The translations under genes were made by a program, and so were the position numbers. Below, in pieces: positions 1-54,181 of a DNA stretch of 54,181 bases. The notes under the pieces are model-generated. The model had not been told where the DNA came from and ran no database searches. It was given only the letters and a program-made list of their open reading frames with translations. The stretch covers positions 1-54,181 of the forward strand of contig JACPIU010000025.1 in assembly GCA_016187935.1 (NCBI GenBank), read 5' to 3'. The stretch is from Bdellovibrio sp. (lineage in GTDB: Bacteria > Bdellovibrionota > Bacteriovoracia > Bacteriovoracales > Bacteriovoracaceae). The stretch's first letter is position 1. Each line of letters starts with the position of its first letter.

Positions 1-158
1 AAGTCTGATGGAAATCGACCTTTATTTCTTGAAACAGCTTGGTTAAGAACCCGAGTTTCTACTCCATAGATTTGTGCCAAATCGCTATCCAGCATTACGC
101 GATGGCCCCTGAAGGTATAGATCAACTCTTTTATATGCAACGGTGTGATATTCGCCAA
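1..158 (-). CDS. ORF6N-domain protein, N-terminal part (cut by window edge)
   Basis: Only the first 52 codons are in the window. Reading the minus strand from a TTG at 158-156 gives a protein whose residues include IYTFRGHRVMLDSDLA, then YGVETRVLNQAV and RFPSD. This is the typical opening of the ORF6N domain, a DNA-binding module of the KilA-N group found in phage antirepressors and mobile elements. A ribosome binding site (AGGAAT, 170-165) precedes the TTG by six bases. No ATG is available in frame near the domain start, so the TTG choice is likely but not certain. It lies just outside the left att site of the neighbouring element, and a palindrome upstream may be its operator. Confidence 0.65.
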   Translation of the reverse strand, partial: MANITPLHIKELIYTFRGHRVMLDSDLAQIYGVETRVLNQAVSRNKGRFPSD

Positions 159-193
159 AAGTATATTCCTGAAAGTTTTTTTATATTTTCAAC

Positions 194-252
194 CTTGATA
201 TCACAGATTAGAACATTCGTCTATTCTTGATATCACCGTTTGTGATATCAAG
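194..252. promoter_or_regulatory. Operator-like palindrome and half-site upstream of ORF6N gene
   Basis: CTTGATATCAC occurs at 194-204 and again at 226-236; the second copy is followed after five bases by its exact inverse GTGATATCAAG at 242-252. The arms are 11 bp and perfect. The site lies 36 to 94 bp upstream of the putative start of the minus-strand ORF6N gene, which fits a repressor-binding site. Which protein binds is an inference; autoregulation is the simplest guess. Confidence 0.55.
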
Positions 253-428
253 AATTTTCTCGTGCGGGTCTATACTCTATTGCCGTACCTCCCAGTCGTA
301 CTGAGTCGTACCGGCCCATCGATGTTGTGATTCAATAGAGTAATATTCCACTGTTAGCTAGCATATGCCCGAATTAGCCCAGCTCAGATATTTCTTTCGT
401 TTTAACCCATAAAATCGTACAGTTACAA

Positions 429-446
429 AATGCCCGAACTACCCGA
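429..446 (+). repeat. attL-like core repeat (left boundary of integrated element)
   Basis: AATGCCCGAACTACCCGA here is identical to 18481-18498, where it forms the start of mutM. An intact mutM at the right copy and a short stub at the left copy, with the integrase beside the right copy, are what integration into the 5' end of mutM would leave. Strand is given as that of mutM. Confidence 0.8.
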
Positions 447-486
447 TGTGTATTCGCGGTTTTTGGCACTTGAAGAAAATCGCTGA
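430..486 (+). pseudogene. Stub of mutM left at the left boundary
   Basis: ATG at 430 opens MPELPDVY and then stops at 484-486 after 18 codons. The first five residues and their DNA are identical to the start of mutM at 18482; the similarity ends with the 18-bp core. In the uninterrupted chromosome the sequence left of 430 would have been the mutM upstream region, so the native mutM promoter may now drive this 18-codon remnant. Whether the stub is translated is unknown; no good ribosome binding site is visible. Confidence 0.6.
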
Positions 487-604
487 ACTAGCAGTGTTTA
501 TCGGTCTTCACGCAATTACGAATTTCATCTTATCTCACTTCATTTCACTTTATTTCACGAATTTGTCCGGGCTGGACGGGCTGGGCCGGGCAGACACGTC
601 GTAG

Positions 605-1747
605 CTAAAGCGCCATTACTTTGTCCCTTAAAATATCATTGAAATCCACGCCGTAGTCGTACAAATCAAAAAATGCGGGTATCGACTCCGCGCTAAACCA
701 TTTTGAAATTCTCTTATCAGTACTGTCAAAAAGAAAAAAATGACCAAAGCAGAGACTCAACGGTTTTTCATTGCGAAGTGCCCACGCCCCTCGTACTACG
801 CTTTTATAAAGTGAAACTCTTGCAGCAATAACCTCAATTCTATCAGTAGAAGCGACAACAACGGGCTTCTGACCGCCGGTTTCCCCATGAGAACTACCAA
901 ACAGCAGCAAATGCACGATCTCAGAATCTACATTGTCCCTTGATTGACCATACTTCCCAAGTGAGAAGATTTGCTTAATGGCCCTCCTACGTTTCTGAAT
1001 TTTTGCTTTAAAGGTAATTAATTTATGAAATCGTGTTCTTCTGACCTTCAACTTCTTAGTCTGTAAATTCATCTTCCTATAGAGACGAACCCTATTGTAA
1101 AATGCCTTCGTATCTCTCCTTAGAATTTCATCCGACAAGTCTTTAGCTATCGACAAATATATTTTGGCAAAAGAATTATTTCTTGCATCAACAAAAAATG
1201 TATTTGCAGTATTCATTTGATAGGCAAAAACGTCCCGACATATAGATTTAGGATAAGCTTGACCGAGAACCTTCTCGAACGCAAACCAACTATGGAGTAT
1301 TTCAATGTAGGCGCTTACATCAGACAAATGTTGCCCAACCACTTCTTCAAAAATCCACATGCCCCGATTAACAAACTGTTTCTGTTTATCAAATTTTTCT
1401 TTTAAGTAATCCATTCCCAGGCGGGGCGATGATACGATTAAAGCATGATAATCCTCAAAAAGTTTTTTGATTAAGGATTCTACGCCTTCCAAGACTTTTT
1501 TATTTTTCTTATTCTTTGAATTTTCCTTAATGCTCTCAACGAGAGGTGGATGGGCTTTTACATCTGAAATAAAGGTTGGCCTTATGCCTATTGCCTCAAG
1601 AACCAAGTATGGTGAACTTTTAAAACGATACCCATCTTCAGAGAAAACCCTCGTTCTAAACACGGGGTCAAAAAGCAATTCAAATTCATCCTTATCAAGG
1701 TTGAATAAATGGCGAAGAATATTATTGTCTAGGTAAAGGAAGGACAT
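605..1747 (-). CDS. PIN-like domain protein of the DprA/PRTase operon (putative nuclease)
   Basis: This 380-residue protein has no clear full-length family that I can name. The start (LYLDNNILRHLF, Asp7) resembles the first strand of a PIN-type nuclease; Glu51 in SPYLVLEA, Asp274/Glu276 in DSEIVHLLL and Asp302 in VVVASTD fit the order of the other acidic residues of that fold. A basic, Lys/Arg-rich helical stretch (about 213-262) lies between the second and third acidic positions and could bind nucleic acid. It is the last gene of the compact minus-strand operon, 32 bp after the small ORF. No good ribosome binding site is visible before the ATG at 1747, which suggests coupled translation or a different start. 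A nuclease role is an inference from residue order only. Confidence 0.5.
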   Translation of the reverse strand: MSFLYLDNNILRHLFNLDKDEFELLFDPVFRTRVFSEDGYRFKSSPYLVLEAIGIRPTFISDVKAHPPLVESIKENSKNKKNKKVLEGVESLIKKLFEDYHALIVSSPRLGMDYLKEKFDKQKQFVNRGMWIFEEVVGQHLSDVSAYIEILHSWFAFEKVLGQAYPKSICRDVFAYQMNTANTFFVDARNNSFAKIYLSIAKDLSDEILRRDTKAFYNRVRLYRKMNLQTKKLKVRRTRFHKLITFKAKIQKRRRAIKQIFSLGKYGQSRDNVDSEIVHLLLFGSSHGETGGQKPVVVASTDRIEVIAARVSLYKSVVRGAWALRNEKPLSLCFGHFFLFDSTDKRISKWFSAESIPAFFDLYDYGVDFNDILRDKVMAL

Positions 1748-1779
1748 GCTTTTTTAAAATCGTGCCACTGTTGTAAAAT

Positions 1780-1893
1780 TCAATAAGGATCGCTGTTTGG
1801 CTCATTGTATTCAATACGGACAGAATTAAGTAGTTCTACGAAAAGAGATTCAATATCACTAATTTCCCTTCGTAATTTTTGAATATAATTCAT
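1780..1893 (-). CDS. 37-residue small protein between PRTase and PIN-like genes
   Basis: ATG at 1893-1891 opens MNYIQKLRREISDIESLFVE and the frame stops at 1780. The start lies three bases after the stop of the phosphoribosyltransferase gene, with AGGAG inside the end of that gene at a normal distance, so translation is probably coupled. The protein is a short amphipathic helix with charged and leucine/isoleucine positions in a heptad-like order, and an acidic tail. It could be a small regulator or antitoxin-like partner of its neighbours; no family is recognised. Its position and ribosome binding site are the main evidence that it is real. Confidence 0.6.
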   Translation of the reverse strand: MNYIQKLRREISDIESLFVELLNSVRIEYNEPNSDPY

Positions 1894-1896
1894 TTT

Positions 1897-2505
1897 TTAT
1901 GTTCTCCTGGCCCAAAACAAGCCAATAAGTTGGCCAGCAAATCCATTCTGACGAAGAAAATCCTTGTAGGCTTTAAAATGAGCACCAGTGGTTAGAACGT
2001 CATCAACAACAACAAGCTTATCTACAACTTCTGTACCAAAACCATTCCATTTATAGTTGCTCATGATTTGTTGGGGGTTGCGAGTTCCACCTGTATGCGA
2101 CGACAGTGCGCTCGTGATTTGGTCAATAGGAGAAACTGGTACAGTTCTAGGACGAAAACTTTTGAGTACGGTGAACAAATCTTCATATCGAAAACTATAT
2201 TCTGAATCAGATTTTATTTTTGATGCAGGTATTGCCGTTATGTGCAGGGGGCTAGCTGTTGTGTTGTTAATAATTACACTCAAATCGCCAGCAAACTTAT
2301 TGACCGCTTCATTACGATAACTCCATTCCGGCTCAACATTTCTTTTCAATCCTGATTTTTTAAAATTTAGAACATCTGAATTTATCACACCGGCAGCGTA
2401 ACCAGACCCACCACCTGTATACTCATACGCAAATCTGCAATCATCCTCTGACGTCAAGTAGGGATAAAATCCCAAAATTGTTTGATCAATTTTTTTCCAC
2501 TGCAT
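1897..2505 (-). CDS. ComF-like phosphoribosyltransferase
   Basis: This 202-residue protein carries the PRPP-binding signature of type I phosphoribosyltransferases, VVVDDVLTTGAH, at residues 165-176. The C-terminal placement and the following FWARR end resemble ComF-family proteins, but the usual N-terminal zinc-ribbon cysteines of ComF are absent; only one cysteine (Cys23) is seen. Such proteins transfer or bind ribose-5-phosphate groups of nucleotides. The start lies one base after the stop of the DprA-like gene, so the two are co-translated. In free-living bacteria comF and dprA both serve natural competence, but here they sit together as cargo of an integrated element beside Zorya, which points to a conflict role rather than housekeeping competence. 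The substrate cannot be told from sequence. Confidence 0.75.
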   Translation of the reverse strand: MQWKKIDQTILGFYPYLTSEDDCRFAYEYTGGGSGYAAGVINSDVLNFKKSGLKRNVEPEWSYRNEAVNKFAGDLSVIINNTTASPLHITAIPASKIKSDSEYSFRYEDLFTVLKSFRPRTVPVSPIDQITSALSSHTGGTRNPQQIMSNYKWNGFGTEVVDKLVVVDDVLTTGAHFKAYKDFLRQNGFAGQLIGLFWARRT

Positions 2506-2506
2506 A

Positions 2507-3406
2507 CTATAGCTCCTGACTCTGCAAATGATCTAAAATATCCTCAGTGGTTTTCACGCGAATCGCTCCTTTCGCCTCATAAGTCTTCGGCCAAGAAATA
2601 TCTTTCTTTTGGAAACAAGAATCAAGAATAAATAATTTTTTACCTTGTTGAATACATGCCCGAGCTTGCGTCAAGCTACCACTTGTGTCTGATGCTTCCA
2701 CAATGATCGTCGCTTCACTAATTGCTGCCATTGTTACATTTCTTCTTGGAAAATAAAATTTGTGATTGGGAAAACTCTCATGCTCATAACGGTAAAATGG
2801 AACCTGACTAATTAGAAGATAATCTCTCGCTATGCGATCCTGTAGCTCCATATTTTCTTTGGGGTAATATGCATCAATCGGAGTGCCAATAACACCAATA
2901 GTAATCCCATCTGCCAAGAGAGCTGTTTTGTGAGCTTCTGTATCCACTCCATAGGCCAAACCTGAAACAATCGTAAAACCACTTCCGGACAACTCTTTTG
3001 AAAGCCTTTTCGTGCGTTGAAGGCCTTCGCTGGATACTTTTCTAGCTCCAACAATGGAAACAGAGCGCGTCGTGAGCAAGTCCAAATTCCCTCGATAATA
3101 GAACATTTCAATAGGATGCTGAGCTTTTCTAAGGCCTTCAGGATATTGAAAATCTCCATGAATGCAGACATTAAACGTACCTATTTTCTTATCTATAAAT
3201 CGTTTTACATCGGTGCGAAGTGCAGCATCTTCGGGTAAAAAAGAGAGTTGATTTTGAAGAACTTTTGAAGGCAACACACCATAGGTTAAAAATAACTCTG
3301 TCATCTTCTTTTCAGTCATTCCCGGCTGGGCCCAGAGCGTCTCATACGAGATAATTTCCTCGTAAGGTGATATTATGTTGGTATCTTCTATTAATTCTTG
3401 TTCCAT
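2507..3406 (-). CDS. DprA/Smf-like Rossmann-fold protein
   Basis: The 299 residues include the hallmark motifs of DprA/Smf: VGARKVSSEG (119-128), SGLAYGVDTEAH (148-159), a GTPIDAYYP stretch (174-182), FPRRNVTMAA (219-228) and SGSLTQA (242-248). DprA binds single-stranded DNA and loads RecA in transformation; the wider SLOG group to which it belongs also contains nucleotide-binding proteins of conflict systems. An N-terminal helical region (1-70) precedes the domain and there is no long C-terminal winged helix. The gene is second in the minus-strand operon, 60 bp after the DUF2384-like gene and one base from the phosphoribosyltransferase gene. Because the window also shows that it rides on an element, it is probably not the genome's housekeeping dprA. 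Confidence 0.8.
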   Translation of the reverse strand: MEQELIEDTNIISPYEEIISYETLWAQPGMTEKKMTELFLTYGVLPSKVLQNQLSFLPEDAALRTDVKRFIDKKIGTFNVCIHGDFQYPEGLRKAQHPIEMFYYRGNLDLLTTRSVSIVGARKVSSEGLQRTKRLSKELSGSGFTIVSGLAYGVDTEAHKTALLADGITIGVIGTPIDAYYPKENMELQDRIARDYLLISQVPFYRYEHESFPNHKFYFPRRNVTMAAISEATIIVEASDTSGSLTQARACIQQGKKLFILDSCFQKKDISWPKTYEAKGAIRVKTTEDILDHLQSQEL

Positions 3407-3466
3407 GCTGTCCTCATTATCAAAAAACTAACTTACATGCTCGTTTTTTGTTTTATCAACGTTCAA

Positions 3467-3949
3467 TTAGGTCACTACTGAAACACCCTCTTCATATCCT
3501 AGCTTCGCTTGGAGCCATCTTATCAGTTCATGCCCCTTACCGAGCAAACAAACATCCAAAGGAGATTTGCCAAACAGTAGCTGACTTGGGGAGCAGAGCC
3601 ATTGCACTGTTTGCGCCTTCAATCTTTTAATTTGCTCTTTTGTCAATTCATGAAGCGCGATATGCCGAGTTTCAACGGTATCATATTTAAAAAGTTCGAA
3701 CGCCAAATCAGTAGCAAAAACAATTTGTAGAATTCCATTCTTTAGGTCTTTAAGGAGCTTGAGATCAATTTCGTCTTTGTATAGCAAAGGCCTTGAAAGA
3801 TTACATCTCACAGAGAACTCGACTTTCTCAAGGCCAGTTACGGAGAAAAATATTTTTGGACAGAATTTGGTCTTATCTGTAAGGGAAAGTATCCCTAAAA
3901 AATTAGGGAATTCACCACCCGGGCCTTTTTTAAGCTTCGAAGATGACAT
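3467..3949 (-). CDS. Protein with DUF2384 (MbcA/ParS/Xre antitoxin)-like C-terminus
   Basis: In this 160-residue protein, residues 117-155 (WLCSPSQLLFG, SPLDV, then LIRWLQAKLG) match the pattern of the toxin-binding domain of MbcA/ParS/Xre antitoxins: a WL, a P near the turn, sPl, and a helix ending near a glycine. The first 100 residues are not recognised, and I see no classical helix-turn-helix there. It is the first gene of the minus-strand operon and is preceded by two tandem 11-bp repeats, so it may be the regulator of the operon. A partner RES-type toxin is not visible in the window. Family assignment rests on a short stretch. Confidence 0.5.
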   Translation of the reverse strand: MSSSKLKKGPGGEFPNFLGILSLTDKTKFCPKIFFSVTGLEKVEFSVRCNLSRPLLYKDEIDLKLLKDLKNGILQIVFATDLAFELFKYDTVETRHIALHELTKEQIKRLKAQTVQWLCSPSQLLFGKSPLDVCLLGKGHELIRWLQAKLGYEEGVSVVT

Positions 3950-4470
3950 ATGTTAACTTAGGTGAACCATTAATATTGTATGTAAACGAAGTGTAAACCA
4001 AGTGTAGAAGCCTAGGCAATTAAAACTGTACTTTGGATTTTCGCTTGAAGTCGCTTATTGTCAAACATGGCTCGCCCCACAATAACTCTGGCCTTTTATC
4101 TTTATCACCTCAGCCAAATAAAACTACGGGTGGGGTTATAATAAAACAATACAGCCGTTAAGTTGACGCGATATTGAGCAAGACAACCAACTCCTACATT
4201 CTGTAGGGTCCCTTTCAGACTTTTTTAGTCGCCTTTAGGGGAAAGTTCTGTAGAGATTAGCAATAAAAATTTCTCCTTTCTTATCGAAATAATGCCATTA
4301 ACATTTAGTAAGTTATGCATAATTAATTTTCCAGATGAAAGACGATAATTCCATCTTTTGCCTCAAGTAAGCGACTTACGAAGACGATAATTAGACACCA
4401 CGAACACTACTACCATAGGTATTGCCAATTTCGAGACTTTCAATGCTGAAATAGGTAAGGGCAGGATTCA
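3950..4470. other. Divergent intergenic region between DprA operon and Zorya
   Basis: This 521-bp AT-rich stretch separates the two divergent defence operons and must hold both promoters. The clear structure in it is a tandem 11-bp repeat at 3982-4003. A small palindrome (GACT, five T, AGTC) lies near 4217-4230. No convincing ORF, tRNA or sigma-70 promoter could be picked with confidence. Confidence 0.6.
3982..4003. promoter_or_regulatory. Tandem 11-bp repeat, putative operator
   Basis: GTAAACGAAGT is followed directly by GTAAACCAAGT, one difference in 11 bp. The repeats begin 33 bp upstream of the start of the DUF2384-like gene and their 11-bp period places them on the same face of the helix, as expected for a dimeric or cooperative regulator. 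The bound protein is unknown; the DUF2384-like protein is a natural candidate. Confidence 0.45.
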
Positions 4471-6477
4471 ATGCAGACGCTCGCTGATAACTTTTCACAA
4501 TATCTCCATCTGTGGCTTGTCGGAGGATTCCTTGCGTTATCAATTATCGCATTCATTGCTCGTTTTTGGGTACCCGCAGTACAACTCGGTTTTCGTATCC
4601 GCAGAGTGGTGACAGCTTTGAAGTCAATCCGAAAGGCCATTACCAATAGCATTTCAAACCTCGATCAAATTGCCGAAGTAATGGCCCAAGACGATACACT
4701 CAAACACTTATGGTCTGAATATTGCGAAACTCTGCATGCACAGAAAACAGTAAATGAGATGGGGCAAGAGAAAGTAAGTCAATATCGTTCTACGGCCATG
4801 GCAGAAGTTTTTTTCACAGAACATTCGATTGTGAGTACACCACTAAAAACTGAGTTCTATAAACATCTTCCAGGAATATTAACGGGACTTGGAATTATTG
4901 GCACCTTTAGTGGTCTCATTAATGGCCTCAATGTCTTTGCCTCTGGTGATGCAAGCATGGCACAGCAAAATTTAAAATTTTTGATCGGAAGTGTGGGGCA
5001 TGCTTTTTATGTTTCGGCTGCAGCAATTACATTGGCAATGTTATGTACCTGGATAGAAAAATTTGTTGTAACTGCAAGATGCAGGGAAGTTGAGCATCTT
5101 TGCCATCTAATTGATAGTTTCTTTGATGCTGGTGCAGGAGAGGAATATTTAGAAAGATTAGTAAAGGCATCCGAAAGCTCAGCTGTTCACTCAGCACACA
5201 TGAAGGATGCACTTGTCTCAGATTTAAAAAAAATACTCTCAGATTTGAGCACCAAGGAACTTGAAGCTGCATCTGTTCAAACGCAGATGATGACGGGCGC
5301 ACTTGTGGAATCTTTCACAACAAGTATTCAAGCACCAATGGCAGAAATTTCAGCAGCAGTTAATCACGTGGGGTCAAACCAGGGAGACGCGGTCACACGA
5401 CTTCTTACCGATGTCCTACTCAATTTTTCAACACAAATGAAGGATATGTTTGGCGGGCAAATGACTGGGCTCAATTCGGCGCTCCAAGAATCAATTAAGG
5501 CCATGCAGTCAACAGCTTCGCGTTTTGATGATCTTGCAGGAAATTTACAAGGTGCTGGAAAGAGTGCTGCCGATACTATGGCAAGTCAACTTGAGGAGGC
5601 AATGAAAAGCGCCCAAGCGAGACAGGAACTTATGAATAAACAGATGGGAGATTTTGTTGAAGCGATTCGCGGTCTAGTCTCAAATTCACAGTCTGAAACA
5701 AGCAAAAAAACACAAGAAGTTTTAAATGCTTTGAGCGAGAAGGTTGCCGAGACTGTTAAAGTTCTTCAGATACAAGCGGAAGGAGCAAGTCAACGGCAAG
5801 AAAGCCGTGAAGTTAAGATTGCCGAAAGTACGCAGGGGGCGTTAAAGGATAGCTCACAACTTCTTCAAACTCTTACAACTGAAGTTGCTGCTGCTTCTCG
5901 GGCCATGAATAGTAGCGTATCTCAATTGACTAACATAACCCAGGAATCAATTCAGAAACTCAATTCTGGAGCAGAGACACTTTATTTAGCTGCTTCAGAG
6001 TTTTCAAAGGCCGGCGATGGTGTGAGCGGAACACTAAAGACTGCTGCACAGGTTACAAGCAAAATGGAAACAGCTTCAGGAAATTTGGCATCAGCATCCA
6101 GTGGTGTTCAAGGTGTGTTTGAAGACTATAAGAAAACTCGAGAGACATTTGCGTTGATGGTGAGTGATCTTAAAAATACGGTCGAGAATGCAAAAAGGGA
6201 AGCATTATTAACTACTCAATTAGTCGCAAAACTTCAGGGAGGAGCAGAAGCCCTTGGGGCTGCTGAGAAAGCTGCAGAGGAATATTTAAAAGGTGTCACG
6301 GCAGTAGTTGCTCAAGTACATCAGGATTTTGCCGCGAATTTAAGTCGTACTCTTACTGAAGGGAATGGAAAGTTTCATAGCGAAGTTGCCCAAGCCGCAA
6401 ATTTTCTTTCAGGAGCGATACAACAATTGGGAGATACGCTAGATTCGGTCCAAATAAAAATGAATAAGCATGAATAG
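4471..6477 (+). CDS. zorA: Zorya type I membrane motor protein ZorA
   Basis: This 668-residue protein is a MotA/TolQ/ExbB-type proton-channel subunit with a very long cytoplasmic tail. A hydrophobic helix at about 14-36 is followed by a cytoplasmic part, then two channel helices at about 133-152 (PGILTGLGIIGTFSGL) and 170-198 (GHAFYVSAAAITLAML). From about residue 210 to the end the sequence is almost entirely alpha-helical, rich in Ala, Ser, Gln and Glu, as expected for the tail that projects into the cytoplasm and is required for Zorya activity. The known E. coli ZorA is of similar size (about 730 residues). It is the first gene of the Zorya operon and its end overlaps zorB by eight bases. 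Other MotA-like families lack such a tail and do not sit with zorBCD. Confidence 0.92.
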   Translation: MQTLADNFSQYLHLWLVGGFLALSIIAFIARFWVPAVQLGFRIRRVVTALKSIRKAITNSISNLDQIAEVMAQDDTLKHLWSEYCETLHAQKTVNEMGQEKVSQYRSTAMAEVFFTEHSIVSTPLKTEFYKHLPGILTGLGIIGTFSGLINGLNVFASGDASMAQQNLKFLIGSVGHAFYVSAAAITLAMLCTWIEKFVVTARCREVEHLCHLIDSFFDAGAGEEYLERLVKASESSAVHSAHMKDALVSDLKKILSDLSTKELEAASVQTQMMTGALVESFTTSIQAPMAEISAAVNHVGSNQGDAVTRLLTDVLLNFSTQMKDMFGGQMTGLNSALQESIKAMQSTASRFDDLAGNLQGAGKSAADTMASQLEEAMKSAQARQELMNKQMGDFVEAIRGLVSNSQSETSKKTQEVLNALSEKVAETVKVLQIQAEGASQRQESREVKIAESTQGALKDSSQLLQTLTTEVAAASRAMNSSVSQLTNITQESIQKLNSGAETLYLAASEFSKAGDGVSGTLKTAAQVTSKMETASGNLASASSGVQGVFEDYKKTRETFALMVSDLKNTVENAKREALLTTQLVAKLQGGAEALGAAEKAAEEYLKGVTAVVAQVHQDFAANLSRTLTEGNGKFHSEVAQAANFLSGAIQQLGDTLDSVQIKMNKHE

Positions 6478-7231
6478 TTTAAGGGTATCAAGTCGTAAAC
6501 GGATACAGGATGATGGAGAAAAGCCATTCTGGATTTCATTTTCTGATCTAATGACAGCTTTGATGGTTCTTTTTTTGGTGGCCACAACAGTTGCATTGAT
6601 GGCTGCCACAAAAAAAGTTAATGAGGTAGAATTGGCAAAAAATAATCGTGATCGTGATATTAAATTATTGATGGAACAAATTGAAGGTTCCATGCAACGC
6701 TTCCCGGGAATCAAAGTGCGGGGACATTCTGTAGACTTTGGGGAGCGTGCAAATTTTAAGTTAAATAAGCACGATTTAACCGAGGAGCAGTCACAACGCA
6801 TCCGTGATTTTATTCCAGTGGTGTTGACAGCCGCGCGATCAGAGTTGGGGAAAAAATGGATCAAGAGAGTCATTGTTGAGGGGTTTGCCTCTAAGGAAGG
6901 TTCATATATTCATAATCTAAATTTGAGCATGCAACGCTCAGAAAGAGTTCTTTGCGTTCTGCTCTCTTCCTACAGTAGGGCCCAAAATACAGAGTTGAGT
7001 GAGGATGACAGGTTAACAATTCGGGAATTATTTTTAGTAGGTGGATCTTCTTTTAATTCATTAAGAGAAAGCGATGAAGCAAGTAGAAGAATTGAACTGA
7101 AGCTTGAATTTCTGGACAGCGATGAACAAAGGGGTGAAATACCGAGTATGCCTCTTGATAATGATCCGCAATGTCCACTTGACAAGTCAACAGTTAAGAA
7201 TATCCATAAGAAAAAGGAAAAACGGATGTGA
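6470..7231 (+). CDS. zorB: Zorya type I motor protein ZorB (MotB/OmpA-like)
   Basis: The 253-residue protein has one N-terminal membrane helix (about 23-46) containing Asp26 in FSDLMTALMV, the position of the proton-binding aspartate of MotB-type and ZorB proteins. The periplasmic part carries an OmpA/MotB-like peptidoglycan-binding domain, with VEGFASKEGS followed by LNLSMQRSERV at about residues 136-160. ZorA and ZorB together form a five-to-two proton-driven motor in the known systems; ZorB anchors it to the cell wall. The start at 6470 lies inside the end of zorA and the stop overlaps the GTG of zorC, so the three genes are translated as a unit. Confidence 0.92.
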   Translation: MNSLRVSSRKRIQDDGEKPFWISFSDLMTALMVLFLVATTVALMAATKKVNEVELAKNNRDRDIKLLMEQIEGSMQRFPGIKVRGHSVDFGERANFKLNKHDLTEEQSQRIRDFIPVVLTAARSELGKKWIKRVIVEGFASKEGSYIHNLNLSMQRSERVLCVLLSSYSRAQNTELSEDDRLTIRELFLVGGSSFNSLRESDEASRRIELKLEFLDSDEQRGEIPSMPLDNDPQCPLDKSTVKNIHKKKEKRM

Positions 7232-8946
7232 AAGAATTAGAGAAACTTTCACAAGAACTTAAGCTGGTCTCGGGGGAATTCCAGCAGCGATTTCAGATTG
7301 CTGAATCTCGTGAAATGTCTCAGGCGCTAAAGGAGCTTAGCAAGAGATATGATTCTGCTTCAGTTCCTCAGGACCTAGTCGAGAATGTATTACGCAAAAT
7401 ACGAAAGGGCCAGAGTCCATCAACATGGACTGAAATGAAGTACCTTTGTTTTGGTCTTACTCGTGCGCTCGAAGGTGAATCATGGGTGCTACTTGAAGAT
7501 AGCAAGGCATTTAACAGGGCCATGATTGCAATTCAAAATACAGGTGACAATCCCGCCTCCCTCAAGCGGTGCTATCAGGGGCTGTTATACAATTATTTTA
7601 TTTATCCAGGTGGCAGAGATTCAGCTCATGAAATTGGCCGGAAAAATTGGAATACTATCCGTTCATTTTTGCAACACAATTTAGATCGTGTCTTGGTAGT
7701 TAAGCCTGTTTCCGAGTGGCTTGAAGTACTTCGTGAACACAAGAATCTTTTAGAGAATGATCCGTGCAAGCGGTACGCTAAGGCATATCTCGTCGGAGAT
7801 ACTTCGGAATTAAAAAAAGTTTCCACGTTGCTGAACCTTCCTGAAAAATCCTGGGTGTGGGAGGCCGTCATTTTGTCCGGAGCAGATGTGCTGCTAGAAA
7901 AAAATGATGAGGAATACAAGAAAGGCCTTGATAGTTTTCTCGCTCTGTTGGGTGGAATTTCAAATCTAGTGATTCCAGAACAAGTAATTATTCGCGGTTT
8001 GGCAAAATTGATCATTCGTTATTCTGAGTGTGTTAATCAAGCGGTTCATGAACGACTGCGTGATTTATCTGTTAGTAAAATAGGCAATCCTTGGTTAAGA
8101 CGTGATGCTTGGCAAGGATATGTTTCTAATGAAAAAGCAAGGGAAATGGTTAACGGATGGCTCAAGAAACGTTTGATCACAGACTTCTTTGGTATTCTCA
8201 GCGATGGTGGTGATACTGACTCTCGCCGTTTAAAATTTTGGATGAAATTTGAACCTATGGTAACAGACCTTTGGATACTTTTATGTCCGTTTGCCATGGA
8301 TAAACGTGACAGTAATTTTAAAGAATTACGTAATCGTGCACGAGGAAGGCTTCTTAAGCTTAACACGATGACGGATCAAAACGCGTTCATAATGAAAATT
8401 GGTAAATATTATGTTGTGGAATTTGGGAAAGTTGGCCGTGCCTTTTTCTATGAGGAACGGCAACTGCCTTTTAGACTTGATGTTCCTGACGGTACTTCGA
8501 TTCATGAGGGTTATACAAAAGGTGGATTAAAATCGGACAATGGCCACAAAATGAGTCATATGCAAAAATGGGAGGATGATTTTCAATCTTGGCTTTGTCC
8601 TAAACTCAATTGGTGGCCGCCATCTTCCAAAATACAACAGTCACCAGTAATTTCCTCCAGGCCTGCATCACATAATGCATCTCCTGACCCTGTCCGAGCT
8701 TCTGAGGTGACGGCAGTATCAGACAAACTTTCTAGCCGTGCGAAGCGCAATATGAATGGATGGTTAGATACTGAATATGCTGAATTGTATGAATATGTCG
8801 AAAAGTTCAAATTAGCAATACGTGATATGCGACATCAGGGAGGAGTGGTCTGGGTGTTGACTAAAGATGAAAAATCCCCTGCTGGAGATTATCTAAAGCG
8901 GTGTGGATTTAAATTTAAGGAAAATAAAGGTTGGTGGAAAGAATGA
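7228..8946 (+). CDS. zorC: Zorya type I protein ZorC (EH-signature type)
   Basis: This 572-residue soluble protein follows zorB with a GTGA overlap, so GTG at 7228 is the start. Its length matches E. coli ZorC (about 560). ZorC proteins carry an EH-signature domain, bind DNA and are thought to be recruited with ZorD when the motor senses phage invasion. Identity here rests on position, length and general composition: an all-helical N-terminal half, then a compact tryptophan-rich C-terminal end (MRHQGGVVWVL, then GDYLKRCGF). I could not place the signature Glu and His with certainty by eye. A proline/serine-rich linker occurs at about 470-500. Confidence 0.85.
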   Translation: MKELEKLSQELKLVSGEFQQRFQIAESREMSQALKELSKRYDSASVPQDLVENVLRKIRKGQSPSTWTEMKYLCFGLTRALEGESWVLLEDSKAFNRAMIAIQNTGDNPASLKRCYQGLLYNYFIYPGGRDSAHEIGRKNWNTIRSFLQHNLDRVLVVKPVSEWLEVLREHKNLLENDPCKRYAKAYLVGDTSELKKVSTLLNLPEKSWVWEAVILSGADVLLEKNDEEYKKGLDSFLALLGGISNLVIPEQVIIRGLAKLIIRYSECVNQAVHERLRDLSVSKIGNPWLRRDAWQGYVSNEKAREMVNGWLKKRLITDFFGILSDGGDTDSRRLKFWMKFEPMVTDLWILLCPFAMDKRDSNFKELRNRARGRLLKLNTMTDQNAFIMKIGKYYVVEFGKVGRAFFYEERQLPFRLDVPDGTSIHEGYTKGGLKSDNGHKMSHMQKWEDDFQSWLCPKLNWWPPSSKIQQSPVISSRPASHNASPDPVRASEVTAVSDKLSSRAKRNMNGWLDTEYAELYEYVEKFKLAIRDMRHQGGVVWVLTKDEKSPAGDYLKRCGFKFKENKGWWKE

Positions 8947-9002
8947 ACCGACCAACAATGTGACTATTAATAGAGTGATCTTTCATAATATAAGGAATTA
9001 TC

Positions 9003-12000
9003 GTGAACAGAGGCAATACCAGAGCACCAAAATATTTTCGTGAAGGTATTCGTTATGATTTGCCTTCAGGGAATATCAATTCCACAGATCAGCTCCTCTC
9101 TCAACTTGTAGGAGAAGGAATTGCATCGTACGTGGAAAATGCTGTCCTAATTACTTGGCAAGATATCTATACACTATTTAAAAATGACTCATATGTAGAC
9201 AGCCTCTGTTTTTTGGCGCTCCCTGCTTTCACAAACCTTCGCCCCGTTCTCAATAGTTCACTCGCACTAAGCGATCCTGCATTTGCAGTTTCGCTTAGTG
9301 GATTTATCGACAGTGATGGCAAAAAAACGGCAGCGGACATTACCATTGTCGGTGGAATGCTAACCACTGCTGGAATAGACTTTCTCATGCCAGAAATGTG
9401 CTGGAAAACAGTTGAAGCAATAGCAGCATTTCATAATCGTACTTCAGTGGAAAGGTCTGCAATTTATAATCAAAAAGCTTGGTCCAATATTCGCAAGTGG
9501 GCAATTGAGGCCAGAGCTGAACTTTCGGATTATTTAAGAAATACCATTATTTTGACACCCGATAAACTCAAACTCATTTTAAGGCGATCAATTTTAGACA
9601 ATGAAAGTGTTATCGAAGTGACACCTACGTTCGAAGATGCTCCTGCTAATTGGCTGTATAATTTCGATAAATTTAATGAGGTTCAAGAGCGTTATGATAT
9701 TTTGAATGGGAAACAGCTTGTTATGATATATCCATCAGCGGAAACAATTATAGCCCTTAATGAAATCAAGAAAATGCCTGGGCGTAGAGTCGCCGGTAAT
9801 CGAGCAGAAGCATTCATTCGAAATCCATTTGCTATTCTTGGGCCCGCTGCCGAAAAAGTGCTTAGCCCTGAACAATTTGAAGAAGCTAGAGCAGATGCCG
9901 GCATCTTCTTTGCTCGCTTTACAGCAAAGGTTGAAACATCAGAGAATGGCATGCTTTCAGTCTCTCTATTGATAGCGGAAGTCATTAATGATCATTGGAC
10001 CACAGCTGAGTTGAGTTTTAAAAATGAGGATGATTTAGAGCGTTTTGTAACAAAGCTTTCATGCGCATTACGCGATGGGGCCCAAATGGTGTTTTGGGAT
10101 GGTTTTGATCTTGAGATTCTTGCTGATACTCCAGATCAGCATCAAGTTTTGAGCAAGGCTTTGAAGGCGTGGAAAACTTGGGACGGTATAACTCTTGCGG
10201 AAGTTCTTGATCTATCTCGTTACACGAATCGAATCAGTGAGATTGGCATTGAAAAAGCATATTATTCGCCTTTCATTGCCAAAAAAGAAGAAGGAGATGG
10301 CTGGTTTCCTGATACTGTAATTTTTGGTGTGCAATACACGCCACCGGGAGCTAGCGAACCTATTACTGTACAACTTGATGAAGAAAGACTGAGCGAACTA
10401 GATCGAAAGTGTAAAGAAGCAGAGAAAGCCGGTAGAAAAGATTTTATCTTTCCAGGTTTCGAAGAACCGATTCCAGTGGATGTAGCTAAAGATATTTGTA
10501 TTTCTCTTGGTGAAGCAGGTAAGGATGTCAAAAAGGGGAACTTTGATCCTACTAAAATCGCTGAGAAGCCAAGCAAAGTTAAAAGAAAAACCTTAATTAT
10601 AAAACCTAATATTGATAAGATCGACTACCTTGAAGTCCGGGGCCGTCTGGCGATGGTCTCAGGAACTGCTCCAAGGATTCCAAACTCTCTAAATCCACAA
10701 TTTAATCTTAAAGAGCACCAGAGAAGTGGGGTTGCCTGGCTTCAACATCTTTGGAGCCACTCACCGGCGGATTGTCGCGGAGCAGTCTTAGCCGATGATA
10801 TGGGCCTTGGAAAAACCATACAACTACTCTCTCTCATCGCTCGATGCTTTGAAGACGATGAAACGCTTAATCCTGTGTTAGTAGTGGCACCGGTTGCTCT
10901 TCTTGATAACTGGAAGGACGAAATTGAGAAATTCTTTGCTCCGGGAACACTTCGTGTTCTCAGGCTTTATGGAGATGAACTTGCTGAACGACGTGTATCT
11001 AAATCTGAACTTGAACAGGAACTGGCGCAAGCTAATATTACTCGTCTTTTGCGGAAAAATTGGGTTGGAAATGCTCAGGTCGTTCTCACCACCTATGAAA
11101 CTCTTCGTGATTTAGAATTTTCTTTGGCTGCTCAGCAATGGTCGATCATGATTTGTGATGAGGCTCAAAAAATTAAAAATCCAAACGCCATGATGACTAG
11201 GGCTGCAAAAAAACAAAACGCTCGGTTCAAGATTGCCTGTACTGGCACACCTGTAGAAAATTCTCTAGCTGATATCTGGTGTTTGTATGATTTTGTACAA
11301 CCTGGATTACTTGGTGCGCTGAATACTTTTGGGCGAACCTACCGTAGACCGATAGAGGCCAAAACAGAAGAGGAGAAAGAAAAAGTCGAGGAGCTTCGTG
11401 CCATTATCCAACCACAAATTTTGAGAAGAACAAAAGAGGAAGTTGCAAAAGACCTTCCACGGAAAGTTATGGTTGGAATTGATTCCCATTCTGACTTAGG
11501 TATTCGAGGCCTAGCCAGTTGTGTTAGTCTTCCTATGACAGACAGGCAAAGAGGTCTCTATGCCGGGGCAATTAGCCACTTTAAGAATACTGATGAAAAT
11601 TCTAAGAAAATAAAAAATCATCTTGGATTATTACAACATTTACGTCGTCTTTGCATTGATCCACGAGCGGTTGGTCAGATCGCTACAGATTTTGATTCTG
11701 TCACAGAGCTTGAGAAGCATTCGCCACGATTGAAGTGGCTTTTTGAGGCCCTCGCTGTGATTCGTAATCGAAAGGAAAAGGCAATTATATTTTGTGAGAT
11801 GAAAGATGTTCAGCGACTTCTTCAACGGTGTATTTCATACCGTTTTGGTATTGTGCCAGATTTTGTGAACGGAGATGTTTCTGCTGATTCAAAGCACGCC
11901 GGAAATCGAAAAGTTCTAATCAGTTCTTTCCAGAAAAAAGATGGTTTTAATGTCATTTTGCTTTCGCCGCTGGCGGCTGGTTTTGGTCTTAATATTCAGG

Positions 12001-12719
12001 CGGCAAATCACGTCATACATTTCAGCAGAAGTTGGAATCCCGCCAAAGAAGATCAAGCGACTGATAGGGCATATAGAATTGGTCAGGAAAAAGAGGTCTT
12101 TGTCTATTGTCCAGTGATCGTAGCAAAAGAATTTACAACTTTTGATGCAAAGCTCGACAAGCTGTTACGATACAAACGCGAGCTATCGCGTGATATGCTC
12201 AATGGAACTGGCGATGTGGCGCCTGCCGATTTTGTTGACGTTGAAGGAATTGGCGGCGAACCAATTATCGAGGATGGTCCAATCGAAAGCAAAGATCTTG
12301 ATGGATTAACAGGGGAAGCACTTGAAGCTCTCTGTGTTCTCCTTTGGGGCAAAATGGGCTTTTCTTATACATATTGGACTAAAGGAATACAAAAATTTGG
12401 CGATGGCGGAGTTGATGTGGTTGCCACAAATGGTGTAGACGGGGAACTTCTTCAATGCAAAAGTTCCACTCGTGATGGAAAAGAACTTGGGTGGGATGCT
12501 ATTAAAGAGGTAGTTGGGGGCAAAGCTGCCTATAGCGTGAAGCATCCTGGTGTTGAATTTGTACTGGTTGCCGTTACAAACCAGTATTTTAACGGAACTG
12601 CCAAATCTCAAGCTGAGTTAAATAATGTTAAAATTATAGAAAGACCTCTTTTGGAAAAGATGCTTTTAAAACACAAAGTGATGCGAATGGAATTAGAGAA
12701 AATGCTCCTTGGTGTATAA
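9003..12719 (+). CDS. zorD: Zorya type I effector ZorD (SNF2 ATPase with Mrr-like nuclease)
   Basis: The 1238-residue protein has an N-terminal region of about 540 residues, a SNF2-type helicase core and a C-terminal nuclease-like domain. Helicase motifs seen are Walker A in DDMGLGKT (about 597), DEAQ (about 718), CTGTPVENSLADIW (about 744) and the C-terminal lobe SPLAAGFGLNIQAA followed by DRAYRIGQ (about 985-1030). Near 1130-1155, GDGGVDVVA and then LLQCKSS give the D...QxK arrangement of Mrr-like restriction endonucleases. In known Zorya systems ZorD degrades invading DNA. It is longer than the E. coli protein (about 1090). The start is a GTG at 9003 with AAGGA before it, 56 bp after zorC. 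The gene belongs to the zorABCD operon. Confidence 0.92.
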   Translation: MNRGNTRAPKYFREGIRYDLPSGNINSTDQLLSQLVGEGIASYVENAVLITWQDIYTLFKNDSYVDSLCFLALPAFTNLRPVLNSSLALSDPAFAVSLSGFIDSDGKKTAADITIVGGMLTTAGIDFLMPEMCWKTVEAIAAFHNRTSVERSAIYNQKAWSNIRKWAIEARAELSDYLRNTIILTPDKLKLILRRSILDNESVIEVTPTFEDAPANWLYNFDKFNEVQERYDILNGKQLVMIYPSAETIIALNEIKKMPGRRVAGNRAEAFIRNPFAILGPAAEKVLSPEQFEEARADAGIFFARFTAKVETSENGMLSVSLLIAEVINDHWTTAELSFKNEDDLERFVTKLSCALRDGAQMVFWDGFDLEILADTPDQHQVLSKALKAWKTWDGITLAEVLDLSRYTNRISEIGIEKAYYSPFIAKKEEGDGWFPDTVIFGVQYTPPGASEPITVQLDEERLSELDRKCKEAEKAGRKDFIFPGFEEPIPVDVAKDICISLGEAGKDVKKGNFDPTKIAEKPSKVKRKTLIIKPNIDKIDYLEVRGRLAMVSGTAPRIPNSLNPQFNLKEHQRSGVAWLQHLWSHSPADCRGAVLADDMGLGKTIQLLSLIARCFEDDETLNPVLVVAPVALLDNWKDEIEKFFAPGTLRVLRLYGDELAERRVSKSELEQELAQANITRLLRKNWVGNAQVVLTTYETLRDLEFSLAAQQWSIMICDEAQKIKNPNAMMTRAAKKQNARFKIACTGTPVENSLADIWCLYDFVQPGLLGALNTFGRTYRRPIEAKTEEEKEKVEELRAIIQPQILRRTKEEVAKDLPRKVMVGIDSHSDLGIRGLASCVSLPMTDRQRGLYAGAISHFKNTDENSKKIKNHLGLLQHLRRLCIDPRAVGQIATDFDSVTELEKHSPRLKWLFEALAVIRNRKEKAIIFCEMKDVQRLLQRCISYRFGIVPDFVNGDVSADSKHAGNRKVLISSFQKKDGFNVILLSPLAAGFGLNIQAANHVIHFSRSWNPAKEDQATDRAYRIGQEKEVFVYCPVIVAKEFTTFDAKLDKLLRYKRELSRDMLNGTGDVAPADFVDVEGIGGEPIIEDGPIESKDLDGLTGEALEALCVLLWGKMGFSYTYWTKGIQKFGDGGVDVVATNGVDGELLQCKSSTRDGKELGWDAIKEVVGGKAAYSVKHPGVEFVLVAVTNQYFNGTAKSQAELNNVKIIERPLLEKMLLKHKVMRMELEKMLLGV

Positions 12720-12867
12720 TTGGTGTTAACCAGTCCTAAAATATTCAAAAAAAATTCAAATATCCGCTTGTAATCATTGGTTTTTGTCAATTAATCAAAA
12801 ATTCTCGGTGATATTATTAGTTCTCAGGATACTAATATAAGTGAGACCACTTTTTATATGAGGAAGT

Positions 12868-13380
12868 ATGGGAAATTCGATTGATCCACAGTTATTGGAG
12901 GCCATTCAGAGAAATAAGAATTTCATTCGGCGTCTGTGCTCTCTCTCCGAGTTTGTGAGGGAGAGGAGTAAGGAACTCTTACAAGAAGTCATGCTGAACT
13001 TGGTGCAATCAAATGCCTCGTTTAGGGGAAAGAAAATTGAGAGTACCGATGCTTGGGTGAAACGAGTTGCGATGAATACGGCCGCCACCTGGCGGCGCGA
13101 TGAGGCCAACGAAATTAAGACTGAAGATATAGAGTTGCACACAAATACAATTTCAACTCCATGTCAGGGCGAAAACTATACGGAGATGTGTTTGATGATC
13201 CGTTACATGTTGCGGGAATTTAGTGCACGAGAATGTCTAATTATGAAAATGCACATTATTGGTGAGACCCACCAAGAAATCGGTGAGGTTGTCGGAATGA
13301 CACCTGCAAGTGTCGCCAATATGGTTGTGGAGCTTAAAAAAAGAATCAATGAATACGGCAATAGAGGTTTACATGAATGA
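12868..13380 (+). CDS. ECF-type RNA polymerase sigma factor
   Basis: This 170-residue protein has the two conserved parts of an extracytoplasmic-function sigma factor. Region 2 includes AWVKRVAMNTAATWRRDEANE (residues about 62-81), and region 4 near the C-terminus contains the helix-turn-helix LREFSARECLIMKMH...THQEIGEVVGMTPASVAN. It directs RNA polymerase to selected promoters, probably of the element itself. GAGGAAGT precedes the ATG. The stop overlaps the start of the next gene (ATGA), which encodes a membrane protein and is a likely anti-sigma factor. The gene lies 148 bp after zorD; whether it controls the Zorya operon or the transfer genes cannot be told from sequence. Confidence 0.85.
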   Translation: MGNSIDPQLLEAIQRNKNFIRRLCSLSEFVRERSKELLQEVMLNLVQSNASFRGKKIESTDAWVKRVAMNTAATWRRDEANEIKTEDIELHTNTISTPCQGENYTEMCLMIRYMLREFSARECLIMKMHIIGETHQEIGEVVGMTPASVANMVVELKKRINEYGNRGLHE

Positions 13381-13933
13381 TTTAAAAAATGTTGATGACA
13401 TCATTACTAAGTGGAACAAAGAACCTGACGACGAATTTGCGTCGGTGCCTGATAACTTCGAGCAGGTGATTTCTGATTATAAGAAGGACCGGAAATCGGG
13501 TAAGCGCATAGCAATAACTCGGTTTATCTGCCTAGCATTGATGGACTTAGGGACGCTTCCTTTTTCCAAAAATCCACTTGGGTTTGCGTGCATGGTGATC
13601 TTGTTTTTTTGTATTCTGTATCTGTTGTTCAGATACATCCACTTTAATAAAAAACTGGAGGCCCAAGATTATTCTGAAGTCGTGCTTGATTTCATTGAGC
13701 ATCGAAGAAAAATTGCGATTGAGGAATATAAATCTTTGAAGATCATGAGGTATTTCGTTTATCCGGCCATGTTTGGCATAAACATTAGTCATGCCATCTC
13801 AAATGGCGTTGGTCTTGAGGGGAAATGGTATGTGGCCCAGATTATTTTTAGTTTGGTTATCACTGTAATTGTGACACTTAACCTGGAAAAGGCAATCAAG
13901 GGTGCTGATAAAAAAGTTCATTCTTTAAGGTAA
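13373..13933 (+). CDS. Four-helix membrane protein, candidate anti-sigma factor
   Basis: Starting at the ATG at 13373, which overlaps the sigma stop by eight bases, the protein has 186 residues. A soluble acidic N-terminus (1-45) is followed by two pairs of hydrophobic helices (about 49-65 and 70-88; 127-146 and 153-171) with a charged loop between them. Anti-sigma factors of ECF sigma factors often have an N-terminal cytoplasmic sigma-binding part and membrane helices, and are co-translated with the sigma gene. No ZAS motif (HxxxCxxC) is present, so membership of the common zinc anti-sigma group is excluded. Function is inferred from position only. Confidence 0.55.
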   Translation: MNDLKNVDDIITKWNKEPDDEFASVPDNFEQVISDYKKDRKSGKRIAITRFICLALMDLGTLPFSKNPLGFACMVILFFCILYLLFRYIHFNKKLEAQDYSEVVLDFIEHRRKIAIEEYKSLKIMRYFVYPAMFGINISHAISNGVGLEGKWYVAQIIFSLVITVIVTLNLEKAIKGADKKVHSLR

Positions 13934-13959
13934 CAATTTAATTTCTAGTCCAACTTTTA

Positions 13960-13976
13960 TTAAGGCAATGCCTTAA
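13960..13976 (+). promoter_or_regulatory. Short hairpin before the coupling-protein gene
   Basis: TTAAGGC and its inverse GCCTTAA are separated by three bases and end four bases before the ribosome binding site (AGGGGG) of the next gene. A translational or transcriptional control role is possible; a chance palindrome cannot be excluded. Confidence 0.35.
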
Positions 13977-13985
13977 GGGGGTTCT

Positions 13986-15425
13986 ATGTCTCAAAATTCA
14001 AATAAGTCAGGCGGTTCGGACGGTGGATTCGATGTTGTTTCGCCTCTTGCAGACGTCATCAATGAAATTATTAAGATTCTAATAGAACTGCTGACAGTGG
14101 TTCTTGGAATTATTATTGCTTGGCTGGGTGTGCAAATAAAAAGAAAGTATTACGGCATCTATAATTCAAATCCAGTCACCCAGAAACATCTTAACTGCAA
14201 AAAAGTTGCCGTTGAGGAGGAGTATTTAGGCTACTCCGCAAGCAACAAGCGAAAGTTCTATCTGCAAGAACTCAATACCAAGAAGCACACAGCCGTCATC
14301 GGCTCTACCGGATCAGGCAAGACCGTATGCCTGCGAGTTTTAATTGATCATGCCCTGAGTATGGGTAAGCCTGTGATCTATTTTGATCCTAAGGCCAGCC
14401 TCGAATCGGTCGAGGTATTTCGGAAAATGTGTGAGAGGAGTGGCAAAAAACTTTATCTCTTCACAGATATTGCCGAGGATGCCACGGCCTTTAATCCTCT
14501 CCTTGATGGCTCATTGGACGATATTAGCGACCGAATCATCAATGCCTTGGATTGGTCGGAGCCTTTCTATAAGAATGAATCTATTCAAGCTCTGGATGAT
14601 GTATTGCAATGCCTGGCAGAAAGTCAGACCGTCATTACTCTCAAAAATATCCTGCTTGAGTTAGAAAAGCACAGTAACAAGAAAAATATCAAAGGCCTGG
14701 TCAATCAACTTGGCAAGGTCTCACGAAGTCCTTACGGCACGCTTCTCAATAATGAGTCAAAAGATGTCCTTACCTTCAACCGGCTTCGACTTAAAGATGC
14801 TTGCATCTACATTGGCATTTCATCTATGGGCCACAGCTCAAGTGGCCAAATCTTAAATAAAATATTCTTTGGAGGCCTGCTCACTCATGCCAAAGACTCG
14901 CTGATCGGTAAGGTGCCTGGGCTGCGCAATCCTGAGGCCAGACCTATGTCCATAATCTTTGATGAATTATCCAGCACGATCCACGAAGGATTTATTGATC
15001 TGCAAAACAAGTGCCGTCAGGCAGGGATGGAGATTACTTACGCCACCCAAGGGCCTTCGGATATTGATCGCATCTCGCCTATTTTAACCGCTCAGATTTT
15101 TGAAAATACCAACAACCTCTTTGTCTTTAATCAGATCGTCCCTGCTCATACGGAGTTCTTTGCTCGAACCTTTGGCACCGTCACATCTGATAAAAAGACT
15201 CATGTCATGGAAGATAATCGCAAGGGAGATGCAGGGTCAGTGCGTGAGGCGGAGGAATTTATGGTGCACGGTAATATCTTACGCAGTCTCCGAGTAGGCC
15301 AGTGCGTTCTCTTGCAACGCACACCCAAAAGGATAGACCTACTCAATATTAGAAATTGGGAGGGCCATATGACGTTAGAGCGTGGTGCAAGCAAACAAGG
15401 CAATGGTGCCCAGGCAATTTTTTGA
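13986..15425 (+). CDS. VirD4/TraD-like coupling ATPase
   Basis: The 479-residue protein starts with a short Gly/Ser-rich segment and one hydrophobic stretch (about 22-47), then an ATPase domain. Walker A is GSTGSGKTV (about 105-113) and Walker B is SIIFDELSS (about 322-330), followed by RQAGMEITYATQGPSDID, a pattern seen in TraD/TraG/VirD4 coupling proteins that select DNA for conjugative transfer. It is somewhat shorter than conjugative TraD and has few membrane helices. It is followed, 14 bp later, by a replication-relaxation-like gene, a pairing common on mobile elements. No relaxase or mating-pore genes are seen in the element, so it would need help from elsewhere for transfer, or acts in another way. 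Confidence 0.8.
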   Translation: MSQNSNKSGGSDGGFDVVSPLADVINEIIKILIELLTVVLGIIIAWLGVQIKRKYYGIYNSNPVTQKHLNCKKVAVEEEYLGYSASNKRKFYLQELNTKKHTAVIGSTGSGKTVCLRVLIDHALSMGKPVIYFDPKASLESVEVFRKMCERSGKKLYLFTDIAEDATAFNPLLDGSLDDISDRIINALDWSEPFYKNESIQALDDVLQCLAESQTVITLKNILLELEKHSNKKNIKGLVNQLGKVSRSPYGTLLNNESKDVLTFNRLRLKDACIYIGISSMGHSSSGQILNKIFFGGLLTHAKDSLIGKVPGLRNPEARPMSIIFDELSSTIHEGFIDLQNKCRQAGMEITYATQGPSDIDRISPILTAQIFENTNNLFVFNQIVPAHTEFFARTFGTVTSDKKTHVMEDNRKGDAGSVREAEEFMVHGNILRSLRVGQCVLLQRTPKRIDLLNIRNWEGHMTLERGASKQGNGAQAIF

Positions 15426-15439
15426 GCAAGGAGGTGAAT

Positions 15440-16171
15440 TTGGAATACCTAGAGAAAATAAAACCGGCCTACGTTGATTTATTAATGCCGCTTAAGAGAT
15501 GGAAAATTTTGGACGTGAAGGCGTTAAAAGACGCGGCAGAGTATTCAGGAAGTTTCTCAGGCTTCTACAAAATTGTGGCCAAGCTTGAAAAAAATCTTCT
15601 GCTTGATAGCTTCACGAACTCATGGAGCAATGAAAAATTCGTTTACCTCTCCCCTAATGGTCTGAAGGCCTTGGGCGAAAATGAACGAGGCCTCGGCATC
15701 AATCGAGATACAAGGTTCCACGATTCCATTGTCTCTAAGGTCGCCAGATTTTTTGCAGGGTACCCATTTGTGAAGGGCGTCTACTTAGATTTTCAAATCA
15801 AGGATGCCTTTCCATTATTGGAACGTGTGCCAGATTGTCTCTTAGTAGGAGCATTAAAAAGTCCATTCAAGATGGCCATTGAGGTGGAGCTTACTCAAAA
15901 AAGTCAGGAGCGTGTCACACAAATTTTAAAGACCTACTCCGATTCAAAGGTGGTGAACCAAATTCTTTACATTACTGACAAGCAATCAATTTTCGATGCC
16001 TACAAAGAATATTTCAACCAAAAAGGGGGTGAACTGATCAAAGAGAAGTTTTTATTTTTGCTGGCCAAGGATTTATCCAAAGGGAGGTGTGATTTAAAAA
16101 ATGAACCAGTTTATTTCAAGGGGCGCATGACAACTTTAAGCGAAATTTTTGCAGTTTCAATGCAGAGGTAA
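15440..16171 (+). CDS. Replication-relaxation-like protein
   Basis: The start chosen is TTG at 15440, because AAGGAGG (15428-15434) lies five bases before it; the protein is then 243 residues. The N-terminal 70 residues look like a winged-helix domain (LKRWKILDVKALKDAAEY... and a KLEKNLLL wing). The rest has the pattern of the replication-relaxation family: VPDCLLV, then AIEVELTQKSQERVTQILKTY and a later hydrophobic strand. Members are found on plasmids and integrative elements next to TraD-type coupling proteins. A role in nicking or regulating transfer is suggested by the family name rather than shown. Three GGTAATG repeats start at its very end. Confidence 0.6.
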   Translation: MEYLEKIKPAYVDLLMPLKRWKILDVKALKDAAEYSGSFSGFYKIVAKLEKNLLLDSFTNSWSNEKFVYLSPNGLKALGENERGLGINRDTRFHDSIVSKVARFFAGYPFVKGVYLDFQIKDAFPLLERVPDCLLVGALKSPFKMAIEVELTQKSQERVTQILKTYSDSKVVNQILYITDKQSIFDAYKEYFNQKGGELIKEKFLFLLAKDLSKGRCDLKNEPVYFKGRMTTLSEIFAVSMQR

Positions 16172-16195
16172 TGCTTGGGTAATGCCGGGGTAATG
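16167..16195 (+). repeat. Three GGTAATG repeats with 11-bp period
   Basis: GGTAATG occurs at 16167, 16178 and 16189, exactly 11 bp apart, so the copies lie on one face of the helix. The first overlaps the stop of the replication-relaxation-like gene. Iteron-like repeats of this kind are typical of replication, transfer or excisionase binding sites. Confidence 0.6.
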
Positions 16196-16251
16196 GGGTT
16201 GAGAGCGATTTTAAAAGAGAGAACAACTATTTAAAACTGTTCGCATAAGAG

Positions 16252-16314
16252 CGCCCTGGTATTTGACCTCCCTCTCTCCACGTAGTTTCGAGAGTGAGGT
16301 CAAATACCAGGGCG
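16252..16314 (+). other. Long perfect-arm hairpin, candidate oriT or terminator
   Basis: Arms CGCCCTGGTATTTGACCTC (16252-16270) and its exact inverse (16296-16314) are 19 bp and perfect. Beyond one mismatch the stem continues for five more base pairs (16272-16276 with 16290-16294), leaving a 13-base loop. No run of T follows, so a plain intrinsic terminator is unlikely. Next to the iteron-like repeats and the coupling gene it could be a transfer or replication origin; this is an inference. Confidence 0.6.
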
Positions 16315-16345
16315 GAGATTGCGATTAAAAAAGGGAGATTAAAAG

Positions 16346-16702
16346 ATGGGAAACAAAAAAAGATTATTAATGGAGCAGGAATTTAGAACAAAGGGGAGAA
16401 TTCAGAAGGAGGCCGTTTGCAAAGTTCAGATTCATATAAACGAGGACAGTGGTATGCATGAAGTCGTGCTGACGGAACCAGAAGATAAAAATTATCGAGG
16501 CATCAGTACGACGAATTACTTTGAAGTCTTTGCGACTGACGTCAAAAATAAATTCTTGCAACAAGTTAGTTCCGACAAAATCCAGTGGTTTGATTTACTC
16601 AAGTGGAAAATTCCCGGTCTCGGGGAACAGCTCATTGCTGTAAAACTCGATTGGAAAGATGGCCAATACATGGACCCACAGTGGCGAGGAGTTGTCGCAT
16701 GA
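16346..16702 (+). CDS. 118-residue protein of unknown function
   Basis: The ATG at 16346 follows AAGGGAG. The protein is soluble, mixed in charge, with a beta-rich middle (CKVQIHINEDSGMHEVVL and STTNYFEVFATDV) and several tryptophans near the end. I do not recognise a family. Its last codon overlaps the start of the excisionase-like gene (ATGA), so the two are co-translated, which suggests a role in maintenance or excision of the element. It lies 31 bp after the long hairpin. Confidence 0.65.
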   Translation: MGNKKRLLMEQEFRTKGRIQKEAVCKVQIHINEDSGMHEVVLTEPEDKNYRGISTTNYFEVFATDVKNKFLQQVSSDKIQWFDLLKWKIPGLGEQLIAVKLDWKDGQYMDPQWRGVVA

Positions 16703-16899
16703 TTGAACGGCAAGAAGGAAGGCCGCTTCTGAACTGTCGGGAGCTGGCGCAAAAATTCAATGTCCCGGTAAATACCGTTTATTACTGGGTAAGTAAAAAA
16801 GAGATTCCGTACATCAAGGTCGGCAAGCACAATCGATTCAATTACCAAGAGGTAATGGAGTTTTTTAAAAAGCAGACCGTGAAGTGGAATGTTAGGTAG
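16699..16899 (+). CDS. Small excisionase-like helix-turn-helix protein (first)
   Basis: From the ATG at 16699, which overlaps the previous stop, the protein has 66 residues. ELAQKFNVPVNTVYYWVSKKEIPYIKVGKH is the MerR/Xis-type winged helix seen in excisionases and small element-borne DNA-binding proteins. It probably binds near the att site or promoters of the element and favours excision together with the integrase. A second protein of the same type follows 12 bp downstream. Confidence 0.75.
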   Translation: MIERQEGRPLLNCRELAQKFNVPVNTVYYWVSKKEIPYIKVGKHNRFNYQEVMEFFKKQTVKWNVR

Positions 16900-16911
16900 T
16901 TAGGAGGTCGG

Positions 16912-17160
16912 ATGATAAATCGGATCGACGCCAGTTACAAAGCTATACCGCCTCAGTACAATGCCTTGGGGGATAACACCCCCAGGCTCTTTTACAGCTT
17001 AATATGGGGTATAGATGAAGTTTGTAGTTTTACGCACTACTCTCGCGGAACAATTTACAATCTCGTAAGCCGAGGTGAGATTCCATTCTGCAAGCGTGGA
17101 CGTAAGAGAAGGCTGGTATTCATTCCAAGTGACGTGATTTCTTGGTTCAAAGGAGAATGA
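16912..17160 (+). CDS. Small excisionase-like helix-turn-helix protein (second)
   Basis: The 82-residue protein has the same winged-helix pattern as the gene before it: GIDEVCSFTHYSRGTIYNLVSRGEIPFCKRGRKRRLVFIPSDVISWF. An AGGAGGT precedes the ATG. Its 3' end carries AAAGGAG, the ribosome binding site of the integrase gene, so the pair is coupled. Two adjacent excisionase-like proteins may have divided tasks, for example one controlling excision and the other transcription. Confidence 0.75.
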   Translation: MINRIDASYKAIPPQYNALGDNTPRLFYSLIWGIDEVCSFTHYSRGTIYNLVSRGEIPFCKRGRKRRLVFIPSDVISWFKGE

Positions 17161-17162
17161 AT

Positions 17163-18398
17163 ATGAGTCGTAAAAACTACAAAAAAATTAAAGGCGTCCC
17201 GGGAATTTATCTTCACGCTGTCACTGGAAAATACTGTGCCGAAAAGAAAATTAACGGCAAGTTTCACAGTGCCAGCTTCGTCTCACTTTATGAGGCCAAG
17301 CAGTGGAGGAAAAATTTTAACGGGACAAACTATCAAGAAGATTCAAAAGATGGTGATTTTTCCACCTTGGCGGAAGTTTGGGGAGCGATGCAAAGGTATC
17401 ACTTTCCAAGTCTAGCGACCTCGACCAAAGCAATTTGGGTCAGAAGGTACTCGCTCTTAAGAGCACTAGAACATCTGCCAATGAATAGAATCACCCCCAC
17501 TCGAATCTCAGAGTGGGTTCAGCATTGGGTGGAACATTTCAGTTCCGAAGACTATGAAAGCTCAGGACGTGGACGGGCCGGAAGATGCAACCTCAACAAC
17601 GAACTCAATATGTTTGTGACCATTTTCAACTGGTACAAAGAAAGTGAGTATTTCGAAAAAGAGGCCATGCAACTCACCAGTCCGGTTAAAAAGAAGCATC
17701 GAAAACTTGGGTTTGTTAAACCTGTTCCTGACAAGAAAAGACAAATCAACGTCCAAGATGCCTTTTTGTTCTTTGAGTTTTTAAGGCCGCTCTACCGCGA
17801 TCTGGCCATGATGCAATTTTATACCGCCGGGAGGGTGGGAGAAGTTGCAGGGCTTCAGTGGAGCAATATCGACCTTAAAAATAAAAGGCTCCTCATCAAA
17901 CACACTTGTATCTGGGATTCTGGTAATAAAATGTTTGTAGAGCTAAAGCCCTTTCCGAAGAACCGTGAGCCGCGACCAGTCTTTATCACTGACGAGATCA
18001 TGGAAGTTCTTAAACACCGTCAGGCCTTCAAGCTTCCTAGCAACGACTATGTTTTCCATGTCGAGGGGCAACCACTTAACTACTGCACCATTCAGGTTCA
18101 TTACCGTGAAGGTCAGAGAAAAAGCGGAGTACCTTATACAGGAACTCATATCCTACGGCATGGAATGGCAAAGCTCGCTCGCCAAGTTGGAGGTGGACTC
18201 GATGCTGTCTTGGCCATGACTGGACACAAAGACCTGAAACTGGCCGATCACTATTCAAAATCTACCGAAGACGATCAAAAGCATTTTTCTGAGAAGATCA
18301 TGGAGCATATTCGTCGGCTCAAGCAGATGAACACTCCCGAGCTAGATTTTGAGAACGTGGTTAGTCTAAAACGTGTCAAGAATGGTACAAATGATTAG
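17163..18398 (+). CDS. Tyrosine recombinase (integrase)
   Basis: Starting at the ATG at 17163, six bases after AAAGGAGA, the protein has 411 residues. The N-terminal part contains a short arm-binding-like domain and a core-binding domain; the catalytic domain has the first Arg in AGRVGEVAGLQW, HILRHGMA, then GHKDLKLADHY with the nucleophilic Tyr. These are the R, H-x-x-R, H and Y residues of phage-type integrases. It lies 82 bp from the right att core at the start of mutM and most likely inserted the element there. Earlier in-frame ATGs are too near the ribosome binding site. Confidence 0.9.
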   Translation: MSRKNYKKIKGVPGIYLHAVTGKYCAEKKINGKFHSASFVSLYEAKQWRKNFNGTNYQEDSKDGDFSTLAEVWGAMQRYHFPSLATSTKAIWVRRYSLLRALEHLPMNRITPTRISEWVQHWVEHFSSEDYESSGRGRAGRCNLNNELNMFVTIFNWYKESEYFEKEAMQLTSPVKKKHRKLGFVKPVPDKKRQINVQDAFLFFEFLRPLYRDLAMMQFYTAGRVGEVAGLQWSNIDLKNKRLLIKHTCIWDSGNKMFVELKPFPKNREPRPVFITDEIMEVLKHRQAFKLPSNDYVFHVEGQPLNYCTIQVHYREGQRKSGVPYTGTHILRHGMAKLARQVGGGLDAVLAMTGHKDLKLADHYSKSTEDDQKHFSEKIMEHIRRLKQMNTPELDFENVVSLKRVKNGTND

Positions 18399-18414
18399 AA
18401 TTTGCTAAAAAGTA

Positions 18415-18432
18415 CGGGCTGGGACGGGCTGG
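18415..18432 (+). repeat. Right-end CGGGCTGG repeats
   Basis: CGGGCTGG occurs at 18415-18422 and 18425-18432 in the same orientation as the two copies at the left end (568-575, 577-584). Paired copies at both ends, inside the core repeats, fit arm sites of the recombinase. Confidence 0.5.
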
Positions 18433-18480
18433 AGCAATTTGGCCCGTTTCAGCTCAATAATATTAACGAGATAAGTGCCC

Positions 18481-18498
18481 AATGCCCGAACTACCCGA
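18481..18498 (+). repeat. attR-like core repeat at mutM start
   Basis: This 18-bp copy of the core contains the ATG and first five codons of mutM. Integration therefore keeps the mutM protein intact but replaces everything upstream of its start with element DNA. Confidence 0.8.
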
Positions 18499-19306
18499 AG
18501 TAGAAACCATCCGCCAGCAACTGGTCACGTCTTTGCCCCTTAAGATTGAGGGCGTGGAATTTTCGCGTGTGGCGGAATCCATCATCAAAAAAAGCGATAG
18601 AAAAATTGATTTGGCGGGGAAAAAGATTTTGCAAATTCGTCGCGTGGGGAAATGGTTGGAGATGGTGCTTGATAGTGATGAGCGCATCCTTTCTCATTTG
18701 GGCATGAGTGGCTCGTGGCGTCTGTGGCAGAAGGTGCAAAATGAAAAGCATGCCCACGTTCTTATTCATGGAATACATCTGGAGGATGGACCGGTAATCT
18801 GGGCCTATGTGGACCCAAGGCGTTTTGGTAAAATGTATTTCATGTCAGGCGAGAAGGCCGAGCAGTTTAAATCTAAGTTGGGGATTGATGTCAGCTCGAT
18901 AGAATTTACTGTCGATTATGTTTGGCAAACCTTGAGAAAATATCCCGCACGGGCGATCAAGGCCTTTTTGCTGGATCAAAAATATTTTGCGGGGGTGGGA
19001 AATTATATCGCCTGTGAGATTTGTGCCCATGCTCGCATCCGACCTACTCGCAGGGTCAAATCACTCACCTTGGATGAAGTCAAAAAAATTCATGCGGCAA
19101 CGGGAATCGTCATCGCAGGCCAACTCCCCAAGGGCGGTCTCACCTTTCAAGGCGGATATCGAGATGCTTTTGGTGAGAAAGGCCAAGGGCTTGCTAACTT
19201 AGTGGTTTTTCACCAGAAAGTTTGTGGCCTCTGTCACCGGGGTAAAATCAAGAAAATCGTTTTGGCGCAAAGGGGAACTTTCTACTGTCCCAACTGCCAA
19301 AAATGA
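18482..19306 (+). CDS. mutM: Formamidopyrimidine-DNA glycosylase
   Basis: The 274-residue protein starts MPELPEVETIR, where Pro1 (after Met removal) is the catalytic nucleophile and Glu2 the second catalytic residue of Fpg. LSHLGMSGSW and DPRRFGKMYF follow, and the C-terminus ends in a zinc finger with CGLCHRGKIKK and CPNC. It removes 8-oxoguanine and formamidopyrimidines from DNA and cuts the strand. The ATG lies in the right att core of the element, so the promoter must come from element DNA; only a weak ribosome binding site (GAGATAAG) is visible. Expression could change when the element excises. Confidence 0.95.
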   Translation: MPELPEVETIRQQLVTSLPLKIEGVEFSRVAESIIKKSDRKIDLAGKKILQIRRVGKWLEMVLDSDERILSHLGMSGSWRLWQKVQNEKHAHVLIHGIHLEDGPVIWAYVDPRRFGKMYFMSGEKAEQFKSKLGIDVSSIEFTVDYVWQTLRKYPARAIKAFLLDQKYFAGVGNYIACEICAHARIRPTRRVKSLTLDEVKKIHAATGIVIAGQLPKGGLTFQGGYRDAFGEKGQGLANLVVFHQKVCGLCHRGKIKKIVLAQRGTFYCPNCQK

Positions 19307-19315
19307 TAGCCCCCC

Positions 19316-19335
19316 CACCACGTGGTGCATTTTTT
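19316..19335 (+). terminator. Weak terminator-like palindrome after mutM
   Basis: CACCACGTGGTG is followed by CA and six T. The stem is short (four pairs with a four-base loop), so termination would be weak. Confidence 0.35.
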
Positions 19336-19411
19336 CTTTCACCTCACATTGACTGCCTGTCACACTTTTTTTAAAAACTACTCGCCCAAAACTGCTATCA
19401 CAGGAGTGAGT

Positions 19412-20083
19412 ATGAAACAGATGTCCCTCGTCATTTTGTCATATATGCTATTTTCCAGCTACTCCTACGCCGATACAGTAGAAAATATTTCAACCTTAAT
19501 AGAACAAATTAAGGCCTCCCTTCCCACCACGCGCGCTCCTCAAGCTGATTTGCTCAGGGCCGAACAGCGATTGCAGCAGGTTCTAGGACTCATCCAGGGC
19601 AATCCCAATCCAAATCCCATTCCCCCGCGCCCTGATTATAAGCAACTGAGTTGCGTGGCCCGAGATAATGACAACTCCAACCCATGGGTCATTGCTATTA
19701 AGAGTTTAGATACTTTAAGTACAACCAAAATTGCCGGAACTCTTTTTAAGGCCAAGGAGAACTGTGAGCGCAGTATTCAGCAGGCAAAGAGAATCCAACC
19801 TTCTCACCTCTTCTGTGTTTCCAAGGATAACGACGATGCGGCCCCTTGGATTTTGATGGCCTATCAAGAAAATAGGGAAAGTTTGCGCATTAATAAATTT
19901 AAGACCATCGAAGAGTGTTACGGATTTTTATCCAAAACGAGAGTTATGGGAAATGTGGCGCTTTTCTGTGCCGCCCGCGATAATGACAGTACCGCACCCT
20001 ATCTGCAATTTTCCTACAATGCGGCAACACATGAACTGCACAAAGGTACAGAAACTTTTCAACGCTTGGAAGATTGTTATTGA
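19412..20083 (+). CDS. Secreted protein with three DND repeats
   Basis: The ATG at 19412 follows AGGAG and opens a signal peptide (about 1-20, ending in SYSYA). The mature 200 residues begin with a helical linker, a proline-rich hinge (PNPNPIPPRP) and then three repeats of about 45 residues. Each repeat begins with Cys, then two to three residues and DND or a close match, Pro-Trp/Tyr, and ends with a helix carrying Cys (CVARDND...CERS, CVSKDND...CYGF, CAARDND...CY). The conserved cysteines probably form disulfides and the acidic DND could bind a cation. No family is recognised. It stands alone between mutM and selD. Confidence 0.75.
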   Translation: MKQMSLVILSYMLFSSYSYADTVENISTLIEQIKASLPTTRAPQADLLRAEQRLQQVLGLIQGNPNPNPIPPRPDYKQLSCVARDNDNSNPWVIAIKSLDTLSTTKIAGTLFKAKENCERSIQQAKRIQPSHLFCVSKDNDDAAPWILMAYQENRESLRINKFKTIEECYGFLSKTRVMGNVALFCAARDNDSTAPYLQFSYNAATHELHKGTETFQRLEDCY

Positions 20084-20085
20084 AC

Positions 20086-21129
20086 TTAGGTATAGAGAAG
20101 TGATTTATTTCCTTCACTGATGACTTCTCCAACGATCGCTGCGTGTTTGAAGGTTGTGCGCAATTTCTCAACCATTTCTCCTGCGACTTCACGAGAAACA
20201 GAGAGCAAGAGACCGCCGCTGGTTTGAGGATCATGAATCAAAGTGCCCATTATTTTTGAAAGTGGTCCCAAATCTAAGGCCGCTTGAGTGTACTCGCGAT
20301 TAGTTCGATGGGCCTTGGTCAAAATTTCCTTTTCAATAAATTCTTGGGCGCGAGGATAAAGTGGAAGCTGATCGGCCTTGAAAACAAAAGTTTTTTGACT
20401 TGCCTTGGCCATTTGATAGCTGTGTCCCGATAGACCGAAGCCGGTGATGTCTGTGGCAGCATGAATGTGTGCGAGCAAATCACCGTTTAACACCTCCACC
20501 ACATTATTGGGTTGGCCCATGCCATCCAAGGCCTGTCGCATATCATCTTCAGTGATGAACGAACGCTTGAGGGCCGCCGACAAAGTGCCTGTGCCTAAGG
20601 GTTTAGTGAGAATCAGCACATCTCCGGCCTGGGCCCCCTGATTGGTCCAAATTTGTTTAGGATGCACCAATCCTGTCACTGAGAGACCAAATTTCAAGGT
20701 CTCATCGTCAATAGAATGGCCGCCGACAAAAGTACATTTGGCCTGGGCCAAGAGATCGGAGGCCCCTTGCAAAACGCTGCTAATCACGTCGCCGTCCATG
20801 TTGGCCAGAGGAAAGGCCAGAATCGCCATTGCGGTGACCGGGCGCCCACCCATGGCATAGACATCGCTCACGGCATTACAAGCGGCAATCTTTCCGAAAG
20901 TATAGGGATCATCCACGATGGGAGTAAAAAAATCCAATGTTTGCACCATGGCCTTAGTTTCAGACACCTTGTAAATGGCAGCATCATCAAAATATTTCCC
21001 GTCAACCAGCAGTTCGGAATGTGCGGGAGGAAAGGTGATTTTGGAGAGAATTTTTCGCAACTCAAGGGCCGCGATTTTGGCGGCACACCCGCCCTTTTGA
21101 ACTGTTTGAGTCAAGCGTATCGTCGTCAT
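20086..21129 (-). CDS. selD: Selenide, water dikinase (selenophosphate synthetase)
   Basis: The 347-residue protein makes selenophosphate from selenide and ATP, the selenium donor for selenocysteine and 2-selenouridine in tRNA. The glycine-rich N-terminus holds GGCAAKI with the catalytic Cys (Cys15) and Lys18; DDAAIYKV, MVQTLDFFTPIVDDPY and FGKIAACNAVSDVYAMGG are the characteristic metal and ATP motifs, and GFGLSGH and PQTSGGLL follow. Length fits SelD. The active residue is Cys rather than Sec. No selA, selB, selC or selU is in the window, so the use of the product is unknown. Its start and the next gene are divergent over 85 bp. Confidence 0.95.
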   Translation of the reverse strand: MTTIRLTQTVQKGGCAAKIAALELRKILSKITFPPAHSELLVDGKYFDDAAIYKVSETKAMVQTLDFFTPIVDDPYTFGKIAACNAVSDVYAMGGRPVTAMAILAFPLANMDGDVISSVLQGASDLLAQAKCTFVGGHSIDDETLKFGLSVTGLVHPKQIWTNQGAQAGDVLILTKPLGTGTLSAALKRSFITEDDMRQALDGMGQPNNVVEVLNGDLLAHIHAATDITGFGLSGHSYQMAKASQKTFVFKADQLPLYPRAQEFIEKEILTKAHRTNREYTQAALDLGPLSKIMGTLIHDPQTSGGLLLSVSREVAGEMVEKLRTTFKHAAIVGEVISEGNKSLLYT

Positions 21130-21214
21130 TTTGGCCTCCAGGTCTAATTCTTACATCAAGTTAGACAATTTCTCAGCAATAAAATATGATTTTCACTTAA
21201 TAAGGAGTACCAAG

Positions 21215-21721
21215 ATGGAAAGCGTGACCGCGTTTTGGAAGCAGCCCTCGAGGGCCTACCGCAATTTTCAAGTCGTTTTTACCTTCTTATCTTTAAACTT
21301 TATTATTCCAGCTTTCTCCTATGCCATCGCCCCTCAAATTGTGGCGGAACAATTTCACCAAATCAACAATCTCATGGGTGGTGTTCCCTACACTTTTCCT
21401 GAAGAGATGTCGCGGATGTGGCGTTACTTAGGTGCAGCCAATGTCATGACCTTGGGGCTGATGTGTTTTATGTTGCAAATTAATTTACGCAAATTTAAGG
21501 CGATCCTCATACCTTTAAGCTTCTTGAAAGGTTACAACGCTCTGCTATTTCTCCTAGGATTTTTAGCCTCCCCGCAATATCGTGTTTTTCTGGCGATTGC
21601 AATTTTGGATTTTGTAACCACTGGGGCCTTTATCTTTTTTGCCGGAAAGGCCATTAGAGAAACCGACCTCTTGCCAGATAATGTTCTAATCCCCAGGCCT
21701 GGACTCAGGTCCAACATATGA
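21215..21721 (+). CDS. Four-helix membrane protein of the GMC operon
   Basis: From the ATG at 21215, preceded by AAGGAG, the 168-residue protein has four hydrophobic segments (about 16-35, 68-85, 95-113 and 120-143). No family is recognised. Its stop overlaps the start of the following small gene (ATGATG), and the operon continues with two GMC oxidoreductases, so it may help to anchor the enzymes or take their electrons; this is inferred from position. Confidence 0.7.
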   Translation: MESVTAFWKQPSRAYRNFQVVFTFLSLNFIIPAFSYAIAPQIVAEQFHQINNLMGGVPYTFPEEMSRMWRYLGAANVMTLGLMCFMLQINLRKFKAILIPLSFLKGYNALLFLLGFLASPQYRVFLAIAILDFVTTGAFIFFAGKAIRETDLLPDNVLIPRPGLRSNI

Positions 21722-22083
21722 TGTTCGGTTTTGAAAAAAAATGGTGCCATAAGCTTTTTGATGCCATGATGCCGTCAAGTTCATCCATGCCCGGTATAGG
21801 CATGATCTCACTGGATAAGTTTTGGAATGAGTTTGATCAGAGTGCTCCGCCTCTCATGAAATTAGGACTGCGCTTTTCCATTTGGTATTTGACCTTCCGT
21901 CCTTTTTTTTCCTTCAAATATCTGCGGGTGTTTCCTCAGCTTTCCTCATCATCGCAAAATCTTTTTTTAACACAATCCAATGAATCCCGTCTTTATCTCG
22001 AACGACAACTGGTGACCACTCTGAAAGCGGTTGCCTGTATGGCCTATTTTGATAATCCCAAAATTCGCTTAATGGTGGAGTAG
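21718..22083 (+). CDS. Small protein paired with GMC oxidoreductase
   Basis: The 121-residue protein overlaps the end of the previous gene and ends five bases before the GMC oxidoreductase gene. It is basic and aromatic-rich, with FWNEFDQSAPPLMKLGLRF and a C-terminal RQLVTTLKAVACMAYFDNP stretch. Small proteins with this sort of ending accompany GMC-type dehydrogenases as a second subunit; here the assignment rests mainly on position. There is no export signal. Confidence 0.6.
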   Translation: MMFGFEKKWCHKLFDAMMPSSSSMPGIGMISLDKFWNEFDQSAPPLMKLGLRFSIWYLTFRPFFSFKYLRVFPQLSSSSQNLFLTQSNESRLYLERQLVTTLKAVACMAYFDNPKIRLMVE

Positions 22084-22088
22084 TTTCT

Positions 22089-23603
22089 ATGCCAGTGATT
22101 GATCTCCACAATTTCTCGGATTTCCAGAGCTACGAAAAAAAAGATTTTTTCTTTGATGCCATCATTATCGGCAGCGGCCCGGCCGGTGCCACGGTGGCCT
22201 ATCAACTCACTCAGAAAGGTCATGCGGTTGCCGTGCTGGAAGAAGGCCCATTGGTCACCCAAGAAAATTTTCCCGACTCCTCTTTTCAGGCCATGACAAA
22301 ACTCTATCGCGATATGAGCACCTCGATGATTTTGGGAAATTGCCCGATGCCTTTTGTTCAGGCCAAAATGGTGGGAGGAGCATCGACCATCAATGGTGCC
22401 ATTTCGTGGCGCTTACCTTTGCATGTCTATCATGATTGGCTCAATCTCGACCCCGGACTTAAACCTCATCTGCCATGGGATGAATTACAAAATATTTTTA
22501 ATAAAATCGAGCATGATCTCAACATCGCTCCTACCGATGAAAAGATTGCCGGTCCCAACAATCTTCTTCTCAAGCGAGGGGCCGATCTTTTAAAGTTAGA
22601 AAATCGTCCTATCTATCGCAATGTCAAAGAATGTGAAGGACTGGGACGCTGCTTGCAAGGTTGCCCGAAGGGACACAAACTGAGCATGGAAAATTCCTAT
22701 CTCCGTTGGGCGCTGGAAAAAGGTTGTTGTTTGTTTCCAAACCTTAAAGCACGCAAGATTATTGTAAAGAATAAACAGGCCGTAGCGGTTGTTGCGACCA
22801 ACGCATCAGGCGATGCCGTCACTTTAAAAGTTAAAAATATCATTGTGGCCGCCAGTGCCGTGCAAAGTCCAGGACTGCTTTTGGCGAGTGGAATTAAACA
22901 AGGCACGGTGGGAAAAAATTTTCAATGTCATCCAGGTATTTCCATGGCAGGCCATTTCGCCACACCTGTCCATGTTTGGCGAGGCGCCACACAAGGCCAT
23001 GAAGTCATCGAATTCTGCACACAAGGAATTAAATTCGAGGCCCTAGGCTACGACCGCACCATTGTGGCCATGCGCTTGAAGGGAGTTGGCGCTGAGCTGA
23101 TGCAAGATATCACCCATCTTAAAAATTGGGCCAATTGGGGTGCGGCCATCAAGGCCCAGGCAAGAGGGAAAGTCATTCCAGGCCGTAAGAGATCTCAAGT
23201 TCTTTATTCTCTAACTCGTGACGACTTGATCAAAGTCCGCAAGGCGGTCAGGATTTTAGGCGAGATGATGCTGGCCGCCGGTGCCACGTACGTCACTCCC
23301 GGTGTACAAGGTTGGCATAAAAAAGTCACAGACCCTTTGGCCATGTCCAAGTTTGAAGAAGAAGTTCCACTCAATCCAAAATTATTCACTATGGCCGTAA
23401 CCCATATGTTCGGCACTTGTAAGATGGGTAGTGATCCCAAAAACTCAGTCGTGCGCCCTGATTTTCGCCATCATCATATCTCAGGTCTCTATGTCGCCGA
23501 CTCCAGCGTCTTTCCCACGAATATCGGAGTTAATCCACAAACCAGTATCATTGCCATGGCCCATCTTTGTGCAAAATCGGTGGATAGCACCACTTCAAAT
23601 TAG
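22089..23603 (+). CDS. GMC-family FAD oxidoreductase (first)
   Basis: The 504-residue protein begins with a Rossmann FAD fold (FDAIIIGSGPAGATVAYQL, about 22-40) and ends with the GMC C-terminal pattern (FGTCKMG, then ISGLYVADSSVFPTNIGVNPQTSIIAMA). Between them is a cysteine cluster ECEGLGRCLQGCPKG (about 180-194), as in long-chain alcohol oxidase and sterol oxidase relatives. The family oxidises alcohols or sterols; the substrate is not deducible. It lies in an operon with a membrane protein, two small subunits and a second GMC gene. The ATG at 22089 leaves the protein soluble or membrane-associated with no signal. Confidence 0.85.
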   Translation: MPVIDLHNFSDFQSYEKKDFFFDAIIIGSGPAGATVAYQLTQKGHAVAVLEEGPLVTQENFPDSSFQAMTKLYRDMSTSMILGNCPMPFVQAKMVGGASTINGAISWRLPLHVYHDWLNLDPGLKPHLPWDELQNIFNKIEHDLNIAPTDEKIAGPNNLLLKRGADLLKLENRPIYRNVKECEGLGRCLQGCPKGHKLSMENSYLRWALEKGCCLFPNLKARKIIVKNKQAVAVVATNASGDAVTLKVKNIIVAASAVQSPGLLLASGIKQGTVGKNFQCHPGISMAGHFATPVHVWRGATQGHEVIEFCTQGIKFEALGYDRTIVAMRLKGVGAELMQDITHLKNWANWGAAIKAQARGKVIPGRKRSQVLYSLTRDDLIKVRKAVRILGEMMLAAGATYVTPGVQGWHKKVTDPLAMSKFEEEVPLNPKLFTMAVTHMFGTCKMGSDPKNSVVRPDFRHHHISGLYVADSSVFPTNIGVNPQTSIIAMAHLCAKSVDSTTSN

Positions 23604-23613
23604 GAAAGGCCTC

Positions 23614-24006
23614 ATGTTTTTAAAAGGAAAAAGACTTGTTCAGTTCGAAGCTATACAGGCGATTTTATTGCCACGTTTTGCTGTCATGGATTCAGATGGC
23701 ATCAATCGTTCTCGCAATCTTCTCAATAATTTTCTTGCGAGCAAGGCCCTGTCGGTGCTTTTAAAAATCGCCCTTTTCTTGCATATCATTGATGGGATTT
23801 CTTTCTTTTATGGTCTTCATTGTTTTCGTCATCTGCCACCGCACAAGCAAAAGGCCGTGATGTCTTTTTTATTCAACTCTCCCATTCCACTTCTACGCAA
23901 AGGTTTTTGGGGCATTAACACCTTGGCGAAAATGGGTGTGTATGGGCAAACTGAGCTATATGCAGATATCGGTTACAAAGTAAAAATCCAAGGCGCGGCA
24001 AAATGA
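23614..24006 (+). CDS. Small subunit-like protein of GMC dehydrogenase
   Basis: The start at 23614 follows GGAAAGG and the protein has 130 residues. Residues such as ILLPRFAVMDSDGIN and the helical C-terminus are of the type seen in gluconate 2-dehydrogenase subunit 3-like proteins, but the match is weak. The stop overlaps the ATG of the next GMC gene, so a partner role with that enzyme is likely. No Tat or Sec signal is present, unlike the small subunit at 48447. Confidence 0.6.
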   Translation: MFLKGKRLVQFEAIQAILLPRFAVMDSDGINRSRNLLNNFLASKALSVLLKIALFLHIIDGISFFYGLHCFRHLPPHKQKAVMSFLFNSPIPLLRKGFWGINTLAKMGVYGQTELYADIGYKVKIQGAAK

Positions 24007-25502
24007 GAACATTAGACTATGACATCGTGATCGTCGGCTCAGGTGCCGGTGGTGGAACTGTGGCCAAAGAATTGGCACCACTTTGTCAAAAGGGAATGCG
24101 CATCGCCCTCCTGGAATGGGGTGGGCGTTTCAATGACCATGATAATACCCGTTCTGAAGTGGAGATGGCGCAAAAATATTATTTTGAAAGTGGCGGAGTT
24201 CAAAACAGCGGTCAAGAAATGACTTTTGCTTTGGCAAAGGCCGTAGGCGGTTCTACCACGGTGTATACAGGGACATCACTGGTCTTGCCGGATGAAATTT
24301 TAGAAAAAAAATGGGCCGTTCCCGGACTCACCAGTGTTGATCTCAAACCTCGATTTCAAAAATATTTAAAAGAAAACAACGTTCACCTTTTGGACAAATC
24401 ACTCATCAACGAAAACAACCAGCTTTTTTACAATGCTTGCAACAAGTTGGGATTCAAACCTTCCCAATTTCCAGTTAACGTAAAAAACTGCCAGGGTTTG
24501 GGAACCTGCAATTTGGGCTGTGCTGTTCATGCCAAACAAGGCACTCATGTTGTGCAAATTCCTTCGGCAGAAAAACAGGGAGTCGAAGTCGTTTCCTTTT
24601 GCAGAGTCGACAAGATAGAGGAAAACTGCGTTCGCGCTACCGTCCTCCCACCTGAGCATGGTCTTGAAGCATCTCCTTGGCCCTGTGGTGAGTATTCCAT
24701 TCGCACAAAGAAAATCATCTTATGCGCTGGGGCCATTCATACTCCCGCCCTCTTGCTCAAATCATTTGGTTCTTTCCACCATGCTTTAGGCAAATATTTT
24801 ACCTGTCATCCCGCGCTCATCCTGGTGGCGCAACATGACCGCGAAATCAATAATACTTTTGGACATCCAAAAAGTTATTACTGTGAAGATTTCATGCACT
24901 CGCATGGTGTGCTGTTGGAAACCTGTATGTACTTCCCCTTTACCCTGGCAAAAAATTTAGTGGGTTTTGGCCCTGATGTCGACGATCTGATGTCACACTT
25001 TAATCATCTGCAAATGATTTTGGTGCTGATAATGGATCATGCTCGAAAAGAAAATGGCATTACAATCGATCGCCAGGGTAATCCGATCATTCACTACAAA
25101 TTTAACTCCCAGGACATTGCAGCTTTCATCAAAGGTATTCGAGAAAGTGCGCGAATTTTCTTCGCCGCCGGGGCAAAACGTATCCACGCTCCAGCTTGCA
25201 AAAGCTTCTTTATTGAGGCCCGTCAAGCAGCTCAACTCGATCAATTAATTAACCAAGAGGAATTTAAATTGGGAAAAATGTCGATTGCTTCGGCCCATCT
25301 GATGGGAGGCTGTCGCATGGGAGAAAATCCTCAAGAAGCGATCACCGATTCATGGGGGCGTGTAAATGGCAAAAAAGATCTCTACGTAGCAGATGCGTCA
25401 CTGTTTCCCAACTCTTCAGGCGTCAACCCCTATCTCACCGTTATGGCGCTGGCCGACCGAGTGGCAGAAGCCGTCATCCACGATTATAGAAAAGGGTTAT
25501 GA
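24003..25502 (+). CDS. GMC-family FAD oxidoreductase (second)
   Basis: The 499-residue protein has the FAD fold DYDIVIVGSGAGGGTVAKEL at its start, the cysteine cluster NCQGLGTCNLGC (about 163-174) and the C-terminal pair AHLMGGCRMG and LYVADASLFPNSSGVNPYLTVMALADRVA. It is about the same size as the first GMC enzyme in the operon but clearly diverged. The start overlaps the previous stop (ATGA). It is the last gene of the operon, followed by a hairpin that ends the convergent rbp gene. The substrate is unknown. Confidence 0.85.
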   Translation: MRTLDYDIVIVGSGAGGGTVAKELAPLCQKGMRIALLEWGGRFNDHDNTRSEVEMAQKYYFESGGVQNSGQEMTFALAKAVGGSTTVYTGTSLVLPDEILEKKWAVPGLTSVDLKPRFQKYLKENNVHLLDKSLINENNQLFYNACNKLGFKPSQFPVNVKNCQGLGTCNLGCAVHAKQGTHVVQIPSAEKQGVEVVSFCRVDKIEENCVRATVLPPEHGLEASPWPCGEYSIRTKKIILCAGAIHTPALLLKSFGSFHHALGKYFTCHPALILVAQHDREINNTFGHPKSYYCEDFMHSHGVLLETCMYFPFTLAKNLVGFGPDVDDLMSHFNHLQMILVLIMDHARKENGITIDRQGNPIIHYKFNSQDIAAFIKGIRESARIFFAAGAKRIHAPACKSFFIEARQAAQLDQLINQEEFKLGKMSIASAHLMGGCRMGENPQEAITDSWGRVNGKKDLYVADASLFPNSSGVNPYLTVMALADRVAEAVIHDYRKGL

Positions 25503-25520
25503 AAGGAGTCGAAGTAAAAA

Positions 25521-25546
25521 AAAGGCCCAACATTTGCTGGGCCTTT
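25521..25546 (-). terminator. Hairpin between GMC operon and RNA-binding protein gene
   Basis: AAAGGCCCA and TGGGCCTTT make a nine-pair stem with an eight-base loop. Read on the minus strand it is followed by a run of eight T, so it is a strong intrinsic terminator for the RRM gene; on the plus strand only a short T run follows, giving weaker termination of the GMC operon. Confidence 0.85.
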
Positions 25547-25573
25547 CGTATTATAGAATCTATTACTAATCTA

Positions 25574-25984
25574 TTAGAAGCGTCTTCCGCCACGATCACC
25601 GCCGCCGCCGTATCCGCCGCCGCCACGATCACCACCACCGCCGTATCCGCCGCCGCCGCCACGACCGCCACCGCCGCCATATCCACCGCCACCGCCGCGA
25701 GGTCCACGACCGCCGCCACGTGGGCCGCCGCCGTTGGTTGCAGGACGGGCCTCATCAACTTTCAATTGACGGCCTTCGAGTTCCTGGCCATTAAATTTTT
25801 CGACTGCTGCTTGGGCCTCTTCGTCCGTGCTCATTTCTACAAAACCAAAACCTTTGCTTCGACCTGTTTCACGATCAGTCACCACCTTGGCAGAGGTCAC
25901 TGTTCCTGCCTGGGAGAACAAATCAGTTAAGCCTTGATCTGTGGTTGAATAGCTGAGATTACCGACATACAACTTAGTGCCCAT
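25574..25984 (-). CDS. Glycine-rich RRM RNA-binding protein
   Basis: The start at 25984 lies after AGGAGG; the protein has 136 residues. Residues 1-77 are an RNA recognition motif with RNP2 (KLYVGNL) and RNP1 (KGFGFVEM); residues 85-136 are Gly/Arg/Tyr-rich (RGG and GGYGG repeats). This architecture is known from cyanobacterial and delta-proteobacterial Rbp proteins, which are often cold-induced RNA chaperones. The repeated codons give a strong CGCCGCCGC-type pattern on the plus strand. The 212-bp upstream region is shared with a divergent esterase gene. Confidence 0.9.
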   Translation of the reverse strand: MGTKLYVGNLSYSTTDQGLTDLFSQAGTVTSAKVVTDRETGRSKGFGFVEMSTDEEAQAAVEKFNGQELEGRQLKVDEARPATNGGGPRGGGRGPRGGGGGYGGGGGRGGGGGYGGGGDRGGGGYGGGGDRGGRRF

Positions 25985-26217
25985 TTCGAACCTCCTTTTG
26001 GTCATTGGTTGGGCGGGATTGCCGCTCTAGAGGTTCAGGAGAATGACAAAAATCTACCAAGAAACTCTCAAGAAGCGAAAACGACAGGTTTTTAACCCAT
26101 CTGATTCATAGTGTCGAGTATTTATTAAATTATTTCAACTAAAAATTTGCAAAATTTACTTAGATAAGTGGATGATAAATTTCAAATAAAACGCAATGAA
26201 ACGTTTGCGAGAATATT

Positions 26218-27294
26218 ATGAAAATTTTTGCCACAATTCTGTCTATAGTGCTTATTTGCCACGCGTCAACAGCATTGGCAACAACTCTGTCCTTCTCCAC
26301 AGTCCAAAAAACCGTGTGGGGAGAGAGCGTTTATGTGGTCGGGAACCACCCTTACCTAGGCAATAATGACCCAGTCCATGCTCTCAAGCTATCTCCCCAT
26401 AATTACCCTACTTGGGAAGTCAAAATCAATGTCACAACCACCACCCCCATTCATTATCGTTTTTTGCTTAAGCCCGATGCACCAAATACCCAAGTGACTC
26501 CAATTTGGATTAGCAACTGGCAGACTTCCGCTATGTCAAACCAAGTTGAAGCGTACTCTCTGCATACCATTTCTGACTTTCCCTCTCAATTCCTGCAACA
26601 TCCAAGAAATATTTTTATCTTCATGCCCAAGACAAAAGGGACTCGTTCTCAACGTGTGCGATTGCTCTATTTCCACGACGGACAGAATCTTTTTACCGGA
26701 ACCGCCACGGCCCCCAACAGCTTAGAACTGGAGCGATGGTTTCCAGCGCTGGCACAAAATTACCCCCAAGATCAACTTATCGTAATAGGGATCGCCAACT
26801 CTCCTGAGCGTATGCGCGAATATGTTCCTCCATACTCAGTTGGTCCAGAAGGTGCTGGCATAGGCAATCTCTATGGGCGCTTTATGGTAGAAGAATTAAT
26901 TCCCTACATCGAACATGATTATTTGAAATTAACCAGCACTCCCGAGCGTACCGTGGCCGGTGCTTCGCTTGGCGGGCTCATTTCCGTCTACCTGGCGGCA
27001 AACTTTCCAGATATCTTCACCAATGCAGTCTCTCAAAGTGGAAGCTTTCAATTTGGAGAGATCACTCAAGACCTCAACAAACTTTCTGCCAATCAGAAAA
27101 TTTATCTTGATAGCGGCACGGAAGGTCCCAGTAACGATAATTACTTTGTTAATTATTTTATGCGCGATAAATTCTTGGAGTTGGGCCGGATTTATGGCGG
27201 CGATCTTTTGCACGTTATTGGTCGAGGTCACCAACATAACGAAGAGGCCTGGAGGCAAAGACTACCAGACGCTCTTCGCTGGACGTTACAATAA
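26218..27294 (+). CDS. Secreted esterase with N-terminal starch-binding-like domain
   Basis: A signal peptide (about 1-21, ending ALA) opens the 358-residue protein. Residues about 25-115 (VYVVGNHPYLGNNDP...PTWEVKINV) resemble a CBM20-type carbohydrate-binding domain. The rest is an alpha/beta-hydrolase of the esterase D / putative esterase family, with FHDGQNLF, the nucleophile elbow GASLGG (about 246-251) and a likely catalytic His in GRGHQHNEEAW. Relatives hydrolyse esters of sugars or siderophores. It ends five bases before the convergent secreted protein gene. The exact substrate is not deducible. Confidence 0.8.
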   Translation: MKIFATILSIVLICHASTALATTLSFSTVQKTVWGESVYVVGNHPYLGNNDPVHALKLSPHNYPTWEVKINVTTTTPIHYRFLLKPDAPNTQVTPIWISNWQTSAMSNQVEAYSLHTISDFPSQFLQHPRNIFIFMPKTKGTRSQRVRLLYFHDGQNLFTGTATAPNSLELERWFPALAQNYPQDQLIVIGIANSPERMREYVPPYSVGPEGAGIGNLYGRFMVEELIPYIEHDYLKLTSTPERTVAGASLGGLISVYLAANFPDIFTNAVSQSGSFQFGEITQDLNKLSANQKIYLDSGTEGPSNDNYFVNYFMRDKFLELGRIYGGDLLHVIGRGHQHNEEAWRQRLPDALRWTLQ

Positions 27295-27299
27295 CTCAA

Positions 27300-28397
27300 T
27301 TATCGGCATTCACTTTTTATCTCATCCCATGTAGCGAAAAGAATGCGTGAAGAAGAGGAACTAACTTTCTGGGCAACATATAAACCTTCTGATACGGGAA
27401 CAAAATCAAAAATACTTCCTGGAAAACAATTTTGCGCTTGATACTCGACCTTGGTATTTACATCGTAAACGCGAATGCTGGGAGTTGCGGCGGATGGTGC
27501 ACGTTTAACACCATAAATGGCATACGGGCCGAAGGCACGAACCTGAAAATGAAATCCTTTGGGAAAATTGCGAAAAAGCTCGCCGCTATGACGATCCAAA
27601 ATCACCATTTCGCTTTCATTAGAAACCGAAAAACCTCGTTCGGACTCTTCCCATGCAATTAATCGTTCACTCACCGCCGGGCGTTCTTGATAAAATCCGC
27701 TGGGAGATAAACGGACAAAGGACTTGCTGCTTAAGTTAAAAGAATAAATGTTGGGAGTGCCATATTCATTATTTTGAAAAACCATCAAAGGATCGTTGCT
27801 CGGTTGAACTGATACCGATGGATATTCATTTTTAATCTGTTCATGATATTGCGGTGGAATATCGGCACGACGGAAGATAGGGCCGCTGATCTGCCAAGGT
27901 CCCTGCGACATATTGCCGACACCGGCCCCTCGGTAAGTCACGTGGGCGGCCAATCCGTCAAAATCTTTGGCGGCATCATAAAAGAGATGGTGGCCGTTCT
28001 GAGAGGAAGTAAGCGCCATGGTAGGAATCCAAGCAACATCTTTTTCCAAGACTTGATGCTTATTGGTTTTCAAATCATAGAGATAAACATCGACTTTTTT
28101 ATAAAAGTTACCGGCAGCATAGAGCATTTTGCCTTGATTGACTTGCGGGCCGAAGGGGCGAAGTTTTTTGGGAGGAGAAATCTTTTTCAAAATTTGAGTA
28201 TTGCCATTATAGTAGTAGAGTTCCATATCCTCCTTGTCAGTTCCCACCACCTGATAGACGAGATCCTGACCATCGGCCCCCATCCGCACAATAACTGTGT
28301 TTTTTGTGATGTGAACAATGCGTGGTCCCGCCAGGATAATCGTGGGGAAAATCCACAAAAACATAAGAGCTAAAAGAATATTTCTTCTGATCAGCAT
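27300..28397 (-). CDS. Secreted beta-propeller-like protein
   Basis: ATG at 28397 is preferred, with GGGAGG five bases upstream; a TTG 15 bases earlier overlaps this site. The 365-residue protein has a signal peptide (about 1-23) and repeated strands of the type VYLYDLKTNK, IYSFNLSSK and IRVYDVNTK, as in TolB-like or WD-type propellers. No enzyme motif is seen. It lies 77 bp downstream of the beta-barrel gene on the same strand, and may be co-transcribed with it. It ends next to the convergent esterase. Confidence 0.65.
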   Translation of the reverse strand: MLIRRNILLALMFLWIFPTIILAGPRIVHITKNTVIVRMGADGQDLVYQVVGTDKEDMELYYYNGNTQILKKISPPKKLRPFGPQVNQGKMLYAAGNFYKKVDVYLYDLKTNKHQVLEKDVAWIPTMALTSSQNGHHLFYDAAKDFDGLAAHVTYRGAGVGNMSQGPWQISGPIFRRADIPPQYHEQIKNEYPSVSVQPSNDPLMVFQNNEYGTPNIYSFNLSSKSFVRLSPSGFYQERPAVSERLIAWEESERGFSVSNESEMVILDRHSGELFRNFPKGFHFQVRAFGPYAIYGVKRAPSAATPSIRVYDVNTKVEYQAQNCFPGSIFDFVPVSEGLYVAQKVSSSSSRILFATWDEIKSECR

Positions 28398-28474
28398 AGC
28401 GTCCTCCCTCAATTTCTTACCGCACTATAATAGTAGGTGTTAAACAGGCAGTTGGTAAATAGCTTAAATCATGA

Positions 28475-29860
28475 CTAGAGGGCGAAAGTGTAACTAATGG
28501 TAAAGATGTTATCCATGTTTGATGAAGGAAGCCCCAAAAGACGTTTTTGCAAGAGATCCCAGGTATACACGTTTTGATATCCGAGCGTGATGTTATCACT
28601 GGGATTGTATCCCAGGCTAAAATCATTACTTAAGCGGCAATCTCGCAAATCAACTTCTTTATTTGAAAAATCATGAGATGGCCGGTACCAAAGGGTATTC
28701 GCAATGACAAAATTCGGGACAGGTACCCATTTAAATCCAAAACGGAAAGAGTGACGAGCGCGTTGAAATTTCTTTTGCTCAACATAGTCTTCATAAGCGT
28801 AAACAGGATTTCCAAATGCATCCGTACCGGTCTGAATAGTGCGGGTGGATGGGATGTCATTGAGTTCATATTCCATAATGGGCGCATAGCTTAGAGATAA
28901 ATCCTGAATTTTGTCGTCGTTGTAAATATTATATTTGAGACCTACCGGGGCAATATTCCAACGATAACGTATGGGATAAATCACCCCATCTCGCTCACGC
29001 TGGTAGGTGGCAAAGCTGAAAAACGAAAAGTGCTCAGTGATATTATTAATATCAAAGTTAACACCTGCATCGTAACTTGAAGAAGTGGCAATGCCTGTTG
29101 CACCCGCGGTATAGTTCGATGGACGACTCCGGCGATTTGAATACACATAATGGCCCGATAAATTTTTCTTGCCCCAATCAACCGATTGAACATTCGTGCC
29201 GTAAGAAATCTCACGAGCATGATATTGTGAAGAAAACTTGATTGGCGCAGCGGTTAACTGCACATTGAAATTTTTTTTCGCTTCCTCATCTTGGAAGGCA
29301 TCAGAATCAACTGAATTATTACTTGGATTCAAGGCCATTGCCCCTTCTGGATCAGTTATAGGAATTTCTTCATTGTCTTCACGTGAAGATTCTTTGTATC
29401 CCAATTTTAGACGTGGAGCAGGTTCAGGTGTCTCTGGTGGCGCTTGGGCCAATAACTCCTGCTTAATTTCATCGACACGAGTATCTTCCGCGGCGTTTTT
29501 AACTCTAAAAGGCACCAGACGAAGGGGTAAACGCCGGGCCTTAAGTTCAGCCTTCTCGGTTAATGGGCCCTCGTTGGCAATTTGGTAAATGAGCCATATC
29601 GATCGATGAGTGTCGACCTGTAGTGAATAAGCACGGGCAATGAATTTATCGTTATAAAAGAGTTGAATGTGTTCATTCTTGACCACATCATCGGCCAAAC
29701 CACGATTTAAGAGGACCACATTTTCATTGGGAAGATAACCGAGACTTCGAACATCCACGTGCTCATTTATTCCAAGAGCAAAAACCTGTATGGAAGCACA
29801 TAACATCCCGGCCATTCCGGCCCGAAGTATAGAGCGAATGATCCTCGTCACTATTCTCAT
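28475..29860 (-). CDS. Putative outer-membrane beta-barrel protein
   Basis: The 461-residue protein starts with a basic signal peptide (about 1-29). A first domain of about 150 residues with charged linkers is followed from about 200 to the end by alternating strands rich in Tyr, Phe and Asn (for example YGTNVQSVDWG and LSGHYVYSNRRS), as in outer-membrane barrels; the last strand ends IFTISYTFAL. It belongs to a minus-strand group of envelope genes. No homologous family is recognised beyond the general fold. It could be a channel or an adhesin anchor. Confidence 0.65.
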   Translation of the reverse strand: MRIVTRIIRSILRAGMAGMLCASIQVFALGINEHVDVRSLGYLPNENVVLLNRGLADDVVKNEHIQLFYNDKFIARAYSLQVDTHRSIWLIYQIANEGPLTEKAELKARRLPLRLVPFRVKNAAEDTRVDEIKQELLAQAPPETPEPAPRLKLGYKESSREDNEEIPITDPEGAMALNPSNNSVDSDAFQDEEAKKNFNVQLTAAPIKFSSQYHAREISYGTNVQSVDWGKKNLSGHYVYSNRRSRPSNYTAGATGIATSSSYDAGVNFDINNITEHFSFFSFATYQRERDGVIYPIRYRWNIAPVGLKYNIYNDDKIQDLSLSYAPIMEYELNDIPSTRTIQTGTDAFGNPVYAYEDYVEQKKFQRARHSFRFGFKWVPVPNFVIANTLWYRPSHDFSNKEVDLRDCRLSNDFSLGYNPSDNITLGYQNVYTWDLLQKRLLGLPSSNMDNIFTISYTFAL

Positions 29861-29920
29861 ATTAATTATTATGCCTGGAGTCTAGGCCCTTGAAATCGAA
29901 GGAAAATATTGCATGGCAAC

Positions 29921-32245
29921 TCAAGCCACTAATGTTTCCTGAGTGTTTTTCTCTTCTGTTCCGGGAACAGTTGCGGACTCTGAAAGTAATTTTTGACGAG
30001 CTAACTCGGTCCACAATGTATACAGATCAAAATCTGAAACACCCGGGGCTTCGATGAGCATTGAAAAAGTCCAATCCAATCCGTTCACGTGAGAAGAAGC
30101 GATCTGATCATAAACAAGAAAACGTGTGTTGGCATGTGGATGAGAGCTTAAGGCCCACAAGGCACGCGTCACCTCTTTATCGGGTAATTCCGCAAGACAT
30201 TCCACCAACCATTGATGGGCCCGCGGTTCACCTAATTTGAGTAGCGACAGCAGCACGCGATAATTCTTAAAATTCAAGTCCTGTGCCACATTTAAAACAA
30301 AGGGGATAAAATCCTTCAACATTAATTCACAGACGATATCACAAACTAAAATGCGATCTTCCATGTTCGGTGAAGTTAGAAAACTTTCGAAACTCTCGCG
30401 CGCCTTCTGGGAATACTGTCTATGAAAAAAAAGTGATACGATAGCGGCAGCATGAACTTTGCGTGGAAAGGGAGCTTCCAGATAAGGGGCCAAGTAGCTT
30501 GCCAGTTCAGGCCGTTTTTTATATCTGATCAATTGCCCAAAGAGATGGAGATAAACACTTAAGGCAGCGGGATTTTCACGATTAGACCCAATCATCTCCA
30601 GCAATGAAGCAAATACTTCTCGCTCCATACGATCCGCGTAAATATGGAATAACTCCCCCGTCCAATATGGAGGCCTGATTTGTTCCATTAGATGCGCGCG
30701 AATCTCTTTTCTAAAAAATAAATCCACTTCGAGAGAGTTAAAATTCAGAAGAGCTTTTGCAATAACAACTTTCACATCCTCATCATTATATTTATGAAAG
30801 GCACACATCAAAGCATTCAAAGCGCGTTCCCCTTGCATTTTTCCCAAGCACTTGGCCAGACCTCGTGCCATTATGGGAGGTGGGTTCTGTTCAAGTAAAT
30901 TAATGATGGCATTGGCGTGTTTAGCCGCTTCACCATCGGCCAGCAAGTTGGCGGCCCGTGCACCGGAAAACATGTCGAGATTAAGCATATTAGAAATTTG
31001 AAATTCATTAAATTTCTCAAACAACATCTTACGGCACCAAAAACCCGCTAAGGCCAGGCCAATGCCACAAAACCATAAAATGATGTGCGGAACAGGACCG
31101 TAAATGGTCAAGGCCGAATACAATCCCACAAAAATAAATCCCGGTCCCAAGGCCCATTGCTCATGATGATTTTTGAGATCACTGACCAATTTGTCGGGCA
31201 TGCCTCGCTCAAATTGTTGGAGTGCGGGATTCATGGTCAAATGCTGAGTCAGCTTGCGTACAATTCCCGTACCAATGAGGGCCCAAGCTTGCCCTTTAAA
31301 GACCAAAACAATCATGGAAAAAATTTGCATGCCCAAGAAGACTTGGACACCAGAACTCCACGACCTTTCTTTACCCTTGGCCCGATTTGAAAAGGTAAAA
31401 AGTTGAAATCCCACAATTAAAAAATTCTGCAAAAGTGTTATTTTCGCGAAAACAATTCCCACGTCGAGTCCATTCTTTTCCTTCAACTCCAACATACCCA
31501 ACAAGACTGCCAAATTTTGTAAATGCTTGGAGGCCAGAATGATAAAGACTAACCCCAATAGAAATGGCACAAAGGGATACCTGGTCGGTCTAAGCATTTG
31601 TCTGTTTCCTTCTGCCATCTGCTCTTCGTTCTTCTGTCCAAGTCGTAACAAATAGATGTGGGCAATTTCCAGCATTAATAAAAGAACTACCCCTGCCCCC
31701 ATTATCACTGCCTGGATAGTTGAATGCGCTTGGGCGAGCATCGATAGCGAATTCACCAGCAGAAAACAGACTGCTCCTGCAAAAATCCCGATTTCAAAAG
31801 AAAAAGAGTTCTGCTCGCTCTGAAAGGGGTGCTTGAGTGAATTAACAAATTTCGCGCTGATGCTGCTCAACATGCACTCCATCCACATGACCAAAAGAGT
31901 ACTAAAGAGAAAATAGAAACATGAGACAATCATTTTCTCCATTTTGGCGAGAGTGGCGAAGTAAGGCAGTTGAGCAGTGATCACTAACAATAATGAGACA
32001 AGAAATACCGTTACATTGGTGATGGCGGAAAATTTCTTCTGCATTTTTTTAAAAGAAGAGTGGAACACCAAGAGTAAAATACCCTGTCCGATCATCAAGA
32101 CAGGAAAGGCTTCAAGAGAGAGCGAATCTACCAGTTTTTGCAGTGAGGTTAATTTCAGATAAAAGGCCGTCCATCCAGTTAAAAAAGATACTAGAAAAAC
32201 CGGCCATTGATTACGCAGAAAAAAATTAGCAAAAATGCCCATCAC
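29921..32245 (-). CDS. Transporter-like membrane protein with HEAT-like C-terminus
   Basis: The 774 residues begin with about 12 hydrophobic segments (1-420) of the type seen in MFS or ATP/ADP translocase-like carriers, followed by a soluble region (about 435-750) of helical repeats resembling HEAT repeats (ALMCAFHKYNDEDVKVVIAKALLNF, and similar). Such carrier-plus-HEAT fusions are known in several delta-proteobacterial and Chlamydia-type lineages; a nucleotide or metabolite transport role is only a guess. Genes upstream and downstream on the same strand encode envelope proteins. Confidence 0.6.
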   Translation of the reverse strand: MMGIFANFFLRNQWPVFLVSFLTGWTAFYLKLTSLQKLVDSLSLEAFPVLMIGQGILLLVFHSSFKKMQKKFSAITNVTVFLVSLLLVITAQLPYFATLAKMEKMIVSCFYFLFSTLLVMWMECMLSSISAKFVNSLKHPFQSEQNSFSFEIGIFAGAVCFLLVNSLSMLAQAHSTIQAVIMGAGVVLLLMLEIAHIYLLRLGQKNEEQMAEGNRQMLRPTRYPFVPFLLGLVFIILASKHLQNLAVLLGMLELKEKNGLDVGIVFAKITLLQNFLIVGFQLFTFSNRAKGKERSWSSGVQVFLGMQIFSMIVLVFKGQAWALIGTGIVRKLTQHLTMNPALQQFERGMPDKLVSDLKNHHEQWALGPGFIFVGLYSALTIYGPVPHIILWFCGIGLALAGFWCRKMLFEKFNEFQISNMLNLDMFSGARAANLLADGEAAKHANAIINLLEQNPPPIMARGLAKCLGKMQGERALNALMCAFHKYNDEDVKVVIAKALLNFNSLEVDLFFRKEIRAHLMEQIRPPYWTGELFHIYADRMEREVFASLLEMIGSNRENPAALSVYLHLFGQLIRYKKRPELASYLAPYLEAPFPRKVHAAAIVSLFFHRQYSQKARESFESFLTSPNMEDRILVCDIVCELMLKDFIPFVLNVAQDLNFKNYRVLLSLLKLGEPRAHQWLVECLAELPDKEVTRALWALSSHPHANTRFLVYDQIASSHVNGLDWTFSMLIEAPGVSDFDLYTLWTELARQKLLSESATVPGTEEKNTQETLVA

Positions 32246-32342
32246 ATGCCCTCAGGTGCTCTTCGGCGTTACTCAAAAAAAAGTTTGGGAAATTTAAATG
32301 CCGGTCAAGATATCTTTCAGAAAAATAAGGTATTCAAATCAA

Positions 32343-33110
32343 CTATTCGAATTTTCCGATCACGTAATCTTGCCCTTGAAAGAGGGAACGTTCTTTAAGA
32401 ATGTAATCTTTTGCTTCACTTAAAGTATCAAAGACACCCAGGTTAATTCTAAACCACATTCCTCGGCCTTCGACTTCTTTTTCCTGAATGATAGGCACAT
32501 AACCACGCACGCGAAAACCATCAGCAAATTTCTCGGCCTCTGATCGGTTGTTGTAGCTTCCAAGTTGGATTGTATATTTTCCGGCGTATTTAGAAGTTAC
32601 AGCCTGTTGTCCGGATGCAGTCGTTTCATTATAAAACTGGCCGACTTTCTCATTTCCGCTCTCGGGAACTTTATTCACGTCGTTAGTTGTCTCAATGCCA
32701 GTTTTTGTGGTTGGCGCAACGGTTTGCGAATCAATGGCAGTTTTTTCCCCAGTTTCACTTGGGGCCGGTGCTTGACCGGTTTCTTTCATCTGATTCTCTT
32801 CTTCTTTAAATTCCTGATTTATTTTATCTTTTAAAAGTTGATAGGCATCTTGGGAAACCTTTTCGGTATGAGCTTCTTTATCCGTAGCTGGCATCTCTTG
32901 TACCGTTTTTTGAACGGTTTCTTCCTGACCGCTTAAGAACTGCACACGCGCCTCGTCCTGGGAAGTGATTCCAGACTGCCGCAGAACGAATGATTTCCCG
33001 ACCTTCACACCAAAATAGAAAGAAGTTAAGGCGGTTAATACCATGAAGAGAAAAATTAGAGCAATTTCCTTACGAGCAAAAACGTACAATTTGACCTTAT
33101 CATCCATCAT
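32343..33110 (-). CDS. SPOR-domain membrane protein
   Basis: The 255-residue protein has a cytoplasmic start, one membrane helix (about 16-38) and a long acidic, Gln/Thr-rich linker. The last 75 residues form a SPOR domain (KYTIQLGSYNNRSEAEKFADGF, then MWFRINLGVFDTLSEAKDYI), which binds denuded glycan strands of peptidoglycan at division sites. It is likely a division- or envelope-related protein. It is separated by 201 bp from the divergent pilin gene. Confidence 0.85.
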   Translation of the reverse strand: MMDDKVKLYVFARKEIALIFLFMVLTALTSFYFGVKVGKSFVLRQSGITSQDEARVQFLSGQEETVQKTVQEMPATDKEAHTEKVSQDAYQLLKDKINQEFKEEENQMKETGQAPAPSETGEKTAIDSQTVAPTTKTGIETTNDVNKVPESGNEKVGQFYNETTASGQQAVTSKYAGKYTIQLGSYNNRSEAEKFADGFRVRGYVPIIQEKEVEGRGMWFRINLGVFDTLSEAKDYILKERSLFQGQDYVIGKFE

Positions 33111-33311
33111 ATATTTATTATTTTAGTGATTGTTTCACTCCATCGCAAGGCCAACTTTAATAGAAAATATTTCATCTTGCAAAAATATTATTTCCTGGTC
33201 TCGAATCTCACCTCCTCAAAATCTAATACTTTATCTTTGATCAAAAACGGGTCTGGCATGCATTTCTGTTGTCAAGAAATTCGAAGGCCCAACACAAAAG
33301 GAGAGCTTTTT

Positions 33312-33491
33312 ATGCGAAGACATCAGTTTATTGGAATTTTACGGCCCCAGCACGGACAGGGGGTTATGGAGTACATCATTATTTCTGGTCTAATCGGCAT
33401 TTTTTGTCTTGGAATGGTCAAACAGTTCGGAAGTGTGCTGCAAACACGGCTGGAACATATGAAAGCAACCATCGCCAAAGAAATCAAGTAG
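33312..33491 (+). CDS. Flp/Tad-type pilin-like protein
   Basis: The 59-residue protein begins at 33312 after AAAAGGAGAGC. It has a basic leader and GQGVMEYIIISGLIG: cleavage after the first Gly would put Glu at +5 of the mature protein, as prepilin peptidases require, followed by a hydrophobic helix. This is the standard form of a Flp pilin, the major subunit of Tad pili. It is the first gene of the pilus-type locus, followed by a small membrane protein and TadE-like genes. Confidence 0.8.
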   Translation: MRRHQFIGILRPQHGQGVMEYIIISGLIGIFCLGMVKQFGSVLQTRLEHMKATIAKEIK

Positions 33492-33501
33492 AAGAAAATC
33501 C

Positions 33502-33663
33502 ATGAGTATTATTGAAACAATCATGGGGCTTTGCCTGATGCTCATCATCACAGCAATGGTCCAGGCATTCAATATGACTTTAACAAAGCAGATGATTTTA
33601 AAAGAGCAGCAACTGATTAAAATGACGGGACGATATCAAGACCAATGGAATGCAAGGCCGTGA
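33502..33663 (+). CDS. 53-residue membrane protein after pilin
   Basis: ATG at 33502, 10 bp after the pilin stop, opens MSIIETIMGLCLMLIITAMV, a membrane helix, followed by a short Lys/Gln-rich tail; the frame stops at 33663. The stop overlaps the start of the next gene at 33645, as in a translationally coupled operon. It is too short for most ORF filters. A role as a minor pilin or assembly factor is possible; there is no clear cleavage site. Confidence 0.7.
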   Translation: MSIIETIMGLCLMLIITAMVQAFNMTLTKQMILKEQQLIKMTGRYQDQWNARP

Positions 33664-34250
33664 CTACATTAGGGAAGTTGGCGTTTTGTAAACAAGGTCA
33701 AGTGAGCGTGCTCGGCCTTTTGGTGCTTATGGCCGTTTTGAGTTCCACAATAAGTACGGTTGCACAAATGCATTGGTTGCTCTTAAGGATGAAGGCCCGA
33801 GCACAGGTCTACCTATGCCATATCAAAGCAGCTGGTGAAATTGAACAACATATTCTTTTCATTGGTCGCACCAATTTTACCCTCAGGTCCCTTTCACTCG
33901 CATCTCTTACGCCTGCCACCACGGCCCAGGCCCTTGCCCTGAAAAAAGGGATTCAACTCAGTCAAAAAATTCACACCGCGGCCTTCCTGCAAAAATTGCA
34001 GGCAACAAATGAATGTTCCTTAAAAAATGTAATCAACTTAGCACGACAATCTCCTTATCGGAATTTCCGACGTCATCCCGTCGACGGCACTTTGCTTTTA
34101 GAGAAACCCGTATGGAACTACCAATTGCGAACAAACATTAGAGGAATAAATCTTCTACGGACAGATTATGAAATACAGCTACGAGGAAGTTTTAGCTTAC
34201 GTGATCGCTTTGGTAATTTTTCAAAAGGAAAACTGAATGAAATTCTTTAA
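33645..34250 (+). CDS. TadE/pseudopilin-like protein (first)
   Basis: This 201-residue protein overlaps the previous small gene. A Cys-Lys-Gln-Gly-Gln stretch at about 15-19 precedes a hydrophobic helix (about 21-41), which resembles the start of a prepilin-like protein, though no Glu at +5 is evident. The rest is soluble, with a Cys and repeated Arg/Leu-rich helices. TadE/TadF-type minor pilins have the same layout. The end overlaps the next gene, which has a clearer TadE-type start. Confidence 0.55.
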   Translation: MECKAVTTLGKLAFCKQGQVSVLGLLVLMAVLSSTISTVAQMHWLLLRMKARAQVYLCHIKAAGEIEQHILFIGRTNFTLRSLSLASLTPATTAQALALKKGIQLSQKIHTAAFLQKLQATNECSLKNVINLARQSPYRNFRRHPVDGTLLLEKPVWNYQLRTNIRGINLLRTDYEIQLRGSFSLRDRFGNFSKGKLNEIL

Positions 34251-34554
34251 AAGACATAAGATACCCTTCGCAGTTTGGTTTTCAAGTAGGCGGACAAGGC
34301 GCGACGCTAAGGCATGCTTCCTGCACGTCTCAGGCGTCGAGTCCGCAGGCCAACGCCCTGGAAAATCAAAATCCGAAGGGTATAGAGATGGTCAGGCCTC
34401 AATAGAAGCGGCCTTGTGGTGCACGACTCTCTTAATAATTGCAATCTTCGGGAAAAAATTATTTATCCGATATAACGCCAGAACAAATCTCATACTCCAA
34501 ACCGCAGAAACACAACTGCTGCGCACTGAAATCAAACCCAAGGCAAGGCCATGA
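34237..34554 (+). CDS. TadE-like protein with in-frame palindromic insertion
   Basis: The 105-residue protein overlaps both neighbours. Residues about 51-72 (DGQASIEAALWCTTLLIIAIFG) are a TadE-type prepilin helix with Gly-Gln-Ala-Ser-Ile-Glu, giving Glu at +5 after the Gly. Before it, residues 9-49 are coded by a 123-bp imperfect palindrome (34261-34383) of low coding character. Removing the insertion would leave the reading frame intact, so the mature protein is unaffected if cleaved at the Gly. The gene is otherwise normal. Confidence 0.65.
   Translation: MKFFKRHKIPFAVWFSSRRTRRDAKACFLHVSGVESAGQRPGKSKSEGYRDGQASIEAALWCTTLLIIAIFGKKLFIRYNARTNLILQTAETQLLRTEIKPKARP
34261..34383. repeat. 123-bp palindromic element inside TadE-like gene
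   Basis: The ends are ATACCCTTCG (34261-34270) and its exact inverse (34374-34383), and weaker inverted matches continue inward (for example TTTTC, then GCGGAC, GACGC). Its length is a multiple of three and it lies in frame. It looks like a mobile palindromic repeat of the RPE kind. Part of it (CAAGTAGGCGGACAAGG) resembles the repeat-like hairpin at about 53085-53144 in structure, though not closely in sequence. Confidence 0.6.
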
Positions 34555-35057
34555 ATCATAATCAAGGCCAAGAATCCCACATTCTGAACTTAGAAGAACT
34601 GATGGCCCGACCTTCAAAACATGAATTGAAGCGTCTGAAATGTAAATGTTATCTCGCGCTCCTCATCAGCAATTTGGGCCTATTCATGTTAATGTTTCCT
34701 ACAGAAAATCAACCTCTCATCAAAAAAATATCCGCGTCACCCGGGAATATCATCCTGCGACTTCCCTTAACTCTTATGTTGCCTCTCAACCAACAACAAA
34801 AAAATCAGGTCACTCTCGTTGATCGGGCCCAACATATGCAAATTGCCAGTGCCTGGATTTGGGATGACGACACAGGTGATGACGAAAAAATGCTGACAGA
34901 TATTCATAAGAAATTCTATTCGATTGAAGTACGGCCGTCAGATGCCATCCATCTGCTTAAGTACAACCAGGAAGAGGAAAACATTCTCATGGCAATCCCG
35001 CCCATCCCCTTTTCCCAAGTTAAAAAGGAACACCCATATGTGGAAATGCTCTTATAG
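34551..35057 (+). CDS. Single-helix membrane protein of the pilus locus
   Basis: The 168-residue protein has one hydrophobic segment at about 32-50 and a soluble acidic domain after it, with SIEVRPSDAIHLLKYNQEEENILMAIPPIPF. Its start overlaps the end of the TadE-like gene (four bases) and its end overlaps the next gene. In Tad loci this position often holds a CpaB/RcpC-type assembly protein, and the P-x-D-A-hydrophobic pattern could fit, but no family assignment is safe. Confidence 0.6.
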   Translation: MNHNQGQESHILNLEELMARPSKHELKRLKCKCYLALLISNLGLFMLMFPTENQPLIKKISASPGNIILRLPLTLMLPLNQQQKNQVTLVDRAQHMQIASAWIWDDDTGDDEKMLTDIHKKFYSIEVRPSDAIHLLKYNQEEENILMAIPPIPFSQVKKEHPYVEMLL

Positions 35058-35400
35058 ATGCCTGATCTTCATCTTTATCTTTTTTTCAGGTCTCATTGCT
35101 CTACCATCAATATGTGGAGGAACCAGTCGGCACCTTATTTTGATCACCCACTGGCAACAGTCCGGTCGGGCCCTTCTAATTAAACAAAAACTCATCGATG
35201 AAATTGGGATTCCTGACAAGGCCATTGACCTCATTGAAAGATTTAATCCCTGTCAAAAAAACTTTGATGCGCTCTACTTTCTATGTGTAGTGGATGGAGA
35301 AGATATGTTCAAGATTGTCATATCGCAGCAAGAACTCTTTAGGGAAGCTTTTGGACACCTACTCTCAGTAAGGTCAGTACAAAAAAAGGAGGCCTTATGA
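35038..35400 (+). CDS. Small secreted protein of the pilus locus
   Basis: ATG at 35038 lies six bases after AAAAGGAA; the protein has 120 residues. A signal peptide with cysteines (about 1-25) is followed by a short soluble domain, with CQKNFDALYFLCVVDGEDMF and two conserved-looking Cys. No family is recognised. The stop (35398-35400) lies in the hairpin that ends the small minus-strand gene behind it. Confidence 0.55.
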   Translation: MWKCSYRCLIFIFIFFSGLIALPSICGGTSRHLILITHWQQSGRALLIKQKLIDEIGIPDKAIDLIERFNPCQKNFDALYFLCVVDGEDMFKIVISQQELFREAFGHLLSVRSVQKKEAL

Positions 35401-35411
35401 AGGCCCTCTTT
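35381..35411 (-). terminator. Intrinsic terminator of the 42-residue minus-strand gene
   Basis: Read on the minus strand, AAAGAGGGCCTTCAT and AAGGCCTCCTTT form a hairpin with one mismatched region, followed by a run of seven T. It lies 33 bp after the stop of the small basic gene and supports that gene. On the plus strand it overlaps the last codons of the secreted protein and has a weaker T run. Confidence 0.75.
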
Positions 35412-35443
35412 CTTAGACAAAATATGCAAAAATTCTCGCTAAA

Positions 35444-35572
35444 TTATTTTTCTTCGTGGATGGCAAATTTAGGAGTAGTCCCTTTATTGCGGTCTATTCT
35501 CTTGCGCTTATTTCCAATGGCCCTCTTTTTTTTGCGACGAATCTCTTCCGTTTGTTTTGTATTAGAAGGCAT
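35444..35572 (-). CDS. 42-residue basic small protein (antisense to secretin upstream region)
   Basis: On the minus strand ATG at 35572-35570, preceded by ATAGGAGAT, opens MPSNTKQTEEIRRKKKRAIG, then NKRKRIDRNKGTTPKFAIHEEK, and stops at 35444. The protein is strongly basic and hydrophilic. It has a ribosome binding site at the right distance and its own terminator, which is better evidence of a real gene than length alone. A nucleic-acid-binding or ribosome-associated role is possible from composition; the family is not recognised. The plus-strand reading frame through this region (from 35397) is therefore probably not coding. Confidence 0.75.
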   Translation of the reverse strand: MPSNTKQTEEIRRKKKRAIGNKRKRIDRNKGTTPKFAIHEEK

Positions 35573-37019
35573 GCAATATCTCCTATCTATAATCAATACG
35601 TTAATCGTATTTATAACCTGTCAAAAGGAGTCACTTCTACCTGGCCCAGAGCAAAAAGTCAAAAACTTCTTCATTGTCCTTCTCGTGGGTCTTTGTCTTT
35701 GCAACCTTAGCAACAAAGGCCTAGCGGCATCGCTTGATCAGGCCCCCGAAAAGGCCCCCCCTCTCATGCCGTCTGAGCAACCGGTCACCACCATACTCCT
35801 TGGCCTGGGCGAACATCGACAGTTGATCTTACCAAAACTCGAACGCTTTTCAGTAAGTAATAAAGATTGCTTGTCTTACAAATTTAGAGAATTCGGCCAG
35901 AAAAAAGGAGAACTTTGGATTTTGGCGAAAAAAACTGGCTTCAGTGAAATTGTCGGACAGGATCAAAATGGGAACACCTACAAGGTTCAAGTCTATATCA
36001 TGTCCAAACGAGATCAATTAAAGCTACAAGAAGTTGCACAAGCTGCCGAACTTGCCGGTTGGAAAACTACCTGGATCGGACGTTATTTAAGTATTAATGG
36101 CAAGATTGGCAATTTTAATGATTACCTTTTGGCCCACCAAATCTCAGCAAAAATACAAGATAGAGGTATTTTTAATTTATCCTTTGAAGCGGATGTGGCA
36201 AAGGACATCATCGTCAGTATCTATCGTACACTATATGAAAATTGGCAGGACTATTTTCGATGCACTTACAATGGCATGAACATTGAGTGCACTATCTCTG
36301 AATCGAATCCACCTTCACCACAGTTGTTGAAGTCTTTAAGCGATAAGTATCTTGTTCAATTTCGTCCGGTTGCTGATAGTGCTTTTAAAAAGAACTATCG
36401 GGCCAAGCTCCGTTTCTTTCAACTCACCCGTGCCGATGGACAATACTTCGATGTAGGTATGGAAAATCTCAGCAGCAATCTCGGTTCACTCTTCCAGCGG
36501 GATGCGCTGAAACATCTCATTTTACAAAATGATGTCCTATTGCAAAGTGAAAAAGTTGAGTTGGGCCTTTTGGCCGAGCCGGAGGTCACCTTTCAATTGG
36601 GCGATGAAATCGAAATCAAACTTGGCGATGAGATTCCGTATCAAACTTATCATCACGATGAAAAAACTACTTCCCTGGAATGGAAGTTTAGCGGACTTCA
36701 ATTTCGTTTTAAATTGATCAAGATCGGCGAAAAATTTCAAATGCATTATCTTGTATCCTACCATCGCAGTGCTGAAGGGAGTAGTTCTTCAGGAATGTCC
36801 TCACTTCAACAGTCTAAGGAAGAAGCTTCCCTCTTCGTGGATGCAAAAAAACCCACGCAGCTATTTCAAGTCGGGATGATTGCATTAGAGCAAAAAAATA
36901 GGGGTATCCCTGGATTATCCTCAATTCCAATTCTTGGTCAGGCATTTAAAGAAGAAGGAAAATCCCAAGTTTTTAAACGCGTCTCGGCGCTTTTTATGTT
37001 GGAAGAAATTGATCCATGA
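35571..37019 (+). CDS. Tad/type II-type secretin (CpaC/RcpA-like)
   Basis: The C-terminal half shows the secretin pattern of pilus assembly systems: FVDAKKPTQLFQVGMIALEQKNRGIPGLSSIPILGQAF near the end, preceded by a beta-rich domain. This is the outer-membrane pore through which the pilus leaves the cell. The N-terminal part has a signal-like helix (KNFFIVLLVGLCLCNLSNKGLAA), then a domain with INGKIGNFNDYLLAHQIS typical of pilus secretins. The start is uncertain: the frame opens at 35397, but 35444-35572 is occupied by an antisense gene and the upstream part reads poorly. I give 35571 (482 residues) as the first reasonable ATG; the true start may be later, since AAAAGGAGT occurs at 35624 without a good codon after it. 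Confidence 0.75.
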   Translation: MQYLLSIINTLIVFITCQKESLLPGPEQKVKNFFIVLLVGLCLCNLSNKGLAASLDQAPEKAPPLMPSEQPVTTILLGLGEHRQLILPKLERFSVSNKDCLSYKFREFGQKKGELWILAKKTGFSEIVGQDQNGNTYKVQVYIMSKRDQLKLQEVAQAAELAGWKTTWIGRYLSINGKIGNFNDYLLAHQISAKIQDRGIFNLSFEADVAKDIIVSIYRTLYENWQDYFRCTYNGMNIECTISESNPPSPQLLKSLSDKYLVQFRPVADSAFKKNYRAKLRFFQLTRADGQYFDVGMENLSSNLGSLFQRDALKHLILQNDVLLQSEKVELGLLAEPEVTFQLGDEIEIKLGDEIPYQTYHHDEKTTSLEWKFSGLQFRFKLIKIGEKFQMHYLVSYHRSAEGSSSSGMSSLQQSKEEASLFVDAKKPTQLFQVGMIALEQKNRGIPGLSSIPILGQAFKEEGKSQVFKRVSALFMLEEIDP

Positions 37020-38143
37020 TTGAAACCACTCAAACATCGCTCAGTGATTTAAAAAGGTGGGCGCTAAAATACATCCAAGAACAAATCATTCGCGGTGAGC
37101 GGCCCTGCCTCTCTTCCTTAGATAAAAAATTTGGAACCTTTGGCGGAATTGGCCGATCCCCGATTTTCAGACAGTGGTTACAGAATATTTTTACACTGGA
37201 ATTTTTACAAGCACTCATCTTTGAGAAAGAGAATTTTGAGATTTTAATTTTGGGCCCTCGGAAATTTTTCACCGACCGGGGTCTTGGAGTCCAATCACAA
37301 CAGCTCGATACGAACGATGACGAACAGTTAAATACAGAAGAATTAAATCTTGCGCTGGAACTTTGGGCCCAAGGGACAGGTCAGGGATGGAATTTCAATC
37401 GTCCATTTATAAGTTTTGAATGCGAACTCTTCGCGGAACGGTTTCGGGCCACTCTCATTCATCAATCCCTGTCCCCTGACAAGAGTCATCGACTTTTTTT
37501 GCGCCGTCTGGGAGACACTCCCCTCAAAGCAGAAAATATCATCGATGCCAATTTACTGCCTTTTATTCTCTCCGCCATTCGCGCTAAAAAAAATATTTTA
37601 ATCACGGGAGCAACGGCTTCAGGTAAAACGACGCTCATGCGTGCACTGGTTCAAGAAATTCGGCACGAACATTTGGTGGTTTTGGAAGATGTGGCCGAAA
37701 TTGACCAATACCCCGGGCATACGCATCTGTTGTCGCGAGAAAATCATGGATTAAAAGAATTACTGTCCTATGCCCTAAGAATGCGACCGGATCGAATCTG
37801 GCTTGGCGAAATTCGCTCTCAAGAAGTCGTCCCACTTTTTATGGCACTCAATACCGGGCATCGTGGAATGCTGGCCACCTTGCATGCCGATTCTGCACCC
37901 GAGGCTCTTTCTCGCTTGACCATGCTCTTTTTGATTTACAGCAATTTACGCGAAATGGGACCAGGGCCGGTGTCTCAACTCATTACCCAAAACATCGATT
38001 ATGTTATTCATATGTCTGAAAGAAAAATATCCCATGTCATACGCTGGATTGGAGGCGGTCATACTCAGCGACCGGCATTTGAAATACTATTTGGAAAGAT
38101 TGTCGCGGGAACATCTGTTCCTCTAATAGAGACGAGAATGTAA
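37016..38143 (+). CDS. Pilus assembly ATPase (CpaF/TadA-like)
   Basis: The 375-residue protein overlaps the end of the secretin gene by four bases. ILITGATASGKTTLMRAL (Walker A near 198-206), LVVLEDVAEIDQY (Asp box), DRIWLGEIRSQEV (Walker B) and the His box GHRGMLATLHADSAPEALSRL are the motifs of type II/IV secretion and Tad ATPases, which power pilus extension. Its N-terminal part differs from classical CpaF and is short. The end overlaps the convergent aspartokinase gene by 21 bp. Confidence 0.85.
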   Translation: MIETTQTSLSDLKRWALKYIQEQIIRGERPCLSSLDKKFGTFGGIGRSPIFRQWLQNIFTLEFLQALIFEKENFEILILGPRKFFTDRGLGVQSQQLDTNDDEQLNTEELNLALELWAQGTGQGWNFNRPFISFECELFAERFRATLIHQSLSPDKSHRLFLRRLGDTPLKAENIIDANLLPFILSAIRAKKNILITGATASGKTTLMRALVQEIRHEHLVVLEDVAEIDQYPGHTHLLSRENHGLKELLSYALRMRPDRIWLGEIRSQEVVPLFMALNTGHRGMLATLHADSAPEALSRLTMLFLIYSNLREMGPGPVSQLITQNIDYVIHMSERKISHVIRWIGGGHTQRPAFEILFGKIVAGTSVPLIETRM

Positions 38144-39358
38144 GGCGGAAGCGGCTTCCTCCATGCGATCCAGTGGAATAGCAAAAGAAATGTGTCGCGA
38201 ACCTTGCTCTAATACTTTCGAAGTAATTCCCATTCCGCCTAAAAAAGTATCCAAGGAAAAATTGCCTGGTAAGGTTCCGATCACGGAAATAACGCCCACT
38301 TTCTCTCCTAACAAAATACCCGGATTATTATGGCCAAATCTTTGTTCCAATTGTTTCAGGGTGCGTGGATGAGAAGCCAAGGCCATTCCCACGGGGCCAG
38401 ATGTTTGCGAAAGTCGTTTAATCCACGTCCCACCACTTTCAGGGGCCAGGGTAGAAGCGACATAGACAGGAATTCCGAGATTACAAACTGGTGCCATGGT
38501 TTGATCAAAAAGAACTTTGGCCCCGAGAGAGGCCATCAGAGTGGCGTCGTCATAATCCATTTCATGAATCACATGCGCGCTGGGAAGAATGCGAGGGTCC
38601 ACGCTAAAAATTCCTGGCACGTCAGTCCAAATTTCCACACTCGCTGGTTTTAGAGCATGTCCTAACAGAGTAGCGGTATAATCCGATCCCTCACGTCCAA
38701 GGATAGTGGTACGGCCCATTTCATCCATGCCGATAAATCCCTGAGTGACGACGACTTCGTCTTTATGAAAAATGTCTCCAAGTAAGGTCTCTGCCTTGGT
38801 GGTAATGATCTCCCATTTCGGCCTGGCCTCGAGAAAGTTACTATCAGTTCGAATCATCGACCGAGCATCAATATGGCGTAGAGAGCGATCAGGCATAAGA
38901 TGTTTCAAGTAGGAGAAAAAAATTCGCGAACTCAACCGCTCGCCCACACTATAGAGCTGTGCCATGATTTCCTGCTGGGCACTCTCCATTGAACCTCGAC
39001 ATAATCGTTCTGACTTAGGCCCATGGTTGGTCTCAAGCAAGAGATCTTCGGCTTCCTTATAGAGTTCCTTAAGATCATCAATAACAGCTTCGAGCGCATC
39101 CGTCTTAAAGCTTGCCAAAACATCTTTTGCCAAACAGAAATGACGCTCTCTGTTTTTCCCCAAGAGCAGTTTAGCTTCGGGCAAATCAAGTCTGGCCAGC
39201 CGATACATTTCTTCGAGCTGATTGGTCGTGTTATAGGTAGCACTAATCACCACAACCTTACGCCAATGATTTTGCGTCACGATTTTCCCACAGCGTTCCA
39301 TGGCCGACGCATCCTTCACACTGCTACCACCGAATTTTGCAACAATCAATTCTTTCAT
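38123..39358 (-). CDS. lysC: Aspartate kinase
   Basis: The 411-residue protein phosphorylates aspartate as the first step toward lysine, threonine and methionine. KELIVAKFGGSSVKDA at the start is the kinase nucleotide-binding motif; later IDARSMIRTDSNF, VVTQGFIG, TTILGREGSDYTATLL and VEIWTDVPGIFSVDPR are the substrate and ATP sites. The C-terminal part carries the ACT regulatory domains (VSVIGTLPGNF, and ITSKVLEQG). ATG at 39358 is chosen; TTG or GTG upstream lie immediately after the stop of the ABC gene. The two genes are adjacent and co-directional. Feedback control cannot be judged from sequence. Confidence 0.93.
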   Translation of the reverse strand: MKELIVAKFGGSSVKDASAMERCGKIVTQNHWRKVVVISATYNTTNQLEEMYRLARLDLPEAKLLLGKNRERHFCLAKDVLASFKTDALEAVIDDLKELYKEAEDLLLETNHGPKSERLCRGSMESAQQEIMAQLYSVGERLSSRIFFSYLKHLMPDRSLRHIDARSMIRTDSNFLEARPKWEIITTKAETLLGDIFHKDEVVVTQGFIGMDEMGRTTILGREGSDYTATLLGHALKPASVEIWTDVPGIFSVDPRILPSAHVIHEMDYDDATLMASLGAKVLFDQTMAPVCNLGIPVYVASTLAPESGGTWIKRLSQTSGPVGMALASHPRTLKQLEQRFGHNNPGILLGEKVGVISVIGTLPGNFSLDTFLGGMGITSKVLEQGSRHISFAIPLDRMEEAASALHSRLY

Positions 39359-39367
39359 GGCCACCAA

Positions 39368-41035
39368 CTAGGTACGGGTGAGTTTTTTATAGGTGAATCT
39401 TTGGGGGTTGACTGCCACTTCCCCTAAGCGACGTTTTTTATCCTCTTCATAATCAGAAAAGTTTCCATTAAACCATACTATTTGACTATCGCCTTCAAAG
39501 GCCAAGATGTGTGTTGCCAAGCGATCCAAAAAATATCGATCGTGAGAAATCACCACGGCACATCCGGCATATTCCATAAGCGCTTCTTCAAGCGCCCTCA
39601 AGGTATTGACATCAAGATCATTGGTTGGCTCGTCCAAGAGAAGAACGTTGCCGCCATCTTTGAGCATATTGGCCAAATGAACACGGTTTTTTTCACCACC
39701 TGAAAGTTGTGCAGCCTTTTTTTGCTGATCATCACCGGTAAAATTAAACCGTCCAAGATAGGCGCGGGCATTCACTTCTTTGTCACCCACCTTAATGATA
39801 TCTGTTCCACCTGAAATAATTTCATAGATAGTTTTATTTGGATCAAGTTCGCGTGATTGGTCCACATAAGAAATCTTAACAGTTTCACCGATACGGAAAC
39901 TTCCCGCATCGGCCTTTTCCTGCCCCATAACCATTCGAAAGAGTGTTGTTTTACCAGCACCATTAGGACCGATCACACCGACAATACCTCCGGGAGGAAG
40001 TTTGAAGGTCAAATTTTCATAGAGAAGTTTTTCTCCATAACCTTTGGCCACACCTTCAGCGGTAATAACCACATCGCCCAATCTTGGACCGGAAGGAATA
40101 AAGATTTCGTTGGTTTCATTTCTTTTTTCCTTACTAACTTTCAGACGCTCTTCATACTGGCTGATTCTTGACTTGGATTTGGCCTGACGTGCCTTGGGTG
40201 AGCTGCGAATCCATTCCAACTCTTCTTTCAAAGATTTTTGTCGCTTGGATTCTTGCTTCTCTTCAATCGCTAATCGTTCCGATTTCTGTTCCAGCCAAGA
40301 AGAATAATTTCCTTTGAAGGGTATTCCATGACCTCGATCGAGTTCCAAAATCCAACCGGCAACATTATCTAAAAAATACCGGTCGTGGGTAACAGCAATG
40401 ATAGTACCTTTGTAATTTTGCAAATGCCGTTCCAACCACCACACTGTTTCCGCATCCAAATGGTTAGTGGGTTCGTCCAGCAATAGAATATCGGGTTCTT
40501 GCAAGAGTAAGCGACAAAGCGCCACACGTCGGCGTTCACCACCAGAGAGCGTGTTCACTTTCTGATCCCCCGTAGGACAGTTTAGAGCGGCCAGGGCCAA
40601 ATCCAAACGACTGTCCAAATCCCAGGCATTGGCGGCATCGAGTTCATCTTGCAATTTGGCCTGTTTTGCCAGGAGCGCGTCAAAATCCGTAGCAGTTTCA
40701 AATTGGGCATTGACTTCTTCCCATTCTTTTAAGAGCGCAACAACACGTTGACATCCTTCCTGCACAATCTCCCTGACTGTTTTAGTTGGATCAAGCTGAG
40801 GTTCTTGCTCCAAGTATCCAACTGTATATCCTTTAGATAGAACCGCCTGACCTTGAAAATTGTCATCAACCTGGGCCAAAATCCGAAGGAGCGAACTCTT
40901 ACCCGACCCATTGAGGCCGAGCACTCCAATTTTTGCGCCATAATAATAAGAAAGATTGATATCTTTCAAAACTTGCTTTTGATTGTAGTATTTGCTTACC
41001 CGTGACATGGTGTAAATAATTTGACGATCGGTCAT
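39368..41035 (-). CDS. ettA: Translational throttle ABC-F ATPase EttA
   Basis: The 555-residue protein has two ABC ATPase domains without membrane segments. Walker A motifs are GLNGSGKSS (about 39-47) and GPNGAGKTT (about 359-367); signatures are LSGGERRRVALCR and LSGGEKNRVHLAN; the linker and arm helices between them are of the EttA type. Length and layout match E. coli EttA (555). It binds the ribosomal E site and couples translation start to energy status. It lies directly upstream of lysC on the same strand, with the stop followed at once by the lysC region. ABC-F relatives such as Uup or antibiotic-resistance proteins are less likely by the start sequence IIYTMSRVSKYY. Confidence 0.9.
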   Translation of the reverse strand: MTDRQIIYTMSRVSKYYNQKQVLKDINLSYYYGAKIGVLGLNGSGKSSLLRILAQVDDNFQGQAVLSKGYTVGYLEQEPQLDPTKTVREIVQEGCQRVVALLKEWEEVNAQFETATDFDALLAKQAKLQDELDAANAWDLDSRLDLALAALNCPTGDQKVNTLSGGERRRVALCRLLLQEPDILLLDEPTNHLDAETVWWLERHLQNYKGTIIAVTHDRYFLDNVAGWILELDRGHGIPFKGNYSSWLEQKSERLAIEEKQESKRQKSLKEELEWIRSSPKARQAKSKSRISQYEERLKVSKEKRNETNEIFIPSGPRLGDVVITAEGVAKGYGEKLLYENLTFKLPPGGIVGVIGPNGAGKTTLFRMVMGQEKADAGSFRIGETVKISYVDQSRELDPNKTIYEIISGGTDIIKVGDKEVNARAYLGRFNFTGDDQQKKAAQLSGGEKNRVHLANMLKDGGNVLLLDEPTNDLDVNTLRALEEALMEYAGCAVVISHDRYFLDRLATHILAFEGDSQIVWFNGNFSDYEEDKKRRLGEVAVNPQRFTYKKLTRT

Positions 41036-41129
41036 AACTTTTCCTTTATCCAGAGCAACAATTAAATAGTAATAAGAGCAACAAAATAATATAACGGCCT
41101 TCTAAAGGCAAATTCTTACACTTCAAACA

Positions 41130-42065
41130 CTATATTAGTCCACTAAACAGCACTCCCATATGCAACAGATGTCCTCCTAAAAAAAGCAAAATCATCAAAA
41201 CAAAGTTAAGCAAGGTGATAAGCCTCTCAAATTTGTAAAAACGAATTTCTCGAATATCATGGAGAAAGCGCAACAGTCCCTGAATCTCAGGCGCCAGTGC
41301 TCCTCCCCAATTTCGCCAGCGTTCTAAAATATCCTCTAAGGCATGGGCCACTTCTTGCAAATCCTCTCGTTTCGCTCGCCGCATCAGATTGGTCACGTTC
41401 TCAGGTACTAAGGTCGCCAGATCGCCTCCGGCCAAAGTCAAGGCATGGAATTTTAAAAGTCCGTGAAACCACTCATCAACATCGCCAAAAAATCTTCGGT
41501 GATAAATGCGCGTAATTCGATCGCCGATCACCACACCAAGCATCTGACCAAAACAGATCATCACTGGCAGTGAAGAGAAAGTTTCATTGATGCTCATGCC
41601 ATCTGAACGGAGGTAAGAATTCATGACCAACGCAAAGACAAGAGAGAAGAGACCTAAAATTATATACTGGGAACGCGAATTTTTTAAAATGCGCTGACAA
41701 CGCTCTTCCAATTTTAAGTCCAAAGACAGACATTCCCGCAAAAAAGACAAGTCTTGAAGACCAAATCCGAGCTGACGAAACGTTTGCGCCATAGAACGGG
41801 CCATCAGATGAAATGATTTATAGGAAGGCAGATTCCGCACAACTTTCTCTAATCGAGCAACATCAGCTTCTGAACATAACTGTAACTCTGAAAACATAAA
41901 CAATAACCTGCGTCCATGTTTGAGTGATGTCTGAGGTTCTCCTTGGATTTTTTGCAGCCAGTTTTTCCATCGCTCCCCATAACGGTCCCAATATCGTTCA
42001 AGGGGAGTGACCAAAATAATCATTCCTAGGACCACAGGCAAAATAAAAAAAATACTGTTATTCAT
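41130..42065 (-). CDS. TadB-like pilus membrane protein
   Basis: The 311-residue protein has membrane helices at about 4-22, 132-150, 164-184 and 282-308, with a long cytoplasmic segment of helices between. Residues WFHGLLKFHALTLAGGDLATLVPENVTNLMRRAKR match the general pattern of type II secretion F / TadB domains (gxpl..al). It probably forms the inner-membrane platform of the Tad-like pilus whose ATPase lies 3 kb away on the opposite strand. Only one platform protein is present; typical Tad loci have two. Confidence 0.55.
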   Translation of the reverse strand: MNNSIFFILPVVLGMIILVTPLERYWDRYGERWKNWLQKIQGEPQTSLKHGRRLLFMFSELQLCSEADVARLEKVVRNLPSYKSFHLMARSMAQTFRQLGFGLQDLSFLRECLSLDLKLEERCQRILKNSRSQYIILGLFSLVFALVMNSYLRSDGMSINETFSSLPVMICFGQMLGVVIGDRITRIYHRRFFGDVDEWFHGLLKFHALTLAGGDLATLVPENVTNLMRRAKREDLQEVAHALEDILERWRNWGGALAPEIQGLLRFLHDIREIRFYKFERLITLLNFVLMILLFLGGHLLHMGVLFSGLI

Positions 42066-42113
42066 AGGTAACCCTAATTGACTAACTTAACTCAGCATGA
42101 TTAATTGGCTATC

Positions 42114-42389
42114 ATGGTTACTCAACTAAATCGGTCTCAACAATCTCCTGTCACTTGTCGCATTCCCCGAGCTTCAAAAAAAGTTGGCCAGCAGCGAAAG
42201 CATGAAAAAAAAATTGCCGAACTCACTTTGCTCGCCCAAACTTTGGACCCTTTCAAAGGCCCCACCAAACAAGAAAGTAAAATTTTAAAAAAATACGGGA
42301 TTGCGGATTTCGCCGATCCCTTCTTGCTCACCAATCAAGTTCTCCTTCTGCTTGAAGAGGCCATCGAAAACACCTCCTATGACCGCTAA
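42114..42389 (+). CDS. 91-residue hypothetical protein
   Basis: ATG at 42114 opens MVTQLNRSQQ; the protein is basic in its first half and ends with an acidic helix (LLTNQVLLLLEEAIENTSY). It has no membrane part or recognised motif. Its end overlaps the start of the methyltransferase gene by 11 bases, so the two are co-translated. Function unknown. Confidence 0.55.
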   Translation: MVTQLNRSQQSPVTCRIPRASKKVGQQRKHEKKIAELTLLAQTLDPFKGPTKQESKILKKYGIADFADPFLLTNQVLLLLEEAIENTSYDR

Positions 42390-43599
42390 GATTCCCCTTG
42401 TTACCGTTCATCCTGCCTCACTAAAATACCTACAAAAAGGTCATCCATGGGTAACACTCGACTCATTCTCCAAAAAATTTCCCCAGAGTCCCTTTTTGAC
42501 TACCCGAAATGCCAAGTCTTCTTTTCTCCTTCTGCACGATCCACATCATAGCAAGATCAGGGCACGGCTCTGGTCATCACAGCAGGGGCAATCAGATCGA
42601 TGTGACATGGAGACCTTTCATTTACAGCTGGTCGAACGTCTGAAGGCCGCTCTCACTAAACGCAAAATGCTCAAATCTTCTCACCCCCAAGTCTTCAACA
42701 GAGATAATTACTATCTTTTTTTTGCCGAAGCCGATTTCATTCCTGGACTTCAAGGCCTTTTGCTCGGTAACAGTTTTATCCTATTTGATTTCACCCGGAC
42801 CATTTGGGAACCACACATTGACTTTATTTTTTCACAAGTGAAACAGCTCACCTCGACCGTCTTAAATCAAGATATCCAGGAATTTTTTTATCAAAAACGA
42901 CCAGGCCCCTTTCTCTCCTATCCGTCAAAAACTGCGGCCCCTGCGAACGACTTTGTGATTGCTGAATTCAATCTCCGTTATAGTCTAAATTTCAATTTAG
43001 GTTCCGATCTTGGACTGTATACTGATATGAGTTCCGTGCGATTTCATACTTCTCCTCTTTACTCGGATGCGCGAGTTTTAAATCTTTTTTCCTACACCGG
43101 TGCCTTCAGTCTCTTTGCGCTTTCCCAAGGCGCGCGCCAAGTGACATCCGTCGACCTATCGCCTAAGTACATGGCGCGACTGAATGAAAATTTGCTGCTC
43201 AATCCCCAATTGAATGCTTCGATCCATCATTCACTGGTGGGGCCGGTCAATTCCAAGGTTAAAGAATTAATTGATGCCTCTGCCCTCTTTGATGTCATCG
43301 TTTGTGACCCTCCATCGGCCTCCAGCGATGGGCATTCTCAACACAACCATTGGAAATCAATGGGGGAATTCTTAAGCATGCTGGACACTTTGGTGGCTTC
43401 AGGCGGTACTCTCTTAGTTTTTAACAACACCCATCAAATTACACGCAAAAAATTTGAACAGGATTTAGCGCAAATTCCCGCTCTCAATAAATATACTCTT
43501 AGAGAATTTTATGGCCTAAGTTTTGACTGTCCGCGCCTCCCTCACTTTCCCGAAGGTGATTATTTAAAGGGGGTGGCATTGAAAAAAAATCATGTTTGA
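42379..43599 (+). CDS. Class I SAM-dependent RNA methyltransferase, RlmI-like
   Basis: From the ATG at 42379 the protein has 406 residues. The N-terminus has a PUA-like start (SLKYLQKGHPWVTLDSF). Residues about 235-260 (ARVLNLFSYTGAFSLFALSQGARQVTSVDLS) form the SAM-binding core and VIVCDPPSASS is the substrate motif IV; the end has PEGDYLKGVALKKN. This is the layout of RlmI/RlmK-type 23S rRNA cytosine or guanine methyltransferases. Exact substrate is not deducible; the PUA resemblance is weak. It overlaps the hypothetical gene upstream. Confidence 0.75.
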   Translation: MTAKIPLVTVHPASLKYLQKGHPWVTLDSFSKKFPQSPFLTTRNAKSSFLLLHDPHHSKIRARLWSSQQGQSDRCDMETFHLQLVERLKAALTKRKMLKSSHPQVFNRDNYYLFFAEADFIPGLQGLLLGNSFILFDFTRTIWEPHIDFIFSQVKQLTSTVLNQDIQEFFYQKRPGPFLSYPSKTAAPANDFVIAEFNLRYSLNFNLGSDLGLYTDMSSVRFHTSPLYSDARVLNLFSYTGAFSLFALSQGARQVTSVDLSPKYMARLNENLLLNPQLNASIHHSLVGPVNSKVKELIDASALFDVIVCDPPSASSDGHSQHNHWKSMGEFLSMLDTLVASGGTLLVFNNTHQITRKKFEQDLAQIPALNKYTLREFYGLSFDCPRLPHFPEGDYLKGVALKKNHV

Positions 43600-43651
43600 T
43601 CTCCAACCACAATAGCGTTATCCTTCTCCATCTTTCACCTAAATTATTGGA

Positions 43652-44701
43652 ATGAAAAATATGGCATCACAAAAAATGAAAGCATTGGTAAAAAAATACA
43701 ATCAGCCAGGATTGTGGATGGAGAAAGTGGATATCCCCAGCATTGGGATCGACGATGTTCTGATTAAAATTCACAAAACCGCCATTTGCGGAACTGACAT
43801 CCACATTTATAACTGGGATGAATGGGCGCAGAAAACCATTCCCTACCCAATGGTGGTCGGTCATGAATATGTTGGCACGATTGCCGCAATTGGAAGCAAT
43901 GTCAAAGGTTTTGAGATTGGCGAAGTTGTCAGCGGGGAGGGGCATATTGTGTGCGGCCATTGTCGCAACTGTCGGGCCGGACGCCGCCATCTTTGCATGA
44001 ATACCCGTGGAGTGGGAGTAAACAGACAAGGATCGTTCGCCGAATTCTTATCTATCCCTGCCAGTAATGTATGGCGCTGTGATCCCAACATTCCCCAAGA
44101 CGTTCTGGCGTGTTTTGATCCCTTTGGCAACGCCGTCCATACGACCCTTTCTTATGATCTGGTAGGTGAAGATGTGCTCATCACAGGGGCCGGCCCCATT
44201 GGTATTATGGCCGTCGCCATCGCCCGTCATGCAGGGGCCCGTCATGTCGTTATCACGGACGTCAATCCCTACCGCCTTGGTCTGGCAAAAAAAATGGGAG
44301 CCACCCGAGCGGTTAATGTTCAAGAAGAAAAATTATCAAACGTCATTAAAGATCTAAAAATGACTGAAGGTTTTGATATCGGGCTTGAGATGTCGGGGAA
44401 CGTTCAGGCCTTTAAAGATATGATCGACCATATGGTTCACGGTGGAAAAATCGCCCTGCTTGGTATTCTGCCAAACGGCACGGGCATTGATTGGGACAAA
44501 GTGGTCTTCAACAGTCTCAATATCAAAGGTATTTACGGTCGTGAAATGTTTGAAACCTGGTATCAGATGACAGTTCTCTTGCAATCGGGACTAGATATTA
44601 GTCCTGTCATTACCCATCGTTTTCCCATTGACGATTTTGAAAAAGGTTTTGAACTGATGAAGTCAGGTCAGTCAGGAAAAGTAATTTTAAACTGGATTTA
44701 A
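43652..44701 (+). CDS. tdh: L-threonine 3-dehydrogenase
   Basis: The 349-residue protein oxidises L-threonine to 2-amino-3-ketobutyrate with NAD. It is a zinc-dependent medium-chain dehydrogenase: catalytic zinc ligands in [15 protein letters not shown] and GHEYVG, structural-zinc cysteines in [15 protein letters not shown], and the NAD fold [26 protein letters not shown]. Length fits Tdh. The next gene, two bases later, is kbl, the next enzyme of the same pathway. ATG at 43652 or 43661 could be the start. Confidence 0.95.
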
Positions 44702-44703
44702 TT

Positions 44704-45900
44704 ATGTTTAACCAAATGAAAGATTATTTCATAAAAGAGATGGCCGAAATTAAAGAGCAAGGATTGTATAAATCGGAACGCCTTATCAACACCCCCCAAA
44801 GTTCCCATATCGGAGTTGTCGGAGGACAGGAAGTTATTAATCTCTGCGCCAATAATTATTTGGGCCTGGCAAATCATCCCGATGTCCTCAAAGCCGCCAA
44901 GGCAAGCTACGATAAGTGGGGCTATGGACTTTCTTCGGTGCGATTTATCTGTGGCACTCAGGAAATCCACAAAACTTTAGAAAGAAAAATTTCTGAATTT
45001 CTGGGAACTGAGGACACCATTCTTTATTCATCATGCTTTGATGCCAATGGTGGACTTTTTGAAACAATCCTGGGTGAAGAAGATGCCATCATCAGCGATG
45101 AACTCAACCATGCCAGCATTATTGACGGTATTCGCCTTTGTAAGGCCAAGCGCTTTAAATATAAAAATAATGATCCCAATGATTTAGAATCAAAACTCAA
45201 AGAAGCTGACCAGTCCGGCGCGCGTTTTAAAATGGTTGCCAGCGATGGTGTTTTCTCCATGGATGGATATATTGCTAACCTCAAAGCAGTATGTGAACTG
45301 GCCCAGAAGTATCAGTGTTTGGTGATGGTGGATGATTCTCATGCCGTGGGATTCATCGGGCAAAATGGTCGAGGCACCCACGAACATTGCAAAGTTATGG
45401 GTCAAGTTGATATCATCACCGGCACCCTCGGTAAGGCCTTGGGAGGTGCGAGCGGAGGCTACACCAGCGGGCGCAAAGAAATCATCGAAAAGTTACGTCA
45501 ACGTTCAAGACCTTACTTATTTTCCAATACCCTCGCTCCCAGTATCGTCTGTGCTTCTTTGAAAGTTTTGGAACTGTTAAGTCAGAGCGATGAATTGCGA
45601 ACCAAACTACGACAGAACACCCAATTTTTCAGGACAGAAATGACCAAGGCCGGTTTTAACATCTTAAAAGGCGAACATCCGATCGTGCCTGTTATGTTAG
45701 GTGACGCCATTCTGGCACAGAAAATTGCTGCGCGCTTATTAGAATTGGGAGTCTATGTCGTTGGCTTTTATTTCCCGGTTGTTCCCAAGGGACAGGCCAG
45801 AATCAGAACCCAAGTTTCTGCCGCCCACTCGCGCACAGATTTAGAATTCGCCATCGCCCAATTTATTCAAGTGAAGCGTGAATTCTCAGCAGGAGTATAA
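44704..45900 (+). CDS. kbl: 2-amino-3-ketobutyrate CoA ligase
   Basis: The 398-residue PLP enzyme splits 2-amino-3-ketobutyrate with CoA to glycine and acetyl-CoA. [16 protein letters not shown] is the family start, [20 protein letters not shown] the cofactor region and [14 protein letters not shown] contains the PLP lysine. It starts two bases after tdh, giving the complete threonine-to-glycine pathway. Its stop is followed at once by the ATG of a cation efflux gene. Confidence 0.95.
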
Positions 45901-46896
45901 ATGCCGGAGAAATCTAAGCGCTTAGCTATTGCTTTTATCTCGATCGGCGCCAGTGTATTCATTTTAATATTGAAGTGGATCGCTTTCAAAATGACGGGCT
46001 CAAGTGCCTTGAAATCCGATGCACTCGAAAGCGTGGTGAACGTTGTTGCCGCTGCCTTCGCATTATTCGCGGTTATTTATGCCGAACGGCCGGCCGATAA
46101 AGAGCATCCTTACGGTCACGGGAAAATTGAATTTTTTTCTGCCGCCTTTGAGGGAGGTCTCATTACCCTCGCCTCAGTCTTGATTATCTACGATGCGATT
46201 AATACCTTGATTTCAGGCCCAGAGCTGAAAAATATGGACTTAGGTTTGGCCATCAATGTGGGCGCCGGGGCCTTAAATGGATTGCTTGGTCTCTTTCTTA
46301 TTCGTCAAGGACGACAGCTTAACTCGGAAGCTATTCAGGCCGACGGCCATCATATCCTCTCAGATTTTATTACCACGCTTGGCATTGCTGCCGGTCTGCT
46401 TTTAGTCCTTTTTACCGGATGGGTCTGGCTCGACCCTGCCATTGCCTTGCTTGTCGGTTTAGTGCTGGCAAAAACCGGTTTTACGCTGGTAAAAAAATCC
46501 TCTAACGCCTTGATCGATACGCAGGACCTTGCGCAACTCTCCTTGATTGTAAATGGTATTAATATTTGTCGCACTTCTGATATTATCGCCATCCATGAGC
46601 TTCGAATCATAAGGTCTGGCAGACACATTCATGTTGACATGCACATCGTGGTTCCTGAATTTCACGACATTCGCCACGCTCATGATCTTGTGGAGGAGTT
46701 CGGCTCACGTGTCATGAAAGAAACCGGACTCGAGGGTGAAGTCCATTCCCATATCGATCCCTGCTATCGAAGATTATGCCGCAACTGTAAAGCTTCCCCC
46801 TGCCCGATTCGCCAGCATGCTTTTGAAAAGGAATTTGCCATTTGCGAATCGGACGTGATCAAAACCGATCTCGAAATTCTTGGGTCTCGTATTTAA
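45901..46896 (+). CDS. Cation diffusion facilitator transporter
   Basis: The 331-residue protein has about five to six membrane helices and the CDF residues DALESVVN, HPYGHGK and DGHHILSD, in which Asp and His bind the metal. The C-terminal cytoplasmic domain (residues about 215-290) is the ferredoxin-like domain of the family and contains HIHVDMHIVV. A Cys-rich tail, CYRRLCRNCKASPC, may bind zinc or iron. It likely exports divalent metal ions. It begins at the base after the kbl stop; whether it shares a function with threonine degradation is doubtful. Confidence 0.85.
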   Translation: MPEKSKRLAIAFISIGASVFILILKWIAFKMTGSSALKSDALESVVNVVAAAFALFAVIYAERPADKEHPYGHGKIEFFSAAFEGGLITLASVLIIYDAINTLISGPELKNMDLGLAINVGAGALNGLLGLFLIRQGRQLNSEAIQADGHHILSDFITTLGIAAGLLLVLFTGWVWLDPAIALLVGLVLAKTGFTLVKKSSNALIDTQDLAQLSLIVNGINICRTSDIIAIHELRIIRSGRHIHVDMHIVVPEFHDIRHAHDLVEEFGSRVMKETGLEGEVHSHIDPCYRRLCRNCKASPCPIRQHAFEKEFAICESDVIKTDLEILGSRI

Positions 46897-46960
46897 GCTA
46901 GACAAACGAGATTTGATCTGGTTTAAGTGACGCACCTCTCTAATTCATGGAGTTGTCGGC

Positions 46961-48454
46961 ATGATTACGCAAAATCAATCACATGACGTCATTATAGTTG
47001 GCTCAGGCTATGGCGGTATGTTGCCGGCCTATCAACTCACCCAGGCCGGATTCAAGGTGTTGCTGATCGAACGCGGAAAGGCCTGGCAGCGCAATATGTT
47101 CCGTCACTCTTGGTCCACCGAATACCTAGGCGACCTCTTTGACATTTCACTGTCAACTTCCATGAAAGATATTTATAGGGGTTCCAAAATTTTTGGCGGC
47201 GGCTCGGTCATGAATGATAAAATTCACCACCGCACTCCTTCGGAGGCCTTCGATTTTATCGACCCAGATATCAAAAAAAGAGCATGGCCATCAGATGTGA
47301 ATCGCAAAATCCTTAATCCATTTTATACGCAACTGGAAGAGCTTCTCAGCATTCATCAAATTGCTTGGGAAGATGTTTCCAGAATCGGTGGTAACTTCGC
47401 ACGTATGTTTAACGATGCCGGGCTCACTTGTGACCGCAATAATTTCAATGTGGGAAGCGGTTGTGTTCACTGTGGTTTTTGCGAGGCCGGATGCCAATTT
47501 CCCGCAGGTAAACTCAATTTAGTCAGTGAGGTTTTTCATCTTGCACTGGATACAGGTAACCTTGAGGTCGTGCTTGAAACATCAGTAAAATCTGTCGCCC
47601 CACTCAGAGGAGGTGGGTATCAAGTCAATTGCATCCAGAGTGACAAGTCTTTCGACACTCCTGCAACCTCAACATATTTTGCCCCCAAGGTGATCTTGGC
47701 GGCAGGACCTATTGGTACGGTCCCGCTCCTTTTTCGTTCAAAATCCAAATTGCCCAAGCTCTCACCCGCTCTGGGAAAATGGATCAGCAATAATGGGGAT
47801 ATGAATTTTATCTTAAAAACTCCTGATAGTTATCCCGATCATCTTGGTTATCGCTCGGCCACCAGCACAGGTGTTATGACCTACGCTTTCTGGGATGAGT
47901 ATCGAATCACCATGCACCCGGGAATGGCACCGATTCCCGTCTTCGCCGGCGTGGATGCGCGCCGTGAAGGAAAACTATCCTGGGGATTGGAGCACAAACA
48001 TTTTGTTAAAGACAACGTCATCAATCGTCTCATCCCCATCAATGCCATGGGAGTCGTGCCCGCCGAAATCACGATGGAAATCGATCATAGAGGTTATCCC
48101 AAGATTCACCATCCTCGCACTAAGGCATTGCAGGCCCATGCCAAGACACTTCATCGCCTCATGAAAGGTGTCTGTCAGACAGTCGGTGGAGAGCTACTCA
48201 TCACAGGCATCCATGGCGAGCTTTTCGATATGGGAGGCAACCATATTATTGGTGGCGCACGAATGAGCGAGCAAAAATCCACCGGAGTGGTCAATCCTTC
48301 AGGGGAAGTTTTTGATTATCCCGGTCTGTACGTAAGTGATGCCAGCGCCATTCCGGGGAGTCTGGGTATCAACCCGGCCCATACTATCGGTGCCAACGCC
48401 ATGAGAATTGGCCACGAGTTGGTTAAGAATGAAGGGGGACATCTGAATGAATAA
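46961..48454 (+). CDS. GMC-family FAD oxidoreductase (third)
   Basis: The 497-residue protein has the FAD fold HDVIIVGSGYGGMLPAYQL, the cysteine cluster GCVHCGFCEAGC (about 168-179) and the GMC end GLYVSDASAIPGSLGINPAHTIGANAMR. It differs from the two enzymes at 22-25 kb in the HRTPSEAFDFID region and is nearer to cholesterol oxidase-type proteins. Its stop overlaps the start of a Tat-signal small subunit gene, so the pair probably forms a periplasm-linked dehydrogenase; the large subunit itself has no export signal and could be carried along by its partner. Substrate unknown. Confidence 0.85.
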   Translation: MITQNQSHDVIIVGSGYGGMLPAYQLTQAGFKVLLIERGKAWQRNMFRHSWSTEYLGDLFDISLSTSMKDIYRGSKIFGGGSVMNDKIHHRTPSEAFDFIDPDIKKRAWPSDVNRKILNPFYTQLEELLSIHQIAWEDVSRIGGNFARMFNDAGLTCDRNNFNVGSGCVHCGFCEAGCQFPAGKLNLVSEVFHLALDTGNLEVVLETSVKSVAPLRGGGYQVNCIQSDKSFDTPATSTYFAPKVILAAGPIGTVPLLFRSKSKLPKLSPALGKWISNNGDMNFILKTPDSYPDHLGYRSATSTGVMTYAFWDEYRITMHPGMAPIPVFAGVDARREGKLSWGLEHKHFVKDNVINRLIPINAMGVVPAEITMEIDHRGYPKIHHPRTKALQAHAKTLHRLMKGVCQTVGGELLITGIHGELFDMGGNHIIGGARMSEQKSTGVVNPSGEVFDYPGLYVSDASAIPGSLGINPAHTIGANAMRIGHELVKNEGGHLNE

Positions 48455-49013
48455 TAAAATACAACGGCGCGATTTTCTCAAGGCCGGCGGTAGTCTGTTT
48501 TTGTTATCAGGAATGAGCACTCTTCCCACTTCCCTTTCGGCAGCAGGGCCAAGCGGCCCCAATCCTTATAGCGACAAACTCTTCATTGCCTTATACGACA
48601 CAATCATCCCGGGCATTATCACCGATTCCACTGGCACGCCCGGCGCTCTGGAAGCAGGAACGGTCGACTTCCTCACTCAAACGGAACGGAGTCAAAAACT
48701 TCCAATCCCAGTGGGACTTATTCGCAGCTACCTGCGTGTTGCTCTCAATCTAAAGGCACTATGGCGTTATCAAAAAAGCTTCGTGCATTTAAACCTGGAG
48801 CAAAGAACAGAAATTGCCAAACGAGTCGAATATCTGCCGGGGATTCCGCTGGTCTACCGCTTAATTCGTGCCCCGTTCTATACAGGTGCCATCAACCGCG
48901 TGGGTTATGACTATCTTGGTTACCCTGGTGCCAATCGGGGTTACCCTGATCATAGCTTTAAGATGGCCATCTCGAATCCCCATAGCAGAGTGATTGACGG
49001 GAATCTTCCCTAA
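48447..49013 (+). CDS. Tat-exported small subunit of GMC dehydrogenase
   Basis: The 188-residue protein has a twin-arginine signal, QRRDFLKAGGSLFLLSG, at about 5-21 with cleavage after LSA. The body (KLFIALYDTIIPGII, then LEAGTVDFL) resembles the gluconate 2-dehydrogenase subunit 3 family. Start overlaps the stop of the GMC gene by eight bases. Such pairs are exported together through the Tat system in folded form. No haem or metal motif is seen. Confidence 0.75.
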   Translation: MNNKIQRRDFLKAGGSLFLLSGMSTLPTSLSAAGPSGPNPYSDKLFIALYDTIIPGIITDSTGTPGALEAGTVDFLTQTERSQKLPIPVGLIRSYLRVALNLKALWRYQKSFVHLNLEQRTEIAKRVEYLPGIPLVYRLIRAPFYTGAINRVGYDYLGYPGANRGYPDHSFKMAISNPHSRVIDGNLP

Positions 49014-49086
49014 CTGTTCTTGACGTCTCCACCACGATTGACTGAGAATATTTTTTCAATTTGAATTTTTAAAAAAGGATTTTCCT

Positions 49087-49674
49087 ATGAAAATTATTGT
49101 TGCCTTTCTTATGATACTTTCCTCCTTTTCTACCTTTGCCGCGCTCGGCATTAAACCCGGTCTATGGGAAATGGAAATGACGATGGGTGGGGCAGATGGC
49201 AAACAAGTTGACCCCATGGCAGAAATGCGTAAGGCCATGGCAAAAATGTCTCCTGAACAGCAAAAGCAGATGGCGGCCATGATGGGAAAAATGGGTGGAA
49301 GGATGGGTATGACTCCTGGCGGTGCTATGCGAATTTGTTACACCAAAGAAATGCTGGAAAATGAAGCCAACCTCAATCAACAGAAAGATAAGAAATGCAC
49401 CAGTACAATCAAAGAAAAATCTGCCAAAAAAATAGTCGCCAATTTTAAATGTGAAGATGGCACCTCTGGCAATTCTATTTTCACAATTCAAGACACCAGT
49501 AATTATTCAGGCGACGTTGATGTGACCGACAAGTCTGGACAAAAATCTAAAATGTCTTTGAAAGGAAAATTTGTCTCAAATGATTGTGGCGATGTAAAAC
49601 CATTCAATACTGCTATGCCAGCAACGGCAAAACCAGTTGTTCCTCCAGCAAAAACTAAAACGGCCACTCCTTAA
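49087..49674 (+). CDS. DUF3617-type secreted protein
   Basis: The 195-residue protein has a signal peptide (1-18, SFSTFAA) and then IKPGLWEMEMTMGG, the typical start of DUF3617 proteins. A Met/Gln/Lys-rich helical segment (about 40-75) is followed by cysteines at CYTKEM, KCTSTI and KCEDG. Function of the family is unknown; it is periplasmic. The gene stands alone and ends at a strong hairpin. Confidence 0.8.
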   Translation: MKIIVAFLMILSSFSTFAALGIKPGLWEMEMTMGGADGKQVDPMAEMRKAMAKMSPEQQKQMAAMMGKMGGRMGMTPGGAMRICYTKEMLENEANLNQQKDKKCTSTIKEKSAKKIVANFKCEDGTSGNSIFTIQDTSNYSGDVDVTDKSGQKSKMSLKGKFVSNDCGDVKPFNTAMPATAKPVVPPAKTKTATP

Positions 49675-49688
49675 ATTACTTGATTGAC

Positions 49689-49716
49689 GAGCATTGAGAT
49701 CAGCTTCTCAATGCTC
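49689..49716 (+). terminator. Terminator of the DUF3617 gene
   Basis: GAGCATTGAGA and its exact inverse form an 11-pair stem with a six-base loop, followed on the plus strand by CATTTTAT. It lies 15 bp after the stop; it may also serve the convergent asparaginase-like gene. Confidence 0.8.
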
Positions 49717-49720
49717 CATT

Positions 49721-50233
49721 TTATATCCATTCGAAAGTTCGTTTTTCTTTATTTTTTCGAACACCAGGCACCCGAAAAATTTGATTGTGAAAAGAGATAT
49801 ATACACCCGGCGGCATTATCTTAAGCGCCATCAATGCTTCAGTAACATTCTGCATCGCATCGGAATCATCAAATCCCAAGGGCCGCATAGCACCTGTAAA
49901 GGCCACTGCCACTTTAAGGTCGGATAGTTCGCGTGCCAACAATTCAGCTGTGACAGTCATTGTATCCGTGCCATGGATAATCAGAATCGGATGACCCTCT
50001 GTGGCCAATGCTCTGACTTTGTCCAGTATTTGTTTGCGGTCATTATCGTCCAAAAACAGAGAATCTTTGTTCATTAAGGGATGAAAGACAACTTGGGTAT
50101 AAGGCAGACGCAATTTTGATAAGATGGCCTTCTCAACATTGGGCGTCTTATTGGTGAGAAGTCCTTCTTCTTCATCGTAGATTTTTTCAATCGTTCCACC
50201 AGTGGTCACAATTTGAATTTTCCTCGGTCCCAC
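49721..50233 (-). CDS. Single-domain L-asparaginase-like protein
   Basis: The 170-residue protein is the N-terminal domain of bacterial asparaginases alone: IQIVTTGGTIEK with the first catalytic Thr, and HGTDTMTVTAELLA with the second Thr-Asp pair. The C-terminal domain of the 330-residue enzymes is absent, and there is no sign of a frameshift or truncated remnant downstream (the gene ends at a terminator). Related stand-alone domains exist in several bacteria; whether it hydrolyses asparagine is unknown. Confidence 0.85.
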   Translation of the reverse strand: MGPRKIQIVTTGGTIEKIYDEEEGLLTNKTPNVEKAILSKLRLPYTQVVFHPLMNKDSLFLDDNDRKQILDKVRALATEGHPILIIHGTDTMTVTAELLARELSDLKVAVAFTGAMRPLGFDDSDAMQNVTEALMALKIMPPGVYISFHNQIFRVPGVRKNKEKRTFEWI

Positions 50234-50291
50234 TCGACCTCCTCATTGGCATGGCCTATAACTTGACTATAAAAAAAGCATGGCCCAGGGG

Positions 50292-50320
50292 TTGACGAGG
50301 GCGCATTTGCCTCCATATTG
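50292..50320 (+). promoter_or_regulatory. Possible sigma-70 promoter of htpG
   Basis: TTGACG (50292-50297) lies about 17 bases before ATATTG (50315-50320), a rough match to the -35 and -10 consensus. The start codon is 68 bp downstream. The -10 match is modest. Confidence 0.4.
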
Positions 50321-50387
50321 TTTAACACATTTTTTTATACTAGTAATTTTATCTCTTTAATTTTGATTTTTCTTTTGGGAGGATCTT

Positions 50388-52313
50388 ATGACTGAACGTA
50401 AAGGCCCTATTACTGTCAAAACGGGCGACATTTTCCCCATCATTAAAAAGTGGTTGTACTCCGAACACGACATTTTTGTACGTGAGTTAATAGCAAATGC
50501 CACTGACGCAATCACCAAAAGAGCTTCAATGGCCAGAACCCAGAATACGGAAGTGCCTGAAGGTTATATCCAAGTTAATGTCAACAAGAGCAAAAAGACG
50601 ATTACCATTTCCGATAACGGCATCGGGATGACTGAAGCTGAAGTGGAAAAATATATTGCTCAGCTTGCTTTTTCCGGTGCTGAAGAGTTTATCGGCAAAA
50701 TGAAGGCCGCTGGTGGCAGTGGTGATAATGATATCATTGGTAAGTTTGGCCTTGGTTTCTATTCTTCTTTCATGGTGGCCGAAAGAGTTATTCTTGACAC
50801 GCTATCGATGGAACCAAATGCTAAAGCAGTGCGTTGGATTTGTGATGGTAATCCTGAATATACTTTTGCTGATTCCGACCGCAAAGAGGTTGGTACCTCT
50901 GTCACTTTGGTGATCAATGAAGAAAATGCCGAGTTTTTAGATAGCTATAAGCTTTCTTCTACGTTGAGAAAATTTTGCGATTTCATGCCCTGTAAAATTG
51001 GCCTTCTTGATGAAGAAAGAAAAGTTTATCCCTACAAAGATGATGGCACCGAAGATAAGAGTGCCGCGCCCTTGCCTAACTCACCTGAAATGATCAATGA
51101 AACTGTACCTCTCTGGAAAAAAGACCCCAAAGATCTTAAAGATGAGGATTATACCAAGTTCTATCAAAATCTTTATCCCATGGACCCTGCTCCGCTTTTT
51201 TGGATTCACTTGAAAATTGATCACCCCTTCACTCTCGAAGGAATTTTGTATTTCCCCAAGCTCAATCCCAATCGTCCTTTTAACGAATCCAATATCAAGC
51301 TGTACTGTAAACAAGTTTATGTTTCGGATAGCGTGAAAAATATCATTCCCGACTTTTTGGGACTTTTAAAAGGTTGCATTGATTCAAGTGACATTCCCCT
51401 AAACGTGTCGCGATCTTCACTTCAAGGTGACCCCAATGTTAAGAAAATCTCTAACTATGTGGTAAAAAAAGTTGCTGAATCACTAAAAAAACTTTTTAAA
51501 TCTGATCGTCCCAAATTTGAGTCTATCTGGGAAGATTCCGGGCTTTTCATTAAGTATGGTTGCGTTTCTGACAATCGCTTCGATGAACAAATCCGCGATC
51601 ACATTATCTTTAAAAATAGTGAAGGCAAATATGTAACTCTGCCTGAATATCGCGAGTCGATTCCTGAAACTTACAAGACCAAACTTGGTGACAAAGTCCT
51701 TTATTTTGAAAAAGGTAAAAGTGATTCAGGTCTACGTTCTCAATTGCTTTTGGAAAAAATCCATACGCTGGAAACAGAAGATCATATTGATCCCCATTTC
51801 ATGCAACATGTGGAATCTCATAAAATGGGTGACCATGCCTATAAGTTCACCTCGGTTGATGCGGAATTTTCCAATATCTTCGGCACAGAGGCGAGCACAG
51901 GTGATGACATGAAAATCAAAGATCTTTTTGAATCCATCCTTAAAGAAAGTGCAACAGATTCAAAAGAGACAGATAAACTTGAAATAGTGGTGGAAAAAGT
52001 AAAAAATGCCATCTCCCCCGCCTATTTCAGAGTTGATGAACAAATGAAACGTTTTAGTAAGATGACGGCCCATATGGGGAATGGTGTTTTTCCTCTCAAG
52101 AAAACCCTTGTCATCAACCCCAATAATCCTCTAATCCAGAATGCTTTCAAAATTCACGAAAAAGGCGGACGCCCCGATCTAGTGAAAAAGCTCTGTCACT
52201 TGGTTGAGGACTTGGCCAGCATTTCAAGCGAAGGTCTAAAACAAGAAGAGCGCGAGATTTTCGTCAAGCGCTCTCAAGAGTTAGTGCAAGATTTAACCAG
52301 TTATGCGCTTTAA
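50388..52313 (+). CDS. htpG: Molecular chaperone HtpG (Hsp90)
   Basis: The 641-residue ATP-dependent chaperone has the GHKL ATP pocket: ELIANATDA (near 34-42), ISDNGIGM (near 75) and GKFGLGFYSSFMV (near 120). The middle domain contains LYCKQVYVSD and PLNVSRSSLQGD, with the catalytic Arg, and the C-terminus is the dimer domain. Length is close to E. coli HtpG (624). A strong ribosome binding site, GGGAGG, precedes ATG at 50388. The end overlaps the convergent dksA-like gene by four bases. No sigma-32 promoter was recognised. Confidence 0.97.
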   Translation: MTERKGPITVKTGDIFPIIKKWLYSEHDIFVRELIANATDAITKRASMARTQNTEVPEGYIQVNVNKSKKTITISDNGIGMTEAEVEKYIAQLAFSGAEEFIGKMKAAGGSGDNDIIGKFGLGFYSSFMVAERVILDTLSMEPNAKAVRWICDGNPEYTFADSDRKEVGTSVTLVINEENAEFLDSYKLSSTLRKFCDFMPCKIGLLDEERKVYPYKDDGTEDKSAAPLPNSPEMINETVPLWKKDPKDLKDEDYTKFYQNLYPMDPAPLFWIHLKIDHPFTLEGILYFPKLNPNRPFNESNIKLYCKQVYVSDSVKNIIPDFLGLLKGCIDSSDIPLNVSRSSLQGDPNVKKISNYVVKKVAESLKKLFKSDRPKFESIWEDSGLFIKYGCVSDNRFDEQIRDHIIFKNSEGKYVTLPEYRESIPETYKTKLGDKVLYFEKGKSDSGLRSQLLLEKIHTLETEDHIDPHFMQHVESHKMGDHAYKFTSVDAEFSNIFGTEASTGDDMKIKDLFESILKESATDSKETDKLEIVVEKVKNAISPAYFRVDEQMKRFSKMTAHMGNGVFPLKKTLVINPNNPLIQNAFKIHEKGGRPDLVKKLCHLVEDLASISSEGLKQEEREIFVKRSQELVQDLTSYAL

Positions 52314-52735
52314 GAAGCGATAACCTGAGGCGCTAGGTTACCTAGAGTATGCGATCGGCGATCATAAGGAATATGAATCTCTGATCGCTCTTCTAGCTCT
52401 TTACACTCAAGACAAAGTCGTGCCATAGGACGCGCAGAGAGTCTGCTTAAGGATATCTCTTGTCCACAGTCTTCACATATTCCAAAGGAACCACGGCTTA
52501 TTTTGAATAGTGATTCATCTATTTTCTTTAACAAAAAAGTACTTCTCCCGGCCAATTTATAAAAAAGAACTTCTTCGGCCTCTTGAGTCGTCCAATCAGC
52601 ATCATCTTTTAAGTCATTCTTGGCAGAAGGACTCACTTCCTCGTTCTCTAACTTCACGCGCTCAATTCCGATCAGTAAATCTTCGCGCATGTTTAAGAAT
52701 TTTTCTTTAAACTGCAAAGTAAGAGAAGCGTCCAT
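52310..52735 (-). CDS. DksA/TraR-type zinc-finger protein
   Basis: The start is ATG at 52735, with GGAGGA six bases before; an upstream extension to 52903 is not supported. The 141-residue protein has a helical hairpin (1-90) and the C4 zinc finger FGICEDCGQEISLSRLSARPMARLCLECK at about 96-124. DksA-type proteins bind the RNA polymerase secondary channel and modulate transcription with ppGpp. The acidic tip residues of DksA's coiled coil (DxxDxA) have a possible counterpart in KDDADWTTQEAE. It may be one of several DksA-like genes in the genome. Confidence 0.85.
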   Translation of the reverse strand: MDASLTLQFKEKFLNMREDLLIGIERVKLENEEVSPSAKNDLKDDADWTTQEAEEVLFYKLAGRSTFLLKKIDESLFKISRGSFGICEDCGQEISLSRLSARPMARLCLECKELEERSEIHIPYDRRSHTLGNLAPQVIAS

Positions 52736-53148
52736 AGAATCCTCCAAAAAATTTTGGGAAGTGGGAATCTTGCCCATCCTTGGGCGCTTATCCCCGCGTC
52801 CTTTCGGACTAATCGAGCGTTCCTTCCTGGATCGCCCTTCTTGAATAACCATATGTGCATTGTCTGTGCCAGGCAGGCCCCCTCGCTTCGACACTGCGCA
52901 CAAGTATCTGTATTCACGTCTTCCCCTTGATGATAGTTAGAAGAGGTCAGAAATCCAGGTAGGTTACATACAAATCGGAGCTAAAATGCCTCCGATCTAA
53001 GGCCTCACTGGGTGTGTTTTTCTGGGATCAAAAAAGGACTTGGTTACTGACTGGCCCCGCACAGTGGTGTCATTGGTCTTCTTTTCATAACCCCTCTGCG
53101 TCGTTACTCGGTCGTTCACTTGTGCGACTTACCTTTAGTAAGTCTCTA
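52736..53148. other. 413-bp stretch with hairpins, possible structured RNA
   Basis: No convincing gene is seen. An open frame at 52693-52917 (minus strand) has a GTG start and Cys-x-x-Cys but overlaps the dksA-like start and is not supported. A hairpin ATCGGAG / CTCCGAT lies at about 52973-52998. At 53126-53144, GACTTAC and GTAAGTC enclose five bases; the neighbouring sequence CTGCGTCGTTACTC at about 53096 makes this look like a dispersed palindromic repeat. Confidence 0.4.
53126..53144. repeat. Short perfect hairpin of a repeat-like unit
   Basis: GACTTAC and its inverse GTAAGTC are separated by five bases, four bases after the stop of the FliG-like gene. No T run follows on the minus strand, so it is not a typical terminator. 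The flank CTGCGTCGTTACTCGGTCG has the look of an intergenic repeat. Confidence 0.45.
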
Positions 53149-53577
53149 TTAGACTAATTGCTCTTTACCGTCCTTGGATAAAACGATTTCGCCCTTTTCA
53201 ACTTTTTCCAATAAAATTTTTAGAATTTTTTTTTCGGCCTCTTCCACAATATTTTTTGGTTGGGGTGGGCCAAGCATTACTTCTTGTATTTCTTCCTGCA
53301 TACGAAGACTCAATTGAGACATGAGATGACGTTTTAATTCCGGTGAAGATCGTCTCAAGGCCAGTCCCAACTCACGCAAGGAAACTGTCTTCAAGAATTC
53401 TTGTAACATTCTCACGGTCAGAAATTGCAAATCTTCTAATGTCACCATGAGAGTTCTGACAACCTGAGCGGTTTTGGGGTCCTTTATCTCTAATTCGGTC
53501 AAAATGCGCTGGCGGGATTGTGGATCAAGTAAGGCCAGCATGCGCGCGGCCTCTTTCGGGCCACCTTGAAAAGGCAT
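53149..53577 (-). CDS. Stand-alone FliG-like protein
   Basis: The 142-residue protein begins with GGPKEAARMLALLDPQSRQRILTEL, the armadillo-like helix pattern of FliG, and continues with helical repeats such as FLKTVSLRELGLALRRS, followed by a charged C-terminal helix. Flagellar FliG is about 330 residues; here only one or two of its domains are present. FliG-like single-domain proteins exist in several delta-proteobacteria, possibly with other motility or secretion motors. It follows hldD on the same strand with eight bases between them. Confidence 0.7.
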   Translation of the reverse strand: MPFQGGPKEAARMLALLDPQSRQRILTELEIKDPKTAQVVRTLMVTLEDLQFLTVRMLQEFLKTVSLRELGLALRRSSPELKRHLMSQLSLRMQEEIQEVMLGPPQPKNIVEEAEKKILKILLEKVEKGEIVLSKDGKEQLV

Positions 53578-53585
53578 AGGCCCTC

Positions 53586-54181
53586 CTAATGATAGTAGGG
53601 ATCACTTTTAATAAGATAATTTTGCACATAATCCTTCACCCCTTCCTCTAAGGTATGAAGTTTCAACTTGGGTAATATCTTTTTCGTTTTCCCCATATCA
53701 GCTTGGGTAAAATATTGGTACTGATCTCGGATATTGATTGGCATATCAATGTACTCAATGTTGGGCGTTTTATCGAGAGCACGAAAAACAGCGGTGATGA
53801 GATCTAAAAAACTCTGGGCCTTACCAGTTCCGGCATTATAGATACCGGAGTCTTGTTTTTTTGCTCCATCTATTAAGCTGATCATTATTTCCACCACATC
53901 ACTCACATAAACAAAATCGCGCAGCTGCTCCCCATCCTTAAATCCTTCCTTGTGAGATTTAAAAAGTTTCACCTTTCCAGCAGACTGAATTTGACCATAG
54001 GCCTTATGCACGATGGAACGCATCTCACCTTTATGATACTCATTGGCCCCGTAGACATTAAAAAATTTAATGCCAAACCATTTTGAGGGGACGTCTTTCT
54101 GGGACAGAACCCAATCATCAAAAATTTTCTTGCAAAAACCATAAGGATTTAACGGGACGAGCGTATGTGCCTTGGCATGAT
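53586..54181 (-). CDS. hldD: ADP-L-glycero-D-manno-heptose-6-epimerase, C-terminal part
   Basis: The gene runs off the right edge of the window, so the first third is missing. The frame continues upstream of the internal ATG at 54023: NPYGFCKKIFDDWV contains the Tyr-x-x-x-Lys catalytic pair of short-chain dehydrogenases, and FGIKFFNVYGANEYHKGEMRSIVHKAY with QLRDFVYVSDVV and SGIYNAGTG is the HldD signature. The enzyme inverts C6 of ADP-heptose in LPS inner-core synthesis. Assignment to HldD rather than a UDP-sugar epimerase rests on HKGEM and FVYVSDVV. Confidence 0.9.
   Translation of the reverse strand, partial: HAKAHTLVPLNPYGFCKKIFDDWVLSQKDVPSKWFGIKFFNVYGANEYHKGEMRSIVHKAYGQIQSAGKVKLFKSHKEGFKDGEQLRDFVYVSDVVEIMISLIDGAKKQDSGIYNAGTGKAQSFLDLITAVFRALDKTPNIEYIDMPINIRDQYQYFTQADMGKTKKILPKLKLHTLEEGVKDYVQNYLIKSDPYYH

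What the first reader, a model, noticed from the sequence alone, without database searches (positions are those of the whole stretch)
605..3949. Unnamed defence-like operon: DUF2384-like, DprA-like, PRTase, 37-residue protein and PIN-like protein
Five genes on one strand are packed with gaps of 60, 1, 3 and 32 bp, sit divergent to Zorya on an integrated element, and combine a nucleotide- or DNA-binding DprA-like protein with a PRPP-binding enzyme and a candidate nuclease. The family motifs are seen; the PIN and DUF2384 assignments are weaker. SLOG-type proteins and phosphoribosyltransferases are known in conflict systems, but this five-gene set is not one I can name. A simple model is nucleotide sensing or modification by DprA/PRTase and an effector nuclease held by the small protein.
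Basis: partly seen in the sequence, partly recalled or inferred. Interest (0 to 1): 0.85.

Follow-up and report, generated by a model that had tools for sequence, protein, structure and literature searches.

The report
Known ShosTA defence pair plus passengers
The core of this five-gene cluster is a short form of ShosTA, a phage-defence pair already named and studied in E. coli; here it sits in an 18-kb mobile element behind an orphan regulator-antitoxin gene and in front of a rare, probably nuclease-like protein, and that arrangement was seen in no other genome examined.

Summary
The five genes are real and the stated gaps (60, 1, 3, 32 bp) are exact. The set is not unnamed. The DprA-like protein is ShosA (PADLOC E 3.5e-83) and the PRTase is ShosT (E 2.7e-24). 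An AlphaFold model of the PRTase (pLDDT 92.7) matches solved ShosT and ComF structures. In 48 of 56 other ShosT loci examined, ShosA and ShosT are adjacent; none has the other three genes. The DUF2384-like protein belongs to the antitoxin family of RES-Xre toxin-antitoxin modules (relatives mostly sit directly before a RES gene), but the RES gene is missing here. It keeps an 11-bp-period repeat array upstream, conserved across that family, so it probably autoregulates the operon. The 380-residue protein has relatives only on Leptospira plasmids, without ShosTA; conserved acidic residues and a profile match to PIN support a PIN-like nuclease, but no reliable model was obtained. The cluster is cargo of an ~18-kb element integrated at mutM (18-bp direct repeat at 429 and 18481), which also carries Zorya I. 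Verdict: a new member of a known system with locally assembled neighbours. One functional five-gene machine is not excluded, but gene-order conservation does not support it.

The parts
3467..3949 (-). Orphan antitoxin/regulator of the RES-Xre (Xre/MbcA/ParS, DUF2384) family, 160 aa; no RES toxin gene next to it
   Evidence: Relatives of 23-44% identity in 10 other genomes of the phylum. Partner genes tested next to three of them hit Pfam RES (E 4e-11 to 1e-8) and one weakly (7.7e-4); several relatives pass or approach the PF09722 cut-off
3981..4006 (.). 11-bp-period direct repeats upstream of the antitoxin gene, candidate operator
   Evidence: TRF period 11, 2.4 copies, 93%; same period upstream of family members: lag-11 score 153 against shuffles 102 +/- 5.4; 77 control upstream regions never reach 14
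2507..3406 (-). ShosA, DprA-family antitoxin, 299 aa
   Evidence: PADLOC PDLC03961 E 3.5e-83; Pfam DNA_processg_A E 4.5e-56; PDB 9vzo ShosA E 1.7e-20
1897..2505 (-). ShosT, PRTase-fold toxin, 202 aa; PRPP motif VVVDDVLTTG at residues 165-174
   Evidence: PADLOC PDLC03962 E 2.7e-24; D168, D169 and G174 invariant in 30 homologues; AlphaFold2 pLDDT 92.7; Foldseek ComF 7p0h, ShosT 8zvd/8zvc/8zvb
1780..1893 (-). Small ORF of 37 aa, unknown; strong Shine-Dalgarno, no relatives found
   Evidence: Sequence; no family hit
605..1747 (-). PIN-like protein of 380 aa with a helical insert, candidate RNase or DNase
   Evidence: Leptospira plasmid relatives; D7, N9, E51, D271, D274, D302 conserved; profile match to PIN, score 28.0 against shuffles up to 13.7
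429..446 (+). attL-like copy of the 18-bp direct repeat AATGCCCGAACTACCCGA
   Evidence: Exact 18-bp match to the start of mutM
18481..18498 (+). attR-like copy of the repeat, at the 5' end of mutM (18482-19306)
   Evidence: mutM by Pfam
17142..18398 (+). Tyrosine integrase of the element
   Evidence: Pfam Phage_integrase E 4.3e-15
13986..15425 (+). TraD/HerA-like coupling ATPase of the element, shared with the elements in L037 and L067
   Evidence: Pfam T4SS-DNA_transf E 1.1e-6; phmmer E 1.4e-100 to L067
4471..12719 (+). Zorya type I (ZorA, ZorB, ZorC, ZorD), divergent to the cluster
   Evidence: PADLOC

Best explanation
The cluster is a short-form ShosTA toxin-antitoxin defence pair carried as cargo, with Zorya I, by an ~18-kb integrative element in a Bdellovibrionota genome. 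ShosT (PRTase fold with an intact PRPP motif) is the toxin. By the published E. coli work it acts as phosphoribosyltransferase/pyrophosphatase, unbalances purine nucleotides and damages DNA. ShosA (DprA-like, DNA-binding) counteracts it until a phage trigger tips the balance, giving abortive infection. The first gene is an orphan RES-Xre-type antitoxin that kept its own repeat operator and most likely serves as autoregulator of the transcript. The last gene is an independent PIN-like nuclease family that came to lie downstream and may add a second toxic or defence activity. Shown: the homologies, the fold of ShosT (by prediction), the repeats, the att repeats. Inferred: co-transcription, regulation by the first gene, nuclease activity, and defence in this host.
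For: ShosA/ShosT models; solved ShosA and ShosT matched; adjacent ShosA-ShosT in 48 of 56 loci and no locus with the other three genes; pairs on plasmids and in a P2-like phage stand without them; published mechanism (PMC12593503) and defence by a DprA-PRTase pair against T7 and lambda (PMC9122126). First gene: relatives; RES partners; 11-bp repeats. PIN-like. Element. Related elements carry ShosTA (L037) or RES-Xre (L067) beside their integrase.
Against: ShosT here is about half the length of the crystallised ShosT chains (202 against 393-424 aa), and its sequence does not match them detectably, so transfer of the detailed mechanism is not certain. No expression or toxicity data. The first gene lacks its usual RES partner, so its remaining function is a guess. 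Tight spacing and a shared strand fit a single five-gene unit equally well.
Confidence: 0.8

Rival explanations
1. A true five-gene defence system: ShosTA supplies sensing and toxicity, the DUF2384 protein regulates or co-neutralises, and the PIN-like protein is a second effector restrained by the 37-aa protein.
For: One strand, gaps of 1-60 bp, Shine-Dalgarno before the small ORF. Some other ShosTA pairs have a further gene overlapping the end of shosT by 4 bp: a trypsin-like protease in L034 and a 224-aa protein in L116, so downstream accessory genes do occur.
Against: No second instance among 56 ShosT loci; 380-aa relatives live without ShosTA and without a 37-aa gene; relatives of the first gene live without ShosTA, mostly with RES toxins.
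Confidence: 0.15
2. Three independent cargo modules side by side: a decayed RES-Xre module (antitoxin only), a complete ShosTA pair, and a 37-aa/PIN-like pair that is its own toxin-antitoxin module.
For: Each part has its own family and its own contexts elsewhere. Related elements carry RES-Xre or ShosTA in the slot next to the integrase.
Against: Nothing shows the 37-aa protein is an antitoxin; it has no relatives and no counterpart on Leptospira plasmids. The close spacing suggests one transcript.
Confidence: 0.3
3. The DprA and PRTase genes are competence genes (DprA with ComFC), not defence.
For: ComF is the best structural match of the PRTase (7p0h) and TIGR00201 comF gives a weak sequence hit.
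Against: The DprA scores below the dprA equivalog cut-off (164.9 against 191.15) but strongly on ShosA. Homologous pairs lie on plasmids, in phages and in integrative elements.
Confidence: 0.04

Closest known systems
ShosTA (E. coli; Kimelman 2012 and Pu 2025 as cited in PMC9122126 and PMC12593503; PDB 8zvb, 8zvc, 8zvd, 9vzo)
   Same: DprA-like antitoxin next to a PRTase-fold toxin; PADLOC models for both; same fold as solved ShosT; intact PRPP motif.
   Different: ShosT is 202 aa here against 393-424 aa in the solved chains; no detectable sequence match between the two ShosT forms; extra genes on both sides.
DprA-PRTase pair of P2-like phages (Rousset 2022, PMC9122126; 'DprA-PPRT' in PMC11291487, my equation of the two names is from memory)
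   Same: Two-gene DprA plus PRTase on mobile elements; short-type pairs found here in a P2-like phage and on E. coli plasmids.
   Different: I did not have the tested protein sequences, so direct identity was not measured; no flanking DUF2384 or PIN-like gene is described there.
RES-Xre toxin-antitoxin modules (antitoxin PF09722, toxin PF08808)
   Same: The first gene belongs to the antitoxin family and shares the 11-bp-period upstream repeats.
   Different: No RES toxin gene follows; ShosA takes that place. A ~20-residue insert sits before the toxin-binding region.
PIN-domain nucleases (PF01850 and relatives)
   Same: D7-N9, E51, D271/D274 and D302 follow the PIN order of acidic residues and are conserved in Leptospira relatives.
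   Different: No Pfam PIN model hits even at E 10; a ~200-residue, probably helical insert splits the motif.
RqlHI / PsyrTA (PMC4670107)
   Same: DprA-family protein restrains a toxic PRTase domain.
   Different: The PRTase there is fused to a RecQ-like helicase; here it is a stand-alone short protein.

Membership tests
ShosTA | DprA-family antitoxin ShosA | tested here: met
   PDLC03961 E 3.5e-83; ShosA 9vzo E 1.7e-20
ShosTA | PRTase toxin ShosT adjacent to ShosA | tested here: met
   PDLC03962 E 2.7e-24; 1-bp gap; same adjacency in 48 of 56 loci
ShosTA | PRTase fold with PRPP-binding motif | tested here: met
   Model pLDDT 92.7; matches ShosT 8zvd/8zvc/8zvb and ComF; D168, D169 and G174 invariant
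ShosTA | ShosT of the size of the solved E. coli-type protein | tested here: not met
   202 aa against 393-424-residue chains; size is not known to be a defining feature, and PADLOC's ShosT model PDLC03962 is 237 positions long
ShosTA | Toxicity of ShosT, rescue by ShosA, phage defence | not testable with these tools
   Needs expression and phage assays
DprA-PRTase pair of P2-like phages (DprA-PPRT) | Homology to the experimentally tested pair | not tested
   The tested protein sequences were not at hand; related pairs are in a P2-like phage and on E. coli plasmids
RES-Xre module | Xre/MbcA/ParS antitoxin | tested here: met
   Direct PF09722 hit is below cut-off (E 0.28), but 36-44% identical relatives pass or approach it and precede RES genes
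RES-Xre module | Adjacent RES toxin gene | tested here: not met
   Next gene is ShosA; the only RES hit in the genome is on another contig
PIN-domain nuclease | Ordered conserved acidic residues | tested here: met
   D7, E51, D271/D274, D302 conserved against 24-26% identical relatives
PIN-domain nuclease | PIN fold or a significant PIN-model match | tested here: inconclusive
   hhalign score 28.0, E 4e-4, strongest in the N-terminal half, against shuffles up to 13.7; no Pfam hit; AlphaFold without relatives failed, pLDDT 33

The most novel reading that the evidence does not exclude
An orphan RES-Xre antitoxin with its repeat operator has been captured as the regulator of a ShosTA pair, and a PIN-like nuclease has been added downstream as a second effector, making a composite, doubly toxic defence operon not described before.
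Probability: 0.15. Interest if true: 0.5.

Novelty: new member of a known kind. Interest (0 to 1): 0.3.

Why it matters
It places short-form ShosTA in Bdellovibrionota integrative elements, in one case with Zorya, and removes an apparently unnamed system from the list. It leaves two testable points: whether an orphan RES-Xre antitoxin can regulate another toxin-antitoxin pair through a conserved 11-bp repeat operator, and whether the rare family shared with Leptospira plasmids is a PIN nuclease.

Tried and rejected
AlphaFold of the 380-aa protein alone gave pLDDT 33 and was not used. Genome scans for that protein found nothing in the phylum: only the protein itself reached E <= 0.001 in 369 genomes, and the weaker hits are short, low-scoring and often interrupted by stops, so I took them as chance. 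Viral contigs and genome contigs pattern scans found nothing. Pfam with the helical insert removed gave no PIN hit. A ShosT-family search over the phylum rings in most genomes because it also catches ComF-type and other PRTases, so only the best-scoring loci were used. Competence (DprA-ComF) was considered and rejected.

Full report
Observation. The window is a whole contig of 54,181 bases. The genome belongs to Bdellovibrionota: locus L068, from a Bdellovibrionales assembly, is the same 38,179-base contig as one in a genome listed as 'same phylum'. The cluster lies near the contig's left end.

Core. The 299-aa protein hits PADLOC ShosA at E 3.5e-83 and the 202-aa protein hits ShosT at E 2.7e-24. 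Pfam gives the DprA domain at E 4.5e-56 but only a sub-threshold PRTase hit. An AlphaFold2 model of the 202-aa protein with 30 sequences in the alignment has pLDDT 92.7. Its best PDB matches are ComF (7p0h) and three ShosT structures (8zvd, 8zvc, 8zvb) at E 2e-6 to 3e-4. The motif VVVDDVLTTG holds D168, D169 and G174, invariant in the 30 sequences. The DprA-like protein matches solved ShosA (9vzo) at E 1.7e-20. The ShosT chains in the PDB are about twice as long, and no sequence match to them was found, so this is a short form. A DprA-PRTase pair from P2-like phages protects against T7 and lambda (PMC9122126). A review reports that ShosT acts as phosphoribosyltransferase and pyrophosphatase, disturbs purine pools and leads to DNA duplications, filamentation and death, that ShosA binds DNA and counteracts it, and that T7 Gp0.7 is a trigger (PMC12593503). 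I transfer this mechanism by homology.

Neighbourhood test. I compared 56 loci from the phylum, genome contigs, plasmids, a phage and viral contigs. A few are the same or nearly the same sequence held twice, so the number of independent loci is somewhat lower. ShosA and ShosT are adjacent in 48; in the other eight no adjacent pair was scored, some being cut by a contig end. In none does a relative of the 160-, 37- or 380-aa protein occur. Some pairs have a different gene overlapping the end of shosT by 4 bp, such as a trypsin-like protease in L034.

First gene. The 160-aa protein has relatives in 10 other genomes of the phylum. In nearly all of the 11 loci read, a 121-313-aa gene follows on the same strand within a few bases or a short overlap (L062 is the clear exception); four such partners were tested and hit the RES domain, three above cut-off and one just below. 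In the window the RES gene is absent, and the only RES hit in the genome is elsewhere. Upstream regions of the family show direct repeats of period 11: summed lag-11 score 153 in 11 regions, against 102 +/- 5.4 in shuffles (maximum 119 of 2000) and 88-114 at all other lags. Among 77 other upstream regions from the same loci the best lag-11 score is 13, whereas 8 of the 11 family regions score 14 or more. The lag and span were chosen after looking at the sequences, so the strength is somewhat overstated, though the control regions were scored in the same way. The window copy is at 3981-4006. Autoregulation through these repeats is an inference.

Last genes. The 37-aa ORF has a good Shine-Dalgarno but no relatives. 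The 380-aa protein first showed a weak hit on a Leptospira plasmid, which proved a full-length relative: 26% identity over the alignment, pairwise E 7e-9. Eight more Leptospira plasmids carry it. The neighbourhoods read there have no ShosTA and no 37-aa gene. D7, N9, E51, D271, D274 and D302 are conserved. A profile of the family against 21 PIN proteins scores 28.0 (E 4e-4), against at most 13.7 in 20 shuffles and at most 17.2 with unrelated families; the match is strongest in the N-terminal half. No Pfam PIN model hits, and the single-sequence model failed. PIN-like is therefore likely but not proven.

Element. An 18-bp exact repeat AATGCCCGAACTACCCGA lies at 429-446 and 18481-18498, the second at the start of mutM, with a tyrosine integrase just before it. 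Between the repeats are the cluster, Zorya I, a sigma-like protein, a TraD/HerA-like ATPase and the integrase. The ATPase and the following protein have relatives in L037, where ShosTA lies next to an integrase, and in L067, where a RES-Xre pair lies next to an integrase. So both kinds of cargo occur in this element family, which gives a simple route to the mixed cluster seen here. The empty site was not demonstrated; in the nearest relative the contig breaks just before mutM.

Verdict. The finding is a short-form ShosTA pair, a known kind of defence system, flanked by an orphan RES-Xre antitoxin and a probable PIN-like protein. A functional five-gene unit is possible but unsupported by gene-order conservation.

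Noticed in passing
window 429-446 and 18481-18498: 18-bp direct repeat at the 5' end of mutM delimits an ~18-kb integrative element that carries ShosTA and Zorya I; a degenerate third copy lies at 356-379.
   Followed up: partly
L057, L058, L060-L062, L065-L067, upstream of the antitoxin genes: 11-bp-period direct repeats upstream of RES-Xre-type antitoxin genes in Bdellovibrionota, with period conserved while sequence varies.
   Followed up: yes
L132-L135: A family of unannotated ~308-aa PIN-like proteins on Leptospira interrogans plasmids, related to the window's 380-aa protein.
   Followed up: partly
L034:4220-5014: Trypsin-like protease gene overlapping the end of shosT by 4 bp; a possible accessory gene of another ShosTA pair.
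   Followed up: no
L116, downstream of shosT: A 224-aa protein of unknown kind begins with a 4-bp overlap at the end of shosT.
   Followed up: no
L038 and L039: ShosTA copies in which shosT (L038) or both genes (L039) are split over several reading frames, apparently decayed.
   Followed up: no
window 223-255: Perfect 14-bp inverted repeat ATTCTTGATATCAC/GTGATATCAAGAAT left of the element, between a truncated ORF6N gene (3-158) and the 429 repeat.
   Followed up: no

Follow-up and report, generated by a model that had tools for sequence, protein, structure and literature searches.

The window analysed here is the whole 54,181-nt stretch of Bdellovibrio sp. contig JACPIU010000025.1, and its first part is likely an integrated element of about 18 kb (429–18498) that, judged from its sequence, ends at an 18-bp direct repeat, AATGCCCGAACTACCCGA. 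The left copy, attL, occupies 429–446 and the right copy, attR (18481–18498), sits at the start codon of fpg (18482–19306); 0.02 matches of this kind would be expected by chance, and the same 21-bp sequence as at attL ends a contig of a sister genome. The insertion is at the 5′ end of this DNA repair gene (also named mutM) and keeps its reading frame. As defence cargo, the element carries ShosT (1897–2505) and the DprA-like ShosA (2507–3406) on the reverse strand (1897–3406 in all; PADLOC 2.7e-24 and 3.5e-83), and the Zorya type I genes ZorA, ZorB, ZorC and ZorD on the forward strand (4471–12719; PADLOC E 1e-91 to 0). Genes for a sigma-70-like protein (12868–13380) and for a 207-aa protein of no known family (13310–13933), possible transfer regulators, precede that of a 479-aa TraD/VirD4-like coupling protein (T4CP; 13986–15425, forward strand), which matches T4SS-DNA_transf and TraG-D_C above the Pfam cut-offs and TIGR03743 SXT_TraD at 3.7e-30, below the curated cut-off. 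A 243-aa protein with a TTG start follows (15440–16171, likewise forward), and beyond the site described below come, all on the forward strand, a 118-aa protein (16346–16702) with no match in Pfam, NCBIfam or PHROGs, an HTH_17 protein of excisionase/AlpA-like type (16699–16899; Pfam HTH_17 2.9e-11), a second excisionase-like HTH_17 protein (16912–17160; Pfam HTH_17 2e-10, TIGR01764 excise above cut-off) and a tyrosine recombinase, or integrase (17163–18398; Pfam Phage_integrase 4.2e-15).

Between the 243-aa and 118-aa genes, three exact copies of GGTAATG (16167–16173, 16178–16184 and 16189–16195, forward strand) are spaced 11 and 11 bp from start to start, the first overlapping the TAA stop codon of the 243-aa gene (16169–16171). 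Even with up to 3 mismatches allowed, the three-copy pattern never arose in 100 shuffled versions of the window. A forward-strand hairpin (16252–16314) begins 56 bp beyond the third repeat, with arms of 25 nt each (16252–16276 and 16290–16314) that are 96% complementary (24 of 25 pairs, arranged as 19 pairs, one mismatch and 5 pairs); its core is TGACCTCCCTCTCTCCACGTAG with the inverted complement, and its 13-nt loop (16277–16289) carries a conserved AC. Within 300–18600 it is the only inverted repeat of at least 18 nt whose arms lie within 100 nt. Folded as single-stranded DNA, positions 16196–16340 reached −32.5 kcal/mol, where shuffled sequences gave −12.85 ± 2.42 (z −8.1), and the centroid structure also paired a short outer stem, TCGCA (16241–16245) with TGCGA (16320–16324). 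There is no T run 3′ of the hairpin, and no terminator-like site was flagged there. The sequence-only reading of this DNA, which had described three repeats exactly 11 bp apart, a stem of 19 perfect pairs plus five more and no following T run, was thus accurate on all three points. Among viral contigs the exact three-copy GGTAATG pattern has two matches; in the viral-contig record L172 (474–502), three exact copies 11 bp apart stand beside ATTACC-containing inverted repeats, an arrangement that may be unrelated or convergent.

That reading had also placed the site next to a replication-relaxation-like gene, and profile match, hhalign and predicted fold now identify the neighbour more closely: the 243-aa protein is, on its sequence and modelled structure, a divergent MOBC-class relaxase with a winged HTH and a predicted PD-(D/E)XK domain. 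NCBIfam NF041423 MobC_subf ('MobC family replication-relaxation protein') matched at 18.7 bits (E 8.3e-4) with a curated cut-off of 200, which indicates a protein related to that subfamily and outside it; a Pfam scan returned no family at E 0.1, the replication-relaxation family included, and tblastn against the plasmid collection gave no match. Profile comparison by hhalign of the 243-aa family with the pAM373 relaxase gave a probability of 88% and E 3.2e-6 over 170 columns, aligning both domains and an E-x-E-L-T-x-K motif, and residues H94, D95, D132, E148, E150 and K154 are invariant in an alignment of 61 homologues. In the AlphaFold model (pLDDT 93), residues 1–80 resemble winged helices of MarR type, the best match having a Z of 10.4 and an rmsd of 1.7 across 72 residues, and the C-terminal domain, also well predicted when folded alone (pLDDT 92), has best fold matches that are mostly PD-(D/E)XK nucleases (Can2 Z 8.6, PaqCI 8.4, BsaWI 7.8 and the nickase N.BspD6I 7.5). 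The Z values of the nuclease domain are middling (6–8.6), and the PD-(D/E)XK reading is drawn from the uniformity of the match list and from the invariant D132, E148, E150 and K154 rather than from those values. The studied MOBC prototype, pAD1 TraX, likewise combines a winged HTH with a restriction-endonuclease active site, and it binds 5 direct repeats located 70–120 bp from nic (PMC12857230).

Both the relaxase and the adjoining structure are widespread in relatives. Of 129 genomes from the class, 78 encode homologues of the 243-aa protein. The genome that holds the window (4.4 Mb) has four further clear copies of the relaxase gene plus a sixth, distant one, and after each of them comes a hairpin with an outer stem of different sequence but preserved pairing. 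At 74 distinct homologous loci the hairpin begins about 20–130 bp 3′ of the relaxase stop codon. For the 11 inner stem pairs across these loci, 798 of 814 cells (98%) hold a Watson-Crick pair, with G-T in 4 and A-C in 2, these being cells from related sequences and not counts of events. The identity of the inner pairs changes often (one pair is C-G at 31 loci, T-A at 24 and A-T at 19), and the covariation score was 0.628, compared with 0.208 in shuffles and at most 0.207 with slid partners. A longer outer stem is present in most relatives, 61 of the 74 loci scoring above all 20 shuffles; at the window locus it is reduced to 5 bp and is not significant against shuffles. Directly upstream of the hairpin, an 11-bp periodicity is found family-wide (lag 11, z 13.5; lag 22, z 8.9), and control windows near the relaxase gene start and downstream of the hairpin have no such peak. 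The repeat itself varies between elements, being GGTAATG in the window and TGNAACTGG-like in C6b, a paralogous element of the same genome, and this variation showed no correlation with winged-helix similarity beyond relatedness (partial rank correlation 0.06). Given no such coevolution signal, the proposed binding of the relaxase to the repeats rests on the analogy with TraX.

We built a covariance model, R1, trained only on Bdellovibrionota hairpins and without any plasmid. In the window's own genome R1 found seven strong sites, six beside MOBC genes and one at the very end of a contig; both this search and a DNA search of the same genome matched only in such places, and a genome-wide repeat of the MITE or REP kind was rejected as a candidate. 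Across the phylum, matches at E 1e-6 or better occurred in 112 of the 290 genomes sampled. The sequence-only reading had suggested looking for the same structure beside replication-relaxation genes elsewhere and would have been refuted by its absence from related elements; the structure is indeed kept beside homologous relaxase genes across the phylum.

It had likewise proposed a comparison with known oriT sequences, and here R1 matched Enterococcus and Streptococcus plasmid hairpins of MOBC oriT type at E values down to 1.6e-11 (LR962597; then pIN-3-1_04 at 4.3e-11, pER371 at 9.4e-10 and pTW9 at 2.5e-7); pAM373 itself was not among the matches, which comprised only its relatives. In pAM373, the DNA between the coupling protein and relaxase genes carries phased repeats and two inverted repeats, an outer one and an inner one that contains TGACCATTTTAGCGCAACGTGG. 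This region recurs in pTEF1, whose oriT region is described in the literature as a homologue of the pAD1 one (PMC3084688). The resemblance of the window to this Enterococcus faecalis type of oriT, served by TraX, covers phased short direct repeats followed by a long inverted repeat with outer and inner stems, an identically placed TGACC in the inner stem, a C(A/C)ACGT-type loop, and an adjacent winged-helix PD-(D/E)XK relaxase and VirD4-like coupling protein. Phased repeats precede the hairpin in pAM373, pTW9 and LR962597, at a spacing of 12 bp in pAM373 and of 11 bp in pTW9, in LR962597 (which has five) and in the window. LR962597 and related plasmids carry TGACCATTTTCTCTCAACGTAG, to which the window's TGACCTCCCTCTCTCCACGTAG is identical at 17 of 22 positions, and over the 15 positions after TGACC the mean number of matches was 6.6, compared with 4.2 ± 0.33 in shuffles. 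When the pAM373 region was the query, most relatives matched its hairpin part (from position 88) without matching its repeats; in pAM373 relatives as in Bdellovibrionota, the repeats are the variable part of the site and the hairpin is the conserved one. The two types also differ: the window site lies 3′ of the relaxase gene and not between the coupling protein and relaxase genes, its loop is shorter, the relaxases are only about 18% identical, and it resides on an integrated element of a Gram-negative phylum whereas the pAM373/pAD1 type resides on Enterococcus plasmids.

A mobilizable element with its own coupling protein and a MOBC relaxase is a known combination (PMC5704250), and CloDF13 (coupling protein MobB, relaxase MobC) shares it with the window element; unlike the window, CloDF13 has no comparable hairpin by R1 or by an inverted-repeat scan, and we discarded it as a template for the site. 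Among the plasmids, the 2.7-kb Streptococcus plasmid pER371 (L160) and a 5.5-kb Enterococcus faecium plasmid (L162) carry a MOBC-type oriT hairpin although typed as non-mobilizable, and both may be mobilizable in trans.

Because the structure is kept beside relaxase genes, because R1 recovers plasmid hairpins and because the neighbouring gene encodes a MOBC-class relaxase, we are confident that window 16167–16324 is a MOBC-type origin of transfer (oriT) of an integrative mobilizable element and works by the mechanism proposed here, the phased repeats (16167–16195) being the candidate bind site. The computed basis for this comprises the relaxase sequence and predicted fold, the conserved architecture and its covariation, the link to relaxase genes, the cross-phylum similarity, the likely ends of the element and the lack of recognised secretion genes; binding, nicking with its position and strand, direction, helper use and actual transfer are what we infer. 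In outline, the integrase and the Xis-like proteins would excise the element, and the MOBC relaxase (15440–16171) would bind the 11-bp-phased repeats through its winged helix, as TraX binds its own. Its restriction-endonuclease-like domain would then nick one strand within or beside the hairpin core TGACC-N4-TCTCTC(C/A)ACGTAG, and the coupling protein (13986–15425) would pass that strand to the secretion channel of a co-resident conjugative element; the hairpin may act again in ending transfer. The excisionase-like proteins could also be what binds here, but the winged helix of the relaxase is the likelier candidate. From its position, the 118-aa protein may be an accessory protein. Small proteins of no known family are also encoded 3′ of the oriT at loci L011 (6327–6755) and L012 (7311–7730), and in C6b an SSB gene comes next after the post-oriT small protein, with a similar arrangement in a second paralogous element, C32; these post-oriT proteins are possible relaxosome accessory proteins.

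The sequence-only reading had offered an oriT or a replication origin, and the oriT half of this stood, on the conservation, the R1 plasmid matches and the MOBC neighbour, while the other half gained no positive evidence. As a replication origin, the site would consist of iterons (the repeats) and a double- or single-strand origin (the hairpin), and rolling-circle replication of the excised circle would be started by the 243-aa protein. Repeats with a hairpin would suit an origin, relatives of the 243-aa protein are named 'replication-relaxation' proteins, and relaxase-driven rolling-circle replication of excised elements is known in other systems. We nevertheless consider this improbable: scans with Pfam and NCBIfam recognised no replication initiator domain near the site, the domain of the 243-aa protein is nuclease-like, and the site's closest relatives are transfer regions of plasmids, where they lie between the genes for coupling protein and relaxase; pAM373 has a separate RepA. 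Transfer and replication roles of one site can, however, coexist.

Still less probable, and to a similar degree, are an RNA element and a recombination site. A hairpin acting in the transcript, as a terminator or as a regulator of the downstream operon, would agree with the very stable fold and with its place between co-directional genes, but a terminator was rejected for the missing T run and terminator call, no Rfam family scored above its gathering score, and the near absence of G-T pairs from the inner stem (4 of 814 cells) is unlike evolving RNA helices and would fit a DNA site better than an RNA. Moreover, in pAM373 and in several complete genomes the hairpin is found upstream, not downstream, of the relaxase gene, and copies without a relaxase gene keep the DNA repeats. 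The search for known RNA families yielded only sub-threshold microRNA-precursor matches, which we took as generic matches to a long hairpin. The phased repeats could instead be arm-type or Xis sites, with the hairpin part of an attachment site, given the two HTH_17 excisionase-like genes and the integrase downstream and an 11-bp phase that suits cooperative DNA binding; yet the att repeats are elsewhere, at 429–446 and 18481–18498 (2 kb from the hairpin), for which reason an attachment site here was rejected, and the hairpin tracks the relaxase family and has similar counterparts on Enterococcus plasmids.

Under the oriT reading, the gene content defines the kind of element. C6b and C32 have VirB4-, VirB6-, VirB8- and VirB10-like genes, named from gene order and protein character rather than from a family scan, and models made from them found no such gene in the window, although very divergent channel genes could escape these models. 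Since it lacks VirB-like genes that C6b and C32 possess, the window element is predicted to be of the integrative mobilizable kind, encoding a coupling protein of its own and no recognised type IV secretion genes, while C6b and C32 look like conjugative elements that could help it. It corresponds to the iMOB of PMC11389934 (integrase, relaxase and oriT, no secretion genes recognised), and in the literature searched we found no earlier description of iMOB- or iOriT-type elements for Bdellovibrionota, which is not proof of their absence from it.

The hairpin also occurs without a relaxase gene. In 16 genomes with about 30 hairpin sites, 19 sites had a MOBC gene at a distance of up to 1 kb and 11 had none. 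Among these 11 are a 41-bit site in G104, a genome made up of a single contig, and a site in G050, a genome of 99% completeness without any MOBC match. A tyrosine recombinase gene was nearby at 13 of 15 loci with no MOBC gene in the available sequence (that of L108 ends just upstream); at three further loci (L167, L169 and L171) the search for an integrase gave no match. Orphan sites keep the 11-bp periodicity (lag-11 identity 0.381, compared with about 0.27 at most other lags), and some of them match, along the full site, oriTs that are linked to a relaxase gene in sister species: L125 and L064 are 91% identical over 233 bp, and L109 and L068 87% over 239 bp. Two loci have two hairpins each, L114 at 2042–2098 and 2439–2495 (0.4 kb apart) and L126 at 3981–4039 and 4798–4855 (0.8 kb); at both, the tandem oriT-like hairpins differ from each other, lie upstream of an integrase gene and have their own phased repeats, and these elements could perhaps use two relaxases. 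PADLOC returned no matches for ten larger proteins near orphan oriTs. Beside integrases, the orphan hairpins resemble the iOriT elements of PMC11389934, and we regard them as candidate oriT-only elements, with a divergent relaxase elsewhere on the element as another possibility.

On balance we favour a broader picture in which the conjugative and mobilizable elements of Bdellovibrionota genomes form a dense network and derive from a single ancient MOBC oriT design that Firmicutes plasmids share. This network would include oriT-only integrative elements, some with tandem oriTs, that copy bind repeats and hairpin and hitchhike on the relaxases of others. MOBC relaxases are a poorly understood class, and how they carry and rejoin the strand is an open question because a covalent DNA intermediate has never been observed (PMC12857230). 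The conserved oriT and a covariance model that spans phyla supply numerous natural variants with which bind and nick sites could be mapped, and searches of the R1 type could locate oriT sites in genomes, including those of elements without a relaxase. For the bacteria themselves, the oriT points to a route by which Zorya and ShosTA defence genes could pass from one Bdellovibrionota cell to another.
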